This document shows positions 1 to 64,000 of a stretch of DNA of 64,000 bases, piece by piece (within the stretch, counting starts at the first letter, position 1; each line of letters starts with the position of its first letter). This stretch comes from Comamonas sp. (GTDB lineage: Bacteria > Pseudomonadota > Gammaproteobacteria > Burkholderiales > Burkholderiaceae_C): positions 186,001 to 250,000 of the forward strand of contig NZ_SPEY01000023.1 in assembly GCF_009360615.1 (NCBI RefSeq), in the 5' to 3' direction. The notes beneath the pieces are model-generated. The model ran no database searches, had not been told where the DNA came from, and saw only the letters and a program-made list of their open reading frames with translations. Made by a program: the position numbers and the translations under genes.

Positions 1-563
1 GACTCTCGATTCGCGCCTACGCGCGCCACCGTAGCGTGTCGCACGTGGCCGTGAAAAAGGCCATCGACACCGGGCGGATCACGCCGCTGTCTGACGGCAC
101 GATTGATCCGGACACGGCGGACGCCCAGTGGGCACAAAACACATTGCAGCCGCGCAGTGCTGCTGCGCCAGAGAAGGTCAGCACCGCGAAGGCGCGGCGC
201 GTGGTAGCGACGGAACAAGCAGTACCCCAGCGCGATGCTGTCGACGCCAGCACCGCGCCGATGTCGACGAGCGGCACCTCGCTGTTGCAGGCGCGCACCG
301 TCAACGAGGTGCTCAAGGCCAAGCTCAACAACCTGGAGCTGGCGCACCGCAAGAAGGAACTGGTGGATCGGGCGCAGGCCGTGGCACACGTTTTCAAGCT
401 CGCGCGCATTGAGCGTGATGCGTGGTTGAACTGGCCTGCGCGCGTCTCCGGCCAGATGGCATCCACGCTCGGCATCGACGCGCACCAGATGCACGTGGCG
501 CTCGAATCTGCCGTGCGCGAACACTTGATTGAGTTGGGCGAGTTGCGTCCGCGCGTGGATTGA
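1..563 (+). CDS. Terminase small subunit (DNA packaging), 5' end outside window
   Basis: Partial gene. The frame is open to the window edge and reads IRAYARHRSVSHVAVKKAID before the first in-window GTG at 36, so the true start lies upstream. The N-terminal helix-turn-helix-like segment (SHVAVKKAIDTGRI) is typical of Nu1-like small terminases, which bind the packaging site and recruit the large subunit. A helical middle (residues about 90-130 from the GTG) probably drives oligomerisation. The stop TGA overlaps the large-subunit ATG (TGATG), which suggests translational coupling. The assignment rests on the N-terminal motif and on its position directly upstream of terminase large subunit. Confidence 0.8.
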   Translation, partial: LSIRAYARHRSVSHVAVKKAIDTGRITPLSDGTIDPDTADAQWAQNTLQPRSAAAPEKVSTAKARRVVATEQAVPQRDAVDASTAPMSTSGTSLLQARTVNEVLKAKLNNLELAHRKKELVDRAQAVAHVFKLARIERDAWLNWPARVSGQMASTLGIDAHQMHVALESAVREHLIELGELRPRVD

Positions 564-2521
564 TGATGATGGACTACGAAGGTGCCCAGGAAATCGAACG
601 GGCGTGGCGCGATGGGCTCACTCCCGACCCGCTGCTCACGGTATCGGAATGGTCAGATCGCCACCGGATGCTCTCCAGCAAGGCGTCTGCCGAGCCGGGG
701 CGCTGGCGCACCAGCCGCACGCCGTACCTCAAGGCGATCATGGATTGCCTGTCGCCGACTTCTCCGGTCGAGCGGGTGGTGTTCATGAAGGCAGCGCAGC
801 TCGGTGCGACCGAGATGGGGTCGAACTGGATCGGCTACGTCATTCACCACGCGCCGGGGCCGATGATGGCTGTCTGGCCGACGGTGGAGATGGCCAAGCG
901 CAATTCCAAGCAGCGGATTGACCCGCTGATCGAGGAGTCGTCCGCCTTGGCCGAACTGATCGCCCCGGCGCGCTCGCGCGACTCGGGCAACACCATTCTG
1001 GCCAAGGAGTTCCGGGGCGGCGTGCTGGTGATGACCGGGGCGAACAGTGCAGTAGGCTTGCGCTCGATGCCGGTGCGCTACCTGTTCCTCGACGAGGTTG
1101 ACGGGTATCCGCTGGATGTCGAGGGTGAAGGCGATGCGATCTCGCTGGCCGAGGCGCGCACGCGCACCTTTTCCAGGCGCAAGATCTTCATCGTGTCGAC
1201 GCCAACGATCTCGGGGGCATCGGCCATCGAGCGTGAGTACGAGGCCAGCGATCAGCGCCGCTACTTCGTGCCGTGCCCGCACTGCAACCACCCGCAGTCG
1301 CTGCGCTTCGAGCAACTGCGCTGGGACAAGGGGCAACCGGAAACCGCTGCCTACATCTGCGAGGCCTGCGACACCGCGATTTCCGAGCACCACAAGACCT
1401 GGATGCTGGAGCGCGGCGAGTGGCAGGCGATGGCGCAGGGCAAGACGGCAGGCTTTCACTTGTCGTCCCTGTACAGCCCAGTGGGTTGGCGCTCCTGGCG
1501 TGATATCGCTGCTGCGTGGGAAGCCGCCGTCAACAAGGAGTCGGGATCGGCCGCCGCGATCAAGACCTTCAAGAACACCGAACTGGGCGAGACCTGGGTC
1601 GAGGAAGGTGAAGCACCTGACTGGCAACGGCTGGTCGAGCGCCGTGAGGAGTACCGCATCGGCAGCGTGCCGCAAGGCGGTCTGCTGCTGGTCGGCGGCG
1701 CGGACGTGCAGAAGGATCGCATCGAGGCCTCGGTCTGGGCCTTCGGGCGCGGCAAGGAATCGTGGCTGGTCGAGCACCGCGTGCTGATGGGCGACACCGC
1801 CCGCGACGCGGTGTGGAAAGCCTTGGCCGCGATGCTCGCCGAGCAGTGGACGCACGCCTCGGGCGCGGCGATGCCACTGGCGCGCTTCGCGCTGGACACC
1901 GGCTTTGCCACGCAGGAGGCCTATGCCTTCATGCGTGCCTGCCACGATCCGCGCGTGATGGCGGTCAAGGGCGTACAGCGCGGTGCCGCTCTGATCGGCA
2001 CGCCGACGGCCATCGATGTCTCGCAGGGCGGAAAGAAGCTGCGCCGGGGCATCAAGGTTTTCACGGTGGCGGTTGGGATCGCCAAGCTGGAGTTTTACAA
2101 CAACCTGCGCAAGAGCGCGGATGTGGGCGAGGACGGCTTGACCCCGGTGTTTCCGGCTGGGTTCGTCCATCTGCCCAAGATCGACGCCGAGTTCATCCAG
2201 CAACTGTGCGCCGAGCAACTGATCACCCGCCGCGACCGCAACGGATTCCCGGTGCGCGAGTGGCAAAAGATGCGCGAGCGCAATGAAGCGCTCGACTGCT
2301 ACGTCTACGCCCGCGCGGCCGCATCGGCGGCCGGACTGGATCGCTTCGAGGAACGCCACTGGCGGGAGTTGGAGCGGCAACTTGGGGTTGCGCCCCCACC
2401 GGATGAGCCACCGCCCATCCAAGACATCGAATTGAACGAGGCCACCCATAGCGGTGGCCTCGCTGTTTCTGGCAACCGCAATTCTGGTAGGCGGGTCATC
2501 AAGAGCCGCTGGCTCGGCTGA
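563..2521 (+). CDS. Terminase large subunit (lambda gpA family)
   Basis: ATPase/nuclease motor that cuts concatemeric phage DNA and packages it into the prohead. The product is about 652 aa, usual for the GpA family. A Walker A-like segment lies near residue 75 (MKAAQLGATE) and a Walker B near residue 175 (YLFLDEVD). A zinc-type pair CPHC...CEAC lies near residues 238-270. The C-terminal third, with GADVQKDRIE and ALDTGFAT, fits the RNase-H-like nuclease domain. Three ATGs follow each other at 563-571; the first overlaps the small-subunit stop. It is the first complete gene of the packaging/head module. Confidence 0.95.
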   Translation: MMMDYEGAQEIERAWRDGLTPDPLLTVSEWSDRHRMLSSKASAEPGRWRTSRTPYLKAIMDCLSPTSPVERVVFMKAAQLGATEMGSNWIGYVIHHAPGPMMAVWPTVEMAKRNSKQRIDPLIEESSALAELIAPARSRDSGNTILAKEFRGGVLVMTGANSAVGLRSMPVRYLFLDEVDGYPLDVEGEGDAISLAEARTRTFSRRKIFIVSTPTISGASAIEREYEASDQRRYFVPCPHCNHPQSLRFEQLRWDKGQPETAAYICEACDTAISEHHKTWMLERGEWQAMAQGKTAGFHLSSLYSPVGWRSWRDIAAAWEAAVNKESGSAAAIKTFKNTELGETWVEEGEAPDWQRLVERREEYRIGSVPQGGLLLVGGADVQKDRIEASVWAFGRGKESWLVEHRVLMGDTARDAVWKALAAMLAEQWTHASGAAMPLARFALDTGFATQEAYAFMRACHDPRVMAVKGVQRGAALIGTPTAIDVSQGGKKLRRGIKVFTVAVGIAKLEFYNNLRKSADVGEDGLTPVFPAGFVHLPKIDAEFIQQLCAEQLITRRDRNGFPVREWQKMRERNEALDCYVYARAAASAAGLDRFEERHWRELERQLGVAPPPDEPPPIQDIELNEATHSGGLAVSGNRNSGRRVIKSRWLG

Positions 2522-2543
2522 CTGACACGCCGATGAGGACACC

Positions 2544-2750
2544 GTGACTTACACCACCACCCAACTCGAAGCGCTCAAACGGGCTCTTGCCACCGGCGAG
2601 CGGCGTGTGAGCTTCGGCGACAAGACGGTCGAGTACCGCAGCGTCGAAGAGATCCAGGCCGCAATCCGCACGGTCGAGGCGGAGATCGCGCGCAACGCCG
2701 GTGCCAGCCCGAAGCGCCAGATCCGCATCACGACTGCGAAGGGCTTCTGA
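2544..2750 (+). CDS. Head-tail connector, gpW-like
   Basis: 68 aa protein of the gpW family, which plugs the portal after packaging and forms the site for tail attachment. The sequence is mostly helical, with the family pattern of an N-terminal helix (TTTQLEALKRALATGE), a short beta segment (VSFGDKTVEYRS) and a second helix (VEEIQAAIRTVEAEIA). It sits between the large terminase and the portal, as in lambda, and its stop overlaps the portal ATG by one base. Confidence 0.85.
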   Translation: MTYTTTQLEALKRALATGERRVSFGDKTVEYRSVEEIQAAIRTVEAEIARNAGASPKRQIRITTAKGF

Positions 2751-4261
2751 TGGCTTGGTACTCGAAAATTCGCAGCCTATTTGGTCAGCCGCCCGTTCAC
2801 GAGGCGGCCGGTCGTGGCCGTCGTTCACTGGCGTGGATGCCCGGCAACCCCGGCGCGGTCGCCGCGATGCTGGCGACCAGCAACGAACTGCGCGGCAAGA
2901 GCCGTGACCTCGTGCGCCGCAATGCGTGGGCGCAGGCCGGGATCGAAGCCTTCGTGGCCAATGCGGTCGGTACTGGCATCAAGCCGCAAAGTCTGTCCGG
3001 TGACGAGCGGTTCAAGGCCGAGGTGCAGGCGCTGTGGCGTGATTGGGTCGAGGAAGCCGACGCGGCCGGACAGACGGACTTCTACGGCCTGCAGGCGCTG
3101 GCCTGTCGGGCGATGCTCGAAGGGGGTGAATGCCTGATCCGGCTGCGGCCACGGCGCCCGGAGGATGGCCTGTCGGTGCCCCTGCAGCTTCAACTCCTGG
3201 AGCCGGAGCACCTGCCCATCAACCTGAACACCGATCTGCCGTCGGGCAACGTCGTGCGCTCCGGCATCGAGTTCGACAACCTTGGACGGCGCGTGGCCTA
3301 CCACCTGTACCGCTCGCACCCTGAGGACGGGCGATTGGCTCCGATGTCGGGTCAGGGCGGGATGGACACGGTGCGCATCGAGGCCAAGGAGATCATTCAC
3401 CTGTTCCGCGTGCTGCGCCCAGGCCAGATCCGGGGCGAGCCGTGGCTGTCGCGGGCGCTGGTCAAGCTCAACGAGCTCGACCAGTACGACGACGCCGAGC
3501 TGGTGCGCAAGAAGACCGCAGCGATGTTCGCGGGCTTCGTCACGCGCGCCAACCCGGAGGACAACTTGATGGGCGAAGGCGCAGCGGACGCCGACGGGAT
3601 TGCGCTTGCCGGACTGGAGCCGGGCACGTTGCAGATCCTGGAGCCGGGCGAGGACATCAAGTTCTCCGATCCGGCTGACGTTGGCGGTTCGTACTCCGAA
3701 TTCCTGCGCACCCAGTTCCGCGCGGTTGCCGCCGCCATTGGTATCACCTACGAGCAGTTGACCGGCGATCTGACCGGCGTGAACTACTCGTCCATTCGCG
3801 CCGGGATGCTGGAGTTCCGGCGTCGCTGCGAGATGGTGCAGCACGGGGTGCTGGTGCATCAGATGTGCCGTCCGGTGTGGGCAGCCTGGATGAAGCAGGC
3901 GGTGCTTGCCGGTGCAATCGACGCCCCCGGGTTCGCGCGTGGCGGGTCAGCCCGTCGTCGTCAGTACCTCGCGGTGAAGTGGATTCCCCAGGGCTGGCAG
4001 TGGGTCGATCCCGAGAAGGAATTCAAGGCGATGTTGCTGGCGATCCGCGCAGGCTTGATGTCTCGCTCGGAAGCCATCTCAGCCAACGGCTACGACGCTG
4101 AAGACGTCGACCGGGAGATCGCTGCCGACAACCAGCGCGCCGACGACCTCGGACTGATCTTCGACTCCGACCCTCGCTACACGTCGAAGGACGGCGGCAG
4201 TGCGGAACCCAACCGCAATACCGCCGACGCCGACGCATCCGGCACCAATTCGACTGCCTGA
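2750..4261 (+). CDS. Portal protein, lambda family
   Basis: 503 aa, the usual length of lambda gpB-type portals, which form the dodecameric channel for DNA entry at one capsid vertex. Recognisable family stretches include LVRRNAWAQAGIEAFVANAV near the N-terminus, ECLIRLRPR, and the C-terminal helical region with LTGDLTGVNYSSIRAGMLEF. It lies between the connector gene and the prohead protease in the canonical siphophage order. Confidence 0.93.
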   Translation: MAWYSKIRSLFGQPPVHEAAGRGRRSLAWMPGNPGAVAAMLATSNELRGKSRDLVRRNAWAQAGIEAFVANAVGTGIKPQSLSGDERFKAEVQALWRDWVEEADAAGQTDFYGLQALACRAMLEGGECLIRLRPRRPEDGLSVPLQLQLLEPEHLPINLNTDLPSGNVVRSGIEFDNLGRRVAYHLYRSHPEDGRLAPMSGQGGMDTVRIEAKEIIHLFRVLRPGQIRGEPWLSRALVKLNELDQYDDAELVRKKTAAMFAGFVTRANPEDNLMGEGAADADGIALAGLEPGTLQILEPGEDIKFSDPADVGGSYSEFLRTQFRAVAAAIGITYEQLTGDLTGVNYSSIRAGMLEFRRRCEMVQHGVLVHQMCRPVWAAWMKQAVLAGAIDAPGFARGGSARRRQYLAVKWIPQGWQWVDPEKEFKAMLLAIRAGLMSRSEAISANGYDAEDVDREIAADNQRADDLGLIFDSDPRYTSKDGGSAEPNRNTADADASGTNSTA

Positions 4262-4271
4262 AGGACTTCCC

Positions 4272-5510
4272 ATGACCTTGCTGCCGCATCTGGCGGCGCG
4301 CCTCTTTGGCGTGCCGCTGGCCATCCATCGCCCAAAACTTGACGTGATCCTGTCCGTGCTTGGCCCCCGGGTCGGCATTGCCGATCTGGCCGCAGCCCCT
4401 GGCTATACGCAGCCCCAACGTGACAACAGCGCCGCATCCGGATCGCCGCACGGCGTGGCCGTCATCCCGATCCACGGCACGCTGGTGCGCCGCACCGTGG
4501 GGCTGGAGGCCGAGTCGGGGCTGACCAGTTACGCGGGGCTCGCCGCGCAACTGGACGCCGCTATCGGCAATCCGGAGGTGTCGGCCATCCTGCTCGACAT
4601 CGATTCGCCGGGTGGCGAGTCGGGTGGCGTGTTCGATCTGGCCGACCGCATCCGCGCGGCGAGCCAGATCAAGCCAGTCTGGGCCGTGGCCAATGACATG
4701 GCCTTCTCGGCTGCCTACGCGCTGGCGTCCGCCGCCAGTCGGGTATTCGTCTCCCGCACCGGCGGTGTCGGCTCGATTGGCGTCATTGCGATGCACGTCG
4801 ATCAGTCTGAGAAGGACGCGCAGGACGGCGTTCACTACACCGCCGTGTTCGCTGGCGACCGCAAAAACGATCTCAACCCACACGCGCCGATCTCCAGCGA
4901 AGCCCACGCATTCCTGAAAGCCGAGGTCAATCGCATCTACGGCCTGTTCGTCGAGACCGTGGCCCGTCACCGGAGCATCGAGGCATCTGCCGTGCGGGAC
5001 ACCGAAGCCGGACTGTTCTTTGGGCAGGCCGCCGTCGCCATGGGCCTGGCCGATGCCGTCGGCACCTTCGACGACGCGTTGGCGCAACTGCTCGCATCGC
5101 TTTCCCCCAACCCGACTCCGGTGGCCGTGGCCGCGCGGGCGGGCTTTCTCAGCAACCACCCCAAGGAGTCATTGATGAATGATCGAACCGACCCCGCTGC
5201 TCTTGATCGGCCTCTTGCTGATCCTGCTGGCAGCCCTGCTCAACCGCCCGCCGCCACGCTGAGCGTGGCCGACGCCGTCGAGATCGCGCAGACCTGCACG
5301 CTGGCCGGGCGAACCGACCTGATTGCGGGCTTCCTCGAAGCTCAGTCCTCGCCCTCCAAGGTGCGCAGCCAACTGCTTGCGGCGCAGGCCGAAGCCAGTC
5401 CCGAAATCACCAGCCGCATCGCCCCCGACGCCGCGCGCCCTGTGGCCAGCAATCCGCTGATCGACGCCGCCAAGCAGATCGCAGCGCAATCCACCAATAA
5501 GGAGATCTGA
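4272..5510 (+). CDS. Head maturation protease (S49/ClpP-like, gpC) with C-terminal scaffold region
   Basis: 412 aa from the ATG at 4272; the frame is open further upstream but overlaps the portal. Residues about 50-290 are an SppA/S49 serine protease fold: DIDSPGGESGG, then AFSAAYALAS carrying the likely nucleophile Ser, then a Gly-rich strand GGVGSIGVIAMH. It cuts scaffold and portal during capsid maturation. The last 111 residues are a separate Ala/Gln-rich helical segment that matches where lambda keeps the scaffold Nu3 inside gene C. A second start with its own ribosome-binding site lies there (next entry). Confidence 0.9.
   Translation: MTLLPHLAARLFGVPLAIHRPKLDVILSVLGPRVGIADLAAAPGYTQPQRDNSAASGSPHGVAVIPIHGTLVRRTVGLEAESGLTSYAGLAAQLDAAIGNPEVSAILLDIDSPGGESGGVFDLADRIRAASQIKPVWAVANDMAFSAAYALASAASRVFVSRTGGVGSIGVIAMHVDQSEKDAQDGVHYTAVFAGDRKNDLNPHAPISSEAHAFLKAEVNRIYGLFVETVARHRSIEASAVRDTEAGLFFGQAAVAMGLADAVGTFDDALAQLLASLSPNPTPVAVAARAGFLSNHPKESLMNDRTDPAALDRPLADPAGSPAQPPAATLSVADAVEIAQTCTLAGRTDLIAGFLEAQSSPSKVRSQLLAAQAEASPEITSRIAPDAARPVASNPLIDAAKQIAAQSTNKEI
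5175..5510 (+). CDS. Nested in-frame scaffold protein (Nu3-like arrangement)
   Basis: An ATG at 5175 is in frame with the protease gene (codon 302) and is preceded by AAGGAG at 5163-5168, a strong Shine-Dalgarno with 6-nt spacing. It would give a separate 111 aa protein, MNDRTDPAALDRPL... onward, helical and acidic with no protease residues. In lambda, Nu3 scaffold is made from such an internal start within gene C. The internal RBS is seen directly; the function is inferred from position and analogy. Confidence 0.65.
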   Translation: MNDRTDPAALDRPLADPAGSPAQPPAATLSVADAVEIAQTCTLAGRTDLIAGFLEAQSSPSKVRSQLLAAQAEASPEITSRIAPDAARPVASNPLIDAAKQIAAQSTNKEI

Positions 5511-5511
5511 G

Positions 5512-5889
5512 ATGCCCGCTCTAGCCGAACCTCTGAACCTGGGCGACCTGCTCAAGTACGAAGCCCCAAACCTTTACTCGCGCGACCGCGTCACGGTCGC
5601 TTCAGGTCAAAACCTGCCGCTGGGCACGGTGGTCGGCATCGTCACCGCAACGGCCAAGTTCAAACAACTTGATCCGTCCGCAGAAGACGGCACGCAGGTC
5701 GCCGCTGGCGTGCTGCTACAGGCCTGCGACGCCGCGTTGATCGACCGTGACGACGGCCTCGTCGTCACGCGCCACGCCATCGTCGCCCACCACGCGCTCG
5801 CGTGGCCCGACGCCATCACCACCGCCGAAAAACTCGCTGCCCTCGCGCAACTGAAGGCGCTGGGCGTGCTCGTCCGTCAAGGAGCCTGA
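5512..5889 (+). CDS. Head decoration protein (gpD-like)
   Basis: 125 aa protein of the lambda gpD/SHP family, trimers of which clamp the expanded capsid lattice. Recognisable parts are the N-terminal arm (LGDLLKYEAPNLYSRD), the strand LPLGTVVGIVTATAKFK, and the C-terminal VAHHALAWPD...LKALGVLVRQGA. It sits one base after the protease stop and directly upstream of the major capsid gene, as in lambda-type heads. Confidence 0.9.
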   Translation: MPALAEPLNLGDLLKYEAPNLYSRDRVTVASGQNLPLGTVVGIVTATAKFKQLDPSAEDGTQVAAGVLLQACDAALIDRDDGLVVTRHAIVAHHALAWPDAITTAEKLAALAQLKALGVLVRQGA

Positions 5890-5891
5890 TC

Positions 5892-6905
5892 ATGAACAAC
5901 CCCTTCAGCAATCCTGCATTCTCGATGGCAGCGCTCACCGCCGCCATCAACATCCTGCCCAACCGCTATGGGCGACTGGAAGAACTGAACCTGATGCCGC
6001 CCAAGCCCGTGCGTCAGCGCCAGATCATCGTGGAGGAGATGAACGGCGTGCTCAACCTGCTGCCTACGCTGCCACCGGGTTCACCCGGCACGGTTGGCGT
6101 ACGCGGCAAGCGCAAGCTGCGCTCCTTCGTGGTACCACACATCCCACACGACGACGTGGTGCTGCCGGAAGAAGTGCAAGGTCTGCGTGCCTTCGGTTCA
6201 GAAACGGAAACCGAATCCATCGCCAACGTCGTCGCCCGGCACTTGGAGACCATGCGCAACAAGCACGCCATCACGCTGGAGCACCTGCGTATTGGGGCGC
6301 TCAAGGGTGTGATCCTCGACGCCGATGGGTCGGAGCTGGTCGATTTGTTCGATGCCTTCGAGATCGATCAGACCGTTGTCGAGTTTCCGTTTTCCAACGA
6401 CAAAGGTGACGTCAAAGGCGCCTGCATCGCTACGGCAGCAGCGATCGAAGAAGGTCTCAGCGGCGAATTTTCGACTGGTGTTCATGTGCTGTGCTCGCAG
6501 GAATTCTTTGCGGCACTGATTGCCCACCCAACGGTAAAAACGGCCTATACCAATTGGCAAAACGGTGCCATCTTGATCAACGATGTGCGCAAGGGCTTCA
6601 CCTATGGCGGCATTACCTTCGAGGAGTACCGAGGGAAAGCTGTAGCGAGAATCGGCGAGAACGTTGTCGTGCGCCGCTTCATCGAGGCAGGCGAGGCCCA
6701 CGCCTTCCCGACCGGCACCATCGACACCTTCGGCACTTACTTTGCACCAGCCGACTTCAACGAGACGGTGAATACGCTCGGCCTGTCGCTGTACGCCAAG
6801 CAGGAGCCGCGCAAGTTTGACCGGGGCACCGACCTGCACACGCAGTCCAACCCGCTGCCGATGTGCCATCGCCCTGGTGTGCTCGTGAAGCTGGTGGCTG
6901 CATGA
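5892..6905 (+). CDS. Major capsid protein (lambda gpE family)
   Basis: 337 aa HK97-fold shell protein from the ATG at 5892, right after the decoration gene. Family hallmarks include the N-terminal ALTAAINILPNRYGRLEELN, the E-loop region with VEEMNGVLNLLPTLPPGSPG, and the C-terminal GTIDTFGTYFAPADFNETVN followed by LPMCHRPGVLVKL. The frame is open upstream into the decoration gene, but only the 5892 start fits family length. Confidence 0.95.
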   Translation: MNNPFSNPAFSMAALTAAINILPNRYGRLEELNLMPPKPVRQRQIIVEEMNGVLNLLPTLPPGSPGTVGVRGKRKLRSFVVPHIPHDDVVLPEEVQGLRAFGSETETESIANVVARHLETMRNKHAITLEHLRIGALKGVILDADGSELVDLFDAFEIDQTVVEFPFSNDKGDVKGACIATAAAIEEGLSGEFSTGVHVLCSQEFFAALIAHPTVKTAYTNWQNGAILINDVRKGFTYGGITFEEYRGKAVARIGENVVVRRFIEAGEAHAFPTGTIDTFGTYFAPADFNETVNTLGLSLYAKQEPRKFDRGTDLHTQSNPLPMCHRPGVLVKLVAA

Positions 6906-7207
6906 TGGGTCTCGTCGAGCAGGTTTATGCCGCCGCTTTGAGCGCTGGTCTTCTGCGTGACTGCAGGTGGCATCCAGCCGATGGCTCGCCGTCGCAGACA
7001 CACGCGGTCGGCTTCACTGCGCCGGACGACACCGTGTTCGACGGGCTGGCTTCGTCCACCGATTACCAGATGTCCTATCCGGCTTCGGTCCTCAAAGGTC
7101 TGGGGCCGCGCGAGGCGGTCGAGATCGATGGCGTGATCTATCAGGTGCGTAGCACCCGGGCCGTGGGCGACGGCTCGGAGATGCGCGCACAGCTCACCCG
7201 GGTGTAG
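6905..7207 (+). CDS. Head-tail joining protein (gpFII/Gifsy-2 type)
   Basis: 100 aa; the ATG overlaps the capsid stop (TGATG). The protein is beta-rich, with YQMSYPASVLKGLGPREAVE and DGVIYQVRSTRAVGDGSEM matching the small neck proteins that join completed heads to tails. The function is inferred from position between capsid and tail terminator and from the beta-barrel pattern. Confidence 0.75.
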   Translation: MGLVEQVYAAALSAGLLRDCRWHPADGSPSQTHAVGFTAPDDTVFDGLASSTDYQMSYPASVLKGLGPREAVEIDGVIYQVRSTRAVGDGSEMRAQLTRV

Positions 7208-7211
7208 TGCC

Positions 7212-7658
7212 GTGTCCACCAACTCAATCCGCGAACAGATCCTGCTCGCGGTGATGGCGGTCGTCCGCACGCCTGTGGAATCGCTCGGGGCCACGCTGCA
7301 CCGCTCGCCCACGGTGGCCATCAGCCGGGAGCAGTGCCCGGCGCTGGTGGTGTTTCCCGAGTCCGAATCCATCACCGAACGCGCCAACGACCGCGTCACG
7401 CGCGAGCTCACGGTGCGCCTGGTCGCGCTGGCCCGCGCGGTGCCTCCCGCCATTCCGGAAACCGAAGCCGACCGGCTGCTGACCGCCGCCCACGCCGCGC
7501 TGCTTGCCGACCGGAATCTGGGCGGCCTTGCCTTAGGGCTGCGCGAGCAGGACTGCGAGTGGGACGTCGAGGACGCCGATGCAGTGGCCGCCACGATCCC
7601 CGCGCGCTACGCCATCACCTACCGGACGCTCGACACCGACCTTTCAGCCAAAGGATGA
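7212..7658 (+). CDS. Tail terminator / minor tail protein (gpU/gpZ-like)
   Basis: 148 aa with a GTG start at 7212, a few bases after the preceding stop. The pattern REQILLAVMAVVRTPV (helix), followed by alternating strands and a helix rich in Ala (ETEADRLLTAAHAALLAD), then YAITYRTLD at the end, fits the tail-completion proteins that cap the tail tube and stop its growth. Its place between the joining protein and the tube protein supports this. Confidence 0.65.
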   Translation: MSTNSIREQILLAVMAVVRTPVESLGATLHRSPTVAISREQCPALVVFPESESITERANDRVTRELTVRLVALARAVPPAIPETEADRLLTAAHAALLADRNLGGLALGLREQDCEWDVEDADAVAATIPARYAITYRTLDTDLSAKG

Positions 7659-7663
7659 CCCCC

Positions 7664-7891
7664 ATGACTTCCATCGTTCTGACCCAACCGCACACCCACG
7701 CGGGCCAAGCCCACAAGGCGGGCGAACGGCTCGATGTGGATGGCAGCACTGCCGACTGGCTCATCGCCAACGGCATCGCCCGCCACGACCGCCAGCGCTT
7801 ACCCGAGCCCGAGCCCCAGCCGCAAGGCGACGGCACACCCATTGAGCCCATCCGACCCATCACCACTCAACGCAAGGAATCCAAATCATGA
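7664..7891 (+). CDS. Small tail-module protein
   Basis: 75 aa from the ATG at 7664 (an alternative ATG at 7655 overlaps the preceding stop). The N-terminal half is a small beta domain (IVLTQPHTHAGQAHKAGERL, then DWLIANGIA), similar to short accessory proteins found next to tail tube genes in related phages. The C-terminal half is a Pro/Gln-rich tail (EPEPQPQGDGTPIEPIRPI), probably disordered. The gene overlaps the tube gene by 4 bases. No function can be assigned. Confidence 0.6.
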   Translation: MTSIVLTQPHTHAGQAHKAGERLDVDGSTADWLIANGIARHDRQRLPEPEPQPQGDGTPIEPIRPITTQRKESKS

Positions 7892-8640
7892 GCACCTACG
7901 CCAGTTTTCAGGGCCGCGTCTTCCTCGGCAAGCGCGATATCGACGGCCTTCCCATCGAAGTGCGCTCGCCCGGCAACGTCGCCGAACTCAAGCTCTCGCT
8001 CAAGACCGACGTGCTGGAGCACTACGAGAGCCAGACCGGCCAGCGCTCGCTCGACCACCGGATGGTCAAGCAGAAGTCGGCCACCGTGAACCTCACCATC
8101 GAGGAGTTCACCAAGGAAAACCTCGCCCTGGCGCTGTACGGCAACCACATCACCGGCAGCACCGGCTCGGTGACTGCTGAAACCATCGGTGGCGAGGCTC
8201 CGGTGGTTGGCGACCGCTACTTCTTCGCGCACCCCAAGGTGTCGGCGGTCGTGGTCACCGATTCGGCAGGTACGCCCGCGACACTGATCGCAGGCACCCA
8301 CTACACGGTGGACACCGACTTCGGTGCCCTCCAGTTTCTGGAGATCACCGGCTTCACCGCGCCTTTCAAGGCCGCTTACACCTACGGCGTGACCACCGAA
8401 ATTGGCATCTTCACGCAGTCGGTACCGGAGCGGTATCTGCGACTGGAAGGTATCAATACCGCGCAGGGCAACGCCAAGGTGCTGGTCGAGCTGTACCGCG
8501 TGGCCTTCGATCCGCTCAAGGAGATCTCTTTCATCTCGGACGAGTACAACAAGTTCGAACTGGAAGGCTCGCTCCTGGCGGACACCACCAAGCCCTATGA
8601 CGCGGTGCTGGGCCAGTTCGGCCGCATCGTCCAACTGTGA
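7888..8640 (+). CDS. Major tail tube protein
   Basis: 250 aa, start overlapping the previous stop (ATGA). The N-terminal segment (STYASFQGRVFLGKRD) and repeated beta strands (LKTDVLEHYESQTGQRSLD, SATVNLTIEEFTKENLALAL) are characteristic of siphophage tail tube proteins that stack as hexameric rings. A second beta-rich half from about residue 85 (PVVGDRYFFAHPKVSAVVV onward) looks like an inserted Ig-like or decoration domain. It sits directly upstream of the chaperone genes, as expected. Confidence 0.85.
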   Translation: MSTYASFQGRVFLGKRDIDGLPIEVRSPGNVAELKLSLKTDVLEHYESQTGQRSLDHRMVKQKSATVNLTIEEFTKENLALALYGNHITGSTGSVTAETIGGEAPVVGDRYFFAHPKVSAVVVTDSAGTPATLIAGTHYTVDTDFGALQFLEITGFTAPFKAAYTYGVTTEIGIFTQSVPERYLRLEGINTAQGNAKVLVELYRVAFDPLKEISFISDEYNKFELEGSLLADTTKPYDAVLGQFGRIVQL

Positions 8641-8648
8641 GGGCTGCC

Positions 8649-9047
8649 ATGAGCGATCTGGACAAACTCGTTCCGCAAGCCGTCGAGATCTCCCTGGCGG
8701 GCGACGTCGTTGCCATCAAGCCGCTGAAGATCGGTCAGATGCCCGCCTTTCTGCGGGCCATCACCCCGGTGATGCAGCAGCTCGGTGGCAATGGCATTGA
8801 CTGGCTGGCATTGTTCGGCGAACACGGCGACGACTTGCTGACAGCGGTATCGATTGCCATCGGCAAACCGCGCGCGTGGGTCGATGCACTCGATGCCGAC
8901 GAAGCGATCCTCGTGGCTGCCAAGGTGATCGAGGTCAATGCCGATTTTTTTACCCGGACCGTGATGCCGCGTCTGAACGAGCAAATGGGCGGCCTGTTCG
9001 AGCAGGCGAGCACGGCGACGGCTGGTTTGACACCGTCCAGCACCTGA
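8649..9047 (+). CDS. Tail assembly chaperone, gpG-like
   Basis: 132 aa from the ATG at 8649. It holds the family segment ISLAGDVVAIKPLKIGQMPA followed by helices (AVSIAIGKPRAWVDALDADE) seen in the short chaperone that coats the tape measure during tail assembly. It lies between tube and tape measure genes. A slippery run of seven T within the gene (8945-8951) would allow a longer product (next entry). Confidence 0.75.
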   Translation: MSDLDKLVPQAVEISLAGDVVAIKPLKIGQMPAFLRAITPVMQQLGGNGIDWLALFGEHGDDLLTAVSIAIGKPRAWVDALDADEAILVAAKVIEVNADFFTRTVMPRLNEQMGGLFEQASTATAGLTPSST

Positions 9048-9253
9048 TTGCCCACGGCCACCGACTGCCGGACATCCTCGACTACACCCTGGCGCAGGTG
9101 CGCGGCTTCGCCGCCGCCACCGTGCGTGAGGACGCGGCGCGCGATGCGCGGCTGCTCTCGCTGATCGCCATCGGCGCACGCGGCGATCCGCGTCACCTTG
9201 ACCAGACACTCGATAGGCTCCAAGACCATGCGCATCTCCGTTCGCATCGATAG
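8649..9253 (+). CDS. Tail assembly chaperone GT fusion made by -1 frameshift (predicted)
   Basis: The downstream frame encodes WFDTVQHLIAHGHRLPDILD followed by YTLAQVRGF and ends at 9253. It has no credible start codon of its own after 8951. The heptamer T TTT TTT at 8945-8951 is correctly phased for -1 slippage from the upstream frame and would give a fusion of about 201 aa. Lambda-type tails require both G and GT at a fixed ratio. The position of the slip costs the last ~30 residues of G, so a later, less obvious site is possible. Confidence 0.5.
8945..8951 (+). other. Slippery heptamer for programmed -1 frameshift
   Basis: Seven T in a row, phased as gaT TTT TTT Acc in the chaperone frame, a classical X XXY YYZ slip site. 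Reading shifts to TAC CCG GAC and continues into the downstream half. No stimulatory pseudoknot was worked out. Confidence 0.5.
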
Positions 9254-9872
9254 CAAGGCCGCACAGGCGCAGTTGCGCCGCTGGGGCGGCGACTTCCGCG
9301 AGAAGGTGCAGAAGGCGGTTGCGCACGGCATCGCCAGTGAGGCCGCCGAACTCAAGCAGGACGTACGCAGCCACGTTGCGGGTCAGATGGCGGTGGTCAA
9401 GAAGTCCTTCGTCAAGGGCTTCACCGCCAAGGTGCTGGACAAGGACAAGAACCGGCTGCCCGCGCTCTACGTCGGCTCGCGCATCCTGTGGTCGGGTATT
9501 CACGAGCGGGGCGGCGTCATTGGAGGCCGGATGCTGATCCCGCTACACGGGCGTGTCGGCCGCAAACGGTTCAAGGCGCAGATCGCCGAGCTGATGCGCG
9601 GCGGCAACGCCTATTTCATCAAGAACGCCAAGGGGAACATCGTGTTGATGGCCGAGAACATCAAGGAACACGACCGGCCACTGTCGGGATTCAAGCGCCG
9701 CTACCGCAAAGCCGAGGGGATCAAGCGGCTCAAACGCGGCGCGGATGTGCCCATCGCCGTGCTGGTGCCCAAGGTCGTGCTCCGCAAGCGCCTCGATGTC
9801 GAACGTCTGGTCGCGGGCCGCATCCCGCGTCTGTTGTCTGCTATCGAGAAGCAGATCCGGACGGTGAGTTAA
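9228..9872 (+). CDS. Minor tail protein (DUF6441-like)
   Basis: 214 aa from the ATG at 9228, overlapping the end of the chaperone extension by 26 bases. A basic, mixed alpha/beta protein: MRISVRIDSKAAQAQLRR, a helix AVAHGIASEAAELKQDVR, then LYVGSRILWSGIHERGGVIG and a Lys/Arg-rich C-terminal third (FKRRYRKAEGIKRLKRG). Proteins of this kind lie between tail chaperones and tape measure in many betaproteobacterial prophages. The precise role is unknown; it may be a tail-completion factor. Confidence 0.6.
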   Translation: MRISVRIDSKAAQAQLRRWGGDFREKVQKAVAHGIASEAAELKQDVRSHVAGQMAVVKKSFVKGFTAKVLDKDKNRLPALYVGSRILWSGIHERGGVIGGRMLIPLHGRVGRKRFKAQIAELMRGGNAYFIKNAKGNIVLMAENIKEHDRPLSGFKRRYRKAEGIKRLKRGADVPIAVLVPKVVLRKRLDVERLVAGRIPRLLSAIEKQIRTVS

Positions 9873-9889
9873 AGGGCTGAAAAAACTTT

Positions 9890-12800
9890 ATGGCGAACCG
9901 AATTTCCGTCCTCGTCTCACTCGAAGGGGCCGACGAGGGGCTCAAGCGCGCTATCGCGTCCGCCGAGCGCAGTCTCGGTGAACTCTCAAGCACCGCCAAG
10001 ACCGCCGGTGAGAAGGCGGCCGCCGGGATGGCCGAGGTCAAGGCAGGAATGTCGGCCTTTGGCGATCAGGTGGCGACTGCCAAGACGCAGTTGCTGGCCT
10101 TCCTGTCGATCAACTGGGCCGCAGGCAAGGTGCAGGAGATCGTCCAGATCGCCGATGCCTGGAACATGATGTCTGCTCGCCTGAAGCTGGCGACTGCGGG
10201 ACAGCGTGAATTTACGACCGCGCAGGCGGCACTGTTCGACATCGCCCAGCGTATTGGCGTTCCGATCCAGGAAACCGCCACGCTGTACGGAAAGCTCCAG
10301 CAGGCGGTGCGCATGCTCGGCGGTGAGCAAAAGGACGCGCTCACGATCACCGAAAGCATTTCGCAGGCGTTGCGCCTCTCAGGTGCATCAGCCACTGAAG
10401 CGCAGTCGTCTCTGCTGCAATTCGGGCAGGCCCTGGCGTCGGGCGTGCTGCGCGGCGAGGAATTCAACTCAGTCGTCGAGAACAGCCCCCGTCTGGCGCA
10501 GGCATTGGCCGATGGTTTGAACGTGCCCATTGGGCGGTTGCGCAAGCTGGCTGAGGAAGGCCGGCTGACTGCTGATGTGGTGGTCAACGCGCTGATGAGC
10601 CAGAAGGACAAGCTGGCCAGCGAGTACGCCCAACTGCCACAGACCGTCAGCCAGGCCTTCGAGCGCCTGCGCAATGCCTTCGGGCAGTGGATCAACCGGG
10701 TCGATGAATCGACGGGCCTGACCAAGAAGCTGGCCGAGGCGCTGACCTTCCTCGCCAACGACCTCGACACGGTGATGCAGTGGTTGAAGCGCATCGCTGA
10801 AGTCGGTCTGGCCGTACTGATCTACCGCCTAATCCCGGCGCTGATTACCGCGTGGCAAACCGCTGGTGCGGCGGCCGTCGCAGCAGCCAGCGCGACCTCG
10901 GCAGCATGGGCAACAGCGAATTTGTCGGTGTCGGCGGCCGTGGCCAGCGTGGGCGTTCTCAAGACTGCGTTCGCCGCGTTGGGGGCCTTCCTGGTCGGCT
11001 GGGAGATCGGGACCTGGCTGTCCGAGAAATTCGAGATCGTGCGCAAGGCAGGCATCTTCATGGTCGAGATGCTGATGAAAGGCATCGAGCAGTTGCAGTA
11101 CCGCTGGGAAGTATTCAAGGCGGTATTCACCTCCGACACCATCGAGCAGGCCACCAAGCGCCACGAGCAGCGGCTTGCGGAGATGAACCAGATCTTCACC
11201 CAGATGTACGCTGATGCCGCCAAGGGGGCGGACGCTGCCAAAGGCGCGATGAACACCGCTGCCACCGCCGCCGAGGAGATTGCCAAGCGGCTGGAAGCCG
11301 TTCGCCAGGGAACGCAGGAAGCGGTCGGGCGTGGAATCGAGGCCGTTCACAGCGCGCTGGAGAAGTTGAAGTCCCGCCTCGGCGAAGTCGAGCAGGCGGT
11401 CGGCAAGGCCAACCAGACGGTCAATGACTCCACCGCCAAGATGGCCGAGGCCTACAAGGATCTGACAAGCATTGTTGAGGCCAACCTGCAGCGACAGGTC
11501 GATGCCGTGAAGGCACGCTATCAGCAGGAGCAGTCTGCGTTGGAACTGTCCAAGCAATCGGAAGCCGCGCAGATCACCAAGTCGACTCAGTTGCTGACGG
11601 AGGCGCTGACCCAGCAGACCACGCTGCGTCGGCAGGCTACGACCGACACCCTGAAACTTATCGACGATGAGTCCAGAGCCCGGGTGGAGTCGGCCCGCCG
11701 CCAGGGTCAGACCGAGGAGGAGCGCCGCGCGAACGTCCAGCGGGTCGAGAACGAGATTCTGGCTACCAAGCGCCAGACGATGACGCAGGCGCTGTCCGAG
11801 TACCGGCAGCACATCGACGCCCTCAACGCCGAGGCCAACCGGCATCTGGCCGAGATCAAGCGCATCGAGGAGGAAAAGCGTCAGCTCTCGATGACAACGG
11901 AGGAGCGCATCCGCGACATCCGGCGTCAGGGCATGACCGATTTCGAGGCGACCGAGGATCGAAAGCGCCAGATCGCCGAGTACCAGCAGAAGGCGCGCGA
12001 GGCTCTGGCCAACGGCGAATTTGAGCAAGCCCGGCAACTGGCGCAGAAGGCGATGGATCTGGCCGCGCAGGTGGCGAGCAGCCAAACCAGCGAGGCCAAG
12101 CGCGGCGAAGATGCCCGCAAGCAGTCCGAGCAGGCAGTGTCGCAGGTCACTCAACTGGAGGCCCAGTCGCGCGAGGCCTACCGCAAGCAGGAATACGCGC
12201 AGGCCGAGGCCCTGATGCGTCAGGCGGACGCGTTGCGCGCAGAACTGGCCCAGAAGACCAAGGACGCCGACGCGCAGATCGCCCAGGGCAAGGACGGTGT
12301 CAATCAGGCCATCCAACGCATCCGCGAATCAGAGGAGATTCTGAACAAGACGCTGGACGCCGAAGCCAAGGCCCACCAGACGGCGGCGCAGTCGGCATTG
12401 ACCGCCCGCGACCAGATCCGCCAGACGCTGGAGCAGACACAAACCCAGATCGACCAGATCACCGCCAAACTCAAAGACGGTCTGAAGGTCACGCTGGACG
12501 CCGACACCACGCGCTTCGACCAGGCCATCGCCGATCTGGACAAGGCGCTGGCCGAAAAGGAATACCTGCTCCAGATCCAGGCCGATCTGCAGGAAGCGGA
12601 GAAGAAGCTCAAGGAATACGAAGCGCTGCTCAAGGAAGGCAAGACGCTGCCGGTGGATGCCGACGTGTCCAAGGCCAAGGAGGCGCTGGACAAGCTCAAG
12701 ACCTACGCTGACCAGAATTCGCAGTTCGAGCTGAAGGTGGCGACCGAAAAGGCGCAGGCGGCCATCACCAATGTTGAGGGGATGATCAAGGCGCTGGATC

Positions 12801-13870
12801 GCATCCAGACCGAGTCACAGCATCAGGTGGCCAGCAACGTCGGTGCGGTACGCGTGGAGATCGACAGCCTCAATGGGCGCAACACCTCCAGCACCCACAC
12901 CATCTATGTGACCAAGGTGGAAACCAATGCCACGGGCGGTCTGGTCGGTGGCGCGGGTGGTGGTGTCCGTCGCTTTGCCGACGGTGGCGCGGTGGCTCCG
13001 GCCTTTCCCCGGATGAGCGGTGGCTCGGTGCCTGGCTCCGGCCACCACGACACCGTGCCGCGCACACTGGACGCCGGTGCCTTCGTGATCCGCAAGGCAG
13101 CCGTGCAGAAGTACGGCAGCGGCGCGCTCTCGCGTCTGGCCAGTGGTGTCGCGGGCTTTGCCACCGGTGGCTTTGTGGGCGGTGGAACGCCCAAGAAAAA
13201 CCGCGAAGTCGTCCAGGCGCAAAAGATGATGGAACTGGGCATGCAGAGCATCAACACCGGCAGTTGGGGCGGTCCGATTGCCAATCAGGCCACGCGCAAT
13301 CACTGGTCGAAGCTGTGGAACCTGGACAAGCCTGTGCTCGAACGCATGGAGGCACTCAAGACCTTGACGAGCCGGGAGAAGGGGGCGCTGACGACCATTG
13401 CCGAGCGCTGGCAATGGGCCATGAACAACAGCAAGCAAGACCTGGAGCGCGAGCTGATCGAGTACATGGAGCAGCACCAGGGCGAGTTCTACCGGCGCGG
13501 CGGTTTGGCGAAGTCCGACACCGTCCCGGCGATGCTCACCCCCGGTGAGTTCGTCGTGAATCGGCAGGCCGTGTCTCGCTACGGCGCAGGCTTCTTCGAG
13601 GCCATCAACAACCTGAACGCTCCGGCGCAGGTACTGGCGGGACGCGCGCTGGCGGGCATTCAGGGCTTTGCCTCGGGCGGTCTGGTGCAGCCCGCAAGCC
13701 GCAGCCTGCCGCGTCCCTCGCTGCCCGACAGCGCGCCCGCACTCACATCGATACGCACCGTGCGCGTGGAGCTGTCCTCGGGACAGCAGAAGGTCAACGC
13801 CACGGTCGATGCGCGCGACGAAGCGCGACTGCTGCAACTGCTAGACGCCGCCCGCGCCCGCACTGTCTGA
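9890..13870 (+). CDS. Tail tape measure protein
   Basis: 1,326 aa. Residues about 60-270 form the conserved tape-measure N-terminal domain (QLLAFLSINWAAGKVQEIVQ, then LRGEEFNSVVENSPRLAQAL). Residues about 300-360 are hydrophobic and could form the membrane-active segment. Residues about 450-1010 are long heptad coiled coil rich in Glu, Ala, Gln and Arg, whose length sets tail length. Two related copies of the C-terminal motif DTVPxxLxxGxFVxxxxAVxxYG occur (DTVPRTLDAGAFVIRKAAV and DTVPAMLTPGEFVVNRQAV), each followed by a Gly-rich GFATGGFV / GFASGGLV end. Confidence 0.95.
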   Translation: MANRISVLVSLEGADEGLKRAIASAERSLGELSSTAKTAGEKAAAGMAEVKAGMSAFGDQVATAKTQLLAFLSINWAAGKVQEIVQIADAWNMMSARLKLATAGQREFTTAQAALFDIAQRIGVPIQETATLYGKLQQAVRMLGGEQKDALTITESISQALRLSGASATEAQSSLLQFGQALASGVLRGEEFNSVVENSPRLAQALADGLNVPIGRLRKLAEEGRLTADVVVNALMSQKDKLASEYAQLPQTVSQAFERLRNAFGQWINRVDESTGLTKKLAEALTFLANDLDTVMQWLKRIAEVGLAVLIYRLIPALITAWQTAGAAAVAAASATSAAWATANLSVSAAVASVGVLKTAFAALGAFLVGWEIGTWLSEKFEIVRKAGIFMVEMLMKGIEQLQYRWEVFKAVFTSDTIEQATKRHEQRLAEMNQIFTQMYADAAKGADAAKGAMNTAATAAEEIAKRLEAVRQGTQEAVGRGIEAVHSALEKLKSRLGEVEQAVGKANQTVNDSTAKMAEAYKDLTSIVEANLQRQVDAVKARYQQEQSALELSKQSEAAQITKSTQLLTEALTQQTTLRRQATTDTLKLIDDESRARVESARRQGQTEEERRANVQRVENEILATKRQTMTQALSEYRQHIDALNAEANRHLAEIKRIEEEKRQLSMTTEERIRDIRRQGMTDFEATEDRKRQIAEYQQKAREALANGEFEQARQLAQKAMDLAAQVASSQTSEAKRGEDARKQSEQAVSQVTQLEAQSREAYRKQEYAQAEALMRQADALRAELAQKTKDADAQIAQGKDGVNQAIQRIRESEEILNKTLDAEAKAHQTAAQSALTARDQIRQTLEQTQTQIDQITAKLKDGLKVTLDADTTRFDQAIADLDKALAEKEYLLQIQADLQEAEKKLKEYEALLKEGKTLPVDADVSKAKEALDKLKTYADQNSQFELKVATEKAQAAITNVEGMIKALDRIQTESQHQVASNVGAVRVEIDSLNGRNTSSTHTIYVTKVETNATGGLVGGAGGGVRRFADGGAVAPAFPRMSGGSVPGSGHHDTVPRTLDAGAFVIRKAAVQKYGSGALSRLASGVAGFATGGFVGGGTPKKNREVVQAQKMMELGMQSINTGSWGGPIANQATRNHWSKLWNLDKPVLERMEALKTLTSREKGALTTIAERWQWAMNNSKQDLERELIEYMEQHQGEFYRRGGLAKSDTVPAMLTPGEFVVNRQAVSRYGAGFFEAINNLNAPAQVLAGRALAGIQGFASGGLVQPASRSLPRPSLPDSAPALTSIRTVRVELSSGQQKVNATVDARDEARLLQLLDAARARTV

Positions 13871-13879
13871 GATTCCCTG

Positions 13880-14290
13880 ATGCAACTGAAGAACCTCGCC
13901 ACCGGGGTGGCTTTGCCATTGCCGGACGACTTGCTGTGGGCGGACGAACACGCGTGGTCGCCTGCGGTGGCCAGCACTTCCTACCTGATTACCGGAGCCT
14001 TGCTGATTCAGTCAGCGACGCGGCAGGCAGGTCGGCCGATCACCCTGGTGGGAGCACCCGATATGGCCTGGGTGACGCGTGCCGCCGTCGAGCAGTTACG
14101 CGCATGGGCGGCGATTCCGGTGGGCGGCAGCACAGGCCGCTTCGAACTGACTTTCACCGATGGCCGGGTCTTCACGGTCGCTTTCCGTCACCAGGAGGTC
14201 GCCATCGAGGCCGAACCCGTGCTGGGCATCCCGGCGCGATCCGGCAACGACTTCTACCGCCTGACCCTTCGATTTTTGGAGATTGCCTGA
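13880..14290 (+). CDS. Distal tail-associated protein, unidentified
   Basis: 136 aa. A short protein with two alternating beta/helix halves (AWSPAVASTSYLITGALLIQ; GRPITLVGAPDMAWVTRAAV) ending in DFYRLTLRFLEIA. It follows the tape measure and its stop overlaps the start of the next large tail gene, the position where lambdoid phages have tail-tip proteins gpM or gpL. I do not recognise the family with certainty. Confidence 0.6.
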   Translation: MQLKNLATGVALPLPDDLLWADEHAWSPAVASTSYLITGALLIQSATRQAGRPITLVGAPDMAWVTRAAVEQLRAWAAIPVGGSTGRFELTFTDGRVFTVAFRHQEVAIEAEPVLGIPARSGNDFYRLTLRFLEIA

Positions 14291-17200
14291 TGCCAATTCA
14301 ATCTGGCGACGTGAAGCTGCTCAAGTCCGCCGTGATGGCGGATGTGCCCGAGGGCGGCGGTGCGCCCACAGGCCTTGTGATTGCCGATGGCGTATCGAAC
14401 GCCATCTTCCCCGACATCTCCGAACTGGATCGCGCCGGAGGCCGTGTCAACCTGCGCAAGAGCTTCGTGCAAGTGGCCACGGATGACACCGACACCTACT
14501 TCGGGGCCAACGTCATCGTGGCCGAGCCGCCGCAGGACGAGCGCGTCAGCGTCACGCTGTTTTCCACCCGCAAGACCTTCGACACCCGTGAGCAGGCGCA
14601 GACCCGCATCGAGGCGTACCTCAACAAGGGACCTGAGTGGGCGGGCTACCTGTTCGAGAACCACATTGCGGGCCAACGCGTGGTGCAGCTTTTCCAGCGC
14701 TCGAGCGACGCCGTGCCCAACGTCGGCCAGACCCTCGTCCTGATCGAGAACGAAGGCTTGCCGACGCAGAAGGAGCAGTACATCCGCGCCACCGCCGTGT
14801 CGGTGGTCGAGCGCAGCTTCACTTACAACACCGACCAGGACTACAAGGCGGCGGTCGTCACCGTCGCCATCAGCGACGCGCTGCGCTTTGACTTCACGGG
14901 CTCGCCCGCCAGCCGAACGTTCACGCGGGCAACCAATAGCACGAAGACGCGCGACACGGTGGTGGCCGACGCGGGCACCTACGTCGGCGTCGTGCCTTTG
15001 ATGCAGGCTGCCAATGTGGGCGACTTCACCATCAAGGGAGCGTCTATCTACACGCAGCTCGTACCCAGCGCCCAGACCGAGACCCCGATCTCCTCCGTGC
15101 CACCCTACGCTGCAGCAGGTTTGCCGGTGCCGGGCGCGGTGCCCGTGAGCTACACGGCCAGCCACGCCTGGAACACCAGCATCAAATTCAACCTGCCGGG
15201 TGGCTGCCTACCGGGGTCGCTGTCCATCGTCACCGATGGCATCACGATCTTCGACGATGCGGGCCTGCTCAAGACCGCCAGCGGGACGCTGGGCACCATC
15301 GATTACGCCAACGGCATTCTGAGCCTGAACTCCGGCTCGATGTCCAACAGCAAGGCCATCACCTACACACCTGCTGCACAACTGCAGCGCGCGCCGCAAA
15401 GCGCGGAGATCGCGGTCACGCCGGAATCGCGCAGCCAGTCCTACGTCGGCTCCGTGAACCCGGTGCCGCAACCCGCCACGCTTGCCATCAGCTACATGGC
15501 GCAGGGCCGTTGGTACGTGCTTTCGGATGGCGGCAATGGCTCCCTCAAAGGGCTGGATGCCAGCTACGGCGCGGGTACTTTCAACAAGAACACCGGGGCA
15601 TTCGTCGTGACCTTGGGGGCACTGCCCGACGTGGGCTCATCGCTGATCCTGACGTGGAACGTGCCGACCCAGGAAACGCAGCAGCCAACCGCCGCCCTGA
15701 AGGCATCGCAGGCCCTGCAGCTTGCCCCGCCCGAAGGCAAAAGCGTTCAGCCGGGGACGCTCACCATCACCTGGCCACACGAGAGCGGCACGGGCACGCG
15801 CACGGCGTCCGCCACCATGTCTGGCGAGCTCAGTGGTGCTGCCACCGGTAGTCTGAACGTCGCGCAGAACCTCTTGAGCTTCGCGCCGAATGTCCTGCCG
15901 CCAGTCGGCGCACTGCTGACCGTGGACTACGTTGCGGGCCCCAAGCAGGAAGACAGCTTCGCGCACCCCTCGCGCGATGGCCAGGGCAAGGTGCCGGTGA
16001 CTGCAACCCTGGGCTCCATCGAGCCGGGTTCATTGGAGATCGAGTGGAACACCCTGACGGACACCGCCGTACTCGGGGTCTACACGCTGCAGCAGATTCA
16101 GGCGATGGGGCTAGGCCTGTGGAACGGGGTCGATCCCACGCAATACGCCCGCGACGATGGTGCGGGCAATGTGCTGCGCGCAGGCCAAGTCATCGGTAGC
16201 GTCAACTACGCCACCGGGGCGGTGCAGTTCCAGCCCGACGTCACGGTCAAGATTCCAAGTCCTGTCTACGGGGCGCAGCGCCTTGGTTGGGCCTCGGGCG
16301 TGGGCCAGATGTTCCGCCTCAACTACGGCGGCATCAGCTACGTGGATGCGCCGTCGCTCTACCCGAACGACGAGTCCGGCTACGTCAAGCTGCGCTACAA
16401 CAGCGCGGGCTCGACCAGCAACCACAGCGAGACGTTCACGTTCAGCCCATCGTTCCGGCTGGTGCCCAGTGTCAACGCGCAGGTGGTGACGGGCACGGTG
16501 TTGCTGGCCATCGCGGGTAGCCAGCCCTGGGGCGACAACGGTCAGGGCACGCTGCGCGAATTCACGCCCAGCGGCTGGGTCACGCGCGGCAGCATCAACT
16601 ACCTCTCTGGTGCGGTGACGCTCACCTCGTGGTCGGCGGGCGCGACCAACAGCATCACGCGCGCCAGTTGCGTGACCACTGTGGGCGAGAACATCTCCAG
16701 CGAGTACGTGTTCCGCACCGGTGCCGCGCCACTGCGCCCAGGATCGCTCTCCATCCAGTTCGCCCGCGCGGTGGGTGGGACACAGACCGTGACGGCAGGC
16801 ATCGACGGCACGATCACCGCGTCTGGCGTCATCGGCAGCGTCGATTACGACACCGGCCTCGTGCGGGTGCGATTTGGCACCGTGGTCACGGCGGCGGGCA
16901 ACGAGAGCGAGCCGTGGTTCGACGCCGAGAACGTGCGGCCAGACGGCAAGCTCTTCCGGCCAGAGCCGGTCGCGGCCTCCAGCCTGCGTTACAGCGCCGT
17001 GGCCTACAGCTATCTGCCCCTGGATGCGGCGTTGCTGGGCATCGACCCGGTGCGCCTGCCCAGCGACGGGCGTGTGCCGATCTTCCGTCCAGGAGGCTTC
17101 GCCGTCGTCGGCCATACCGGTCGCATAACTGCCTCGGTCAGCAACGGCCAGACCATCGATTGCGCGCGGGTGCGTCTGTCGCGCGTGCGTGTGGTCGGCC

Positions 17201-17898
17201 ACAACGGCGTGGTGATCCACACAGGCTACGTTACCGATCTGGAGGCAGGCACCGTCACGTTCACCGACGTGACTGGCTACAGCCAGCCAGTGACCATCGA
17301 GCACCGCATCGAGGACATGGCCGTGGTGCGCGACGTGCAGATCAACGGCGAGATCAGCTTCACGCGCCCGCTGACGCACGCCTATCCGCTGGCCAGTCCC
17401 GGTGATCCGGTCTCTGGCAGTTTTGTCTCCAGTGCGCTGGTGGCCGGTGACCTGTTCGCCCGCGTGAACCTCGTGTTCGACCAGAGCACCTGGAACGGCA
17501 GCTGGTCGGATGAACTGATCGGCAGCGCCGCCACCGCCACCTTCAACCACACCCAGTACCCGATCACTGTCACCAATCGCGGGGCGCTCACCGAGCGCTG
17601 GGTGGTTCGGATGACCAACAGCACCTCGTTCGAGGTCATCGGCGAGAACGTAGGTGTGATCGCCACCGGAAATACCAGCGCCGACTGCGCCCCCAACAAC
17701 CCGGCGACCGGCGTGCCGTACTTCCGTCTGCCCGCGCTCGGCTGGGGCAACGGCTGGGCCACCGGCAACGTGCTGCGCTTCAACACCATCGGAAGCCAGT
17801 TCCCGGTCTGGGTGGTGCGCACCGTCCAGCAGGGACCGGAGTCCGTGCCCGACGACCACTTCACGTTGCTGATTCGCGGGGATGTCGACACGCCTTGA
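14290..17898 (+). CDS. Large tail-tip protein with repeated beta modules
   Basis: 1,202 aa from the ATG at 14290; the open frame extends to 13936 but that part shadows the preceding gene. The first ~200 residues look like a conserved baseplate-type domain (PDISELDRAGGRVNLRKSFV, TYFGANVIVAEPPQDERVSV). The rest is beta-rich and carries several copies of a short motif G-[ST]-[IV]-[DN]-Y-x-[ST/N]-G: GTIDYANGILSL near 15297, GSVNYATGAVQF near 16198, GSINYLSGAVTL near 16588, GSVDYDTGLVRV near 16834. This fits a tandem Ig/FN3-like tail protein that could reach the cell surface. Only four Ala/Val-type TM-like stretches are seen and none is convincing. Function is inferred. Confidence 0.65.
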   Translation: MPIQSGDVKLLKSAVMADVPEGGGAPTGLVIADGVSNAIFPDISELDRAGGRVNLRKSFVQVATDDTDTYFGANVIVAEPPQDERVSVTLFSTRKTFDTREQAQTRIEAYLNKGPEWAGYLFENHIAGQRVVQLFQRSSDAVPNVGQTLVLIENEGLPTQKEQYIRATAVSVVERSFTYNTDQDYKAAVVTVAISDALRFDFTGSPASRTFTRATNSTKTRDTVVADAGTYVGVVPLMQAANVGDFTIKGASIYTQLVPSAQTETPISSVPPYAAAGLPVPGAVPVSYTASHAWNTSIKFNLPGGCLPGSLSIVTDGITIFDDAGLLKTASGTLGTIDYANGILSLNSGSMSNSKAITYTPAAQLQRAPQSAEIAVTPESRSQSYVGSVNPVPQPATLAISYMAQGRWYVLSDGGNGSLKGLDASYGAGTFNKNTGAFVVTLGALPDVGSSLILTWNVPTQETQQPTAALKASQALQLAPPEGKSVQPGTLTITWPHESGTGTRTASATMSGELSGAATGSLNVAQNLLSFAPNVLPPVGALLTVDYVAGPKQEDSFAHPSRDGQGKVPVTATLGSIEPGSLEIEWNTLTDTAVLGVYTLQQIQAMGLGLWNGVDPTQYARDDGAGNVLRAGQVIGSVNYATGAVQFQPDVTVKIPSPVYGAQRLGWASGVGQMFRLNYGGISYVDAPSLYPNDESGYVKLRYNSAGSTSNHSETFTFSPSFRLVPSVNAQVVTGTVLLAIAGSQPWGDNGQGTLREFTPSGWVTRGSINYLSGAVTLTSWSAGATNSITRASCVTTVGENISSEYVFRTGAAPLRPGSLSIQFARAVGGTQTVTAGIDGTITASGVIGSVDYDTGLVRVRFGTVVTAAGNESEPWFDAENVRPDGKLFRPEPVAASSLRYSAVAYSYLPLDAALLGIDPVRLPSDGRVPIFRPGGFAVVGHTGRITASVSNGQTIDCARVRLSRVRVVGHNGVVIHTGYVTDLEAGTVTFTDVTGYSQPVTIEHRIEDMAVVRDVQINGEISFTRPLTHAYPLASPGDPVSGSFVSSALVAGDLFARVNLVFDQSTWNGSWSDELIGSAATATFNHTQYPITVTNRGALTERWVVRMTNSTSFEVIGENVGVIATGNTSADCAPNNPATGVPYFRLPALGWGNGWATGNVLRFNTIGSQFPVWVVRTVQQGPESVPDDHFTLLIRGDVDTP

Positions 17899-17945
17899 TG
17901 GTGTGGGTGCCCCCTGATCTTTGAACCCTTCTCGCAGGAATTCCT

Positions 17946-19211
17946 ATGACCGACCTGACCGTCAAATACTTCAGCAGCGGCATGACCGGCGCGCCCCAGA
18001 TCGCCAACAACTGGGGTGATCTGGTGACCATGCTCGATGCGTGCCTGATCAATGGCTTCGCCCTGAAGGCCATCGACACGTTGACCTTCGCCGACGGCAT
18101 CGCCACGGCGACCATTTCCTCGGGCCACGCCTATCGGCCATTTCAAGTGGTCGAGATCGCTGGCGCTGAGCAGACCGAGTACAACGGACAGTTCCGCGTG
18201 CTGACGGCGACGATGACCACGTTCACCTATGCAGTGACCGGCACGCCCGTCTCACCCGCCACGACGGCGACGAGTCTCTCGGCCAAGGTTGCCCCGTTGG
18301 GGTGGGAGAAGCCGTTCTCGGCGACTCACAAGGCTGCCTACCGCAGCAAGAACCCGCAGTCACCGCAAAACCTGCTGCTGATCGACAACAGCCTCAAGAC
18401 GCCCAACTACACGACGGGCTGGGCCAAGTGGGCCAACGTCGGCATCGTCGAAGACCTGTCGGACATCGACACCATCGTCGGCGCGCAGGCTCCCTATGAC
18501 CCGAACAACCCGACGCAGAACTGGAAACAGGTCACTGCCAGCCAGTGGGGTTGGTACAAGTGGTTCCACGCGCGTGGCCCCCAGTATGAGAGCAATGGCG
18601 ACAGCGGCGGCGGTGGGCGCAACTGGGTGCTGATCGGTGACGACCGCCTGTTCTTCCTCTTCTGCACCAATGCAGCGGGCTACGGCTGGTATGGCCGCAA
18701 CAGCTACTGCTTTGGCGACCTCATCAGCTTCAAGCCGGGTGACAACTACGCCACGGTGCTGGCTGCCGATGACAACTACTCGGGGATGAGCAACTATTGG
18801 AGCTATCCCGGCCAGTTCAGCGGCTACGGGCTGGTCTCGTCCCTGGACTTCACGGGCAAGGTGCTGCTGCGCAATCACACCCAGCTCGGCAACCCGGTGC
18901 GGTTTGGGCTCACGTCCCTGAACACGAACAACGGCCAGCAGATCTGCGGTCGGGGCCCGACGCCGTTCCCGAATGGAGCCGACTACAGCTTGTGGCTGCT
19001 GCCCACCTACGTGCGGCAGGAGGATGGCCACATGCGCGGCATCCTGCCTGGAATGCTGTGGATGCCCCAGGATCGTCCGTACAGCGACCAGACCATCGTC
19101 GACAACGTCGTCGGTCAGGAAGGCAGAAGGTTCCTGTTGGTCAGGACGCAGTACAGCTCGGAAACCGAAGGCGCGCAGATCGCGTTCGACATCACCGGGC
19201 CGTGGAGGTAA
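17946..19211 (+). CDS. Phage tail protein, possible receptor-contact protein
   Basis: 421 aa with an RBS-like AGGAATTCCT just before the ATG. The N-terminal half reads as a short conserved attachment domain (TVKYFSSGMTGAPQIANNWG). The C-terminal half is rich in Trp, Tyr, Gly and Asn (GWYKWFHARGPQYESN, YGWYGRNSYCFGD, SNYWSYPGQFSGYG), a composition common in proteins that touch surface glycans. It lies in the tail-tip gene cluster. Family unrecognised. Confidence 0.55.
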   Translation: MTDLTVKYFSSGMTGAPQIANNWGDLVTMLDACLINGFALKAIDTLTFADGIATATISSGHAYRPFQVVEIAGAEQTEYNGQFRVLTATMTTFTYAVTGTPVSPATTATSLSAKVAPLGWEKPFSATHKAAYRSKNPQSPQNLLLIDNSLKTPNYTTGWAKWANVGIVEDLSDIDTIVGAQAPYDPNNPTQNWKQVTASQWGWYKWFHARGPQYESNGDSGGGGRNWVLIGDDRLFFLFCTNAAGYGWYGRNSYCFGDLISFKPGDNYATVLAADDNYSGMSNYWSYPGQFSGYGLVSSLDFTGKVLLRNHTQLGNPVRFGLTSLNTNNGQQICGRGPTPFPNGADYSLWLLPTYVRQEDGHMRGILPGMLWMPQDRPYSDQTIVDNVVGQEGRRFLLVRTQYSSETEGAQIAFDITGPWR

Positions 19212-19214
19212 GCG

Positions 19215-20300
19215 ATGAGCTATCCGCTGAGCGAGTCCTTCGCCACGGCGCCTGCAACCGGCTACACCGCAGTCCTGGGCGGAATGTCCGCGACGCACAA
19301 CAGTGCGCAGCAATCCATCGACATCTCGGCTCCCAACAGCCAGTCTATCCTGCGCTTCAATGAAACCGCCCACGGCGATTTTTGGTTCGAGGCCGACGTT
19401 GAGTTGCTGACCGACCCAAGCGCCCGTAAGCACATCGGCCTGTGGATGACGACCGGCAACGGTTCCGAGGGCTACCGGTTCGCCCATCTCGATGGCGGTT
19501 GGAGCGTTTCCCGCTGGAACAGTGGTTTCGGTGACGGGGCTGGGGTGACGGGTGGCGTCAATGATGGGGCAAGGCCCATTGCTGGGTTGGCCGACGTGGC
19601 TCCGACCTTCAACGTCGGCCAGCGGTTGACCCTGCGCTGCGAGGTGATCGTCGGAGCCTTCGACGCCAATGGTGTGCCGTGGGCGCGGTTGATTCAGTTC
19701 AAGGCTGGTGGCGTGCTGATGTTCCAGATCGGCGATGCTGCCTACCGGGGCAAGCTGATTCCGGGCGTGTTCCTTTACGGTGCGACAGCTCGTGTCCACG
19801 CCATTGCCGGTGACGTTCCGTCTGGCTTGCCCGCATTTCCAGCGACGGTGAGCGTGAACGCAGCCGATGAACTGCTGCCGCTGGCGGGTGGATCGACGTC
19901 GGTGCTTCCTGATCCTGCCGCCGACATCGGCGTCAACGCCGATTGCGAGCTGATGCGCTTGAACAGCCCCAACTCTGAGCTGTGGAACCGGGGTGGTGGC
20001 TACGACTGGCACTTCCACGCGATTCCGAATTGCCGCAAGAACATCCACTTCAGTGGCCACGGTTTCATCGCCGGAACCGTCAAGGAGAAGGGTCAGCCCG
20101 ACCAGCCCCTGGTGCGGCGAGTGCAACTGGTCAGCGAAAACGCCCGCGTTCTGGTGGCCGAAACCTGGAGCGACGCTACCGGTGCGTACCTGTTCGAGTT
20201 GATCGACCCGTCCCAGAGATACACCGTGGTCAGCTACGACTACAAGCAGATGTACCGCGCCGTGATTGCGGACAACCTACGCCCGGAGATGATGCCGTGA
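19215..20300 (+). CDS. Tail protein with jelly-roll-like N-terminus and carboxypeptidase-regulatory-like C-terminal domain
   Basis: 361 aa. Residues about 1-190 resemble a lectin/LamG-type beta sandwich (SILRFNETAHGDFWFEADV, HIGLWMTTGNGSEGYRFAHL), and the last ~85 residues resemble a carboxypeptidase-regulatory Ig-like fold (AGTVKEKGQPDQPLVRRVQL, then TWSDATGAYLFELIDPSQRY). Both types are common in tail-tip and adhesin proteins. The stop overlaps the next GTG start (GTGA). The role in host-surface binding is inferred. Confidence 0.55.
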   Translation: MSYPLSESFATAPATGYTAVLGGMSATHNSAQQSIDISAPNSQSILRFNETAHGDFWFEADVELLTDPSARKHIGLWMTTGNGSEGYRFAHLDGGWSVSRWNSGFGDGAGVTGGVNDGARPIAGLADVAPTFNVGQRLTLRCEVIVGAFDANGVPWARLIQFKAGGVLMFQIGDAAYRGKLIPGVFLYGATARVHAIAGDVPSGLPAFPATVSVNAADELLPLAGGSTSVLPDPAADIGVNADCELMRLNSPNSELWNRGGGYDWHFHAIPNCRKNIHFSGHGFIAGTVKEKGQPDQPLVRRVQLVSENARVLVAETWSDATGAYLFELIDPSQRYTVVSYDYKQMYRAVIADNLRPEMMP

Positions 20301-20692
20301 CCGTCGCCATCACTGTCGAACACAACGAGGCGCGGCTGGCAGGCACCCTGGCATTCCTGGATGCAGGCAGCAACCCGGCGCGTCTGCGCATCTACGGCGG
20401 TACGCGACCCGCCACCCCGGCGACGACGCCTGCGAGCGCGATGCTGGTCGAGATCAGGCTCACCAAGCCCGCAGGCACGATTGCAGGCGGACTCCTGACG
20501 CTGACGCAGCAGGAGGACGGGCTGATCACGACGACCGGCGTCGCTACCTGGGCGCGGCTGGTCAACGGCAATGAGGTGACCGCCCTGGATCTGGACTGCA
20601 GCGGCACCGACGGCAGCGGTGACGTGAAGCTGGCCAGCACCAATCTCTATCTGGGTGGCGATGCCCGGATGGTGTCTGCGATCCTGGGGTAG
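20297..20692 (+). CDS. Small tail-tip protein, unidentified
   Basis: 131 aa from the GTG at 20297, which overlaps the preceding stop by 4 bases. Entirely beta-strand-like with Thr/Ala-rich loops (RIYGGTRPATPATTPASAML). Its start and stop are tightly packed between larger tail genes, so it is very likely translated with them. No family recognised. Confidence 0.6.
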   Translation: MTVAITVEHNEARLAGTLAFLDAGSNPARLRIYGGTRPATPATTPASAMLVEIRLTKPAGTIAGGLLTLTQQEDGLITTTGVATWARLVNGNEVTALDLDCSGTDGSGDVKLASTNLYLGGDARMVSAILG

Positions 20693-20695
20693 GCC

Positions 20696-22735
20696 GTGCC
20701 TATCGTTCTCAACGAGGTGACCCTGGTCGCCCCGTTGCCTGCGCCCGCCGTCACCGTGGTGGTCGGTCCGCCCTTGGTCGATCTGCTCTTCGATCAACCC
20801 GCTGCCACCGACGCCAATTTGGTGTTCGGGGCCAACTACATCGCCCCGCGCGACGATGTGACGTTGCGGGCCACACTGCCGCTGCCGGTCGTCACGATCA
20901 AGTTCATCCCACCGACCCGGGCCGAGTTGTTAGCCCAGCTCCCGGGCCTGACGGTGCAGTCACTGGTCTTGCGCCCGAGCGTGCCCTTGAATGTGGGGGC
21001 TGATGCTGGCTCAAGCCTGCCCGGCGTGGTGTTCACCGGCGAGGTCAGGTACGCGTCGCACACGCAGCGTCCCACGGTGGGTCGGACTTCGCACCTCTGG
21101 CAGGTGGCGAAGCAGACGGAGGACGGCGCGAAGCAGGGCCAGCAGGATGCGGCTGCAACGCCCGCAGGCTGGAAGACGTTCTGGCGGCGCACGATTGCCA
21201 CGCCGCAAGGCGTCGACCATCGGTTACCCCCGGTCTTGGCCTCGCTGCCTGCGCACCATCGCACGGGCCAACAACAGGCTCGGCGCTTCCACGACTTGAC
21301 GTGGTTCGCGCATCAGGATGGCACGTACCTCGAATTGGCTCGACTGAGCTTGTTTCAGAACGCGTCCCGCCTGCGCGATGCGACGGGGTTTCGTCATCAA
21401 GACGGCGACCGCACCAAGCGCGCGGGACGGGTGAGCCCTTGGCAAACCGCGCGGCAGCTCACCCAGGGCCAAGGGAGTGATTTTCAGAGCGCGAGCCCAT
21501 CAGCGATGGGATGGCGTGGCCGGTATCAGGATGCCGTGCCGCCGCTGCCAGGGATCAGCATCTGGGTGATCCCAGAGCCGCCCGCGCCACAACCTTGCCC
21601 AAATGGACCGTATAGGCCGAGCACCCACCTGCGGTTCGCGACATTGGCCCCTGCGGACAGCCACTTGCTGTTCGTTTGTGAAAACAACATTGACCCGCCA
21701 CCTCCCGATGGGGAGCCGGTGGTCGTTCCCGTTCGGAGGGTGTATTTCGTGATCAACAACGTGACCCTGCACCGGCTTCCAGATGGCCTGCCGGTGCCAG
21801 TGTTCAGCCTTTCACTGGCGCTCGATGCCGCCTCCTGGACGTGGGGCTTCGATGCGCTGCTGCCCGCCGCCGCAGAAGCTCTTGTCGCCCCCGGAAGCAA
21901 CGGCGGCCCGGTCGAACTGGTAGCCAGCGTCAACGGCAAGCCGTTTCGCGTGCTGGCCGAGAGCATCAGCCGCGAGCGTGTGTTCGGCGACGCGAGCATC
22001 CGCATCTCCGGAAGAGGGCGCAACGCCGTACTGGCCGCGCCTTATGCCCCGGTGATGAACTTCCAGCAACCGCAGGCGCGTACGGCGCGGCAGTTGATGG
22101 ACGACGTACTCACGCTCAACGGCATCCCGTTGGGCTGGAACATCGATTGGGGCCTGACCGACTGGAACGTCCCTGCCGGGGTGTTCACCCAGCAGGGCAC
22201 GTGGATAGAAGCCCTGGTTGCCATTGCCAGTGCGGCCGGGGGTTACCTGATCCCGCACCCGTCCGACCAGAGCATCCGCGTGCGCCACCGGTATCCGGTC
22301 GCACCGTGGGAGTGGAACACCGTCACGCCAGACTTCGTGTTGCCCGTCGATGCGGTGGCCCGCGAGTCGCTGCGCTGGGTAGAGAAGCCCGGCTACAACC
22401 GCGTGTTCGTGTCCGGCCAGGATGTCGGTGTGCTTGGGCAGGTGAGCCGGGCTGGGACTGCCGGGGATGTACTGGCCCCGATGGTGGTCGATGCGCTGAT
22501 CACCGAAGCCGCTGCGGCGCGCCAGCGAGGCATCTCGGTTCTGGCCGATACCGGGCAACAGATCAAGGTGAGCCTGCGTCTGCCGGTGCTGGCCGAGACA
22601 GGGATCATCGAGCCGGGTGCGTTCGTCGAGTTCCAGGACGGCAGCGTGACGAGGCTGGGCATCGTGCGCTCGACGCAAGTCGAGGCAGGAATGCCGGAGG
22701 TCTGGCAGACCTTGGGGGTGCAGAGCCATGCATAA
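20696..22735 (+). CDS. Tail-tip/baseplate hub-like protein
   Basis: 679 aa, GTG start at 20696. Residues about 350-670 look like a hub domain: an insertion of strands (VYFVINNVTLHRLPDGLPVP), SISRERVFGDASIRISGRGR, then RTARQLMDDVLTLNGIPLGW and WIEALVAIASAAGGYLIPHP, similar to gp27/gp44-type hubs. The middle (residues about 130-290) contains loosely repeated W/Q/D-rich segments (HLWQVAKQTEDGAKQGQQDA; WFAHQDGTYLELARLSLFQ; RHQDGDRTKRAGRVSPWQTA). The hub would hold the tail spike and organise the tip. Confidence 0.65.
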   Translation: MPIVLNEVTLVAPLPAPAVTVVVGPPLVDLLFDQPAATDANLVFGANYIAPRDDVTLRATLPLPVVTIKFIPPTRAELLAQLPGLTVQSLVLRPSVPLNVGADAGSSLPGVVFTGEVRYASHTQRPTVGRTSHLWQVAKQTEDGAKQGQQDAAATPAGWKTFWRRTIATPQGVDHRLPPVLASLPAHHRTGQQQARRFHDLTWFAHQDGTYLELARLSLFQNASRLRDATGFRHQDGDRTKRAGRVSPWQTARQLTQGQGSDFQSASPSAMGWRGRYQDAVPPLPGISIWVIPEPPAPQPCPNGPYRPSTHLRFATLAPADSHLLFVCENNIDPPPPDGEPVVVPVRRVYFVINNVTLHRLPDGLPVPVFSLSLALDAASWTWGFDALLPAAAEALVAPGSNGGPVELVASVNGKPFRVLAESISRERVFGDASIRISGRGRNAVLAAPYAPVMNFQQPQARTARQLMDDVLTLNGIPLGWNIDWGLTDWNVPAGVFTQQGTWIEALVAIASAAGGYLIPHPSDQSIRVRHRYPVAPWEWNTVTPDFVLPVDAVARESLRWVEKPGYNRVFVSGQDVGVLGQVSRAGTAGDVLAPMVVDALITEAAAARQRGISVLADTGQQIKVSLRLPVLAETGIIEPGAFVEFQDGSVTRLGIVRSTQVEAGMPEVWQTLGVQSHA

Positions 22736-22949
22736 CCTCTACGAGCAGTTCCGCCAACTTATCCCTGATCCGCCATTGCTGGCGGGCACGGTGGTGGGCG
22801 TCGGCTCCGGCGTCGTGACCGTCGCCTTGCCCGGCGGTGGCTTGATCCGTGCACGCGGCAGCGCTGCCATCGGCCAGAAGGTGTTCGTGCGTGATGACGT
22901 CATCGAGGGCGGCGCACCCAGCTTGACGGTGGAAATCATCGAAATCTGA
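22728..22949 (+). CDS. Small OB-fold-like tail-tip protein
   Basis: 73 aa, overlapping the hub stop by 8 bases. The sequence is a short beta barrel pattern (GTVVGVGSGVVTVALPGGGL; RARGSAAIGQKVFVRDD), resembling the small OB-fold proteins attached to hub or spike proteins. Last gene of the tail module; a hairpin terminator follows. Confidence 0.55.
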   Translation: MHNLYEQFRQLIPDPPLLAGTVVGVGSGVVTVALPGGGLIRARGSAAIGQKVFVRDDVIEGGAPSLTVEIIEI

Positions 22950-22973
22950 AACCCATCTTCCTGATCACCCCTG

Positions 22974-23016
22974 AACCCGCCTTGGTGCCACGTGCATCAG
23001 GCGGGTTTCGCATTTC
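22974..23016 (+). terminator. Hairpin terminator between tail and lysis modules
   Basis: Perfect 8-bp stem AACCCGCC (22974-22981) / GGCGGGTT (23000-23007) with an 18-nt loop, followed by TCGCATTTCT. The T-tract is weak, so this may only attenuate late transcription into the lysis genes. Confidence 0.5.
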
Positions 23017-23028
23017 TGGAGACCTGCA

Positions 23029-23334
23029 ATGACTGAACCCGAACAACAACCCGCCGCCCTCGTGGAAAACATGCTCCTGTTGCGCCGCGAGGACTTCGAC
23101 GAACTGCTCGACCGTGCCGCCGAACGCGGAGCCGAGCGTTGCCTCGCCCATCTCGGGCTGGAGAACGGCAGCGCCGCGAAGGACATCCGCGAACTGCGCG
23201 ATCTGCTGGAGGCGTGGCGCGATGCCCGCCGAACGGCGTGGCAGACCACCATCAAGGTCGTGACCACCGGCATCCTGGCTGCGCTGCTGGTGGGGGCCGC
23301 CATCAAGTTGAAGCTGATGGGAGGCGTGCAATGA
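23029..23334 (+). CDS. Small membrane protein of the lysis module
   Basis: 101 aa. A charged, helical N-terminal two-thirds (LLRREDFDELLDRAAERGAE; KDIRELRDLLEAWRDARRTA) ends in one membrane segment near the C-terminus (VVTTGILAALLVGAAIKL). It precedes a two-TM holin candidate and overlaps it by 4 bases. It could be an accessory or antiholin-like protein; this is inferred from position only. Confidence 0.6.
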   Translation: MTEPEQQPAALVENMLLLRREDFDELLDRAAERGAERCLAHLGLENGSAAKDIRELRDLLEAWRDARRTAWQTTIKVVTTGILAALLVGAAIKLKLMGGVQ

Positions 23335-23558
23335 CCGCCAAGCCGAAGATCTGCCTTCTGGACGACTGGCGGTGCGTGTTGCGACGGGCCTGGAGCATTC
23401 GCTTCTCGCTGCTGGCCGCTGCCTTCACGGCGGCGGAAGTGGTGGTGCCGCTGTTCGGGGACGTACTGCCGCGCGGCGCGTTCGTGCTGCTGGCCTTTGC
23501 CGCCAGCATCGGCGCGACCGTCGCCCGCTTGGTCGCGCAGCCGGAGATGCACCGATGA
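23331..23558 (+). CDS. Holin candidate (two membrane segments)
   Basis: 75 aa from the ATG at 23331. Two hydrophobic segments (SLLAAAFTAAEVVVPLFG and AFVLLAFAASIGATVARL) separated by a short turn fit a class II holin, which depolarises the membrane and lets a SAR endolysin become active. Overlaps both neighbours by 4 bases, so it is part of a coupled lysis cassette. Confidence 0.7.
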   Translation: MTAKPKICLLDDWRCVLRRAWSIRFSLLAAAFTAAEVVVPLFGDVLPRGAFVLLAFAASIGATVARLVAQPEMHR

Positions 23559-24055
23559 TCCGCCCGCCGCAACGCCGGACGGTGGCCGCGCTCACGCTGT
23601 CCGCTGCAGCGCTGGTCGGCATCGTGCTTCACGAGGGCTACACCGACCGCGCAGTGATTCCGGTCAAGGGCGATGTGCCGACCATCGGGTTCGGTACCAC
23701 CACCGGAGTGAAGCTGGGCGACACCACCACGCCGCCGAAGGCGCTGGCCCGGGCACTCACCGACGTGCAGCAGTTCGAGGGTGCATTGAAGCAATGCGTC
23801 ACCGTGCCGCTGGCCCAGCACGAATACGACGCGCTGGTGAGCTTTTCCTACAACGTCGGCAGCCGCGCGTTCTGCCAATCCACGCTGGTCAGGAAACTCA
23901 ACGCCGAGGACTACGCCGGGGCCTGCGCCGAACTGCTGCGCTGGCGCTTCTTCCAGGGTAAGGACTGCGCGCTGCCCACCAATGCGCAGCTGTGCGGCGG
24001 GTTGGCCACGCGGCGGCAGGCCGAGTACCGCCAATGCCTCGGGGAAACGCCATGA
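23555..24055 (+). CDS. Endolysin, glycoside hydrolase family 24 with signal-anchor
   Basis: 166 aa lysozyme cutting the peptidoglycan glycan backbone. An N-terminal segment TLSAAALVGIVL, weakly hydrophobic and Ala-rich, fits a SAR (signal-arrest-release) domain. It is followed at once by the catalytic pattern HEGYTD...GDVPTIGFG (Glu near residue 27, then Asp/Thr), typical of P21/lambda R21-type enzymes. Conserved YDALVSFSYNVG follows, and CSR-type Cys residues are present. Overlaps holin and spanin genes by 4 bases. Confidence 0.9.
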   Translation: MIRPPQRRTVAALTLSAAALVGIVLHEGYTDRAVIPVKGDVPTIGFGTTTGVKLGDTTTPPKALARALTDVQQFEGALKQCVTVPLAQHEYDALVSFSYNVGSRAFCQSTLVRKLNAEDYAGACAELLRWRFFQGKDCALPTNAQLCGGLATRRQAEYRQCLGETP

Positions 24056-24552
24056 ACCTGATTCCGTGGCCTTACCGCTGGCTGGCCATCGCTGCTCTGG
24101 CTGTCGCGCTGATTGGCTTCGGCTGGATCAAGGGCGCGGGCCACGTGCAAGCGCAGTGGGACGCCGCCGCCCAGCAACAAACCCTGCAAACCGCCACCAT
24201 CCGCGAGCGTCAGGCACAAGCCACCGTCAAGGTCGTCACCGAATACGTCGACCGCGTCCGCGTCGTCCGCGAGAAGGGCGACACCATCATCAAGGAGGTT
24301 CCTGTCTATGTGCCCGTTCAAGCCGATGCTGCTTGCACTATCAACCGTGGCTTTGTGCGCCTGCACGACGCTGCCGCCGCCGGTGAGCTGCCCGAGCCCG
24401 CCCGAGATGCTGATGCGGCCGCCGCAGGCATTGCGCTCTCTGCCGTCGCCGGAACCGTTGCCGCTAACTACCAGATCTGCCACGAGAACGCCGAGCAACT
24501 GAGGGCGCTGCAAACGTTGATCAGGGAGATGAAGGTTGCCGGCGAGCAGTAG
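24052..24552 (+). CDS. Inner-membrane spanin (Rz-like)
   Basis: 166 aa. One N-terminal membrane segment (WLAIAALAVALIGFGWI) then a periplasmic coiled coil (QQQTLQTATIRERQAQATVK) as in Rz i-spanins, which fuse inner and outer membranes in the last lysis step. Its coding region contains the out-of-phase o-spanin gene (next entry). It is the last gene of the phage late operon before the opposite-strand defence block. Confidence 0.8.
   Translation: MNLIPWPYRWLAIAALAVALIGFGWIKGAGHVQAQWDAAAQQQTLQTATIRERQAQATVKVVTEYVDRVRVVREKGDTIIKEVPVYVPVQADAACTINRGFVRLHDAAAAGELPEPARDADAAAAGIALSAVAGTVAANYQICHENAEQLRALQTLIREMKVAGEQ
24308..24502 (+). CDS. Outer-membrane spanin lipoprotein (Rz1-like), nested out of frame in Rz
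   Basis: 64 aa, in the +1 frame relative to Rz, with a strong AAGGAGG at 24292-24298 nine bases before the ATG. The product begins MCPFKPMLLALSTVALCACT, a lipoprotein signal with a lipobox (LCAC), then a Pro-rich tail (LPPPVSCPSPPE), the standard Rz1 composition. Nested Rz1 genes are known from lambda; this one lies wholly inside Rz. Confidence 0.8.
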   Translation: MCPFKPMLLALSTVALCACTTLPPPVSCPSPPEMLMRPPQALRSLPSPEPLPLTTRSATRTPSN

Positions 24553-24566
24553 TGCTCAGCACGTCA

Positions 24567-25580
24567 TCATGGATTGTTCCAGCAACCCGGGCTCCGCGAA
24601 TCGAAGAACGTGACCTCTGTACCAGGCAAGGACCGGCCAGTGGCCTTGAGCACCTGATGGCAGAACGCCTGCTGATCTCCGTCTGGTTGACCCGTGAACA
24701 CCGAGACAGCCATTCGCTTCGGCGTATTCGCCGAGATTGCATCAAGCACATGCTGGTCCCGTTCGTCAAAGCTCCAGCCATAAACGACCAAACTCTCGCC
24801 GATCGCTGGCAGGACTTCCTCGTACACGTTCGTCAGGTAGTGACTCCGGCGAATCGCGGCGACTTTCTCCTTGCTGGTTCCTTCGCTAACAAACACCGGT
24901 ACGTAGTGCCCGGACGACCACTTTCGGGTTATCGCTTCGAGCAAATCGCCCGTCGCGCCAGTGGATGCAGCGATCTTTGTCTCGTCACCAATGTAGTCGC
25001 GAGCCACAGAAAGACTGCCGTGCGGGTAGAAAACCAGCGTTGCTCCGGCGGCGTGCCCATATGGCCTCCGGAGGTACTCCCAGTCCGTCTGAAATTCACC
25101 GTGATGGAAGGCATCCTTGAACCAGCTACCGTTCGCTGTATTGAACAGCAGCATGGCCCAGTACAGGGTGAGGTCGTAGTTCAGGCTGACGACAGTCGGG
25201 AACGCGCTCGCGAATGTACCGACCCGTTGTAAGTCGGCGGCGACATCGGCATGTATCGGATGCACGCTGTGCACCGCTTCGATCAGTGCTGTTCGCACTT
25301 CCGCATAAGCCGCAGAGATGTCGGCCGACGGTGTCCCCAAGGCAACGTTGACGTGCTCGGCATACCAGCAGGCGAGTAGAACATGCTCGAAGTCGGTCGT
25401 CCCGAGTTTGGCGAATATTGGCGCAGTGGTGGCGAGCAGTCCTTTTGCATCAGCAACACTGTGAAGTGTTGGATAGGCAAACTCCTTGTGGATGGCGATG
25501 CTGGCGCCGTTACCCAGAAGGAGGGAATTCCAACTTTCCGCGCTGATGTTGGCCCAAGTGTCGATATTGATTCTGTCCAT
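24567..25580 (-). CDS. DUF4917-type protein, SIR2-like fold
   Basis: 337 aa, last gene of the eight-gene defence operon, 6 bases after mcrC. Motifs fit a sirtuin-type NAD-binding fold: LLLGNGASIA near residue 22 (the Gly-rich loop), VVSLNYDLTLYW near 130 (NYD, typical of SIR2-like defence proteins) and a His in FYPHGSLS near 185. A second half reads SGHYVPVFVSEGTSKEKVA, then ESLVVYGWSFDERDQHVLD, another strand-loop of the same fold. I place it in the DUF4917 family by these features. SIR2-like enzymes in defence systems deplete NAD+; whether this one does is inferred. Confidence 0.6.
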   Translation of the reverse strand: MDRINIDTWANISAESWNSLLLGNGASIAIHKEFAYPTLHSVADAKGLLATTAPIFAKLGTTDFEHVLLACWYAEHVNVALGTPSADISAAYAEVRTALIEAVHSVHPIHADVAADLQRVGTFASAFPTVVSLNYDLTLYWAMLLFNTANGSWFKDAFHHGEFQTDWEYLRRPYGHAAGATLVFYPHGSLSVARDYIGDETKIAASTGATGDLLEAITRKWSSGHYVPVFVSEGTSKEKVAAIRRSHYLTNVYEEVLPAIGESLVVYGWSFDERDQHVLDAISANTPKRMAVSVFTGQPDGDQQAFCHQVLKATGRSLPGTEVTFFDSRSPGCWNNP

Positions 25581-25586
25581 GTTCTT

Positions 25587-26729
25587 TCACGCGCCCGTAT
25601 TCATCGCGATGTCTGGCACGCAGAGTCGCAGCAGTTGCGCTCGGATGTCCGCAGGAGTTGCCGTCAAATCCACAGTGGCAAATCGAATGGCGTGCCCCTG
25701 GATCAGCACTGTCTCGTCGACCATCTGGCCGATCGCGGGATGCAACAACAATCCACTCGCGTGATCCGCAAGCGCATCGCTGCATCCAACCTGGGAGCGC
25801 AGATAGGCGTAGATCTGGTACACGTATCCGCTGCGCAGGGTTTCCTCACGGTACCAACCGCTCGTCACAATCGAGGTGAACTTGGTATCGATGACGATCC
25901 TTTTCCCGGTTGACGGGTGGTCGAGCACGACATCAGTTCGCATCGTCGGCAGGATCTTGTCGATCCCTGCTGTCTTCTGCTCGATCTGCCAGCCCATCGT
26001 CCCGCCGCATAGCACCCGCCAGCCCTGCGGACTCAATACGACTTGGTAGAAGCCGCCCACCGCTCGCTCAAACAAACGACGTACCCACGTCGCTTCTCTG
26101 TCCGGCAGAGAGAGCACATTCGCACCCGACGCCTCCGTAGGTAGCACTAGGTCGAACGCCAGCTTTGCGGCTGCCACCATGAACCGGTCGTCCGCATCGT
26201 TACGGCCGAATCGATCGGTGCTCATTTGGGCGCGGGTCGGTGCGTCCCCTGATACACCCATTGCCTTCATGCCACCCGCAAGTGCGCGGCACCGATGGGC
26301 AACGTCCTTCCTCTGAACGATCCTGGAGATGGACTCCAAGGCTGCTCGGACGAAACGATTGCGTGGTGTGTCGATGGTGAGTTCGTCGAACCGGCACGCC
26401 ACCAGGCCTCTATCCATCAACTGATGGCGTTCGGTGGTCAAGACGTCGATCCGGCCACGCACGCGATTGATGACTGCATCACGAGATCGATATCCAAGAC
26501 TCAAGCGGCGACGCTGTCGCACCTCAACCGCGTGGGCAAGGATCTCCGCGACTAGATCCGGTAGATCGTCCGGGCTGTCTTCCAAGCCGATCTTGCCGAT
26601 GCCGCGAGTGCGGAACAGGTCAGAGGCGTAGAGCATCAGCAGCCAGAGGTTGCGCACCGGAATGCGTCCGATGAACCCCTCAGCGCTCATGGATGCACTT
26701 TCCACCTGTTCTGCGACGGCGGTCATCAC
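25587..26729 (-). CDS. mcrC: McrC-like nuclease subunit of a modification-dependent restriction system
   Basis: 380 aa. The N-terminus has GFIGRIPVRNLWLLMLYASD and the conserved RGRIDV segment, both usual in 5-methylcytosine-specific McrC. The C-terminal half carries a PD-(D/E)xK nuclease: TDVVLD near residue 265, then IDTKFT and YQIYAYL. It partners the McrB AAA+ motor, whose gene it overlaps by 4 bases. Together they cut DNA with modified cytosines. Confidence 0.85.
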   Translation of the reverse strand: MMTAVAEQVESASMSAEGFIGRIPVRNLWLLMLYASDLFRTRGIGKIGLEDSPDDLPDLVAEILAHAVEVRQRRRLSLGYRSRDAVINRVRGRIDVLTTERHQLMDRGLVACRFDELTIDTPRNRFVRAALESISRIVQRKDVAHRCRALAGGMKAMGVSGDAPTRAQMSTDRFGRNDADDRFMVAAAKLAFDLVLPTEASGANVLSLPDREATWVRRLFERAVGGFYQVVLSPQGWRVLCGGTMGWQIEQKTAGIDKILPTMRTDVVLDHPSTGKRIVIDTKFTSIVTSGWYREETLRSGYVYQIYAYLRSQVGCSDALADHASGLLLHPAIGQMVDETVLIQGHAIRFATVDLTATPADIRAQLLRLCVPDIAMNTGA

Positions 26730-28948
26730 CAGCCCTGCGTCAGCCGTGCAATCGCCTTTTGTGCTTCGTCGGGCGCGTCGAACCAGTATTCATCCAGCAA
26801 CGGGCCGATCTCCGTATCCACGACCTGCTGGAACCACTTCTTCGTGTCTCCCGCCTCCAGTCGATGTGCGGGTGTCACATAGCTGTGACCAATCCGGAAT
26901 TGCTTGCCAAGGCGCGCATCCGTCGCGATCTGGTCGTTCAGCTCGGCGATACGGCGCTCGATATCCGCGACCAAGCCCGGATCGACAGCGCAATCCTTGA
27001 CCACCCAATCCCGCCAAACCTGGCCGAGTCTCGGCTCCAGTCCAACGAAAGCAAAGCGGCGACGCAATGCCAGATCGACCAGTGCAAGCGATCGGTCGGC
27101 GATATTCATGGTGCCGACCACATAGAGATTCTCGGGAATATGGACGGGACGTCGTTTGCCGTCCGCATCCGGATAACAGAGTTCCAGCGCTTCGTTGGGC
27201 GTCCGTTTGCCCGCCTCAAGCAGCGTCAGCAACTCGCCGAAGATCTGCGCCGGGTTTCCACGGTTGATCTCCTCGATTACCACGACAAACTTCGACGAAG
27301 GGTCCTTCGATGCAGCCTTGATGGCTTCCATGAAGACACCGTCCGCCAGCGACAACTTGCCTTCGCCAGTGGGGCGCCACCCTCGAACAAAGTCCTCGTA
27401 GGACAGGTTGGGGTGGAACTGCACTGCACGGACCTTGCTGTCGTCCTTCTGGCCCATGAGCGCGAACGCGAGCCGTTTGGCTAGCCAGGTCTTGCCCGTG
27501 CCCGGAGGCCCCTGAAGGATGAGATTCTTTTTTGTGCGCAGACGATCGAGCAAGCGGTCAATCTCGGCCCGCTCCAGGAAACAGCCGTCCTTGAGGATGT
27601 CCTCCACCGAGTAGGGAACGATTGGCGCTGCCACCTGAAAGGCTTCGCGAACTTCACCTTCAGTTTCCTGTTCTGCTCCGGCATTGGTACCGATATCGCC
27701 AGCCGGCACAGGCTCGTCAACCGGGTCTTTGTACATCCAGGACGCAAGCGACAAGTCTGGGAAACTGTGGACGGGATAGCCGTCTTCGCCGAAGCGCGAA
27801 CGCAGATCGTCCAGCAGCTTCAAATAGGCCCGACCATCACATGGGCCTTGCTGACCACTGATGGCGACATTCAGGCCGAGCCGCTTGTTGATGTAGTGGC
27901 GCGACTGGCTATCCAAGGTCAGGAATTCCCACGGATGCGCCCAGTAGAGACCTGTCGAAAGGTTCCATGCGACACCCCACACTTGGGTTGCCTCGTCATA
28001 AGCCCGGATGAAGGCATCGCGAGTGTCCAACTGGTCGCCATCGACCATCTTGCTCGCGGCAACGAATACCTTCCATAGCGCGTCGATGTCGCCCGCACCA
28101 CGCTTGTCGGCATAGGCGAAAAACCAGGAACGTTGGTTGTTGAGAACGGGAATGCCTTCGAATGAAGGCGGGACCGGCACCGTCACACCCAGCAACTTGG
28201 CAAGTTCACCCGCGATGGTCTTGCGGTTGGCATCGGTCATGGATCGGTTAAAGGTGCCCATCGTGGTGAATGGGCAAATGTCCCGCAGCGGACCACTGGT
28301 TCCATCAGGAAACTTATCCTGGAGATAGGTCAGCCCCGGCACCCGGGACGCGATCTCGTGGATGCCCTCGATGAGCGGAGTTCGATCGTCTGCGTGGGCC
28401 AGCAGCTTTTCGGCCACTGCCTCGTAAAAGTCAGTCCACTCGAAGCGCTGCTTTTCTGGCAAAGTCGTGCCGTAACGCTCCCGCCAAAAGGGCTCGTTGC
28501 GAAAGCGATCTACATCCTGCGGCTTGCCGTCAAACGCAAATGCAATCAGCGCATCGTTCATCCATTCGCCGTGCAGCACACGCCAGATCGTTGCTCGGTG
28601 AGTGTAGAAGTACCACTCCCGTACCGGCTCGACCTTGGCCCAGTCCACCTTCACCCGCTTCCCGTCGTTCAGGTTTTCGGTGATCGTGCCGACCGCCTTG
28701 ATGCCCATAACCGAAACCGCTCGGCCTCGGCTATCGAAAGGCAGGCCGTGCTTTCGCGTGTAAGACGACTTGATGGCGATCCGCTCTCCCGGGCGCATGG
28801 AACGCACCACATCGAGGAGCTTGTCGTCGTAGCCGTTCTCCCAAATTCCTTCTGCAAGAAATCGCGGCATCTGATCATCGGTACCGCCGTAGCTGGCGCC
28901 GACAAACCAGGTTGCATGCGGTGCACTATCTATCGTCTGAGTGGTCAT
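26726..28948 (-). CDS. mcrB: McrB-like AAA+ GTPase of a modification-dependent restriction system
   Basis: 740 aa. The C-terminal half is an McrB AAA+ motor: Walker [19 protein letters not shown] near 480, VVIEEINRGNPAQIFGELL, and TMNIADRSLALVDLALRRR (the McrB-specific sensor region). The N-terminus (TWFVGASYGGTDDQMPRFLA; RPGERIAIKSS; ITENLNDGKRVKVDW) differs from E. coli McrB and resembles an EVE/PUA-like modified-base reader domain; this is an inference from pattern. A middle segment links the two. It starts 12 bases after hsdR, on the same strand. Confidence 0.85.
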   Translation of the reverse strand: MTTQTIDSAPHATWFVGASYGGTDDQMPRFLAEGIWENGYDDKLLDVVRSMRPGERIAIKSSYTRKHGLPFDSRGRAVSVMGIKAVGTITENLNDGKRVKVDWAKVEPVREWYFYTHRATIWRVLHGEWMNDALIAFAFDGKPQDVDRFRNEPFWRERYGTTLPEKQRFEWTDFYEAVAEKLLAHADDRTPLIEGIHEIASRVPGLTYLQDKFPDGTSGPLRDICPFTTMGTFNRSMTDANRKTIAGELAKLLGVTVPVPPSFEGIPVLNNQRSWFFAYADKRGAGDIDALWKVFVAASKMVDGDQLDTRDAFIRAYDEATQVWGVAWNLSTGLYWAHPWEFLTLDSQSRHYINKRLGLNVAISGQQGPCDGRAYLKLLDDLRSRFGEDGYPVHSFPDLSLASWMYKDPVDEPVPAGDIGTNAGAEQETEGEVREAFQVAAPIVPYSVEDILKDGCFLERAEIDRLLDRLRTKKNLILQGPPGTGKTWLAKRLAFALMGQKDDSKVRAVQFHPNLSYEDFVRGWRPTGEGKLSLADGVFMEAIKAASKDPSSKFVVVIEEINRGNPAQIFGELLTLLEAGKRTPNEALELCYPDADGKRRPVHIPENLYVVGTMNIADRSLALVDLALRRRFAFVGLEPRLGQVWRDWVVKDCAVDPGLVADIERRIAELNDQIATDARLGKQFRIGHSYVTPAHRLEAGDTKKWFQQVVDTEIGPLLDEYWFDAPDEAQKAIARLTQGW

Positions 28949-28960
28949 CCTCCGCCCCCT

Positions 28961-31948
28961 TTAGTAATACTGTCGGATGTAGCTGTAGGCCTTCTCGAAC
29001 AGCTCTTCATCCGCATGCAGCTTGTATTTGAAGAGGGCTTTGCGCAGGGCCTTCTTGACTTCACGCTCACCGGCCTGCGTGCCTTGCCAGCCCGGGAAAC
29101 GGACCAGTCGCACAATCTCGTCGATGTCCGCGACCACGCGTTCGACCATGATGGGCGTCTCGGCCGTCTTGACCTCGTTGAACAGCTCAGTCAGCGCGGC
29201 CTTGCCACGATCCTCATCCTCTTCGGGCGGGACCTCCTTCTCGGCTTGCAGCGTCTCCTTGGCGATCTCCAGTAACTGCTTCAGAAATTCGACGCTGTTG
29301 ATCTGGCCAGACTCGAACCGGTCTTTCAGCGCATCAAGCCGTTCCGACAGCTTCTTGAACTTGGGGTTGCCGCCATGCCCGCGCAGTCGGCGCTTGAGCT
29401 TGATCTCGATCTCCTTGGCCTTCTTCGGGTCGGGGTTCGACAGCACGGCCTCCAGCAGATCGGCGTCCAACACCAAGGTATCGAGGTCATCCCTCACCGC
29501 GTCGACATGCACGTTCTGGTGGATCAGCTCAATGGTCTTGGCGCCAAGCGAATGCCAGATCAACTTGCCGTGGCCACTGGAGGGCTGTACCGACTGGTAC
29601 ACCTGCGACAACCACTTGTAGTCCTTCTCGAAGGGGCCCAGAACGGTGTCCGGTGACAGCGCCTCCCAGATCTTGTTGAGCACGCTGTACTCGGCAGCAA
29701 AGTTGTCTCGCACCTCGTTATTGGGCAGACACTGCTGCGCGGCGATCAGGCCCTCGTAGCCTTGCAAACTGCGATCGCAGCCAGAGAAGAAGGCCAGGCA
29801 CTTCTGCATCGACTCAGGCAGCTTGTCCTTCAGCTCCTGGATATTGCTGACCACCTGCTTGACGCTCTGGTCGTCGAACTCCAGCGCTGCCGCCACGTCG
29901 TCGAAGATGCCGAGGTAATCCACGATCAAGCCGTGGGTCTTCTGCTCGGAGTAGGTGCGGTTCACGCGGCAGATAGCCTGCAGCAGCGTGTGGTCGCGCA
30001 GCGGCTTGTCCAGGTACATCGCCTGCAGGATGGGCGCATCGAAGCCGGTCAGCAGCTTGGCCGTGACGATAATCAGCTTCAGCGGGTCGGCCGGGTCGCG
30101 GAACCGATCCAGCAGTCGCTCTTCTTCGTCGCGGCTTCGGTCGTAGGGCACGTACTCTGGATGTTCCTTCTTGTCCGCCGCCTGCACCGACATCACGATG
30201 TCTGTAGCCTCGGGCGGCAGCAGCTTGTCCAGCTCGGCCTTGAACAGCAGGCAGGACTCGCGATCGAACGTTACGATCTGGCCCTTGAAGCCATTGGGCT
30301 CCACCTTGGTCTGGAAATGCTCGACGATGTCCTCACAGACCTTGCGGATGCGCTCGGGCGTTTTCACCAGCACGGCCATCTTGGCGGCGGTCTTGGCAAG
30401 GTTGTCCTTGTCCAGATCCGACAGGCCGCCGGTCAGGTCTTTGTAGGCGGCGTCCAGGGCGGCCTTGTCGATGTGCAGGTCGATTAAGCGCGGTTCGAAG
30501 TGCAGTTTTAGCGTGGCACCGTCGCGGATCGACTCCTCGAAGCCGTAGCGGCTCATGTAGCCTTTCTCGTCCTCGTCGGCACCAAAGGCGTAGAAGGTGT
30601 TGCGGTCGGCACGGTTGATCGGCGTGCCGGTCAGGCCGAACAGAAACGCGTTAGGCAAGGCCTCGCGCATCTTGCGGCCCAGGTCGCCTTCTTGGGTGCG
30701 GTGGGCTTCGTCCACCAGGGCAATGATGTTGCTGCGGTCGTTCAGGCTGCCGGTGGCCTCGCCGAACTTGAAGATCGTGGTGATGATGATCTTGCGCACG
30801 TCCTGAGCCAGCAGCTGCTGAAGCTTCTCGCGGCTGTCCGCCTTTTCCAGGTTGGGGATGTCCGCCCCGGTGAAGGTGCCGGTGATCTGGCTGTCGAGAT
30901 CGATCCGATCCACCACGATCAGCACGGTGGGATTCTTCAGGCCGGCATGCATGCGCAGCTTCTGCGCGGCAAAGACCATCAGCAGTGACTTGCCCGAACC
31001 CTGAAAGTGCCAGATCAGGCCCTTCCGGGGATAACCCGCCAGCACGCGCTCGACGATCTTGTTGGCCGCTTCAAACTGCTGGTAGCGGCAGATGATCTTG
31101 ATGCGCTGCTTTTTCTTGTTGGTGGCGAACAGGGTGAAGCTGCCGAGAATGTCCAGCACCACATGGGGGCGCAACATGCTTTCAGCGGACAGTTTGAGCG
31201 ACTTCAGCGGGTGGTGCTGATCATCGTCACCGTCGCCATCCAGATGCCACGGCCCCCAGTCCTTGACCGGCAGGCCGATGGACCCGTAGTGGTACGCCTT
31301 GCCCTCGGTGGCCACCGAGAACACGTTGCAGACGAAGAGCTCGGGTACGAACTTCTCGTAGTCGTCGTGCACCTGCACCGCGCCATCGACCCAGCTGATG
31401 CACTTCTTAACCGGCGTCTTGGCCTCGATCAGCACCAGCGGCAGCCCGTTGACCAACAACACCAGATCGGCGCGGCGTTCGGTGGGGCCAGCACGGTAGG
31501 TGTATTGTTGGGTGACGATGTATTGGTTCTGCGCCAGATCATCCAGGTCGATCAGCCGCACCGGCACATGCTCGTTGTTGGGGCCGAAGGGCATCGAGCG
31601 CTCACCGCGCATCCAGGCGGTCATTTCCTCGTTGGCGCGGATCAGGCCATCCGATCGCACCGACAGCACGATGGCGCGCAGCTTGTAGAGCACCTCGTCG
31701 GCGCGATCGGGCTGAGCGGCAATCTCCGGGTTCAGGCGGATCAGCGCCTCACGCAGCCAGGGTTCAACCAACACTTCCTGAATCTGGCGCGGCACGTCAG
31801 CCGGGGCGGCGTAGCGCCAGCCGATGCCTTTGGGGCTGGGTCCGTAGCTGGCCTGAGGTTCCTGGGCGGTGTTGGCCAGGACAGCCTTGACTGGGCCGGC
31901 GAGCAGATCGCGGACGTAGGCTTCGACGGTATTGGATTCGTTAAACAT
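28961..31948 (-). CDS. hsdR: Type I restriction enzyme R subunit
   Basis: 995 aa, normal for HsdR. An N-terminal nuclease has RADLVLLVNGLPLVLIEAKT (D...ExK). The SF2 motor has Walker A FQGSGKSLLMVFAAQKLRM, DEAH box (LVDEAHRTQEGD), motif III LTGTPI, and later helicase motifs (ITAK...TGFDAP, AICRVNRTY). The C-terminal helical domain binds the methylase. It translocates and cuts unmodified DNA when it joins M and S. Start overlaps hsdS by 8 bases. Confidence 0.95.
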   Translation of the reverse strand: MFNESNTVEAYVRDLLAGPVKAVLANTAQEPQASYGPSPKGIGWRYAAPADVPRQIQEVLVEPWLREALIRLNPEIAAQPDRADEVLYKLRAIVLSVRSDGLIRANEEMTAWMRGERSMPFGPNNEHVPVRLIDLDDLAQNQYIVTQQYTYRAGPTERRADLVLLVNGLPLVLIEAKTPVKKCISWVDGAVQVHDDYEKFVPELFVCNVFSVATEGKAYHYGSIGLPVKDWGPWHLDGDGDDDQHHPLKSLKLSAESMLRPHVVLDILGSFTLFATNKKKQRIKIICRYQQFEAANKIVERVLAGYPRKGLIWHFQGSGKSLLMVFAAQKLRMHAGLKNPTVLIVVDRIDLDSQITGTFTGADIPNLEKADSREKLQQLLAQDVRKIIITTIFKFGEATGSLNDRSNIIALVDEAHRTQEGDLGRKMREALPNAFLFGLTGTPINRADRNTFYAFGADEDEKGYMSRYGFEESIRDGATLKLHFEPRLIDLHIDKAALDAAYKDLTGGLSDLDKDNLAKTAAKMAVLVKTPERIRKVCEDIVEHFQTKVEPNGFKGQIVTFDRESCLLFKAELDKLLPPEATDIVMSVQAADKKEHPEYVPYDRSRDEEERLLDRFRDPADPLKLIIVTAKLLTGFDAPILQAMYLDKPLRDHTLLQAICRVNRTYSEQKTHGLIVDYLGIFDDVAAALEFDDQSVKQVVSNIQELKDKLPESMQKCLAFFSGCDRSLQGYEGLIAAQQCLPNNEVRDNFAAEYSVLNKIWEALSPDTVLGPFEKDYKWLSQVYQSVQPSSGHGKLIWHSLGAKTIELIHQNVHVDAVRDDLDTLVLDADLLEAVLSNPDPKKAKEIEIKLKRRLRGHGGNPKFKKLSERLDALKDRFESGQINSVEFLKQLLEIAKETLQAEKEVPPEEDEDRGKAALTELFNEVKTAETPIMVERVVADIDEIVRLVRFPGWQGTQAGEREVKKALRKALFKYKLHADEELFEKAYSYIRQYY

Positions 31949-33179
31949 CGCCGAATACCTCCCTCAAAATTTTCTTGTAGGTGCGTTCTGTTGCCAATTT
32001 TCTTTCCTCGGTCAGCCGTACAGACTCGAAGAGCGCATCAATGGCCGAAACAACACCCTCTGCTAGATGATCTGGCGGCAGAGGCACGGGTAGCGTTTGG
32101 CAAAGCTCCAGCGTCAAATTCTGCTGACCAGAGGTCTTCTTCGATCTAGACCCCAACCAGCGTTGCGCCCAATCTGATAGCAGATATGCCGCGATAAACC
32201 TCGGAGAAATTTCTTTTCTAGCTCGAAAACGAGCGATCGCTTGATTTATGTTTGCGCTCGGGAACTTTGCAGGAACAATCGAAACCTTACCGAGAGGCGG
32301 GCCCACGATATTCATGAGTACATCGCCCTCTTGAACCTTCGACCTTGCCAATTCTTTGGAATGCGCTTCGGAACTCAAGAATGTGGGCTCAATAGTGAAA
32401 TCAAGCGATCCATCAAATGTGAGGTTGTAGACCTTGAGGAATGGGATGCCCGTGTCGCTTACGCCAGTAGCGCCAGATGGCGTAGCTCCCTTTGTGATCG
32501 GTGCCACGCAGATATCCGCAGCAGAGACCAATCGCCACTCTGGGCGAACGATAGCTTGGGACATTTCTGTGTTTGCAGGAGAGCACCCTGCTGCTGCAAA
32601 GATCGAAACCAGACCCGACCTCAGCATTTCGTTTGCGGCTTCCAGTGCAGATGCATAGGACTCTGCCGATTCTCGAGCACAAGCAAGAAGTTCAAGTAGG
32701 CGAACCTGCTCATCCATTGATGGCAGTGCAAACTCAAAGTCCGCCAAACTCGTCCAGTTTGTACGAGGGCTCAGAGACCCCGCCGACGTGCCAACAGCGT
32801 GATCGAAGAAGGCATCGGTCTGGCAAATGAATGGCAGCAGCTTCGGCAGCAAGACCTGCGCATCCTTGGTCTCCAGCACGTAGATGTCCCCGGAACACAC
32901 CCCAGAGAAATCCGCCACAGCCACTTTGCGCTGGTAAGCGCGTCGCTTGCCGAACAGCACCTGCCCAGGTTGAAACACGCTGGTGAAGGTCACGCCGTCA
33001 GCGACGCTGCCCCAACGGCGGATGCGCAAGTCACCGGGTTCGAGATGTTCCAGACCGACGTAGCGTTCAATGCCATCAGCTAGCGGATCTTTGCTGCGCT
33101 CTTTCGAAAGTCGCACCACGTCGCCGAACTTCACCCGACGCCAGCCGGGCTTCAGGGTTTTATTGTTCTTGTCAGACAC
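31941..33179 (-). CDS. hsdS: Type I restriction specificity subunit S
   Basis: 412 aa with two target-recognition domains: TRD1 residues about 10-155, TRD2 about 210-360, each followed by a spacer helix (DEQVRLLELLACARESAESY and a C-terminal SAIDALFESVRLTEERKLAT). This fixes the bipartite DNA sequence recognised by the enzyme. Start overlaps the upstream hsdM by 8 bases and the end overlaps hsdR. The base composition of TRD2 is more AT-rich than its neighbours (32,000-32,700), consistent with domain exchange. Confidence 0.9.
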   Translation of the reverse strand: MSDKNNKTLKPGWRRVKFGDVVRLSKERSKDPLADGIERYVGLEHLEPGDLRIRRWGSVADGVTFTSVFQPGQVLFGKRRAYQRKVAVADFSGVCSGDIYVLETKDAQVLLPKLLPFICQTDAFFDHAVGTSAGSLSPRTNWTSLADFEFALPSMDEQVRLLELLACARESAESYASALEAANEMLRSGLVSIFAAAGCSPANTEMSQAIVRPEWRLVSAADICVAPITKGATPSGATGVSDTGIPFLKVYNLTFDGSLDFTIEPTFLSSEAHSKELARSKVQEGDVLMNIVGPPLGKVSIVPAKFPSANINQAIARFRARKEISPRFIAAYLLSDWAQRWLGSRSKKTSGQQNLTLELCQTLPVPLPPDHLAEGVVSAIDALFESVRLTEERKLATERTYKKILREVFGDV

Positions 33180-34803
33180 GCTCGATGTCCTCCGTAATCA
33201 CTCCATCCAGCGTTTCCACCAGCGCGTCCATCTGTTGCCAGAAGGCACGGCCATCGGTTTGCCATTGGTCCCAGGCTGAGCGCAGCGATACCGCGTCACC
33301 ATTGCTGTCGGTGGCGATGGCGGCGGCAATCCGCTTCACGTACAGCGGGATCGAGAGGTTGCCAGCATTGGCGCCGATTTCGGCCAGGGTGGCGACCTTG
33401 GCGAACCCGGGCACGTCCGCAAAGGTCTTGTAAGCGGTCAGGATGCGCTGCTGGTGCTCGGGCTTCAGAAAGCTCTGCGCCCGCTCCCGGGTGACCTCGT
33501 TCACCGCGTCGATGAAGATCACCTTGCCCTTGCGAGCGGCGACCTTCTTGCGGTTGCAGATTACGATGCACGACTCCATCGGGGAGTTGTAGAACAGGTT
33601 GGGACCCAAGCCGATGACGGCCTCGACCCAGTCCTGCTCGACCATCTTGGCGCGCATGGACTGTTCTTCGTTACGGAACAGCACACCGTGGGGCCAGAGC
33701 ACGGCACTACGCCCCTTGGTGGTGAGGCTGGTCAGGATGTGCTGTTGGAAGGCGTAGTCGGCGCGGCCCTGCGGTGGCGTACCCAGCGAGTTGCGTCCCC
33801 ACTTGTCACTACTCCAGGCCTCGCGATTCCACTGCTTGATGGAGTACGGCGGGTTGGCCAGGATCACATCGAACTGGCGCAGGCGGTCGCCTTCGATGTG
33901 CTTGGGTTCAGCCAGGGTGTCACCCCGGATGATCTCGAAGTCCTCCACGCCATGCAGGAACAGATTCATGCGGGCGATGGATGAGGTAATGAGGTTGCGC
34001 TCCTGCCCGTAGAGCTTGAGCGTGCGGTACTCTCCGCCCGAGCGCTTCACTTCGTCCAGCGCTGAAATCAACATGCCGCCGGTACCGCACGTGGGGTCGT
34101 AAATCGACTCGCCCGCCTGAGGTGCAAGAAGTTGAGTCATCAAGTGGACGACGGTGCGGTTGGTGTAGAACTCGGCCGCCGTGTGGCCGGAATCGTCCGC
34201 GAACTTCTTGATCAGGTACTCGTAGGCGTTGCCGAGCTCGTCCTCTGGGACGTTGGCCACCGAGAGTGTCTGGGTCGAAAAGTGCTCGATCAGGTTTTTC
34301 AGTGTTTCATCGGGCAGCCGCTCGCGATTGGTCCAGGGGGCATCGCCGAAGATGCCGTCGAGCAGGTCCGGGTTGGCGGTCTCGATGGCGCGCATGGCCT
34401 TTTGGATGGCCGCGCCGACGTTCTTGGGTGCCTGACGGACATCGTTCCAGTGCGCCCCTTCGGGGATCTGGAAGCGGTGGTTCTCGGCAAACTGGGCATA
34501 GGAGAGGTCGCCCTTCGAGTTCGCCAGGGCCGCCTGGTATTCCTCCTCCCACACATCCGACACGCGCTTGTAGAACAGCAGCGGGAAGATGAACTGCTTG
34601 TAGTCGCCGGCGTCGATGAGGCCGCGCAGCAGAACGGCTGCGCCCCACAGGTAGCTTTCGAGTTCTTGTTGGCTGATGCGTTTGGTGCTACGAGCTTTCT
34701 CTTGTTCCATCTGGGCAAATTTTTCCTTCAGTCGAGCGCGCGCAGCATTAGCCAGTTCTTCAGTAAAGATCTTGTTGTCTTTGAATGGGCGGTCCGAACT
34801 CAT
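33172..34803 (-). CDS. hsdM: Type I modification methylase M subunit, NPPY type (predicted m4C)
   Basis: 543 aa from the ATG at 34803, which overlaps the preceding stop (ATGA); an ATG at 34812 is an alternative. AdoMet motif I DPTCGTGGML and catalytic motif IV ANPPYS are present. In the heterodimeric type I methylases described in 2016, NPPY marks the subunit that makes N4-methylcytosine. It pairs with the upstream NPPF copy and hsdS. The two M proteins share the same domain order but differ in motif IV and N-terminal extension, so they are paralogues, not a frameshift. Confidence 0.9.
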   Translation of the reverse strand: MSSDRPFKDNKIFTEELANAARARLKEKFAQMEQEKARSTKRISQQELESYLWGAAVLLRGLIDAGDYKQFIFPLLFYKRVSDVWEEEYQAALANSKGDLSYAQFAENHRFQIPEGAHWNDVRQAPKNVGAAIQKAMRAIETANPDLLDGIFGDAPWTNRERLPDETLKNLIEHFSTQTLSVANVPEDELGNAYEYLIKKFADDSGHTAAEFYTNRTVVHLMTQLLAPQAGESIYDPTCGTGGMLISALDEVKRSGGEYRTLKLYGQERNLITSSIARMNLFLHGVEDFEIIRGDTLAEPKHIEGDRLRQFDVILANPPYSIKQWNREAWSSDKWGRNSLGTPPQGRADYAFQQHILTSLTTKGRSAVLWPHGVLFRNEEQSMRAKMVEQDWVEAVIGLGPNLFYNSPMESCIVICNRKKVAARKGKVIFIDAVNEVTRERAQSFLKPEHQQRILTAYKTFADVPGFAKVATLAEIGANAGNLSIPLYVKRIAAAIATDSNGDAVSLRSAWDQWQTDGRAFWQQMDALVETLDGVITEDIERV

Positions 34804-36296
34804 TTCAGCCATCCCCCTTCAGTCATGACCTGCGCGAGCCGCTCTTCGGCTTCACGGCAGCGGGTGAGTGCGTCCTTGAATGCCGCGATGGCATCGGGCA
34901 GCGGTGGGATGTCTTCTTGCAATGGCGGCAGGACATAGCGCGAGATGTTCAGCGTCCAGTCCTCGGCTTTGATCTCGTCGAGGCTGACCACGCGGACCGC
35001 GTCCCGCACATCGGCAAAGCCGCGATACCAGCCGAGGATTTCGGTGGCGTGCTCGGGCTCCAGATAGTTTTGCGCACGACCCCGGCGGAACAGGCGTGAC
35101 GCATCGGCGATCAGAACCTTTTTCCTGTGCTTGACCGGCTTGCGTTTGCGCAAGACCAGGATGCACGCGGCGAGGCCGGTGCCGTAGAAAAGGTTGGGCG
35201 CCAACCCGATCACCGCCTCGACCAGATCCATCTCCAGCAGCTTCTGGCGGATGTTGCCTTCCACCCCTTTGCGGAACAGGGCGCCCTGGGGCAGCACCAC
35301 GGCCATCCGGCCGCTGACGTCGGCCATCGACTTGACCATGTGCTGCACCCACGCGAAGTCACCGCTGGATGAGGGCGGCAGGCCGGCAAAGTTGCGGCCG
35401 AAGGGATCGTTCAGCCACAGGTCCTCACCCCACTTTTCCAGCGAAAACGGCGGATTGGCGATGACGCAGTCGAAGGTGGCCAGTCGGTCACCCTCGAAGA
35501 AGGCTGGGTTACGCAGCGTGTCGCCGCGCACCACCTGGAAGTCCTCGATGCCGTGGAGAAACAGGTTCATCCGCGCGATGGATGAGGTGGTGAGGTTTTT
35601 CTCTTGTCCGTACAGCTTGCCCCACAGCCGCTTCACGTCGCCATGCTGTTCCTTCACGTGCTGCACAGCGGCCAGCAACATGCCGCCGGTACCGCAGGCC
35701 GGGTCGTAGATGGTCTCGGCTTCTTTGGGATCGAGCATGTCGATCATCAGCCGCACGACGCTGCGCGGGGTGTAGAACTCCCCGGCCTTCTTGTTGGTGG
35801 CGTCGGCGAACTTCTTGATCAGGTATTCGTAGGCGTCGCCAAGCAGATCCGAGTTGACGTTCTTGTTGCCAAACGGCAGCTTGGAGAAGTGCTCGATCAG
35901 GTCCTTGAGCAAGGCATCAGACAGCCGATCCTTGTTCGACCACTGGGCATCGCCGAACACGCCGTAAAGGGTGTCGGGGTTGGCCTTCTCAATCTCGCGC
36001 ATCGCGCGCTGAAGGGCCGCCCCGACATTGCTGGCCTTGGTGCGAACGTCGTTCCAGTGACAGTCTTCCGGGATCTGGAAGCGGTGCGATTCCGGAAACC
36101 AGGCGAGCTGCTCGTCACCGGTCTCATCAACGATCTCCTGGTACTCCTCGTCCCAGACGTCGCAGATGCGCTTGAAGAACAACAGCGGAAAAATGTAGGT
36201 CTTGAAGTCAGCCGCATCCACCGGGCCGCGCAGGATGTTGGCTGACTCCCAGAGGTGACTTTCGAGCTGACCTAGAGTGATTTGGTCTGCACTCAT
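34800..36296 (-). CDS. hsdM: Type I modification methylase M subunit, NPPF type (predicted m6A)
   Basis: 498 aa from the ATG at 36296; the frame is open further upstream but that part overlaps the regulator gene. Motif I DPACGTGGML and motif IV ANPPFS are the N6-adenine type. An N-terminal helical domain (TLGQLESHLWESANILRG) is standard for HsdM. Starts with ATGA overlap on the WYL gene stop and ends with ATGA overlap on the next hsdM, so the three are translationally linked. An AAGGA lies about 8 bases upstream of the start. Confidence 0.93.
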   Translation of the reverse strand: MSADQITLGQLESHLWESANILRGPVDAADFKTYIFPLLFFKRICDVWDEEYQEIVDETGDEQLAWFPESHRFQIPEDCHWNDVRTKASNVGAALQRAMREIEKANPDTLYGVFGDAQWSNKDRLSDALLKDLIEHFSKLPFGNKNVNSDLLGDAYEYLIKKFADATNKKAGEFYTPRSVVRLMIDMLDPKEAETIYDPACGTGGMLLAAVQHVKEQHGDVKRLWGKLYGQEKNLTTSSIARMNLFLHGIEDFQVVRGDTLRNPAFFEGDRLATFDCVIANPPFSLEKWGEDLWLNDPFGRNFAGLPPSSSGDFAWVQHMVKSMADVSGRMAVVLPQGALFRKGVEGNIRQKLLEMDLVEAVIGLAPNLFYGTGLAACILVLRKRKPVKHRKKVLIADASRLFRRGRAQNYLEPEHATEILGWYRGFADVRDAVRVVSLDEIKAEDWTLNISRYVLPPLQEDIPPLPDAIAAFKDALTRCREAEERLAQVMTEGGWLK

Positions 36297-37201
36297 TGTT
36301 TTTTGTCCTTTGTGCTTTTTTCTGGCGCGCGGTAGCCCGGCGCGAGCTTGGCGTTCTCGACGCCGTACAGCGCCAGCGGATCGCTGAGCCACAGGCGGTA
36401 ATGTTCTTCCTTGAGACGATGGTCGGGCGAGCAGTCCACGCTCCAGCGCAGCAGCATGTAGCCCGCGACGGCGGCGCGAACGCGCATCCGGATCGAGCCG
36501 TCGGTCATCCCGTAGTCCATCTTGATGATCTCGGGGCGCTCAAGGCGCGGGTGCGGCACGAAGTCCAGCTCGACGATGCGCGTCCACTGGATGTCGTTGT
36601 CCGGCCGTTCGTTGGCCTGTGGCTCCTCGTCGAGCAGCGTTGGCGCTTCGATACGGGTGACGACGAAATCCCGAAACTCTCCGCTCTTGCGATCAAAGGC
36701 TCGGACGTGCCAGCGCAGGCCGGTATCAACCAGTGCGAACGGAACGATGACGCGCTCGGATTCACCGCTGCTCATCGAGTGGTAGCGGATGGCGACGGGT
36801 CGCTTGGCGTGGATCGCCCGGCAGACCGGGGCCAACACATCCATCCTGGGATTGCTCAGGGCGGTGGGTGACTCGCACGGCAGCAGCGGCTGCGTTGCGC
36901 CGTTCACGCCATCGCCGAAGCCCAGAGCCAGCGCCGACAGCACGCGCTGCGATGCGTGATCGAACAGAGGGGAGAACGCCTGCCCGATGCGGTAGATCTT
37001 GTTGCTGCCGTCGAAGGTGATGTTCTGCGGCGCGATTTCTCGGTACAGCGCCAAGTCGCGTGTCGCCCCTGCCGGAGCCACGCCGAAGCGCTCAATCAGG
37101 TCTGGGCGACCGATCTCACCGAAGAAGTAGAGCCGGAAGTCGATGTAGGCCAGCCGCTCGCGCTGGGCGTGGCTCAAGCTCTCGACGCGTTGGGGATGCA
37201 T
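36293..37201 (-). CDS. WYL-domain transcriptional regulator (BrxR/CapW-like)
   Basis: 302 aa from the ATG at 37201 (a GTG at 37222 is possible). N-terminal winged HTH (LSHAQRERLAYIDFRLYFFG, then GRPDLIERFGVAPAGATRDL), a middle WYL domain (AIRYHSMSSGE, LVDTGLRWHVRAFDRKSGEF), and a C-terminal WCX-like domain. This arrangement is that of the BrxR/CapW repressors that sit in front of phage-defence operons and respond to a ligand or nucleic acid signal. First gene of the operon; the palindrome at 37282-37296 is the likely operator. Confidence 0.85.
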   Translation of the reverse strand: MHPQRVESLSHAQRERLAYIDFRLYFFGEIGRPDLIERFGVAPAGATRDLALYREIAPQNITFDGSNKIYRIGQAFSPLFDHASQRVLSALALGFGDGVNGATQPLLPCESPTALSNPRMDVLAPVCRAIHAKRPVAIRYHSMSSGESERVIVPFALVDTGLRWHVRAFDRKSGEFRDFVVTRIEAPTLLDEEPQANERPDNDIQWTRIVELDFVPHPRLERPEIIKMDYGMTDGSIRMRVRAAVAGYMLLRWSVDCSPDHRLKEEHYRLWLSDPLALYGVENAKLAPGYRAPEKSTKDKKQ

Positions 37202-37281
37202 GGTCAGGTGATCCTCACCCACGGAAGATGACGGTTAGACCGAAATTGGTTGTTCGATTGCTCATTTCTAGGCAGTTTACA

Positions 37282-37296
37282 TCATCAAATTGATGA
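37282..37296. promoter_or_regulatory. Palindromic operator candidate upstream of the WYL gene
   Basis: TCATCAA-A-TTGATGA, a perfect 7-bp inverted repeat with a one-base centre, 81 bases upstream of the WYL start, in an AT-rich patch (about 37240-37320) that stands out from the GC-rich flanks. WYL/BrxR dimers bind such inverted repeats in their own promoters. Autorepression is inferred from position. Confidence 0.55.
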
Positions 37297-37409
37297 CATA
37301 ATACTCTGCGACGGAAGCTGGGGCAATGAGGTATGGCGAGTGAATGCCGGGGTAGTGTGAAGTTGATCGGTTTGCGCTCCTCGCCGTCCAGGATTTCGCT
37401 TGTCGTAAG

Positions 37410-37814
37410 GTGAAGCGTGGAATCGAGATCACTGCCATTCCCTACATCTGCCCCGCAGGCTTCTGGACGATTGGTTACGGCCACTTCTGCGATCCGAAGC
37501 ATCCGCCGATCACGGAGGCAGAAGCCGAGGCCTATCTGGCGCGAGATCTGCAGACGGCTCTGGCGGCGACGCTGCGCTACTGCCCTGTGCTGGCCACCGA
37601 GCCCGAGAGCCGGATCGCGACCATCGTGGACTTCACGTTCAACCTCGGGGCGGGGCGGCTGCAGACCTCGACGCTGCGACGGCGGATCAACCAACGAGAC
37701 TGGAGTGCAGCCGCAACAGAGCTGCGTCGATGGGTCTATGGTGGCGGCAAAGTGCTGCCGGGACTCTTCGCGCGACGAGAGGCTGAAATTTCCTTACTGG
37801 ACACCAAAGTGTAG
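37410..37814 (+). pseudogene. Degenerate phage lysozyme (GH24) fragment
   Basis: 134 aa from a GTG. It holds clear GH24 signatures (PYICPAGFWTIGYGHFC; FTFNLGAGRLQTSTLRRRI), but the N-terminal catalytic region reads KRGIEITAIPY. Intact homologues carry a FEG-type Glu here, and the pattern looks as if two residues were lost, so the catalytic Glu is probably missing. No clear RBS precedes it, and the upstream frame adds only about 18 non-homologous codons before a stop. It marks the joint between defence operon and stress locus and probably comes from another prophage. Confidence 0.6.
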
Positions 37815-37895
37815 GGCATCGAGTTTCTGCGGCGCGAATACTTCATGCATCCCATCGTTATTCTTTGCCGATCCCCAGAAGTCATCAACTCCAGA

Positions 37896-39050
37896 TCAGG
37901 CGCCAGGTTGCAACTCCACGCGCACTTCCCGTGGCTTACCGGCCCGCTCGACTGACAAGACCACAACATCTCCTACCTTTTGGTCGTCAAGCCGTGCGAG
38001 CAGTTTGGCGACATCGTCGACGGGAGCGCCGTCTATGCCTGTGATACGGTCTCCCGGCACGATGCCTTCGGGGCCAACGGTGATACCGCTCAGCCCCGCC
38101 TTTTGCGCCGCTGAGCCAGGGGCGACACGGAGCACAAACACGCCTTGGGTACTGGTCAGTGCCTGCAATCGGCGGTTGAGCTGCTCGTCTACCTCGATCC
38201 CAAGCGCCGGACGGATGTATTTGCCGGTCTTGATAAGTTGTGGCACCACACGCATGACCGTGTCCACCGGTACGGCGAAGCCAATCCCAGCCGATGCACC
38301 GGAAGGGCTGTAGATCGCTGTGTTGATGCCGATCAGACGGCCGGCGGAATCGAGCAACGGCCCACCCGAGTTGCCGGGGTTGATAGCGGCATCGGTTTGA
38401 ATCAGGTGTTCGATGGTCACTCCGCCAGATTCTCCGGGCAGCGATCGATCTAGCGCGGACACGATGCCGTTGGTGAGTGTCCAATCCAGGCCGAAGGGGT
38501 TGCCGATGGCGAACACCTTTTGTCCCACCTTGAGGTCTGCGCTGGTGCCGACCGGAACGGCGGGCGGGCGCTGGAAGCCGACGCCGATTTTGAGCACCGC
38601 GATATCGTGTGCCGGACTCACTCCGACCAGCGCGGCTTGGTAATCGCGGCCGTCGGCCAGTTTGACCGTGGCCTCCGACGCCCCCTGAATCACATGAAAG
38701 TTGGTAACGACATGACCGGCGTCATCCCAGATGAAACCCGAACCCGTCCCGCGCGGCACGGAAAAGACGTTGCGCGTCCAGACATCTCGTACCAGTTGGG
38801 ACGTCGTGATGTAGACCACCGATCCCCGGGATTTCTCGAACAGTTCGATGGTGGCCTGTTCGTCAGCGGCCAGATCGCCACGCGGCGTGACGGTGCGCTC
38901 AGCGGCTTGGCGCGGGCTGAACCAGGCCTCGATGGCGGGCAGGAACTGCCAGAACAGCATGAGTGCGGCAACGCACGCAGTGATGAAGAGCCACCGCCGG
39001 ACGAAATGATCCGGAGCTGGGCGTTGTGGGTAAGGATCGTGGTAAGCCAT
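37896..39050 (-). CDS. degP: HtrA/DegP-type serine protease of the stress-tolerance locus
   Basis: 384 aa from the ATG at 39050 with AAAGGA upstream. One N-terminal membrane anchor (LFITACVAALMLFWQFL), then a trypsin-like domain with triad His (NFHVIQG), Asp (AHDIAVLKI) and Ser (NPGNSGGPLL), and one PDZ domain (GVFVLRVAPGSAAQKAGLSG). It acts in the periplasm on misfolded proteins. This is the last gene of the locus; canonical tLST loci also end with degP. Confidence 0.92.
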   Translation of the reverse strand: MAYHDPYPQRPAPDHFVRRWLFITACVAALMLFWQFLPAIEAWFSPRQAAERTVTPRGDLAADEQATIELFEKSRGSVVYITTSQLVRDVWTRNVFSVPRGTGSGFIWDDAGHVVTNFHVIQGASEATVKLADGRDYQAALVGVSPAHDIAVLKIGVGFQRPPAVPVGTSADLKVGQKVFAIGNPFGLDWTLTNGIVSALDRSLPGESGGVTIEHLIQTDAAINPGNSGGPLLDSAGRLIGINTAIYSPSGASAGIGFAVPVDTVMRVVPQLIKTGKYIRPALGIEVDEQLNRRLQALTSTQGVFVLRVAPGSAAQKAGLSGITVGPEGIVPGDRITGIDGAPVDDVAKLLARLDDQKVGDVVVLSVERAGKPREVRVELQPGA

Positions 39051-39073
39051 GGCGGGGGTTCCTTTCGAGTGAT

Positions 39074-40066
39074 TTAGCGCCAAAGGCCGCTCAGGCCCCG
39101 GCGTGGCGGGCGCATCGGGGCGAACGACCTTGGCGCGAGATATTCCGTTTGGTACGGCAGGGCCTGCGATGGCTGAGGCGCCAACGCCATCAGGCGCGCG
39201 ATACGATCCTCTGTCGCCGGATGCGTGCGCAACCAGGACGGTTCGGGATTCCCCCAGCCGGGCAACAACCAGGCTCGCCACGAGCGGCTCACCCGCTCGA
39301 TCTTCGCCAGCGCCGAGGCGAGCCCGTGCGGATCTCCCGTCAGCTCTACTGCCATCCGGTCGGCATCGAACTCTCGCACACGTGACAGACCCAACTGTGC
39401 GAGCAGTGCAAGTTGCGGCGAAGCGGCCAACAACAGTAAGCCAATCCAGTTAATTTCTGCTGCACCGACCAGCAAGGCTGGCATGCTGATCAGGAGCGCG
39501 ACCTGACCCAACAACGCCAGCAGGTTCGTGAGCCGGCTGATCGAATCGGCCAAGCCCATGACACGAAGATCTTCTTGAGCGATGTGCGCGACTTCATGCG
39601 CCAGCACGGCTTGCAGTTCGCGCATACTCAGGCTGCGGAGCAGGCCATCGGTGAGGGCAATGGAGGCAAGGCGCCTGGAGCCGGTGGCAAAGGCATTGAC
39701 GATGTCGCTGGGCACATAGTACGGAACCGGCGTGTTCGGCAATCCTGCGCGAGCTGCGAGCGCTCGCAGCAACGACCAGATTGCGGGGGCTTCATCAGGG
39801 CGCAAGGGACGGGCGCCATACAGACGCAAGGTCATCGCGGAGGCGGCGACAGGTTCGATCAGCAGGGTCAATGCGCATGTTGCCAGTGCCAGCCAAAGGC
39901 CAATCTCGCCGAACAGCAGACTGCCAGCGGCAGCTGCGATCCCCACCAGGGTCAAAACCAGCAGCGCGGTTTGAAAGCGATTGAGCCAGCGGTGCCTCGA
40001 CCTGGCATCGTGTCGGCCGACTAGACCATAGGGGGTCATGCCTCCATTACTCGCTCTTGCGGTCAT
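39074..40066 (-). CDS. M48-family zinc metalloprotease (HtpX-like)
   Basis: 330 aa from the ATG at 40066; ATG 40039 and GTG 40075 are alternatives. Two N-terminal membrane segments (FQTALLVLTLVGIAAAAG; LALATCALTLLI), zinc site HEVAH near residue 175 with a downstream Glu (REFDADRMAV), and two further hydrophobic stretches. HtpX-type enzymes remove misfolded inner-membrane proteins. The gene overlaps psiE by 20 bases, and a similar M48 gene sits beside degP in published tLST loci. Confidence 0.85.
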   Translation of the reverse strand: MTARASNGGMTPYGLVGRHDARSRHRWLNRFQTALLVLTLVGIAAAAGSLLFGEIGLWLALATCALTLLIEPVAASAMTLRLYGARPLRPDEAPAIWSLLRALAARAGLPNTPVPYYVPSDIVNAFATGSRRLASIALTDGLLRSLSMRELQAVLAHEVAHIAQEDLRVMGLADSISRLTNLLALLGQVALLISMPALLVGAAEINWIGLLLLAASPQLALLAQLGLSRVREFDADRMAVELTGDPHGLASALAKIERVSRSWRAWLLPGWGNPEPSWLRTHPATEDRIARLMALAPQPSQALPYQTEYLAPRSFAPMRPPRRGLSGLWR

Positions 40067-40517
40067 CGCGTTCACGCATGAGCCAATAGGTCAGACCCAA
40101 GGCCAGTACCGTCCCCGCCAGCGCGGCCACTTTGGCAGGATCAACGTCGGGTTCTAGGATGATGAACTTGCGGGCCAGTGCCAGGATCGCGATCAGAATG
40201 ACGGTCTTGACCTGGATGATGCTTTCCTTGCGCAGAGCCACTTTGACGATCGAATGCTTGAATTCCATGGCGATCAGCAGCGTCATGGTGGCACCGAACA
40301 CCAGCTGGAAAACCTTATGATCCAGTGGATTCAGCGCATCCATGACGAGCAGTGTGAACACCAGCCGAATCAACTGAATCAGCGAAATCACAATTACCAA
40401 CGCGATGACGCCCGAAAGCGTGATGGCAACGAACTGCTCGAAGCGCTCGTAAACCGTCATCAACCGCCACTGGGAGCGTATCTCGTCAAGGGCCGTGTGG
40501 CCAGATTCTTTATTCAT
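40047..40517 (-). CDS. psiE: PsiE-family membrane protein
   Basis: 156 aa with four membrane segments (ITLSGVIALVIVISLIQLI; LVFTLLVMDAL; VFGATMTLLIAMEF; VILIAILALARKFIIL), as in phosphate-starvation-inducible PsiE. A psiE copy is a fixed member of tLST islands. Its biochemical role is not known. Confidence 0.85.
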   Translation of the reverse strand: MNKESGHTALDEIRSQWRLMTVYERFEQFVAITLSGVIALVIVISLIQLIRLVFTLLVMDALNPLDHKVFQLVFGATMTLLIAMEFKHSIVKVALRKESIIQVKTVILIAILALARKFIILEPDVDPAKVAALAGTVLALGLTYWLMRERDDRKSE

Positions 40518-40592
40518 AAGCGTTGCGCTCTCTCTTTCAATGAAACGTTAATGGAACGGAGAGTCCGAGAAGACGACTCGATCACACCTGAA

Positions 40593-41033
40593 TCACCGGG
40601 GCAATTGCGAAGCCACCCAGCGCATAATGTCCTGCGCGCCCATGGCGCCCGCCTGACGTGCAACCTCATGTCCCCCCCGGAACAAAATCAGGGTTGGAAT
40701 GCTGCGAATACCGAACTGGGCGGCCAGGTGAGGCTCGGCCTCGGTATTTACCTTGGCCAACCTCACCTTGGGTTCAAGCAGGGAGGCTGCCTGCTCGAAC
40801 TGCGGCGCCATCATCTTGCACGGTCCACACCACGGCGCCCAAAAGTCAACCAGCAGCGGCAGGTCACTGCGCTCCAGATGACGGGCGAAGGTCGCTGTGG
40901 TCAGATCAATGGGTTCTCCGGTGAACAGCGGGTGCTGGCACCGCCCGCAATTGGGCTTCTCTGCCAACTTGTTGGCTGGCACGCGATTGATGGATTGGCA
41001 GTGTGGGCAGACGATATGAATGCTGTCACTCAT
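40593..41033 (-). CDS. trxC: Thioredoxin 2 (TrxC type)
   Basis: 146 aa from the ATG at 41033, which overlaps the ftsH stop (ATGA). An N-terminal zinc ribbon (CPHC...CGRC) and the active site WCGPC in a standard thioredoxin fold mark the oxidant-resistant Trx2 form. It reduces disulfides in cytosolic proteins and belongs to the stress-locus operon. Confidence 0.93.
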
Positions 41034-42913
41034 GAGGGGGCTCCTTGGGACACAGAGGAAGTAATGGCTCCGGCAGTTGGGCCGCTGTGACATGGGGATT
41101 CGAGCTGTAGCCCTTGCGTCAGTTGCCGGATGCTGTATTCATCCAGCGTTTCCCGTGCGAGCAGTTCGCGCGCGCACCGCTCCAGCACTTCTCGGTTAAT
41201 TTCGAGAATTCGGTATGCACGATCAAACACACCCATCACGATGTCACGGATGGCTTGGTCGATGCGTGTCTGTGTCGATTCGGCTACCCGGCAGCCACCC
41301 TGTACCAGTTCAGGCGCATCAAGAAAACGCGGCCTCTGTGCCTCAAAAGCAACGTACCCCAAGCCCTCATCCATGCCGAAGCGCGTAATCATATCGCGGG
41401 CGATGTCGGTGGCCCGCGCGAGATCGTCTGAAGCCCCTGTGGACAGCTCGCCAAACACGAGCTTCTCAGCCGCGCGCCCTCCCAGGAGCACGGCGATCTT
41501 GTGCTCCAGGTCGGCACGTGTCATCAGAAATCGGTCTTCGGTGGGCCGCTGCAGGGTGTAGCCGAGTGCACCGATGCCACGCGGAACGATTGAAATCTTG
41601 TGTACCGGATCGGTGCCGGGCAGCGCCAGCGCCACCAGCGCATGCCCCATCTCGTGATAGGCCACGGTTTCCCGCTCCTTGGGATTGAGCACTCGGTTCT
41701 TCTTCTCCAGGCCCGCCACGATGCGCTCGATGGCGGCGGTGAAATCCTGCAACTCCACGGCGGACGCTTTGCGCCGGGTCGCGGCCAGCGCGGCCTCGTT
41801 GACCAGGTTCGCGAGGTCTGCACCCGAAAAGCCCGTGGTCAGCGCAGCCACCTGTTCGAGATCGATATCCTGAGCCAGCGTCACCTTCTTGACGTGGACT
41901 TTCAGGATGTCCAGCCGTCCCTTCTTGTCGGGCCGGTCCACCAGCACCTGACGGTCGAAGCGACCGGCGCGCAGTAGCGCCTGGTCGAGGATTTCGGGGC
42001 GGTTGGTGGCGGCGAGGATGATCAGCCCGACCGAGCTGTCGAAGCCGTCCATCTCCGTGAGCAGCTGGTTGAGGGTCTGCTCGCGCTCGTCGTGGCCGCC
42101 GATGGGGCCGCCGACGCCGCGCGCGCGGCCCAGCGCATCGAGCTCGTCGATGAAGATGATGGCCGGCGCCTGCCCGCGGGCCTGCTCGAACAGGTCGCGC
42201 ACGCGCGCTGCACCCACGCCGACGAACATCTCGACGAACTCCGAGCCTGAGATGGAAAAGAACGGTACCCCGGCCTCGCCCGCCACGGCCTTGGTCAGCA
42301 GGGTCTTGCCCGTGCCGGGCGGGCCAACCAGCAACACACCTTTCGGGATGCGCGCCCCGAGCCGTCCATACTCCTGCGGATTCTTGAGGAAATCGACGAT
42401 CTCAACCAACTCCGCCTTAGCCTCATCGACACCAGCGACATCGGCAAAGGTCACGCCAGTGTTCTTCTCCATGAATACCTTGGCACGGCTCTTGCCGATG
42501 CTCAGGAAGCCGCCCATGCCCTGCTTCTCGGCGAAGCGGCGGAACAGGAAGAACCAGACGCCGAAGAAGGCCACCGCCGGCAGAATCCAGGAGAGCACAT
42601 CACGTAGCCAGGTGCTTTCCACCACCCGCGCGTAAGGCACGTCGTACTTGGACAGCCGCTCGGCCAGGTCGGGTTCGACGCGAGTGGCCACGATGGTGGT
42701 CTTGCCCCGGCTGTCCGGCGATTTCAGGCGCCCGGTGACCGTGCGGTCCGACACCAGCACTTCGGCGACGCGCCCCTCGGCCAGCGCCTTCTCGAATTCG
42801 CTGTAGGGCACGGGCTCGACGGTCTTGGCCGCCTGCCAGTAGTTCTGCAGCGTCAGCAGCAACAGGCCGGCGACGATCCAGTAGCCAATGTTCCATTGAT
42901 CTTTCTTTTCCAT
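41030..42913 (-). CDS. ftsH: FtsH-type AAA+ membrane metalloprotease of the stress locus
   Basis: 627 aa. Two N-terminal membrane segments ([31 protein letters not shown]) flank a short periplasmic domain. Then AAA+ Walker A GPPGTGKT, Walker [12 protein letters not shown] ([20 protein letters not shown]), and the protease zinc site HEMGH (most FtsH proteins have HEAGH). It degrades damaged membrane and cytosolic proteins. This is the additional, island-borne FtsH of tLST, distinct from the housekeeping copy expected elsewhere. Confidence 0.93.
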
Positions 42914-42940
42914 GGGCAATGTTCCTCGCAAGTCGTGCCG

Positions 42941-44371
42941 CTAGAGAATGGGGGTGAACAGACGGGCCACCCCGTCGCGCAAGCGGATGGCCAGCGGGCG
43001 GGCGCGCAACGCCATGGCCGATATCTCGTTCGATGCATCACGGGCGGCATCAAAAAGGGATTCCAGCCGCGTAGACAGCGCGGTGTCGTACACCTCCACA
43101 TTGAACTCGAAGTTGAGGCGCAGGCTGCGCGCATCCCAATTGGCCGAACCCAGGCAGCACCACTGGCCGTCTATCAGCATCAGCTTGCTGTGGTCGAACG
43201 GGCCAGGCCGTTCGAAGATGCGTACACCGTGCTCCAGCACCTGCCAGTAGTGGGCGCGCGCGGCCCATTGCACCGTGGGATGGTCGCCGTTTGCGGGCGT
43301 CAGCACCTCGACGCGCACGCCGCGCAACGCGGCCGTGCTCAGCGCCGCGATCATCGGCTGATCGGGCACGAAGTAAGGTGTCCAGATGCGCACCGAATGC
43401 TTCGCCGCGCTCAAAGCGCCCATGAAGGTCCAGCGCATCCTGTCCAGGGCCTCATCGGGACCGGCCTCGATGCCGCGCGCCCAAGAGGTTCCTTGCTCAT
43501 CAGCCGTTGCGGGCGGTTCGCCCCAGAAACCCTTGCTGAGCCGCTCGCCCGTGGTATCGCACCAATCATCGGTGAAGCACCGCATCAGATGCGCAACCAC
43601 CGGCCCGCGCAGACGAAAGTGCAAATCGTGACAGGCCTGCTCCGGCGCATCGGGCCGCCAATACGGGCTGCAGATGTTCATGCCACCGGTGAAACCTGTC
43701 TCGCCATCGATCACCAGCAGCTTGCGGTGATTGCGCAGATGCGCGGCATGCAGGCGCGCGGGAATCAACGTCGGGTTGAACGTAGCTGCCGGAACGCCGG
43801 CGCGTTGCAAGGCGCGGTAGGCGCTGCGGGGCGACCAGCGGGCATAGACGTCGTCGATCAGCACCCGCACTTGCACGCCGCGCTCATGAGCCCGGCGCAG
43901 CGCATCGACGAACTGCGCCCCGATGCCTTGGCTGTCGAAGATGTACGAAGCCAGCGCGACGCTGTGCCGCGCCGACTCGATGGCAGCGAGCATGGCCGGG
44001 TAGGCCTGCTCGCCATCGACGAGCGGCTCGATGCGGTTGCCGCTGGTCAGCGACTGGCCGGTGGCACGTCCCACCAGGTGCGCCAGGCCGGCAAACGGCG
44101 CCGATACGGCCTGGGGCATCGTAGGCACGAGGTCCTGCCGAACAGCAGGATCTGCCCCCGGAAACAGCCGCCGCGCCCGCCGCTGGTAACGGTTGATGCC
44201 GAACAGCCCATACAGCAGCGAACCGGCAAGCGGCAACAAGGCGATCAGCAGTACCCACAGCGTGGCCGATCGCGGGTCACGCTTGTAGATGATCGCGTGC
44301 CCCGCTGTGGGGATAGCGACCGCCAGCGACACGAGGGTGGCTGCCCATGTCAGCCCGTTGGGGTCGGACAC
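42941..44371 (-). CDS. cls: Phospholipase D-type cardiolipin synthase
   Basis: 476 aa from the GTG at 44371, with GGGGAGG just upstream; a TTG 7 codons earlier is also in frame. Two N-terminal membrane segments, then two PLD motifs, HRKLLVIDGE near residue 208 and HSKLMLIDGQ near 392. Condenses phosphatidylglycerol into cardiolipin. It sits between clpK and ftsH; it could protect the membrane under heat or chlorine stress, inferred from context. Confidence 0.88.
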   Translation of the reverse strand: MSDPNGLTWAATLVSLAVAIPTAGHAIIYKRDPRSATLWVLLIALLPLAGSLLYGLFGINRYQRRARRLFPGADPAVRQDLVPTMPQAVSAPFAGLAHLVGRATGQSLTSGNRIEPLVDGEQAYPAMLAAIESARHSVALASYIFDSQGIGAQFVDALRRAHERGVQVRVLIDDVYARWSPRSAYRALQRAGVPAATFNPTLIPARLHAAHLRNHRKLLVIDGETGFTGGMNICSPYWRPDAPEQACHDLHFRLRGPVVAHLMRCFTDDWCDTTGERLSKGFWGEPPATADEQGTSWARGIEAGPDEALDRMRWTFMGALSAAKHSVRIWTPYFVPDQPMIAALSTAALRGVRVEVLTPANGDHPTVQWAARAHYWQVLEHGVRIFERPGPFDHSKLMLIDGQWCCLGSANWDARSLRLNFEFNVEVYDTALSTRLESLFDAARDASNEISAMALRARPLAIRLRDGVARLFTPIL

Positions 44372-44388
44372 GACAGCCTCCCCATGAC

Positions 44389-47238
44389 TCAAGATTCGCC
44401 GCCCGCTGACTTCTTCTTGCGCGCAGGCTTGCTCGCGTCGCTCGGCGGCGTCTCGGCCACGTTCGCGGCATCGGGCTTCTCAGGCTCGGCCGGCTTCGCG
44501 GGTGGCTCCTGGCGCTCGAAGACCACCCGTTCGGCCTTGTCGTCCCAGCGGGCGCTGGCGTGATCGGCCTTGCCGATACCGCCACCCAGCATCTCGCGCG
44601 CCAGAGCAGTTTCCAGCTCGCTGCGGATCAGCCGCTTGAGCTCACGCGCGCCGAACTCGGGCTTGTAGCCTTCCTCCGCGAAGTGATCGATCAAGGTCTG
44701 ATCGAAGGCGAGCGTCACGCCCTGGCTGGCGGCGTTGCGGGCCACACGATCGAGCTGCAGGCCGACGATATGGCGGATCTCCTCCTTGCCCAGCGCATGG
44801 AAGACGATGATCTCGTCGATGCGGTTGAGGAACTCGGGGCGGAAGTGTCCGCGCAGCACGTCCATCACCTCGCCCTTGGTCTTCTCGTATTCCTCGCCGG
44901 CGGCGCCACGGGCCTTCAGCCGACGCTGGATGATGTCCGAGCCCAAGTTCGAGGTGGCGATGATGATGGTATTGGTGAAATCCACCACCCGGCCCTTGCC
45001 GTCGGTGAGCCGCCCGTCGTCGAACACCTGCAGCAGGATGTTGTAGACGTCGGGGTGAGCCTTCTCGATCTCGTCCAGCAGCAACACGCTGTAGGGTTTG
45101 CGCCGCACCTTCTCGGTGAGCTGGCCACCCTCGTCGTAGCCGACGTAACCCGGAGGCGCCCCCACCAGGCGTGCCACGGTATGGCGTTCACCGTACTCGG
45201 ACATGTCGATGCGCAGCAGAGCACCTTCATCGCCATAGATGGACTCGGCCAGCGCCTTGGCGAGCTCGGTCTTGCCCACGCCGGTCGGCCCGAGGAACAG
45301 AAAAGTCGCCACCGGCTTGCTGCCTTCGCGCAGGCCCGCGCGCGACAACCGCACGGCATCGGCCACCGCGCGCACTGCTTCGTCCTGGCCCACCAGGCGC
45401 TCGTGCAGCCGCTGCTCCAGATGCAGCAGCTTCTCGCGTTCTTCCACCGTCAGCTCGTTGACCGGAATGCCGGTCAGGCGCGAGACGATCTGCGCGACAT
45501 GCTCGGCCTTGACTTCGGCGCTGCCCGAGGCGCGCTCGCGTTCCCATTCCTCGACAAGCTTCTTGAGTTCGGCCTCTTTGGCCTCGATGTGCTTGCCCAG
45601 CTCGGCGGCCTTGTCGTACTGCTTGCGCGAGGCCACATAGTCCTGCTCACGCCGCAGCTGGTGCAGTTCGGACTCCAGCTCTTGCACCGCCACCGGGCGG
45701 GCCGTGGCCGACAGCTTCACGCGTGCGGCCGCCTGGTCGAGCAGGTCGATGGCCTTGTCAGGCAAAAAGCGCGCGGTGATGTAGCGGTCCGACAACTCGG
45801 CGGCGGCGATGATCGCATCCTCGGTGATGCTGACCTTGTGGTGTGCCTCGAAGGTGTCGCGCAGGCCGCGCAGGATCATCATGGTCTGCGCTACCGTCGG
45901 CTCGGGCACCATCACCGGCTGGAAGCGACGCTCCAGCGCGGCGTCCTTCTCGATGTACTTCTGGTACTCGTTGAGCGTGGTGGCGCCGATCAGGTTCAGT
46001 TCGCCGCGCGCCATCATCGGCTTGAACACGTTGGCCACGTCCAGCCCGCCTTCGCCGCCACCCTGGCCTGCACCGACGATGGTGTGCACCTCGTCGATGA
46101 AGAGAATCAGCTCGCCCTGGTGCTCGGTCACTTCCTTGAGCACCTTCTGCACGCGCTCCTCGAACTCGCCCCGGTACTTGGCGCCAGCCACCATGGCATT
46201 GATGTTGAGTTCCACCAGGCGCTTGTCGCGCAGCGTCTCAGGCACTTCACCGGCCACCATGCGCTGCGCCAACCCTTCGACGATGGCGGTCTTGCCGACG
46301 CCGGGCTCGCCGATCAGCACCGGGTTGTTCTTCTTGCGCCGGGCCAGCACTTCGATGGTCGTCTCGATCTCCTGCGCGCGGCCGATGACCGGATCGAGCT
46401 TGCCCTCGCGCGCCATCTTGGTGAGGTCGCGCGAATACTTGTCGAGTTCCGGCGTGTTGGTCGGCGTCTCGGCGCGGCCATCCTCGGCCCCTTTGCCGAC
46501 CACCTTGCTTACCTGCTGGCGCAGCGCTTGCGGCGTGAGGCCGTAACGGCGCAGCAGGTTGGCCGCCAAACCTTCGCCTTCCTCGGCGAGCCCGATCAGG
46601 AAATGCTCCGGCCCGACATAAGAGTGGCCGAGTTCGTTGGAGGCCACGAAAGCACGGCTGAGCGCGTCCTTGACCCGGGGCGACACGCCGATCTCGCCCT
46701 CGAACGGCTTATCGCCGCGCTTGGCTTCGGATTCGATCTGGCGCTTGAGGTCATCGACCTTGATCTTGAACTGCCCCAGGATGGTCTTGACCACGTCGCT
46801 GTCGGATAGCGCCAGCAGCAGGTGTTCGGTATCGACTTCGGCGCGCCCGAACTCTGCAGCGTGTCGGGCGGCCTCCTGCAATAGGGCCTCGGACTGTTCG
46901 CTGATACGGCTGGCGAGCCCACTGCCGCGACGGCGCGCGGTGCCCGTACCGGCCGGGGCGGGTTCGCCGAACGAGGCATCGACGACCTCGTCGGTATCGG
47001 CCGCCATGGACGGTGCGTCGTCACCGATGCGGAAGAAGTCGCTGCCAAGGAAGTCTTCGAACAGCCCGCTGCGCGAGCCGAACAAGGCTTCCAGCGGTGA
47101 GACGGTGCGCTTTTGCTGGCGCACCAGTTGGCGATAGTGATCGTCACACAACAGCATGGTGCTGTGGCGACCATTGAGATTGGCTTCCACCCGCACCGTG
47201 GCGGGCTGGCCGCAGACTTGGCATTGTTTTCTGGCCAT
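44389..47238 (-). CDS. clpK: ClpK (ClpG_GI) disaggregase
   Basis: 949 aa. A short N-terminal zinc-type segment (CQVCGQ...CDDH) specific to the ClpK/ClpG group comes first, then a Clp N domain and AAA1 with Walker [19 protein letters not shown], a short middle coiled coil, and AAA2 with [15 protein letters not shown], ending in an extended Lys-rich tail. It is a stand-alone, highly heat-stable disaggregase that rescues aggregated proteins, and its presence defines tLST islands. Confidence 0.95.
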
Positions 47239-47267
47239 GCTGATGCTCCTGTAAAGATTGATCTGAC

Positions 47268-47292
47268 GAGGCACCGCCGATCGCGGTGCCTC
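47268..47292 (-). other. Stable hairpin between hsp20 and clpK
   Basis: Perfect 10-bp stem GAGGCACCGC (47268-47277) / GCGGTGCCTC (47283-47292) with a 5-nt loop in the 93-base gap between hsp20 and clpK. In the direction of transcription no T-run follows, so it is more likely an mRNA-stability or processing element setting the hsp20:clpK ratio than a terminator. On the plus strand a T-rich stretch does follow. Confidence 0.45.
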
Positions 47293-47331
47293 ATCTCTTT
47301 GTGGTTTTTGAGAAAAACGCGCTGCCCCGCG

Positions 47332-47901
47332 TCAGCCGTTGATCGGGATCGAGCGCCCCTGCTTGGGCGTACTGGCCTCGCGCTTGTCCATCGTGATCGT
47401 GAGCACGCCGTTCTTGAAAGCGGCCTTGATCGTGTCCTGGTTGGCATCGGCCGGCAGGTTCAGAGCGCGCTGAAAGCTGCCGTAGGAGCGCTCCACCCGG
47501 TGGAAACCGCCGTCTTTCGTTTCCTGCTCCTGACGCTTTTCACCGCGCACCAGCAGCACGTCGTTGTCGAGCGTGATCTGGATGTCTTTTTCCTCGATGC
47601 CGGGTACTTCCAGGGCGATCTTGTACTGCTTGTCGGTCTCCTGGATGTCCAGCGCCGGCTTCAGCATGCCCGGCCAGTCCGACGGCCAGCGTGGCATGGC
47701 CAGCGTCGGGAAACCGAAGCCTCGAAACGCGTCGTCGAACAGGCGGTCGATCTCGCGATGCAATTGCAGGATGGGACTGACGGGCCCACCCGCCACAGGC
47801 AGGTCATTGCGCTGCACCGGCAGCGAGGCAGTGCTCTGTTGTTCTTCCTGCTCCTTTTTGAACCAGTTCCAGGGAGCCAATTTCTTGAAATCAATGTCCA
47901 T
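47332..47901 (-). CDS. hsp20: Small heat-shock protein Hsp20 of the stress locus
   Basis: 189 aa from the ATG at 47901 (a longer open frame is ignored). The alpha-crystallin domain runs about residues 80-180 (KPALDIQETDKQYKIALEVP; LLVRGEKRQEQE) with a C-terminal I-x-I-type motif (RSIPING). An N-terminal arm, DIDFKKLAPWNWFKKEQEE, is that of the tLST sHsp20. It holds denatured proteins for ClpK. Only one sHsp gene is present here. Confidence 0.93.
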   Translation of the reverse strand: MDIDFKKLAPWNWFKKEQEEQQSTASLPVQRNDLPVAGGPVSPILQLHREIDRLFDDAFRGFGFPTLAMPRWPSDWPGMLKPALDIQETDKQYKIALEVPGIEEKDIQITLDNDVLLVRGEKRQEQETKDGGFHRVERSYGSFQRALNLPADANQDTIKAAFKNGVLTITMDKREASTPKQGRSIPING

Positions 47902-47933
47902 GTCATACCTCCAGAAATCAATTGAAGACTCAC

Positions 47934-48215
47934 TCAATCCGCTTGCCTGCGGCTATGGATAGCGCGCCCAGGCAACACGGGATGTTTCGCTGACTTCGGC
48001 TGCTCATCTGTGCGTATCACCTCCTTCTTTCTGCCTGCTTGGATCTGATCATTGATCCATTGATCGATTTCACTTTGACGAAACCGCCACGTCCCGCCGA
48101 CCTTGAAGGCCGGAATTTCCCCGTGCGCGGCGAGCCGGTAAAGCGTCCGCTTGCCGACCTTTAAGTAGGTAGCCAACTCGTCGAGTGTGAAGATCGCCTG
48201 CTGGCGCGCTGTCAT
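47934..48215 (-). CDS. Excisionase-type helix-turn-helix regulator, first gene of the stress locus
   Basis: 93 aa from the ATG at 48215, chosen because the family begins TARQQAIFTLDELATYLKVG; the open frame extends upstream through the operator. A MerR/excisionase-type winged HTH (YLKVGKRTLYRLAAHGEIPA; WRFRQSEIDQWI). It leads the operon in published tLST loci. The inverted repeat at 48262-48281 is its likely target. Confidence 0.85.
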   Translation of the reverse strand: MTARQQAIFTLDELATYLKVGKRTLYRLAAHGEIPAFKVGGTWRFRQSEIDQWINDQIQAGRKKEVIRTDEQPKSAKHPVLPGRAIHSRRQAD

Positions 48216-48261
48216 ACCACCCCCACAAGTTCCGTCGTCACGCGGCCTCGCTCGAGGAAAT

Positions 48262-48281
48262 TCTTGCAAGACTTTGCAAGA
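48262..48281. promoter_or_regulatory. Operator candidate of the stress locus
   Basis: Perfect 8-bp inverted repeat TCTTGCAA (48262-48269) GACT TTGCAAGA (48274-48281). It lies 47 bases upstream of the HTH gene start and touches the -10 hexamer of the candidate promoter, so a bound protein would block RNA polymerase. Confidence 0.5.
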
Positions 48282-48308
48282 TATTGCGCCTAACATGCCG
48301 AAAGTCAA
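48280..48308 (-). promoter_or_regulatory. Candidate sigma70 promoter of the stress locus
   Basis: On the minus strand TTGACT (48303-48308) and AATATC (48280-48285) are separated by exactly 17 bases. The -10 is imperfect. A CTTGAA at about 48352-48358 resembles a heat-shock sigma -35 but no matching -10 was found. Confidence 0.35.
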
Positions 48309-48442
48309 GAGTCAACATCCAGCGACCTGCTGGCCGATTGATGTGACTCAAATCTTCAAGGACGGTATGCCAGGGCGGGCCGGTCCGGCGCAGGGGACGG
48401 TGGGTTGATCGGGACCTTGCGGGCGCCGCCCACGGCCGCAGA

Positions 48443-48643
48443 TCAAACACCGATCCTCACGTTGTAACCGAGCGCCCGCAGCCCCTTGCTCGTGCGCATG
48501 TTCCTTGGCGGAAACTCGTCTGGGCGCGCCCAGCCGACGATTTCCCCGAGACTGCTCAGGCCAATGTGCGGAATGGCCCAGTCGTCGCTGCGGATCGCGT
48601 TACCCAAGAAGCCCAGTGGCAGCGCAGGACGATTTTGGCCAAA
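48443..48643 (-). pseudogene. Truncated C-terminal ORF fragment, unidentified
   Basis: A 66-codon minus-strand reading frame that begins right after an in-frame stop and ends TGA at 48443. It looks truly coding, with GQNRPALPLGFLGNAIR, WAIPHIGLSSLGEIVGWA and RNMRTSKGLRALGYNVRI, but has no start codon. It is probably the cut end of a gene interrupted when phage or island DNA inserted. Family unknown. The 48216-48442 stretch upstream of the stress locus holds its promoter and nothing else recognisable. Confidence 0.5.
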
Positions 48644-48695
48644 TCATCGAATCCACGTCCTCAAGGCCAAGGCGTTACTATTTAGTTCGGATTAC

Positions 48696-48727
48696 GGACG
48701 CGGGTTCGGTTCCGTGTTCCACCACCA
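48696..48727 (+). other. Attachment-site candidate resembling a tRNA/tmRNA 3' end
   Basis: GGACGCGGGTTCGGTTCC followed by ...CCACCACCA looks like a T-arm and acceptor end. No cloverleaf or tmRNA body lies upstream, so it is not a functional RNA gene but a candidate crossover core. It is about 140 bases from the integrase stop, the usual place for att, and a strong terminator follows on the same strand. Confidence 0.4.
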
Positions 48728-48735
48728 CCTCAAAC

Positions 48736-48777
48736 AACGCCACACAATGGAATCCCCACTGTGTGGCGTTTTCTTTT
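48736..48777 (+). terminator. Strong intrinsic terminator (plus strand)
   Basis: Perfect 11-bp stem AACGCCACACA (48736-48746) / TGTGTGGCGTT (48760-48770), 13-nt loop, then TTTTCTTTT. It ends rightward transcription before the integrase region, in the position of an RNA-gene terminator carried with the att site. Confidence 0.75.
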
Positions 48778-48862
48778 GCTCTCAGATTGCCTGAGATTGC
48801 GGCGAAATTCACACCAGATTCACGCCAATTTCACACCAGCGGATCGCACCGATTCGCACGGA

Positions 48863-50038
48863 TCAGCTCACGGCCTTCAGGGTGGCCTTGGGCTTCTGGT
48901 AGTCCTCGCGGATGAACTTACCGTAGGTTCGAAATACCATCTCCACGTCCTCATGCCCCAGTTGCTGGGCCACATACCAAGGGTTGGCTCCGGCCGTCAG
49001 CAGGGTCGACGCGAAGGTGTGGCGGATTTGATACGGGTTGCGGTATTCGATTCCAGACCGCTCCATGAGAGGCAGCCATAGCGTCTTGCGGATCTGGGCG
49101 TCCGTAGTCCACGGCTGCAGTGTCCGCGGATTCAGCCATACCCGGTGTCCGCGCATCTGGCTGAACGGCCGCTGGAGTCTCAGCGCTTCCATGGCCTCCG
49201 CGTTCAGCTCTACCTCTCGCTTACCGGCCTCGGTCTTGGGCGCTTTGATGACGCCGACAACCTGATTGAGCACGATCCTGGCGATGCGCCGATCCACGTC
49301 GATGTGCTCCCAGCGCAGTGCTTGGAGCTCGCCGGGCCGCAGGCCGGTGTTGAACCAAAATTGGATCATCGGTCGCTCATCCTCGCGGCATGCCAGCAGG
49401 ATCTGCTCGCGTTCGGCCTGCGTGAATGGCTGGATCACATAGTCGCTGGCTTTGCTGTTCTGGCGGATCAGCTTGGCCAGGGCGATGCGGTCGAATGGGT
49501 TGTACTCGATCAACCCGTCGTTCAAGGCGTCCTCGAACACACTACGCAGCGGAGTCAGCAAGTTACGGATGGCCTTGCTGGTGCAGTCCATCTCGCTGAT
49601 CCAGTCGCGCAGTTCAGAGGGCGTGGCTTCGTGCAGTTGCTTGCCATGCCAGTGCTTCATGCGGGAGCTGTTGATCGCTTTGGCGTATCCGTTGTAGGTG
49701 GCGGGGGACATTTTCCCGTTCGCCACCTGCTTCTCATACAGGTCGAGCTGGGCCTGCAGCTTGTGTTGCAGCGACTGACTGACCTTGTCGGGCCCGCGTG
49801 CCTTGGGGCTGTCTGGGAAGTAGTCCGCATATTTGAACGTGCCATCGTTTATACGGCGTTTGATTTCCGCACGGAGGTTGGCGGCGTACAGGATGCTGGA
49901 CTTGTTGATCGGGCCCAGTGGCAACAGCTCCCGGCACTGTTGCTTTTGCCACGAGAAAGCGATCTGGATGCGCTGTACCGTGGCTTTGACCCGGATTGTT
50001 ACGCCAGGCGGCGTGGGGAGATTTGGCTTTGGATCCAT
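48863..50038 (-). CDS. int: Tyrosine-type site-specific integrase
   Basis: 391 aa from the ATG at 50038. An N-terminal arm-binding domain (RVKATVQRIQIAFSWQKQQC, of the DUF3596 type), a core-binding SAM-like domain, and a catalytic domain with Arg (TGLRPGELQALRW), His-x-x-Arg (YQIRHTFAS), His (QLGHEDVEMV) and the nucleophile Tyr (FRTYGK). It integrates the phage at its attachment site and excises it with Xis. The start overlaps xis by 40 bases. Confidence 0.95.
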   Translation of the reverse strand: MDPKPNLPTPPGVTIRVKATVQRIQIAFSWQKQQCRELLPLGPINKSSILYAANLRAEIKRRINDGTFKYADYFPDSPKARGPDKVSQSLQHKLQAQLDLYEKQVANGKMSPATYNGYAKAINSSRMKHWHGKQLHEATPSELRDWISEMDCTSKAIRNLLTPLRSVFEDALNDGLIEYNPFDRIALAKLIRQNSKASDYVIQPFTQAEREQILLACREDERPMIQFWFNTGLRPGELQALRWEHIDVDRRIARIVLNQVVGVIKAPKTEAGKREVELNAEAMEALRLQRPFSQMRGHRVWLNPRTLQPWTTDAQIRKTLWLPLMERSGIEYRNPYQIRHTFASTLLTAGANPWYVAQQLGHEDVEMVFRTYGKFIREDYQKPKATLKAVS

Positions 50039-50262
50039 TTGTCGGCTTCCTTGATGTTTACGTAAAGGCGGCGGGCGACCACGGCGCAATGCTTGCCGTC
50101 CAGCCAGACACCAGCGCGGCGGCGGTTGTGCACAGCCATGGGTGTGACGCCGGTCAACTCTTCATATTTCTCGGCCAGCACCCAGTCAACGCTGGGTTCC
50201 TGGCCAGGGTCGGTGCGCACGGTATCCCGAGTTGCTGCAGTAGCTGTTTCAGTCTGTTTCAT
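49999..50262 (-). CDS. xis: Excisionase
   Basis: 87 aa from the ATG at 50262 (GGAG upstream). The frame is open to an ATG at 50400, which would read through a terminator hairpin. A winged HTH of the phage excisionase type: VDWVLAEKYEELTGVTPMAV, NRRRAGVWLDGKHCAVVARR, LYVNIKEADKWIQSQ. It overlaps the integrase start, the common xis-int arrangement, and directs integrase toward excision. Confidence 0.75.
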   Translation of the reverse strand: MKQTETATAATRDTVRTDPGQEPSVDWVLAEKYEELTGVTPMAVHNRRRAGVWLDGKHCAVVARRLYVNIKEADKWIQSQISPRRLA

Positions 50263-50284
50263 GGTTTTCTCCGGTTTGGCCACG

Positions 50285-50307
50285 AAAAAGCCGCCTGGAG
50301 GGCGGCT
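50285..50307 (-). terminator. Intrinsic terminator upstream of xis
   Basis: On the minus strand stem AGCCGCC-loop-GGCGGCT followed by five T. It would stop leftward transcription before xis-int unless antitermination acts. Confidence 0.7.
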
Positions 50308-50401
50308 GGTAATCGGTGTAATCGTCTGGCGTTCGACCGATAAGGTCTGCTCCGGGATCACTGTGCTGGGGAAATGGCGTATGTTGGTGTCGTGGGCCAT
50401 A

Positions 50402-50674
50402 TCAATTCACCTTGATAGCGAACACCTGCACCGGGCTTTCGCCAAAATGCGGGTGGGTTATGGTTTTGATCGTGTAGCCGCGCCAGGGGCGGGATAGGCG
50501 GCGAGCGAGGTCATCGCGCGCCGGGTAGCCCTTGGCCAGTTCGATACCCTCGTAGTGCCGTCCGTCCAGGCGCTTGCGCCAGTAGGGGGTCACGAGGCGG
50601 TATTCCTCCGCTTTGGTGCCGGCCTTGATTGCATCGAAGTACTCGCCCTTGAGCGACAGGTGCAGGGTCTTCAC
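50402..50674 (-). CDS. ASCH-domain protein
   Basis: 90 aa from the GTG at 50674, chosen because GTGA overlaps the preceding stop by 4 bases. The ASCH/PUA-like fold pattern is clear: KTLHLSLKGEYFDAIKAGTK, then RKRLDGRHYEGIELAKGYPA. ASCH proteins bind RNA or modified nucleotides. Such genes are common in the int-proximal operon of betaproteobacterial phages. Role in the phage unknown. Confidence 0.8.
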   Translation of the reverse strand: MKTLHLSLKGEYFDAIKAGTKAEEYRLVTPYWRKRLDGRHYEGIELAKGYPARDDLARRLSRPWRGYTIKTITHPHFGESPVQVFAIKVN

Positions 50675-50787
50675 TCCCATGGCTTCCATCCATTCATGAT
50701 TGCGGCGACAAGGACAGCGCCGGCAGCAAGCCAGAAGCCCAGCCATGCAATGCCATCGCCAATTGCTTTTGCTGCTTCAGTGCTCAT
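50671..50787 (-). CDS. 38-aa single-pass membrane protein
   Basis: Short gene: ATG at 50787 after GGAG, 38 codons, TGA at 50671. One hydrophobic segment (GIAWLGFWLAAGAVLVAAIM). It overlaps its neighbours on both sides by 4 bases, so it is translated as part of the coupled chain. Function unknown. Confidence 0.6.
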   Translation of the reverse strand: MSTEAAKAIGDGIAWLGFWLAAGAVLVAAIMNGWKPWE

Positions 50788-50882
50788 GCTTGCTGCGCTC
50801 CTTCCTTGGCTGCTTTCTCGTACATCCACCACGGGAGCGGTGGAATGCCTGCTTGAACTGGGGGAGAGGTATCACTTCCCAT
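50784..50882 (-). CDS. 32-aa small protein
   Basis: ATG at 50882 with AGGAG about 8 bases upstream, stop overlapping the next ATG (ATGA). Pro-rich start (TSPPVQAGIPPLPWWMYEK) and a basic/Ala end. Seen by its coupling; no function known. Confidence 0.5.
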   Translation of the reverse strand: MGSDTSPPVQAGIPPLPWWMYEKAAKEGAQQA

Positions 50883-51162
50883 TGCTCAGCTCCTTCTGTG
50901 CCTGCGCGCGCTGAGCGGCTCTGAATGAGCGAAGAATGAATCGCACAAGGCGTGCATGAGCCCGCACAAGATCCTTGTCCTGGGTCCAATGCCATCCGGA
51001 GAAATAGCAAAAGCCTTGCTCATACTCGGGGTGCTCTCGCGGATACTTCTTGTTCAGCATCGCGTCGGCTTCATTTTTGGCTGCAGCGCGGGCAGTCAGG
51101 TAGTCGCGCCCCTTTGTTGGCGCGCGATACACGGGGCGGCTTGAAAGCGTGATCGCGGCCAT
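50872..51162 (-). CDS. Early phage protein, unidentified
   Basis: 96 aa, ATG overlapping the preceding stop, GGGGG about 5 bases upstream. Basic and helical (RDYLTARAAAKNEADAMLNK; YEQGFCYFSGWHWTQDKDLV; ARLVRFILRSFRAAQRAQ). No family recognised; it is in the coupled leftward chain, so it is likely expressed. Confidence 0.6.
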   Translation of the reverse strand: MAAITLSSRPVYRAPTKGRDYLTARAAAKNEADAMLNKKYPREHPEYEQGFCYFSGWHWTQDKDLVRAHARLVRFILRSFRAAQRAQAQKELSNGK

Positions 51163-52553
51163 CAATCACCCCCTTGGGTTGCCTGGGCAGCGAGGGCAGC
51201 TTCAACCGCTGCCGGTTCAAACAAAGTGTGCACGGCTTCGAATTCGACCCAGTTGCCGCAGTAATCTGGAGTCCGGCGGACGTTGCCCTTGTCATCCAGG
51301 AAGAAGGAATAGCGCTGCAGCTTGCAGAATTTCTGCCTCACAGCCTCGAATGCCACATCTCGATGGCCCGCCAGCGCCTGGGGTGCGACGGCAATCCCGA
51401 GCTGATAGTCTTCAAGACGGCTACCAAGGTCGCTCAGCTTTTCGACTACGTCCTCCACGGAGGTTGCATAGACCTCGTGACCCATGCCGTCAGACCCCGG
51501 TACAACATCGAGAAGAATGCTGGTCACAGCCAGGGCTTGCAGGTTCTGAACCTCGGCAACTGGATCGCCTTCCTCTTCCATGCCCAGCGCGGCGAGGATT
51601 TGGCAGTATTTGTTAGCATCCACTTGCTTGACGCTCACCATGTTGGGCGCGGCTGCCGGGGTGGCGGCAAGCACGGCGCGTGCCTGCCAGTACCTCCACG
51701 GCTCAGCAGCATCGCTGCGGAAAGTTGTGTCCGTGTCTGGGTGAAGTCTGTTGCGCTTGCGGAAAAATTCGTCAAACGCCGCGCGCTCATCAAGCACCGC
51801 CACGGCTGCGGGCGCTGTCTGGGGCGTGCGCTCTGCGATAAGCCGCTGCAAATCCTCGCGGGTCATCTCCACGACGTTTTCAGCGATGCGATTGCCGCCG
51901 ACCTCTGCGGCCCATGCCATCAGGTCGCCGGCGGCCAAGCTGTTGCGGTGACGCTCTTCGCAATCAGGGCATGGCTGGCCGCCTTCCCCTGGGTCATAGA
52001 AACTCGGGCCGCCGATCATGCCGTGGTCGTTGCAGGTGTCGCAAATGACGGGCTGGACTGCTCGCACTGAAGCTGGCTCCTGAATCTGGTGCATGTCCCA
52101 GGTGCCGAGCACAGCGTCGATTGCCAGCGAGGCTTCCAGCCCCTCGTTGGAGATCTGCTCGCAAGCCTCAAGCATCATCTGTTCGTCACCTTGAGCGGCC
52201 GTTTCTGCCTCCGTCTTCATACTGCTGATGGCGTACTTGGCTTCACGAAGCGCTTCCTGCAGAGCTGGAACACTTTCTGATCTGCAGGCGCTGTCCAATG
52301 TTCCAACACCATCGGAGGCCTTGCTGGGTTTAAATTGGGTTGGAACATTCTCTGGAACAAAAGTGGAATTTCCGCGCATGAATGTTCCAGCCAGGCCGTG
52401 GCGCTTGAGGTAGTCCAGGGCCCGATCGGTAAGATCGTTGCCCGGTGATGCTTTGCGGAGAGACTGGACTAGCTGGCGCACCAGCATGGCCAGTTCGTCC
52501 ACTTTGCCACCGGCAGCAGTTTGCGAAATTTCGCAAGTTTCGGGTTGTTTCAT
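51162..52553 (-). CDS. Ea22/Ead-like early phage protein
   Basis: 463 aa from the ATG at 52553 (ATGA overlap with the preceding stop). A mosaic protein: an N-terminal helical part (VDELAMLVRQLVQSLRKA), a middle with a zinc pair (CDTCNDHG...CPDCEERH) and a C-terminal part (YCGNWVEFEAVHTLFEPAAV). This length and mix fit the Ea22/Ead-type early proteins of temperate phages, whose role is unclear. Confidence 0.55.
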   Translation of the reverse strand: MKQPETCEISQTAAGGKVDELAMLVRQLVQSLRKASPGNDLTDRALDYLKRHGLAGTFMRGNSTFVPENVPTQFKPSKASDGVGTLDSACRSESVPALQEALREAKYAISSMKTEAETAAQGDEQMMLEACEQISNEGLEASLAIDAVLGTWDMHQIQEPASVRAVQPVICDTCNDHGMIGGPSFYDPGEGGQPCPDCEERHRNSLAAGDLMAWAAEVGGNRIAENVVEMTREDLQRLIAERTPQTAPAAVAVLDERAAFDEFFRKRNRLHPDTDTTFRSDAAEPWRYWQARAVLAATPAAAPNMVSVKQVDANKYCQILAALGMEEEGDPVAEVQNLQALAVTSILLDVVPGSDGMGHEVYATSVEDVVEKLSDLGSRLEDYQLGIAVAPQALAGHRDVAFEAVRQKFCKLQRYSFFLDDKGNVRRTPDYCGNWVEFEAVHTLFEPAAVEAALAAQATQGGD

Positions 52554-52774
52554 TGCATGCTCCATGAAATGCAGGATCCGGATGTGCAGCGGCCGGAGGT
52601 CACGCCGCTGGTCAGGACGGTGAAATTCAGCCGGCTTTTGCAGCGCGGACACTCAAGGTGCCCGGTCACTTTCTCGGCCGGGGCGAAGGTGGGCGGGGCG
52701 CAGTAGGTGCGCTTTACCTGGGCCAGGGCGGCCCGGATGTGTGGCGCCTGGGCGCTGAATGCTGCGGTCGTCAC
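52550..52774 (-). CDS. Small zinc-ribbon protein
   Basis: 74 aa, GTG start overlapping the preceding stop (GTGA). A C-terminal zinc ribbon CPRCKSRLNF...CTSGSC. Probably nucleic-acid or protein binding. Unidentified. Confidence 0.6.
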   Translation of the reverse strand: MTTAAFSAQAPHIRAALAQVKRTYCAPPTFAPAEKVTGHLECPRCKSRLNFTVLTSGVTSGRCTSGSCISWSMQ

Positions 52775-53712
52775 GGTGTTGGCACCTCATCCCAGGTGCG
52801 GCCATCTAGTTGTCGGCCGGCGGCCTTCTTACCGACGAGGTGGTAGCGGCCTTGGCCTTCGACCATGGCGAACTCCTTGATCGGCGCAAACCCGTTTTCA
52901 GCGCGCGCAGCGCCGTGCTGGCTCGGTGCGATCCACTCGCCCCACTGTTTGAACAGAAAAGGCACGCCGGCAGCCTGGCACTGATCGCGCAGTGAGCGCG
53001 CCCAGTCGGGATGCATAGGCCTTGCGCCGGGACCGCTCTCGCCACCGACGATCACCCAATCGATCCCATAAAGCAAAGGCGGGTCTGCGGGCTTTCCCAT
53101 GCAGCCGCACTCATGACCACTGCAACACATAGGGGGGCCGTCAGGCCATAGTGACTTGGGATACTCCAGGTCCACCGGCCCAAGTAGCGGCTCCATTGAC
53201 AGGAAGCGAACGGCCGCGTCCACGGCTAGAAGCTTCGGAATATCGCGGTCGGCTTCTTCCTGGTTCACGACCGTGGCTCCAATCCATACATGCGGGTAGA
53301 GCTTCGCAAAGTCGAACGGCACAGGAAGCATGTTGCCCACGTTGCCAATGCGCTTGGTGAGCAGTAGCCAGTCCAAATTTGGCGTTGCCTCGATCAGCTT
53401 GAACAGGTCTTCGCGCCACTGAGGATCCACCGCGTTGTCGAATACATCGGCCAGGGAGGCGCAGAAGACCCGCTGTCGACGGCCGTGCTCAGCAAAAAAT
53501 GCCGCGTGATTGGCATTCCAGGCCAGCGGCTTACGCCAATTGCTGGCGCTGGTGCGCACCCGTTCGCCCTTCGGTCCCCATACAACCTTGTGCATGCGCT
53601 TGTCCATCAGGTGCTCTGCATAGCAGTTGTCGCACCCGGGGGACACCTTCGTGCAACCGATGAAGGGGTTGAAGGTGTGGTCTGTCCATTCGATTTTGCT
53701 GTTCTCAGCCAT
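52771..53712 (-). CDS. DUF5131 protein (phage Gp37/Gp68 family)
   Basis: 313 aa from the ATG at 53712 (GGAGAA upstream). KIEWTDHTFNPFIGC and CTKVSPGCDNCYAE are the radical-SAM-like signature of DUF5131, followed by VFCASLADVFDN and VIVGGESGPGARPM. Family members are widespread in phage early regions next to DNA modification genes. The chemistry is not known. Confidence 0.9.
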   Translation of the reverse strand: MAENSKIEWTDHTFNPFIGCTKVSPGCDNCYAEHLMDKRMHKVVWGPKGERVRTSASNWRKPLAWNANHAAFFAEHGRRQRVFCASLADVFDNAVDPQWREDLFKLIEATPNLDWLLLTKRIGNVGNMLPVPFDFAKLYPHVWIGATVVNQEEADRDIPKLLAVDAAVRFLSMEPLLGPVDLEYPKSLWPDGPPMCCSGHECGCMGKPADPPLLYGIDWVIVGGESGPGARPMHPDWARSLRDQCQAAGVPFLFKQWGEWIAPSQHGAARAENGFAPIKEFAMVEGQGRYHLVGKKAAGRQLDGRTWDEVPTP

Positions 53713-53729
53713 TGATTTCTCCATGCAAA

Positions 53730-53750
53730 TGGCCTGCACGAGGCAGGCCA
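53730..53750 (-). other. Hairpin between DUF5131 and C5-methyltransferase genes
   Basis: 8-bp stem TGGCCTGC (53730-53737) / GCAGGCCA (53743-53750), loop of 5. On the minus strand only a weak T-tract (ATTTGC) follows, so it is a poor terminator or mRNA hairpin. Confidence 0.35.
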
Positions 53751-53770
53751 TGGGGCGGACGTGGTTGTGC

Positions 53771-55573
53771 TTATGTAGAAGCTGCTGGCAAGGTGAGGGC
53801 CACGGCGATAGGCCGCACCCAGATCGGCTGGGCCGACAGCAGGAAGGTTTCCCCGGCCCAGGCCAGCAGCAGCGTCTCGCCCATGACGTGGGCAATCGCC
53901 TCGCCGGCGGCGCTTGGGACCGCGTTGCCAATGCGTTCGCGCCAGGCCTGATCGCTCAGGCCGTCGAGCTCCAGCATCTCTTCGGGGTCGACGAGGCTCT
54001 GCAGGGCTGCCAGCTCCAGGGTGGTAAAGGGCCGGTGCCAAGTTCCATCCTCGGCGACGATCCGGCAGACCAGCTTTTCGGCTGGCGCTGGCATGGCGCG
54101 CGGGTCGGCTACTGTCCAGCGGCCGTTGTCGTGACAGGCCGCTGCACTGACCGCGCCGGCCGAAGATTCCCAAGGCACGACACCATAGTGGCCGCCGGTC
54201 AGGTAGTGGTCGCCGGCCTCACGCCGCATGCCTGGACGTGGATCGGCCACTGCAAATGCGCCATTGGCATTGCCTGCGATCACTGTGCGTGCCGACTCAG
54301 CCCAGGGCGTAACCGGATACTTGCCGTGCAGCAGGTCGGGATTCGGGCCACCGCGTGGGTCTGCTACTGCCTGGCCTGTTCCGTGAGCACTGGTCACAGC
54401 CATGGATGCCCGGTCCCAGCGAACGATGCGGAACTCATTGCTGTGCTTGGCCGGGCCGTGATGGCGCGGGTCTGCCACGCTGTAGGCGCCCTGGCCAGGA
54501 CCTTGCTGGCCGGCCACGGTTCCAGTGCTGCCATTCCACCGGCGCACGCCATAGGCCTGGCCGTCCTTCCACAGCGCAGACTGTTCGAATCGGGGATCGG
54601 CCACGGCAAAGTTGCCGCATGCTGGCCGACCCTTGCCTGTTATGGTGGTGCTGGTCCGATTCCAATCTTGGACGCCCAGGACGCCGGCATGCATTTCGGG
54701 CACGATCAGGTAATCACGCAGCTGGCCATCCTCGATCGCCAGACGGTTCAGGCTTCGCCAGTCGGATCCAGCCTCTACGAATGCCAGCCGCACCCAGGTC
54801 TTCCACTGCAGACTGGGCACGCGGTGCATGGGCCCGGCGCGCAGGTCGCCCGGCAGCAGCATGCGGCCCAGCACGTCGCCAACGGCGCGCAGCGGCTTTG
54901 CATCAGGCTGGTAAAGGAAGGGAGGCACCTTCTCGATGTGACGGGCCACCAGCAGGAAGCGCTTGCGGCTCTGGGCCAGGCCGCCGATCTCGCCACAGTC
55001 GTGGGTGGTCTCAGCCACGGCGTAGCCGTAGGAGCGCAGCAGGCCCACGATCTGGTCCAGCAGATGCCGGCCGCGCGTGGCGATCCTGGGCACGTTTTCG
55101 AAGATGATCAGCTCGGGAGGGTCGTCGTGCCAGGCCTCCAGCATCAGCCAGACGCCGCGCAGGGTCAGGCGGTTCAGGGCTTGGTACTTGTCGGTCTTGC
55201 TCTTGCCCTCAGACAGCAGGCCGCTGAAGCCTTTGCAAGGGGCCGACAGGAACACGATGTGCGGGCGCTCTCCGCCGGCTGCGCGCTGGATGTCGGCGGC
55301 CGTGGCCTCCTGCCAGTCCGCCGGCGGTTCACTGCCGTGGAAGGTGCGGTACTGCTCGCGGTCGAACAAATCCAGCACGGTGCCAGGCACGCCGGTCAGG
55401 CGCCCGAAGTCTCGGATGCTGGCTGAGTCCACGTCGATCCCACCGATGCAGCGGAAACGAGCCTGCAGGGTGCCCACGCGCGGGCTGGCCCGATTGAAGC
55501 CTCGGGCACCGCCGCCGAGACCACAGAAGAGGTGGAAGTGCTTGATTTCTTTGGTGATCATCGTTGTGCTCAT
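53771..55573 (-). CDS. C5-cytosine DNA methyltransferase with five VADPR repeats
   Basis: 600 aa from the ATG at 55573. N-terminal catalytic motifs: I FHLFCGLGGGARGF, IV SAPCKGFS with the nucleophile Cys, VI ENVP, VIII GLAQSRKRF. The target-recognition stretch (residues about 270-510) is replaced by five ~37-43-residue repeats, each ending in VADPR and holding a W...A/T-V turn (for example VRRWNGSTGTVAG, VTPWAESARTVIAG, VVPWESSAGAVSA). C-terminal motif X-like GNAVPSAAGEAIAHVMGE closes the fold. It methylates cytosine, probably to protect phage DNA from restriction. A terminator hairpin sits just upstream. Confidence 0.85.
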   Translation of the reverse strand: MSTTMITKEIKHFHLFCGLGGGARGFNRASPRVGTLQARFRCIGGIDVDSASIRDFGRLTGVPGTVLDLFDREQYRTFHGSEPPADWQEATAADIQRAAGGERPHIVFLSAPCKGFSGLLSEGKSKTDKYQALNRLTLRGVWLMLEAWHDDPPELIIFENVPRIATRGRHLLDQIVGLLRSYGYAVAETTHDCGEIGGLAQSRKRFLLVARHIEKVPPFLYQPDAKPLRAVGDVLGRMLLPGDLRAGPMHRVPSLQWKTWVRLAFVEAGSDWRSLNRLAIEDGQLRDYLIVPEMHAGVLGVQDWNRTSTTITGKGRPACGNFAVADPRFEQSALWKDGQAYGVRRWNGSTGTVAGQQGPGQGAYSVADPRHHGPAKHSNEFRIVRWDRASMAVTSAHGTGQAVADPRGGPNPDLLHGKYPVTPWAESARTVIAGNANGAFAVADPRPGMRREAGDHYLTGGHYGVVPWESSAGAVSAAACHDNGRWTVADPRAMPAPAEKLVCRIVAEDGTWHRPFTTLELAALQSLVDPEEMLELDGLSDQAWRERIGNAVPSAAGEAIAHVMGETLLLAWAGETFLLSAQPIWVRPIAVALTLPAAST

Positions 55574-55574
55574 G

Positions 55575-55597
55575 AAAAAAGCCCGCACAGGGCGGGC
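55575..55597 (-). terminator. Intrinsic terminator directly upstream of the methyltransferase start
   Basis: Stem GCCCGC / GCGGGC (55581-55586 and 55592-55597) with a six-T run in the minus-strand direction at 55575-55580, running straight into the ATG. The longer reading frame (GTG at 55588) passes through it as MRAFF, so either the start is at 55573 or translation begins inside the hairpin. Confidence 0.7.
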
Positions 55598-55636
55598 AAT
55601 CGATAAACTCCTGCAGTTCTATGCGGGGAGATATGA

Positions 55637-55894
55637 ATGGATGAGATGGATGCCGGAGCGGCCTATGAAATGAACCCGCGCCAAGTAGTGTTTGAGTACA
55701 GGGTGAATGGGGAACCTCGCTCAGCTGCCATCCAAGGCGATGCCCTTGCGCGCATTGCCGGGGTCGGTGACCTTCCTGCAAAGGCACAACACATAGCGGC
55801 TTACCAAAAATATTGGCAGGTGATCCACAGAGTGGCAGCAGAAATACATGATCAAGGTCGGCGGCCCGTCACAGTGCGAGTTGACGACCTGTAA
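55637..55894 (+). CDS. Small early protein on the opposite strand
   Basis: 85 aa, plus strand, with GGGAG about 7 bases before the ATG. A compact alpha/beta sequence: RQVVFEYRVNGEPRSAAIQG, then RIAGVGDLPAKAQHIAAYQK and IHRVAAEIHDQGRRPVTVRV. It is the only plus-strand gene in the leftward operon and overlaps no other gene. Unidentified. Confidence 0.6.
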   Translation: MDEMDAGAAYEMNPRQVVFEYRVNGEPRSAAIQGDALARIAGVGDLPAKAQHIAAYQKYWQVIHRVAAEIHDQGRRPVTVRVDDL

Positions 55895-55950
55895 GGGGTT
55901 CAGGGGAATCAGGACAAGGCGCATCGCGCCCTGTGCTCATGCCTCTGGTG

Positions 55951-56631
55951 TCAGGTGGTAGTACTCTTTACGGCATCAGCGAAAGCCTGCTCTGGTGTCT
56001 GCTCTGGCTCTTCATCCGAGTCGCTTGCGTCATCATCCAGATCGCGCTGATTGGGGTTGGAGCTCGTAGAGGGCGTATCGGGTTTGCCAGCTCGGTAGCC
56101 CTTCTTGGCCTGGACCAGTTCGGCAGGGGCCAGCAGCTTGATGGAGATCTCGCCCTCGGCGGCCAGGCCGGAGAGCTCGCCGAACAAGTCGTTGTTCTCC
56201 AGCTCTTCGCCGTTGTACGAGATCGTACCCTTGACCGTGACACTGCCGCCCTCCGAGAGCTCGTACTGCAGGTTGGACAGCACGGCGTCGGTGAAGTCGA
56301 CATGCTCCTCGTTCAGGCCCCAATCCCAGATGAAGCGATAGCCGCGCCATTTCTGGCCCTTGCCATAGTGGTAGGCCAGCGGCAGCTGGGGGTGACGAAG
56401 GTTCGGCAGCGGAATATCCACTCCCGGCAGCGCCTCCTGGCCCTCCTTGAGTGCCTTGTTGCAGTAGTGGTGCTCGCGCAGACCTTGCTCGATCTGGTCG
56501 AGCAGGGTGTTTTCGCCGGTGAGCACGAATGCCAGATCGATGGCGCGCACCTTTTCTTCGCCGTGCAGCTCGCGCCGCGGGTTCGCATTGGTTATCGTGA
56601 CGGTGGTTGGGTCAGCAAGTTCAAAGGCCAT
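55951..56631 (-). CDS. Phage DNA-metabolism protein with acidic tail, unidentified
   Basis: 226 aa. A beta-rich main body (KVRAIDLAFVLTGENTLLDQ; FIWDWGLNEEHVDFTDAVLS; GGSVTVKGTISYNGEEL) and a C-terminal tail of mostly Asp, Glu and Ser (DDDASDSDEEPEQTPEQAF). An acidic tail is common in single-strand DNA-binding proteins, and RecT and a YqaJ nuclease lie just upstream, so a recombination role is plausible; not shown by any motif. Confidence 0.55.
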   Translation of the reverse strand: MAFELADPTTVTITNANPRRELHGEEKVRAIDLAFVLTGENTLLDQIEQGLREHHYCNKALKEGQEALPGVDIPLPNLRHPQLPLAYHYGKGQKWRGYRFIWDWGLNEEHVDFTDAVLSNLQYELSEGGSVTVKGTISYNGEELENNDLFGELSGLAAEGEISIKLLAPAELVQAKKGYRAGKPDTPSTSSNPNQRDLDDDASDSDEEPEQTPEQAFADAVKSTTT

Positions 56632-56694
56632 GGGCCCTCCTGGGATTCGATTCGACCCGCGCGCGGCGGGCCTGCTGGAGTTGTCGGGAAGGGA

Positions 56695-56988
56695 TCAGGC
56701 CTGGGCAGTGGCTGCCTGTGCGGGGAACTTGTCGAACGGCAGTTCCTTGATGTTCTTGCCGAAGAACGTGCCCTTGGATTCGGCCTGCATGAAGTTCACG
56801 TGCAGCTCGGGCTCCACGTTGGGGTAGTGGTAGATGCTGCCCGGGCCGCGGGTGAAGGTGACGGCCAGGGTCTTGGTTTCGGGGTCATAGCCGACGGCCT
56901 TGACCTGGTTGGATTCAACCGGCTCCATGGGGATGGCCACATAGGGCTTGTCTGTGAAGGCTGCAGCTGCTTCGAATTTGGCGTTCAT
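56695..56988 (-). CDS. KTSC-domain protein
   Basis: 97 aa. The KTSC pattern is clear: ESNQVKAVGYDPETKTLAVT, then GSIYHYPNVEPELHVNF and SKGTFFGKNIKE. KTSC domains accompany recombination and nucleic-acid proteins in phages and may bind nucleic acid. It follows the acidic protein in the leftward operon. Confidence 0.8.
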   Translation of the reverse strand: MNAKFEAAAAFTDKPYVAIPMEPVESNQVKAVGYDPETKTLAVTFTRGPGSIYHYPNVEPELHVNFMQAESKGTFFGKNIKELPFDKFPAQAATAQA

Positions 56989-57011
56989 GATGAGGTCTCT
57001 GAGATTTCAAT

Positions 57012-57040
57012 AAAAAAGCCCGCTTGTTGAGGGCGGGCTT
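57012..57040 (-). terminator. Intrinsic terminator after the HU gene
   Basis: Minus-strand stem AAGCCCGC/GCGGGCTT followed by six T (57012-57017). Placed between the HU stop and the KTSC start. Confidence 0.75.
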
Positions 57041-57062
57041 GCGCTTGTGGCTATGGAATTTG

Positions 57063-57335
57063 TCAGTTCACGGCATCCTTGAGGTGCTTGCCGGGTTTGA
57101 ACTTCGCCACGCGGGTGGCTGCGATGGTGACTTTCTCGCCGGTGCGCGGATTGCGGCCCGTGCGGCCGGCGCGACGGCCCACGCTGAAAGTGCCAAAGCC
57201 AATAATCTGGACGACCTTGCCTTTCTTGAGCGCTTGGCGGATGCCATCCAGAGTGGCGCTCAATGCGCGATCAGCAGCCTGCTTGGAAACTTCGGCGCTC
57301 TTGGAGATGTGTTCGATCAGGTCGGACTTGTTCAC
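57063..57335 (-). CDS. hup: HU-type DNA-bending protein
   Basis: 90 aa from the GTG at 57335 (AAGGAG upstream). A standard HU: NKSDLIEHISKSAEVSKQAA, IIGFGTFSVGRRAGRTGRNP, KPGKHLKDAVN. Phage-borne HU could condense DNA or replace host HU/IHF in recombination and packaging. It lies between the YqaJ nuclease and the KTSC gene. Confidence 0.92.
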   Translation of the reverse strand: MNKSDLIEHISKSAEVSKQAADRALSATLDGIRQALKKGKVVQIIGFGTFSVGRRAGRTGRNPRTGEKVTIAATRVAKFKPGKHLKDAVN

Positions 57336-57383
57336 GGGATGCTCCTTGGGGTGGATGCCCAGTTGATTGCCGGGCACGGGGGG

Positions 57384-59297
57384 TTAAACAGTGGCGCTCT
57401 GCAGGTCGTCTGCCAGCTTGCGGGTGCCCATCGAGATCAGCAGCAGCAGTCGACGGACCTGGTTGACGGGGATCTGCACCGAGCCGCGGTCCTTGGCGTA
57501 TGGAATGCCGTGGAAATCGAGGGTTGCAGCTGAAATCTGACCGAGGCCGGCATCCTTCAATCGGGTATTGATCTGACCAATAGTCAGCTTTGCTGCCTGT
57601 TCGTCAGCGGCTGGAGCTGCTGCAGCGCTGGCCTGGGCAGTGCTGATCGCCTGCTGAGCGTCGATGCCGGCCACGCCTTCTGCAGCCTGCTCAGTGACCA
57701 GTCCGGCCAGATCCTCTGCCAGTGGCTTGGCCAGATCGCTTGCCCGTACCGCCTGGGCGATATCGGCCTGTGCAGCCTGGGCCTGCTGCTGCACCTGCTG
57801 GCGCTGCTGGGCGGCATCAGCCTGGGCCTTTTGCTGCTCCTCGGCCCGGATGCGAGCGCGATCAGCTTCAAGTTGGCGCGCCTGCTCAGCGGCTTCGGCT
57901 GCAGCTTTCGCTTCGGCTTCACGCCTGGCCTTGGCTTCCTCTTCTGCGCGGATCCGGGCACGCTCGGCTTCCAGGCGCTCGGCCTCGGCCTGCTTGAAGT
58001 CGTTGATGCGCATGGTGGCCATGGCCTTGAAGACATCAGGCTCCTTCACTCCCATTGCTGGAAAGTCCGGGAACAGCGTGATCCAGTCTTGGCCCGAGCC
58101 ATCGCTGCGAAGGAAGTCACGGTTCAGCAGCAGGGTGTTGGCAGTGGTCTGGGCCTGCAGCTTGGCATTGGTCAGTGCCACGGCAACCTTGTCGCGCATG
58201 CTGTCCAACGACTTCAGGCCCTTGATCGTTTCCGCAAATCCGCCCGCAACCCGAGGCAGCCAGTAGGTGCCAAGCTGCTTGTTCAGGCTCTCCACATGCA
58301 CGTCCAGCGCCTGCTGAGCTTCCTGGACGATGACCTGCTTGCGCACATCCTTCTCTGACTTGACGCGCTTTTCCAGGTCGATGGCCTTGCGGGTGGCGAT
58401 CTGGTCCAGCTGCTCGAGCACGTTGAGCACGTCATCCACCGACTGCATGTCGGAACGCACCTTCTTGCCGGCCTGCTTCATCGCACTGGAGACATCCCGC
58501 AGCCATTTCGCATCGGCGTCGGCGTCAGCGAACTGCTGGTCTGTCTCCAGCACCGCGTTGACGCTGTTGATGCGCTCCAGTACCTCGACCCTGAAGCTGT
58601 CCAAGGTGCTGGTTGTGATCTCGCCGCGGGCTTCAATGCGCAGCACCGGCAGTGCGTCGCGGATCTTGGCCTCGGGCTGAGGCTTGGGCTCGGCGGGCTG
58701 GGGCTGGTAGGCTGCCACATCCTTTTCAATCTGCTCCCAGCCGGCGATGATCTGGGCCCGCAGCTCCGCGTCGGGCTCGTACCAGCAGTGCAGAGCTTCA
58801 ACGGGAAGGCCCTCGTCGGTCCATTTGCTGGCCATGAACAGGATGCGTTCGGATCCCGAGACCATGGCCTGCTGCTCCATCTGCACGCGATATTGCAGCG
58901 GCAGGTCTGCACCTGTGCAGCCGGCCTCCATGACGCCGCGCAGGGTGCTGTTGAGCGTCTTGTGCTCAAAGGCCACATCGTTCATGAACGTCAGGCCGTC
59001 GAAGCTGGCTGAGTACTTGCCACGGGTGCCGACGCAGGGCGAGAGGTCTTCGCCGATGATCTGCTCGGCCAGCGGCCGGGCCAGTGCTTCGAACTGGTGC
59101 CCATCGCTGAAGCGGCGCTGAGTGGCTGCATCGATTTCGGGTGTGATTCCTGTTGCCATTTCCTTGACCAGCTCGGAGCGGGACTTGTACGAGCTGGCGC
59201 CCATCATGGCTGGGGCGTCCGAGGCGTTGAAGTGCTGGGCGCGGTGGGCATGCCATTCGGGGCTGCCTTGTACGAGGTTCACGATTTGCATGGTCAT
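57384..59297 (-). CDS. YqaJ-type exonuclease fused to a long coiled coil
   Basis: 637 aa, ATG overlapping the RecT stop (ATGA). Residues about 1-200 are a YqaJ/lambda-exonuclease fold: GSPEWHAHRAQHFNASDAPA, SDGHQFEALARPLAEQ, FDGLTFMNDVAFEHK, YRVQMEQQAMVSG. This is followed by a DUF1351-like helical part, then a ~120-residue Ala/Glu/Arg/Gln coiled coil (residues about 430-530). It resects DNA ends so that RecT can anneal strands. Confidence 0.85.
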   Translation of the reverse strand: MTMQIVNLVQGSPEWHAHRAQHFNASDAPAMMGASSYKSRSELVKEMATGITPEIDAATQRRFSDGHQFEALARPLAEQIIGEDLSPCVGTRGKYSASFDGLTFMNDVAFEHKTLNSTLRGVMEAGCTGADLPLQYRVQMEQQAMVSGSERILFMASKWTDEGLPVEALHCWYEPDAELRAQIIAGWEQIEKDVAAYQPQPAEPKPQPEAKIRDALPVLRIEARGEITTSTLDSFRVEVLERINSVNAVLETDQQFADADADAKWLRDVSSAMKQAGKKVRSDMQSVDDVLNVLEQLDQIATRKAIDLEKRVKSEKDVRKQVIVQEAQQALDVHVESLNKQLGTYWLPRVAGGFAETIKGLKSLDSMRDKVAVALTNAKLQAQTTANTLLLNRDFLRSDGSGQDWITLFPDFPAMGVKEPDVFKAMATMRINDFKQAEAERLEAERARIRAEEEAKARREAEAKAAAEAAEQARQLEADRARIRAEEQQKAQADAAQQRQQVQQQAQAAQADIAQAVRASDLAKPLAEDLAGLVTEQAAEGVAGIDAQQAISTAQASAAAAPAADEQAAKLTIGQINTRLKDAGLGQISAATLDFHGIPYAKDRGSVQIPVNQVRRLLLLISMGTRKLADDLQSATV

Positions 59298-60262
59298 GGC
59301 TTTTCCAGTTCTGCCACTCGGGCATCAAAATGGTCGGTGAGGGTTGCTTGCAGCGAGGGGTCGGGCACGGCTTCAATCAGGCCCCCCAGCTCGTAGAGCT
59401 TGTCCAGGTCTTTGCAGGCCTTGATATCTGCTTCCAGCTTTGCGGGATCGACAGCCGGTGCAGTCGCGTCGAGTGCAGGCTCAACTGCTGCTTTTTTGCG
59501 TTTGGCCACCTCCTCCTGCAACTGCTTCTCTTGGGAGGGTGTGACGGTTGCCTTGGACTTGAGCCAAGCCAAAACATCAGCCATGGTCTTGATTCCATCA
59601 ACGACGGACTGAGCCCATTTGCCCACGTTGTGGTCAAACTTAGCTTGGTCGTAGTCAGGCAAGACCACCTCGGCTTGGCCCATGTGGCGCTCGCCCTGGG
59701 CTGCCGGCTGTGTCGTGTTGGCCATGTCCTGCAGCTCTTCTGCCACGGGCATACCGCGGAGAACATCGGGGAACACGTCGCGCAGGGCGAAGGCTCGAGC
59801 GCGCATCTGGCGCATGCGCTTTGGGTATTGACTCCATGGGCCTTGCTTTCCGGCCAGGCCAGCCTTCTGTGCATCCTCCATGCTGAAGGTGCGAACCTGC
59901 TCTGGTGCGCCTTTGCGCTTGACCCGACACGTGGCTGTGTGCCCGTCGTCTTCTTCGGTCACGTACTCGCACACAGGACTGCTGAGCACTAGGGCAATCA
60001 CAGCATCGCCCCAGAGGGCTGGGCGCCCGTTGATAACGGCCAGGTTCTGCAATGACTGCAGCGGCTTCAAGCCCAGTTCTGCGCCCCATTGCATGGCAAT
60101 CAGGCAGTTTCCCGGCTTGCCTTTGAAGTCCTTGGGCACCATGTCGCTGTCGGCCAGGTAGTTGGAGAAGGTCAGGGCCTGCTCAAAGTTCTGCGGGCTC
60201 AGATCAAACTGACTGGCCGGGCGCAAGGCCGTGACCGACTGATGTGCAAGAGCATTGCTCAT
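59294..60262 (-). CDS. recT: RecT-family single-strand annealing protein
   Basis: 322 aa from the ATG at 60262 (ATGA overlap with the preceding small gene). RecT signature: FSNYLADSDMVPKDFKGKPG, then LIAMQWGAELGLKPLQSLQN and RMRQMRARAFALRDVFPDVL, with a helical C-terminus (DLDKLYELGGLIEAVPDPSL). It works with the YqaJ exonuclease in phage recombination. Confidence 0.93.
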   Translation of the reverse strand: MSNALAHQSVTALRPASQFDLSPQNFEQALTFSNYLADSDMVPKDFKGKPGNCLIAMQWGAELGLKPLQSLQNLAVINGRPALWGDAVIALVLSSPVCEYVTEEDDGHTATCRVKRKGAPEQVRTFSMEDAQKAGLAGKQGPWSQYPKRMRQMRARAFALRDVFPDVLRGMPVAEELQDMANTTQPAAQGERHMGQAEVVLPDYDQAKFDHNVGKWAQSVVDGIKTMADVLAWLKSKATVTPSQEKQLQEEVAKRKKAAVEPALDATAPAVDPAKLEADIKACKDLDKLYELGGLIEAVPDPSLQATLTDHFDARVAELEKP

Positions 60263-60366
60263 GAAAACCTCACTTGAGTGATAAAGGCGACGAGGGCGGC
60301 AGCGCTGCTGGCCACCCACAAAAGAAAAGCCCGGGCGGTACCGGGCTCGTGATCGGGTTGGTTCAT
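60259..60366 (-). CDS. 35-aa single-pass membrane protein containing a terminator hairpin
   Basis: ATG at 60366, TGA at 60259, ATGA overlaps at both ends. The product has a Pro/Asp start (NQPDHEPGTA) and a membrane segment (LLWVASSAAALVAFI). The hairpin GCCCGG/CCGGGC plus the T-run of the terminator at 60320-60346 lie inside its coding sequence and encode ...RAFLL.... Confidence 0.55.
   Translation of the reverse strand: MNQPDHEPGTARAFLLWVASSAAALVAFITQVRFS
60320..60346 (-). terminator. Intragenic terminator in the tiny membrane gene
   Basis: On the minus strand stem AGCCCGG-TACCGC-CCGGGCT followed by TTTCTTTTG. It lies within the 35-aa gene above, between recT and the upstream operon. Confidence 0.65.
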
Positions 60367-60428
60367 GGTTTCCAGGCCAGGGCGGCAAAGGTGGGAACGA
60401 TGAGCAGGAGAGCAAACGCTTCGTTCAT
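60363..60428 (-). CDS. 21-aa hydrophobic peptide
   Basis: ATG at 60428 with AAGGA upstream, stop overlapping the next ATG (ATGA). Almost wholly hydrophobic (FALLLIVPTFAALAW). The tight coupling on both sides makes it likely to be translated. No function known. Confidence 0.5.
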   Translation of the reverse strand: MNEAFALLLIVPTFAALAWKP

Positions 60429-60682
60429 GGGCGTTCCTTCAAACATTGAACGGTCTGCGCATCCAGCCACTCGGCATGCATCCCCGGGCAAAGCCACGCG
60501 CCGGCGGCAGCACGCTTGAGGTCGGCGGCTGGAGTGGTGATCGGTGCATCAGCCGCCTGGGCGCTACAGCCCGTCAGCCAGGTGCACAGCACTATCAGCA
60601 GCAGGGCCAGAAACAACAAAGCCCGCTTTGGTACGGGCTTCTTGCGGCGCGGGAGGCGCTGGAGTTGTATCGGGGAAGGCAT
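60425..60682 (-). CDS. Small early lipoprotein
   Basis: 85 aa, start overlapping the preceding stop by one base, GGAG upstream. A signal segment (ALLFLALLLIVLCTWLTGC) with a lipobox LTGC, then a short periplasmic part (QAADAPITTPAADLKRAAAG). The terminator hairpin at 60611-60640 lies within it, coding for the run before the signal. Confidence 0.6.
   Translation of the reverse strand: MPSPIQLQRLPRRKKPVPKRALLFLALLLIVLCTWLTGCSAQAADAPITTPAADLKRAAAGAWLCPGMHAEWLDAQTVQCLKERP
60611..60640 (-). terminator. Intragenic terminator in the lipoprotein gene
   Basis: Minus-strand stem AAGCCCG (60619-60625) / CGGGCTT (60634-60640), 8-nt loop, then TGTTGTTT. A weak terminator inside coding sequence. Confidence 0.55.
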
Positions 60683-60966
60683 CAGCTTGCTCCTAACTTG
60701 GCGAATCGTTCGATCCGGGTTTCGTCATGCTCTGCACGGCTGTGCTCAATCCAGCATTCGATGATTCGCTCATCGCACTGCTGGGCCAGCAACTCCGATA
60801 TGTCCTGGCCGTGGTGCCAGATGGCCCGGACTTCGATTCCGTCCTCTTCATCACCAGCCATCAGGCATTCCAGTGGGATGCCGGCCAGCATGAGGCGGTA
60901 GAGCGTTTCGCCCGTTCCCGGTACCGGGCAGGCGTGGCGCAGTGGTACAGGGAGGCGGGCGTTCAT
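60682..60966 (-). CDS. Early phage protein, unidentified
   Basis: 94 aa. Beta/helix mix (ETLYRLMLAGIPLECLMAGD; GIEVRAIWHHGQDISELLAQ; ERIIECWIEHSRAEHDETRI). Stop overlaps the lipoprotein start by one base. In the coupled leftward chain; no family recognised. Confidence 0.6.
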   Translation of the reverse strand: MNARLPVPLRHACPVPGTGETLYRLMLAGIPLECLMAGDEEDGIEVRAIWHHGQDISELLAQQCDERIIECWIEHSRAEHDETRIERFAKLGAS

Positions 60967-60968
60967 GC

Positions 60969-61307
60969 TCAGGCCTCGTTCGTGATCGCCAGCAGACTCT
61001 GGATCTGGCCTTCGATACGCGTGGCTTCAGCCTGGGCGGTAGCCAGCACTGCGGCCTTTTGCTTGCGCAGAGACGTGACAGCGTTTGCGGTCATGGTGTC
61101 GCGCTCGATCAGGTCAATCTCGATGCGCGCCTTGCCCACAACCACCCATCCATCGCTGGCCCAGATGCTATTGAGCTCACCAAATTCATCCAGGCTCTGC
61201 GGTCCGGAAAAATGGAAGCCGTATGCTGGCGTCTCCTCTGGCTTTGCTGGGTTGAAGCTGGTGTACTTGCCGACCATCACGACGGCTTCACCTGTGATCT
61301 TGGGCAT
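60969..61307 (-). CDS. Early phage protein, unidentified
   Basis: 112 aa from the ATG at 61307 (AAGGAG upstream). GEAVVMVGKYTSFNPAKPEE, then YGFHFSGPQSLDEFGELNSI and a helical C-terminus (LRKQKAAVLATAQAEATRIE). Two bases before the next gene. No family recognised; a terminator hairpin precedes it. Confidence 0.6.
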   Translation of the reverse strand: MPKITGEAVVMVGKYTSFNPAKPEETPAYGFHFSGPQSLDEFGELNSIWASDGWVVVGKARIEIDLIERDTMTANAVTSLRKQKAAVLATAQAEATRIEGQIQSLLAITNEA

Positions 61308-61327
61308 GCCAAGCTCCTTTCGGGAAT

Positions 61328-61350
61328 AAAAAAGCCCCGACTAGCGGGGC
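61328..61350 (-). terminator. Intrinsic terminator upstream of the 112-aa gene
   Basis: Minus-strand stem GCCCCG / CGGGGC with a 5-nt loop and six T in the minus-strand direction at 61328-61333. Between two leftward genes. Confidence 0.75.
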
Positions 61351-61379
61351 GAACTGACCGGAGTCAGGGGGAGTAGGGT

Positions 61380-61459
61380 GATGGCGCAGCTTCCTTCTGC
61401 CCGATGAGGGTCAGGCAGAAGAAATGCGCACTTGGGTTAATAAAAGGTGCTGCGCCATC
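61380..61459. other. Nested perfect stem-loop structure
   Basis: An 11-bp perfect outer stem GATGGCGCAGC (61380-61390) / GCTGCGCCATC (61449-61459) encloses an 8-bp inner stem CTTCTGCC (61394-61401) / GGCAGAAG (61414-61421). This is too regular to be chance in an area with no firm gene, and suggests a structured RNA or a protein-binding site. It overlaps the end of a doubtful ORF. Confidence 0.5.
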
Positions 61460-61670
61460 ATGGAAGCGGGCCAGGCTTGATACTGGCTGTGGTCTGGTTG
61501 CGCTTCTCGATCACGGTGCATCTGCACTGACTGTGACCAGACCCGGAACCTCCAAGGCTTTCGCCCTCATATGTGCGCTTGTTCCCGCACTTCCCGCGTG
61601 TCCATCCACGCTGCCGCTTCCATGATGGCCCCGCTGTAGCCCTGCGGGGGAAGGCACATGCAGGCCGCAT
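61458..61670 (-). CDS. Doubtful small ORF
   Basis: 70 codons, ATG at 61670, with no good ribosome-binding site. The middle has Cys/His residues (KCGNKRTYEGESLGGSGSGH, CRCTV) that could bind zinc. It fills an otherwise empty part of the operon but overlaps the nested stem-loop, so it may be chance. The rest of 61351-61700 holds nothing else recognisable. Confidence 0.3.
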   Translation of the reverse strand: MRPACAFPRRATAGPSWKRQRGWTRGKCGNKRTYEGESLGGSGSGHSQCRCTVIEKRNQTTASIKPGPLP

Positions 61671-61700
61671 GCTGGCAAATCACTCACATTTCAATCTCCA

Positions 61701-61919
61701 TCAGGCCGTCGCAGGCTGCAGGAGCCCGTGCTTCCGGCAATAGGCCATCTCTTCGTCGTAGACGGAATCCTCCAGCACCAAGGTGCCGTCAGGGGCGTAA
61801 ATGTCTCGTTTGGGCGAACCCATGGGGCGCTCGGTGCGCTCAACGCGGTAGCCATGCCGAGCCCAGCATCCGTTGGGGCTGTTCGGGTGCGGCGGCTTCT
61901 TTTGAGTAGCTTTGTTCAT
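61701..61919 (-). CDS. Early phage protein, unidentified
   Basis: 72 aa, with AAGGAG about 7 bases upstream of the ATG at 61919. GCWARHGYRVERTERPMGSP, KRDIYAPDGTLVLEDSVYDE, MAYCRKHGL. It is the first clear gene after the long leader from the leftward promoter. No family recognised. Confidence 0.6.
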   Translation of the reverse strand: MNKATQKKPPHPNSPNGCWARHGYRVERTERPMGSPKRDIYAPDGTLVLEDSVYDEEMAYCRKHGLLQPATA

Positions 61920-61930
61920 CGACTGCTCCT

Positions 61931-61965
61931 TGAAAAAGCAAAAGCGCCAACCCGTGACGCTTTTG
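61931..61965. terminator. Bidirectional intrinsic terminator
   Basis: Stem CAAAAGCG (61939-61946) / CGCTTTTG (61958-61965) with T-rich stretches on both sides (TTTTGTTTTCC on plus, TTTTGCTTTTT on minus). It lies just before the first leftward gene, so leftward transcripts must pass it. Confidence 0.7.
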
Positions 61966-62375
61966 TTTTCCTCCTGATGTCGCTCAGGAGGCTGCGCCGG
62001 CAGGGCCGGAGGGCTTTTCTGTTCTTGGCAACCCTGTTTGCCTCATGCGGTATTTCGCGCGCCCCAATTTGGCGCCTGCGTTTTTAGCTCTCGCTGGGTA
62101 CAGCACCCAGCGCGCGACGTTGAAAGCGTCTATGTGCACCACGCAATCCTTCTGAGACTGCGTGGGGGTTCAAAGCTGTTGAGGCTAAGGCGGCCTTGCC
62201 GAGTGGCTCCATCGTCCGTGCCCATGCACGCGATCCCCGGACTCGCATCCGCTACACACCGGTTCACCCGGCACCTGCGTTGGTCTACGTGTCGGTGCAC
62301 AGCTCGATCACTTGGCACCCCAACTCCCCCTTTGCATTCGGTGAACCGTTGTGCCGTAAGGGGTCGTTGGGGTGG
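61966..62375 (-). other. Long structured leader between leftward promoter and first gene
   Basis: About 400 bases without a believable gene. Two perfect hairpins stand out: CTCCTGA...TCAGGAG (about 61971-61990) and CGCTGGGT (62092-62099) / ACCCAGCG (62105-62112). The leader follows the leftward promoter and precedes a terminator, the setting of nut or put antitermination sites. No boxA was found, and no N-type protein. Confidence 0.4.
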
Positions 62376-62404
62376 ATATTAGGACTAGCTAACAAATAGG
62401 TCAA
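62376..62404 (-). promoter_or_regulatory. Leftward early promoter (PL)
   Basis: On the minus strand TTGACC (62399-62404), a 17-base spacer, then TAATAT (62376-62381): near-consensus sigma70. It drives the whole leftward operon toward int. Two 14-base operator copies overlap or flank it (next entry). Confidence 0.75.
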
Positions 62405-62448
62405 TAGGACTAGCTAATAAATTTTCTAAAAGAGTTAGAAGTTCCTAC
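62379..62448. promoter_or_regulatory. Leftward operator OL: three repressor sites
   Basis: TTAGGACTAGCTAA (62379-62392), ATAGGACTAGCTAA (62404-62417) and TTAGAAGTTCCTAC (62435-62448). Centres are 25 and 31 bases apart. They share the TTAGGA....CTAA pattern found at the cI/cro operator and overlap the -10 and -35 of PL. Confidence 0.6.
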
Positions 62449-62460
62449 TTTAAAAGGCGT

Positions 62461-62482
62461 AAAAAAACCCGCTGGTGCGGGC
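62461..62482 (-). terminator. Intrinsic terminator after the lipoprotein gene
   Basis: Minus-strand stem CCCGC-TGGT-GCGGG with seven T. It ends the cI-side leftward transcript before PL. Confidence 0.8.
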
Positions 62483-62501
62483 TTGGTGCTATCAAAAATT
62501 T

Positions 62502-62834
62502 TCAGCGGCAGAACTGTTGCCAGACCTGATTGAACTCTGTTGAATCCATGTTGCCTCCTTCGAAGGCGACCATGTTCTCATTCGCTGCGATGAATCGGCG
62601 ATAGCCAGGGTAGCCACCGAAGCTGTTCTTAGAGTTGACCTCGCCACATAGACCTTTCTGGTTTCTGAAGTCGGCGCTTTCAGGATCCTTCAGATGCTTG
62701 GTCACCATTTCGCGGGCCAGTCTTTGGGTTTTGATCTCCAGCACAGCAGCATCATCGGCGGCCTTTTGCGACTCGGACTTTCCGCAACCTGAAAGAGCAA
62801 CCAACGCAGCTGCAACCACAAATGTTCTCTTCAT
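62502..62834 (-). CDS. Lipoprotein next to the repressor, possible superinfection exclusion
   Basis: 110 aa. Lipoprotein signal (KRTFVVAAALVALSGC, lipobox ALSGC), then a short periplasmic domain with the pattern HLKDPESADFRNQKGLCGEV and NSFGGYPGYRRFIAANENMV, found in several small secreted proteins. Expressed from the same side as cI, so probably in the lysogen. Lipoproteins in this position often exclude related phages; this is an inference. Confidence 0.65.
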   Translation of the reverse strand: MKRTFVVAAALVALSGCGKSESQKAADDAAVLEIKTQRLAREMVTKHLKDPESADFRNQKGLCGEVNSKNSFGGYPGYRRFIAANENMVAFEGGNMDSTEFNQVWQQFCR

Positions 62835-62855
62835 TCTCTCTCCTCACCTAGTGAA

Positions 62856-63521
62856 TCACTTTCGTCTGAACTTGCGTCGGTGCTCGGTCATCGTGCCGAT
62901 GACAACCATGTGATGCTCATCGCTTCGCATAACGGGATAGTTGTCGTTTAGAGGTACTAGCTCAAAGATCTCGTTGCCCTTTTCATCAATGCCGCGTACA
63001 CGATACTTCTTGAAAGTGGCTTCTTGTTTGCCGTTTTTGGCTGCGACGAAATCTCCAGGCCTAGGCTGAATTTCTGGATCGATTCTTACCCGGTCGCCTT
63101 CATTGAACTCCGGAAGCATGGAGTCGCCCTTGATTTCAAGAAAAAAGGCCCATTGAGATGCATCGTTGTCGCCGTACTCAATATCGAACCCGTCGCCGGG
63201 TCCATACGGTTCCGCAATTTCTTTCATATGCCCAGCTTGAATGTGAGAGATCACGGGGTAGGCACGGGCACCAGGCGAGACTGCAACCACGTTTTGGTCC
63301 ATTTTCGGCTCCATAGAGCCTTCTCCTGTTGCCAACCAGCTTTGGTTAACTCGCAGAACAGCAGCAGCCTTAAGTAAGTTCTCGCCCCGCAAGAACTTTG
63401 ATTTCCCACTTAACCAGCCGTGCACGCTGGGTGGTTTGACCCCGCAAGCACGTGCAAGGTCGGCCTGGTTAACGCCAGCTTTTTCCATCGCCAGTGTCAG
63501 GCGGTCGGCAAGTGTAGACAT
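62856..63521 (-). CDS. CI-type repressor with S24 self-cleavage domain
   Basis: 221 aa from the ATG at 63521. The HTH has QADLARACGVKPPSVHGWLS, followed by a linker with the cleavage Ala-Gly (HIQAGHM) and a LexA-like S24 domain with Ser (GDSMLPEF) and Lys (ATFKKYR). It keeps the lysogen and is inactivated by RecA after DNA damage. The operator site TTAGGAGAGCCTAA begins at its start codon. Confidence 0.93.
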   Translation of the reverse strand: MSTLADRLTLAMEKAGVNQADLARACGVKPPSVHGWLSGKSKFLRGENLLKAAAVLRVNQSWLATGEGSMEPKMDQNVVAVSPGARAYPVISHIQAGHMKEIAEPYGPGDGFDIEYGDNDASQWAFFLEIKGDSMLPEFNEGDRVRIDPEIQPRPGDFVAAKNGKQEATFKKYRVRGIDEKGNEIFELVPLNDNYPVMRSDEHHMVVIGTMTEHRRKFRRK

Positions 63522-63583
63522 TAGGAGAGCCTAACAGTATGGTGATAAGGAGTGGCTATTGACATGAAATTAGCAACTCCTAA
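63521..63583. promoter_or_regulatory. Rightward operator OR: three repressor sites between cI and cro
   Basis: TTAGGAGAGCCTAA (63521-63534), TAAGGAGTGGCTAT (63546-63559) and TTAGCAACTCCTAA (63570-63583), centres 25 and 24 bases apart as in lambda OR. The first touches the cI start codon and the last covers the spacer of the cro promoter. Confidence 0.65.
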
Positions 63584-63587
63584 TAAT
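63559..63587 (+). promoter_or_regulatory. Rightward early promoter PR (cro)
   Basis: TTGACA (63559-63564) with AATAAT (63582-63587) at 17-base spacing. It covers the third OR site and starts about 8 bases before the cro ATG, so the cro mRNA would be leaderless or nearly so. Confidence 0.7.
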
Positions 63588-63594
63588 TGGGGTT

Positions 63595-63894
63595 ATGACA
63601 AACAAGACCGCCAACCAATTCATCGATGCATTCGGCGGAACAACCGCTGTTGCACGGTTGCTCAACATCAAAGCCCCATCGGTGCATGGCTGGCGAGGTG
63701 AAAGCCGAACCGTTTACGACATTCCTGAGGACAAGCTGATCCGCTTAGCGCCTATGGCAGAGGCTCGAGGAATTGCCACTCGAAAGGAGTTGCGCCCAGA
63801 TGACTGGCACTTGATTTGGCCAGAGCTTGCCCCGCAGGAAGCCCCAATCCCTGTCGAAACAACACCTCCATGTGCACATCACATAGAGCGCTGA
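63595..63894 (+). CDS. Cro-type repressor
   Basis: 99 aa with a short HTH (GGTTAVARLLNIKAPSVHGW). The recognition segment PSVHGW is the same as in the CI protein, which fits binding to the same operators. It starts the rightward early transcript and is divergent from cI. No clear RBS precedes the ATG. Confidence 0.85.
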   Translation: MTNKTANQFIDAFGGTTAVARLLNIKAPSVHGWRGESRTVYDIPEDKLIRLAPMAEARGIATRKELRPDDWHLIWPELAPQEAPIPVETTPPCAHHIER

Positions 63895-64000
63895 ATTCTC
63901 GATCGTTGGCTGTGGTGACGCCTCTGTCGTTCGCCAAGGTGCGGCGGACACGGCTTTCGTATCGCTCAACTCATCTGCGGCCGCTTTTTCCATGCTCTCA
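63895..64000. other. End of window, no gene assigned
   Basis: The last ~100 bases after cro hold no start with an RBS and no recognisable protein; the next rightward gene (a CII or replication gene would be expected) lies outside the window. Confidence 0.5.

What the first reader, a model, noticed from the sequence alone, without database searches (positions are those of the whole stretch)
53771..55573. C5-methyltransferase whose recognition part is five VADPR repeats
Seen: catalytic motifs I, IV, VI and VIII are intact; between VIII and the C-terminal motif lie five 37-43-residue repeats, each with an aromatic/W-turn-TV-G pattern and ending in VADPR. Known: multi-specific C5 methylases of Bacillus phages carry several recognition modules. 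Inference: repeats could each read a target, giving broad protection against restriction, or form a repeat solenoid on DNA.
Basis: partly seen in the sequence, partly recalled or inferred. Interest (0 to 1): 0.72.

Follow-up and report, generated by a model that had tools for sequence, protein, structure and literature searches.

The report
Phage methylase with swappable recognition units
A prophage gene encodes one DNA-methylating enzyme that carries a row of five related but different recognition units, which related phages gain, lose and swap one at a time, so it probably lets one enzyme mark several DNA sequences and hide phage DNA from bacterial restriction enzymes.

Summary
On the minus strand, 53774-55573 encodes a 600-aa C5-cytosine methyltransferase in the early region of a temperate prophage. 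Catalytic motifs are present. Between motifs VIII and IX lie five units of 42, 42, 37, 39 and 46 residues, each ending in VADPR.

The units are best read as tandem target-recognition domains (TRDs). Two ordinary single-TRD enzymes align by sequence through the first unit's core (GVYGRMEWDKPAPTMTT against GVLGVQDWNRTSTTITG). Across 147 distinct relatives there are 778 units of 44 types in 87 arrangements, 2-8 units each. Only 1 of 147 repeats a type (shuffles: 19-51), and 0 of 778 units is closest to a unit of its own protein. Near-identical catalytic domains carry different inner units; the window's fourth unit is exchanged in relatives 95-98% identical in the catalytic part. Two blocks per unit co-vary across an indifferent turn, as two recognition loops should. 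The last unit is nearly constant; the first comes from a first-only but variable group.

No methylation was shown, and AlphaFold2 could not fold the units. The principle is known from Bacillus SPbeta-type phages. This is a separate, widespread, highly modular lineage in Pseudomonadota phages: a new variant of a known kind.

The parts
53771..55573 (-). C5-cytosine methyltransferase gene with five VADPR units, 600 aa, stop included
54716..55573 (-). catalytic part, residues 1-286, motifs I (55496-55537), IV (55220-55249), VI (55082-55105), VIII (54944-54979)
   Evidence: PF00145 at 12-213; fold of the catalytic part of relative L161 matches M.HhaI and DNMT1
54590..54715 (-). unit 1 (residues 287-328), type 37, a first-position type; aligns with the single TRD of two ordinary enzymes
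54464..54589 (-). unit 2 (residues 329-370), type 29, exchangeable inner unit
54353..54463 (-). unit 3 (residues 371-407), type 3, exchangeable inner unit
54236..54352 (-). unit 4 (residues 408-446), type 20; replaced by type 24 or 23 in relatives 95-98% identical in the catalytic part
54098..54235 (-). unit 5 (residues 447-492), type 27, the last unit in 143 of 147 relatives
53774..54097 (-). C-terminal part (residues 493-600) with motifs IX (53993-54043) and X (53891-53935)
52771..53739 (-). neighbour downstream: DUF5131 (Gp37/Gp68-type) protein
   Evidence: PF07505 E 3.8e-93
57384..60265 (-). neighbours upstream: YqaJ-like recombinase and RecT, early recombination module of the prophage
48863..50041 (-). 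prophage integrase
   Evidence: PF00589 and PF12167

Best explanation
A temperate-phage orphan C5-cytosine methyltransferase with one catalytic domain and a tandem array of target-recognition domains. Each VADPR unit is a copy of the single TRD element of ordinary C5 methyltransferases (strand, W-turn, T-V, loop, strand, ending in VADPR where ordinary enzymes have HP..R before motif IX). Two variable blocks per unit, just before the first strand and just after T-V, read the DNA; the W-turn and VADPR are frame. One unit at a time docks with the catalytic domain, so the enzyme methylates as many short targets as it has working units. Phages keep sets of different units and exchange them, above all the inner ones, by recombination at the conserved VADPR seams, which re-tunes which host restriction enzymes the phage DNA escapes. 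Shown by sequence: the array, similarity of the unit core to a TRD, the non-redundant sets, the swapping, the two co-varying blocks. Inferred: DNA reading by each unit, one-at-a-time docking, recombination at VADPR, anti-restriction role. The last unit is nearly constant and may be structural or read a fixed target; the first belongs to a first-only group that itself varies.
For: TRD homology: phmmer of the window protein against two ordinary single-TRD enzymes (361 and 372 aa, close to each other in sequence) runs through unit 1 (i-E 1.6e-12 and 2.5e-8 for the whole stretch, residues 62-314 and 150-314), and 2 of 12 matching PADLOC methylase models reach residues 314-317. With the unit HMM, the four best of 17 hits in 91 ORFs are that same TRD motif in four related enzymes (3.2-3.9 bits; best of 13 reversed-sequence hits 0.8). 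Modularity: 147 distinct proteins, 778 units, 44 types, 87 arrangements; a repeated type in 1 of 147 against 51 +/- 5 (free shuffle) and 19 +/- 3.4 (same-slot shuffle); 0 of 778 units closest to one in its own protein. Of 223 pairs with catalytic identity of 0.88 or more, 145 differ in arrangement; 8 of 15 clusters at 0.97 or more hold more than one arrangement. Swapped inner units: neighbouring units 0.85-0.89 identical in DNA, swapped blocks 0.35-0.45 (27 pairs, ungapped; gapped values for 16 chosen pairs). Code: clusters made from block II alone predict block I columns (fraction of entropy 0.40-0.67) but not the turn between them (0.05-0.17). Parallel family: ARM81-like phage enzymes carry another such unit, 76 distinct proteins, 402 units, 0 with a repeated type, and PMC5537653 calls ARM81ld_p31 relaxed in specificity.
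Against: No methylation data. AlphaFold2 gave pLDDT near 30 for the units in both jobs, so docking and DNA contact are unmodelled. Unit-to-TRD matches by HMM are individually weak (i-E 0.32 or more), and the profile match to Bacillus TRDs is not significant (39 of 200 permutations reach it). Unit types keep a preferred order, and 9 of 12 types tested change less often on the catalytic tree than in any of 100 label shuffles, so part of the non-redundancy is descent. The shuffles ignore relatedness. A tested relative of the sister family, Phi2LM21_p23, left DNA sensitive to all enzymes tried in E. coli (PMC5537653).
Confidence: 0.8

Rival explanations
1. A broadly non-specific (for example CC- or GC-type) methyltransferase: the units together hold DNA and none reads a distinct target.
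For: Members of the sister family are described as relaxed, or as modifying at least one C of CC, in PMC5537653. A sum of many short TRDs would look relaxed in restriction-protection assays, so the two readings overlap.
Against: Generic clamps would not need about 44 types kept distinct within each protein, nor two co-varying variable blocks per unit.
Confidence: 0.12
2. Structural solenoid or spacer: the units stabilise the small domain and their number and kind do not matter for specificity.
For: The last unit is nearly constant and first units come from a first-only group; AlphaFold2 says nothing against it.
Against: Similarity of the unit core to a TRD; almost no duplicate types; whole-unit swaps behind near-identical catalytic parts.
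Confidence: 0.05
3. Not a general anti-restriction device but an epigenetic regulator or immunity tag of the prophage, for instance controlling replication or packaging.
For: The gene sits in the early recombination region; the authors of PMC5537653 suggest a replication role for phage methylases. No neighbour among the 7 scanned with PADLOC matched a restriction-nuclease model.
Against: Frequent unit turnover suits an arms race better than regulation of a fixed site.
Confidence: 0.2

Closest known systems
Multispecific C5 methyltransferases of Bacillus phages SPR, SPbeta, phi3T, H2 (tandem TRDs)
   Same: One catalytic domain, tandem TRDs between motifs VIII and IX, mostly with a visible T-[LIV] core, different units within one enzyme, gene of a temperate phage (sequences of SPbeta, SPR, SPbetaL3 and relatives read; H2 not read; design stated in PMC8936443 and PMC12707154).
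   Different: Separate sequence lineage, VADPR seam, 2-8 units, a fixed last type and a first-only group, about 44 types across Alpha-, Beta- and Gammaproteobacteria; profile match to Bacillus TRDs not significant.
ARM81ld_p31 / RR1-A-type phage m5C methyltransferases (phrog_116)
   Same: Tandem units of about 35 residues with a (D/E)P..T[VI]TA core, 2-7 per protein in 80 ARM81-like ORFs, no repeated type in 76 distinct proteins; unit profiles align in register at T-V over 17 columns (score 13.3, 0 of 200 column permutations reach it, but probability only 10.9%); ARM81ld_p31 and the window protein both match phrog_116.
   Different: No VADPR, seam is LV..; reported relaxed specificity or CC (PMC5537653).
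Ordinary single-TRD C5 methyltransferases (L370, L371; M.HhaI fold)
   Same: Catalytic fold and TRD core.
   Different: One TRD instead of five.

Membership tests
C5-cytosine DNA methyltransferase (PF00145) | Motifs I, IV (PC), VI (ENV), VIII (QxRxR), IX, X in order | tested here: met
C5-cytosine DNA methyltransferase (PF00145) | Catalytic fold | tested here: met
   Model of relative L161: M.HhaI 2i9k Z 23.6, rmsd 2.9, 257 aligned; tested on L161, not on the window model
C5-cytosine DNA methyltransferase (PF00145) | Methylates cytosine at C5 | not testable with these tools
   needs expression and a methylome
Multispecific (tandem-TRD) methyltransferase | Several TRD units in tandem between motifs VIII and IX | tested here: met
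   Position and number; TRD identity rests on few and partly weak alignments
Multispecific (tandem-TRD) methyltransferase | Units differ from one another within a protein and move as modules | tested here: met
Multispecific (tandem-TRD) methyltransferase | Methylates more than one target sequence | not testable with these tools
   needs a methylome with single-unit deletions
Bacillus SPbeta-type multispecific methyltransferases | TRD units homologous to those of SPR/SPbeta/phi3T | tested here: inconclusive
   hhalign score 7.85, 39 of 200 column permutations reach it; no HMM hit in SPbeta MtbP
phrog_116 / ARM81-like array methyltransferases | phrog_116 profile match | tested here: met
   E 1e-50; the SPbeta and SPR enzymes match it too, so it is a broad family; the best match of the window protein is phrog_32684, unknown function, E 1.2e-117
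phrog_116 / ARM81-like array methyltransferases | Same unit type and seam | tested here: not met
   Different consensus

The most novel reading that the evidence does not exclude
VADPR arrays are a natural, ordered cassette library of at least 40 C5-methylation specificities shared by temperate phages of Pseudomonadota. Each unit carries a two-block reading code; inner units are exchanged at the VADPR seam, with a fixed last unit and a first-only group capping the array. Phages re-tune anti-restriction by swapping one cassette, and at least two different unit designs (VADPR and the ARM81-like one) obey the same rule that types are not repeated within a protein.
Probability: 0.5. Interest if true: 0.75.

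Novelty: new variant of a known kind. Interest (0 to 1): 0.62.

Why it matters
If true, hundreds of related enzymes form natural swap experiments: pairs with nearly the same catalytic domain that differ in one unit should differ in one methylated motif. That makes the long-standing question of how a TRD sequence encodes its DNA target directly testable for C5 methyltransferases, and would give swappable parts for writing 5-methylcytosine at chosen short motifs. It would also show that phage multispecific methylation, known to me mainly from Bacillus phages, is common and fast-evolving in Pseudomonadota phages.

Tried and rejected
Structure: AlphaFold2 on the window protein (51 sequences, mean pLDDT 58.7) and on the two-unit relative L161 (47 sequences, 68.2) folded the catalytic part but not the units (pLDDT about 30), so no structural claim about them is made. 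Both prediction jobs are used.

PDB by sequence: the window protein and family profile A1 found nothing at E 0.01; the unit profile A3 found only a linker-like chance hit (E 5.4).

Direct homology to Bacillus TRDs: not significant by profile, no hit of the unit HMM in SPbeta MtbP. I therefore claim the same design, not membership.

Restriction partner or defence island: one PF00145 gene in the own genome as held (93% complete); none of the 7 neighbours scanned with PADLOC matched a restriction-nuclease model (DUF5131 matched two candidate-system models). Host restriction systems were not looked for.

Literature: ten searches of an open-access library listed no paper that I recognised as describing VADPR repeats; the search for the word itself held 63 papers, of which the 20 listed were unrelated (mostly ADHD). 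Absence from this library is not absence from print. The key Bacillus paper (PMC450048) is not held; TRD size and motif numbering are recalled. Read as passages only: PMC4936722, PMC5537653, PMC12707154, PMC8936443, PMC5217972. PMC4936722 concerns an m4C enzyme and was set aside; PMC5217972 gave nothing on this enzyme.

First reading mended: I had taken the first unit as nearly constant like the last. One search shows first units of types 39, 37 or 38 in 137 of 147, but type 39 is loose (median similarity 0.60), and in 6 of the 16 chosen pairs the first units are only 0.67-0.77 identical in DNA although of one type.

Limits of the counts: types come from average linkage at 0.45 (arbitrary and coarse; within-type replacement is not counted); the unit HMM was built from the same loci it was counted on; loci are the best 80 of 401 viral and 80 of 100 genome candidates plus three phage records and the window's own copy; 164 ORFs gave 147 distinct bodies; catalytic comparisons use 145 (L081, the window copy, whose ORF is on the minus strand of its locus, and truncated L162 were left out). 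In one search I set the catalytic identity of the window pairs with L011, L002 and L003 by hand at 0.95; one search then measured 0.979, 0.951 and 0.968. Identities are ungapped and understate swapped units with indels; gapped values for 16 chosen pairs are. One search used 4 of the 11 weak places (E 9.6e-9 to 1.9e-4) at the end of the list, 2 of them chosen because they reach residue 314; in the list no other of the 11 does.

Full report
WHAT IS THERE. The gene lies on the minus strand, 53774-55573 plus stop, 600 codons. Residues 1-286 are the catalytic part of a C5-cytosine methyltransferase with motifs I, IV, VI and VIII; motifs IX and X follow in residues 511-561 (motif numbers recalled). 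Between them are five units, 287-328, 329-370, 371-407, 408-446 and 447-492, all ending in VADPR. In 20,000 composition shuffles of that stretch VADPR never appeared more than once. DNA-level repeats are nearly absent, so the units diverged long ago.

SURROUNDINGS. The gene sits in the early region of a temperate prophage: integrase at 48863-50041, DUF5131 directly downstream, KTSC protein, YqaJ-like recombinase, RecT, and an S24/HTH repressor at 62856-63521. It is the only PF00145 gene found in the 5.26-Mb genome as held. Relatives occur in 37 phage records, 32 of them over at least 80% of the protein, 401 viral stretches, 100 genome stretches and, counting weak ordinary-methylase matches, 26 of 299 genomes of the same bacterial family; titles of genome loci name mostly what I know as Beta-, Gamma- and Alphaproteobacteria. 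In LKA5 and Baskent_P6 a recombination-associated (RdgC-type) gene and a LexA-like gene lie within about 4 kb.

WHAT THE UNITS ARE. (a) Sequence continuity with ordinary enzymes: two single-TRD enzymes of 361 and 372 aa, close to each other, align with the window protein from the catalytic part through unit 1, GVYGRMEWDKPAPTMTTQ against GVLGVQDWNRTSTTITGK. Two further ordinary enzymes looked at align outside the units only. Read by eye, the alignment continues GRFGHPEQDR against GNFAVADPR, so VADPR stands where ordinary enzymes have the HP..R that leads to motif IX (inference). Two of 12 PADLOC models that match also reach unit 1. The unit HMM finds this motif first among 91 ORFs, in four related enzymes, though each hit is weak. 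(b) Units have a frame and two variable blocks. Clusters built from the block after T-V alone predict the block before the first strand (0.40-0.67 of its entropy) but not the equally variable turn between them (0.05-0.17). M.HhaI reads DNA with two loops around its T-L dipeptide (recalled), which fits.

HOW THE ARRAY EVOLVES. HMM unit numbers in 164 ORFs: 2 in 1, 3 in 1, 4 in 19, 5 in 79, 6 in 58, 7 in 5, 8 in 1. In 147 distinct proteins with 778 units of 44 types there are 87 arrangements; only L084 has a type twice, against 51 +/- 5 by free shuffle of inner units and 19 +/- 3.4 by same-slot shuffle; no unit of 778 is closest to one of its own protein. The shuffles do not allow for relatedness. 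The last unit is one type (27) in 143 of 147; the first is of type 39, 37 or 38 in 137 of 147, but type 39 is loose (median similarity 0.60). Of 223 pairs with catalytic identity of 0.88 or more, 145 differ in arrangement and 78 do not: L080/L078, 100% identical in the catalytic part, differ by one added unit; L105/L049, 99.3%, by a swap in slot 2. The window has types 37-29-3-20-27; L011 and L003 have 24, and L002 has 23, in the fourth slot, with catalytic identities 0.979, 0.968 and 0.951, while L001 (0.976) has the same five types. In DNA the fourth unit is 0.67 identical to L011, L003 and L002 while the rest is 0.81-0.91; against L001 it is the first unit that drops, to 0.69, although of one type. 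First units drop to 0.67-0.77 in 6 of the 16 pairs, so first units vary too. Over 27 single-swap pairs the neighbouring units are 0.85-0.89 identical, the swapped blocks 0.35-0.45, the swapped VADPR codons 0.78, which fits exchange at the VADPR seam. On the catalytic tree, 9 of 12 types tested change less often than in any of 100 shuffles, so there is descent: types 16 (3 against a mean of 10.8) and 3 (21 against 47.5) most clearly. But several types still change often: type 20, present in 19 of 145, needs 13 changes (shuffled mean 18.2); type 7, present in 15, needs 12 (14.5); type 14, present in 8, needs 7 (7.9). Descent and exchange both act.

A PARALLEL. ARM81ld_p31 and the RR1-A enzyme carry another tandem unit with (D/E)P..T[VI]TA. 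Among 80 ARM81-like ORFs there are 2-7 units each; of 76 distinct proteins with 402 units, none repeats a type and no unit is closest to one of its own protein. Their unit profile aligns with the VADPR profile in register at T-V (score 13.3; permuted mean 6.3, sd 1.4, 0 of 200 reach it) but over 17 columns and with low probability (10.9%). PMC5537653 (passages read) calls ARM81ld_p31 relaxed in specificity, and says relatives of RR1-A type modify at least one C of CC; one tested relative appeared inactive in E. coli.

MECHANISM. Most likely one catalytic domain is served by several alternative TRDs, as stated for Bacillus phages (PMC8936443 and PMC12707154, passages). Each working unit adds a target; exchange of units re-tunes protection. 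Shown here: array, similarity to a TRD, sets, swaps, blocks. Inferred: DNA reading, docking, anti-restriction. Whether the constant last unit reads DNA is open.

NOT SHOWN. No methylation, no structure of the units, no significant match to Bacillus TRDs.

NOVELTY. The principle is known. I recognised no description of this family in the listings of the ten searches named in Tried and rejected. It is a separate and widespread lineage with far more unit types than I know of for the Bacillus enzymes (recalled comparison): a new variant of a known kind.

Noticed in passing
window 39074-47937: ClpK-like 961-aa AAA protein, Hsp20, FtsH-like, thioredoxin, phospholipase-D-type and HtpX-like genes side by side: resembles a transmissible heat-stress tolerance island, next to the prophage integrase end. 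Names judged from sequence by eye.
   Followed up: no
window 52771-53739 (-): DUF5131 (Gp37/Gp68) gene directly downstream of the methylase; PADLOC lists it under candidate systems PDC-M41B and PDC-M30B. RR1-A also has a Gp37/Gp68 gene.
   Followed up: partly
L162 (Pseudomonas phage PA8) 2983-4043: The methylase gene has lost much of its catalytic part and is annotated under hypothetical proteins, while four units remain readable.
   Followed up: partly
L173-L252: A second family of phage C5 methylases with a different tandem unit, 2-7 copies, no type repeated within a protein.
   Followed up: partly
L109: A seven-unit copy on a contig labelled Candidatus Gottesmanbacteria; 58% identical to the window protein, perhaps a mis-binned contig.
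   Followed up: no
L375 1308-4004 (Baskent_P6): A large (898-aa) gene annotated DNA methyltransferase overlaps the start of the array methylase; in related phage records the feature there is named SNF2-type helicase.
   Followed up: no
L161 3001-4467: Shortest intact relative: two units, preceded by an IPDPR remnant that looks like a decayed first unit.
   Followed up: partly
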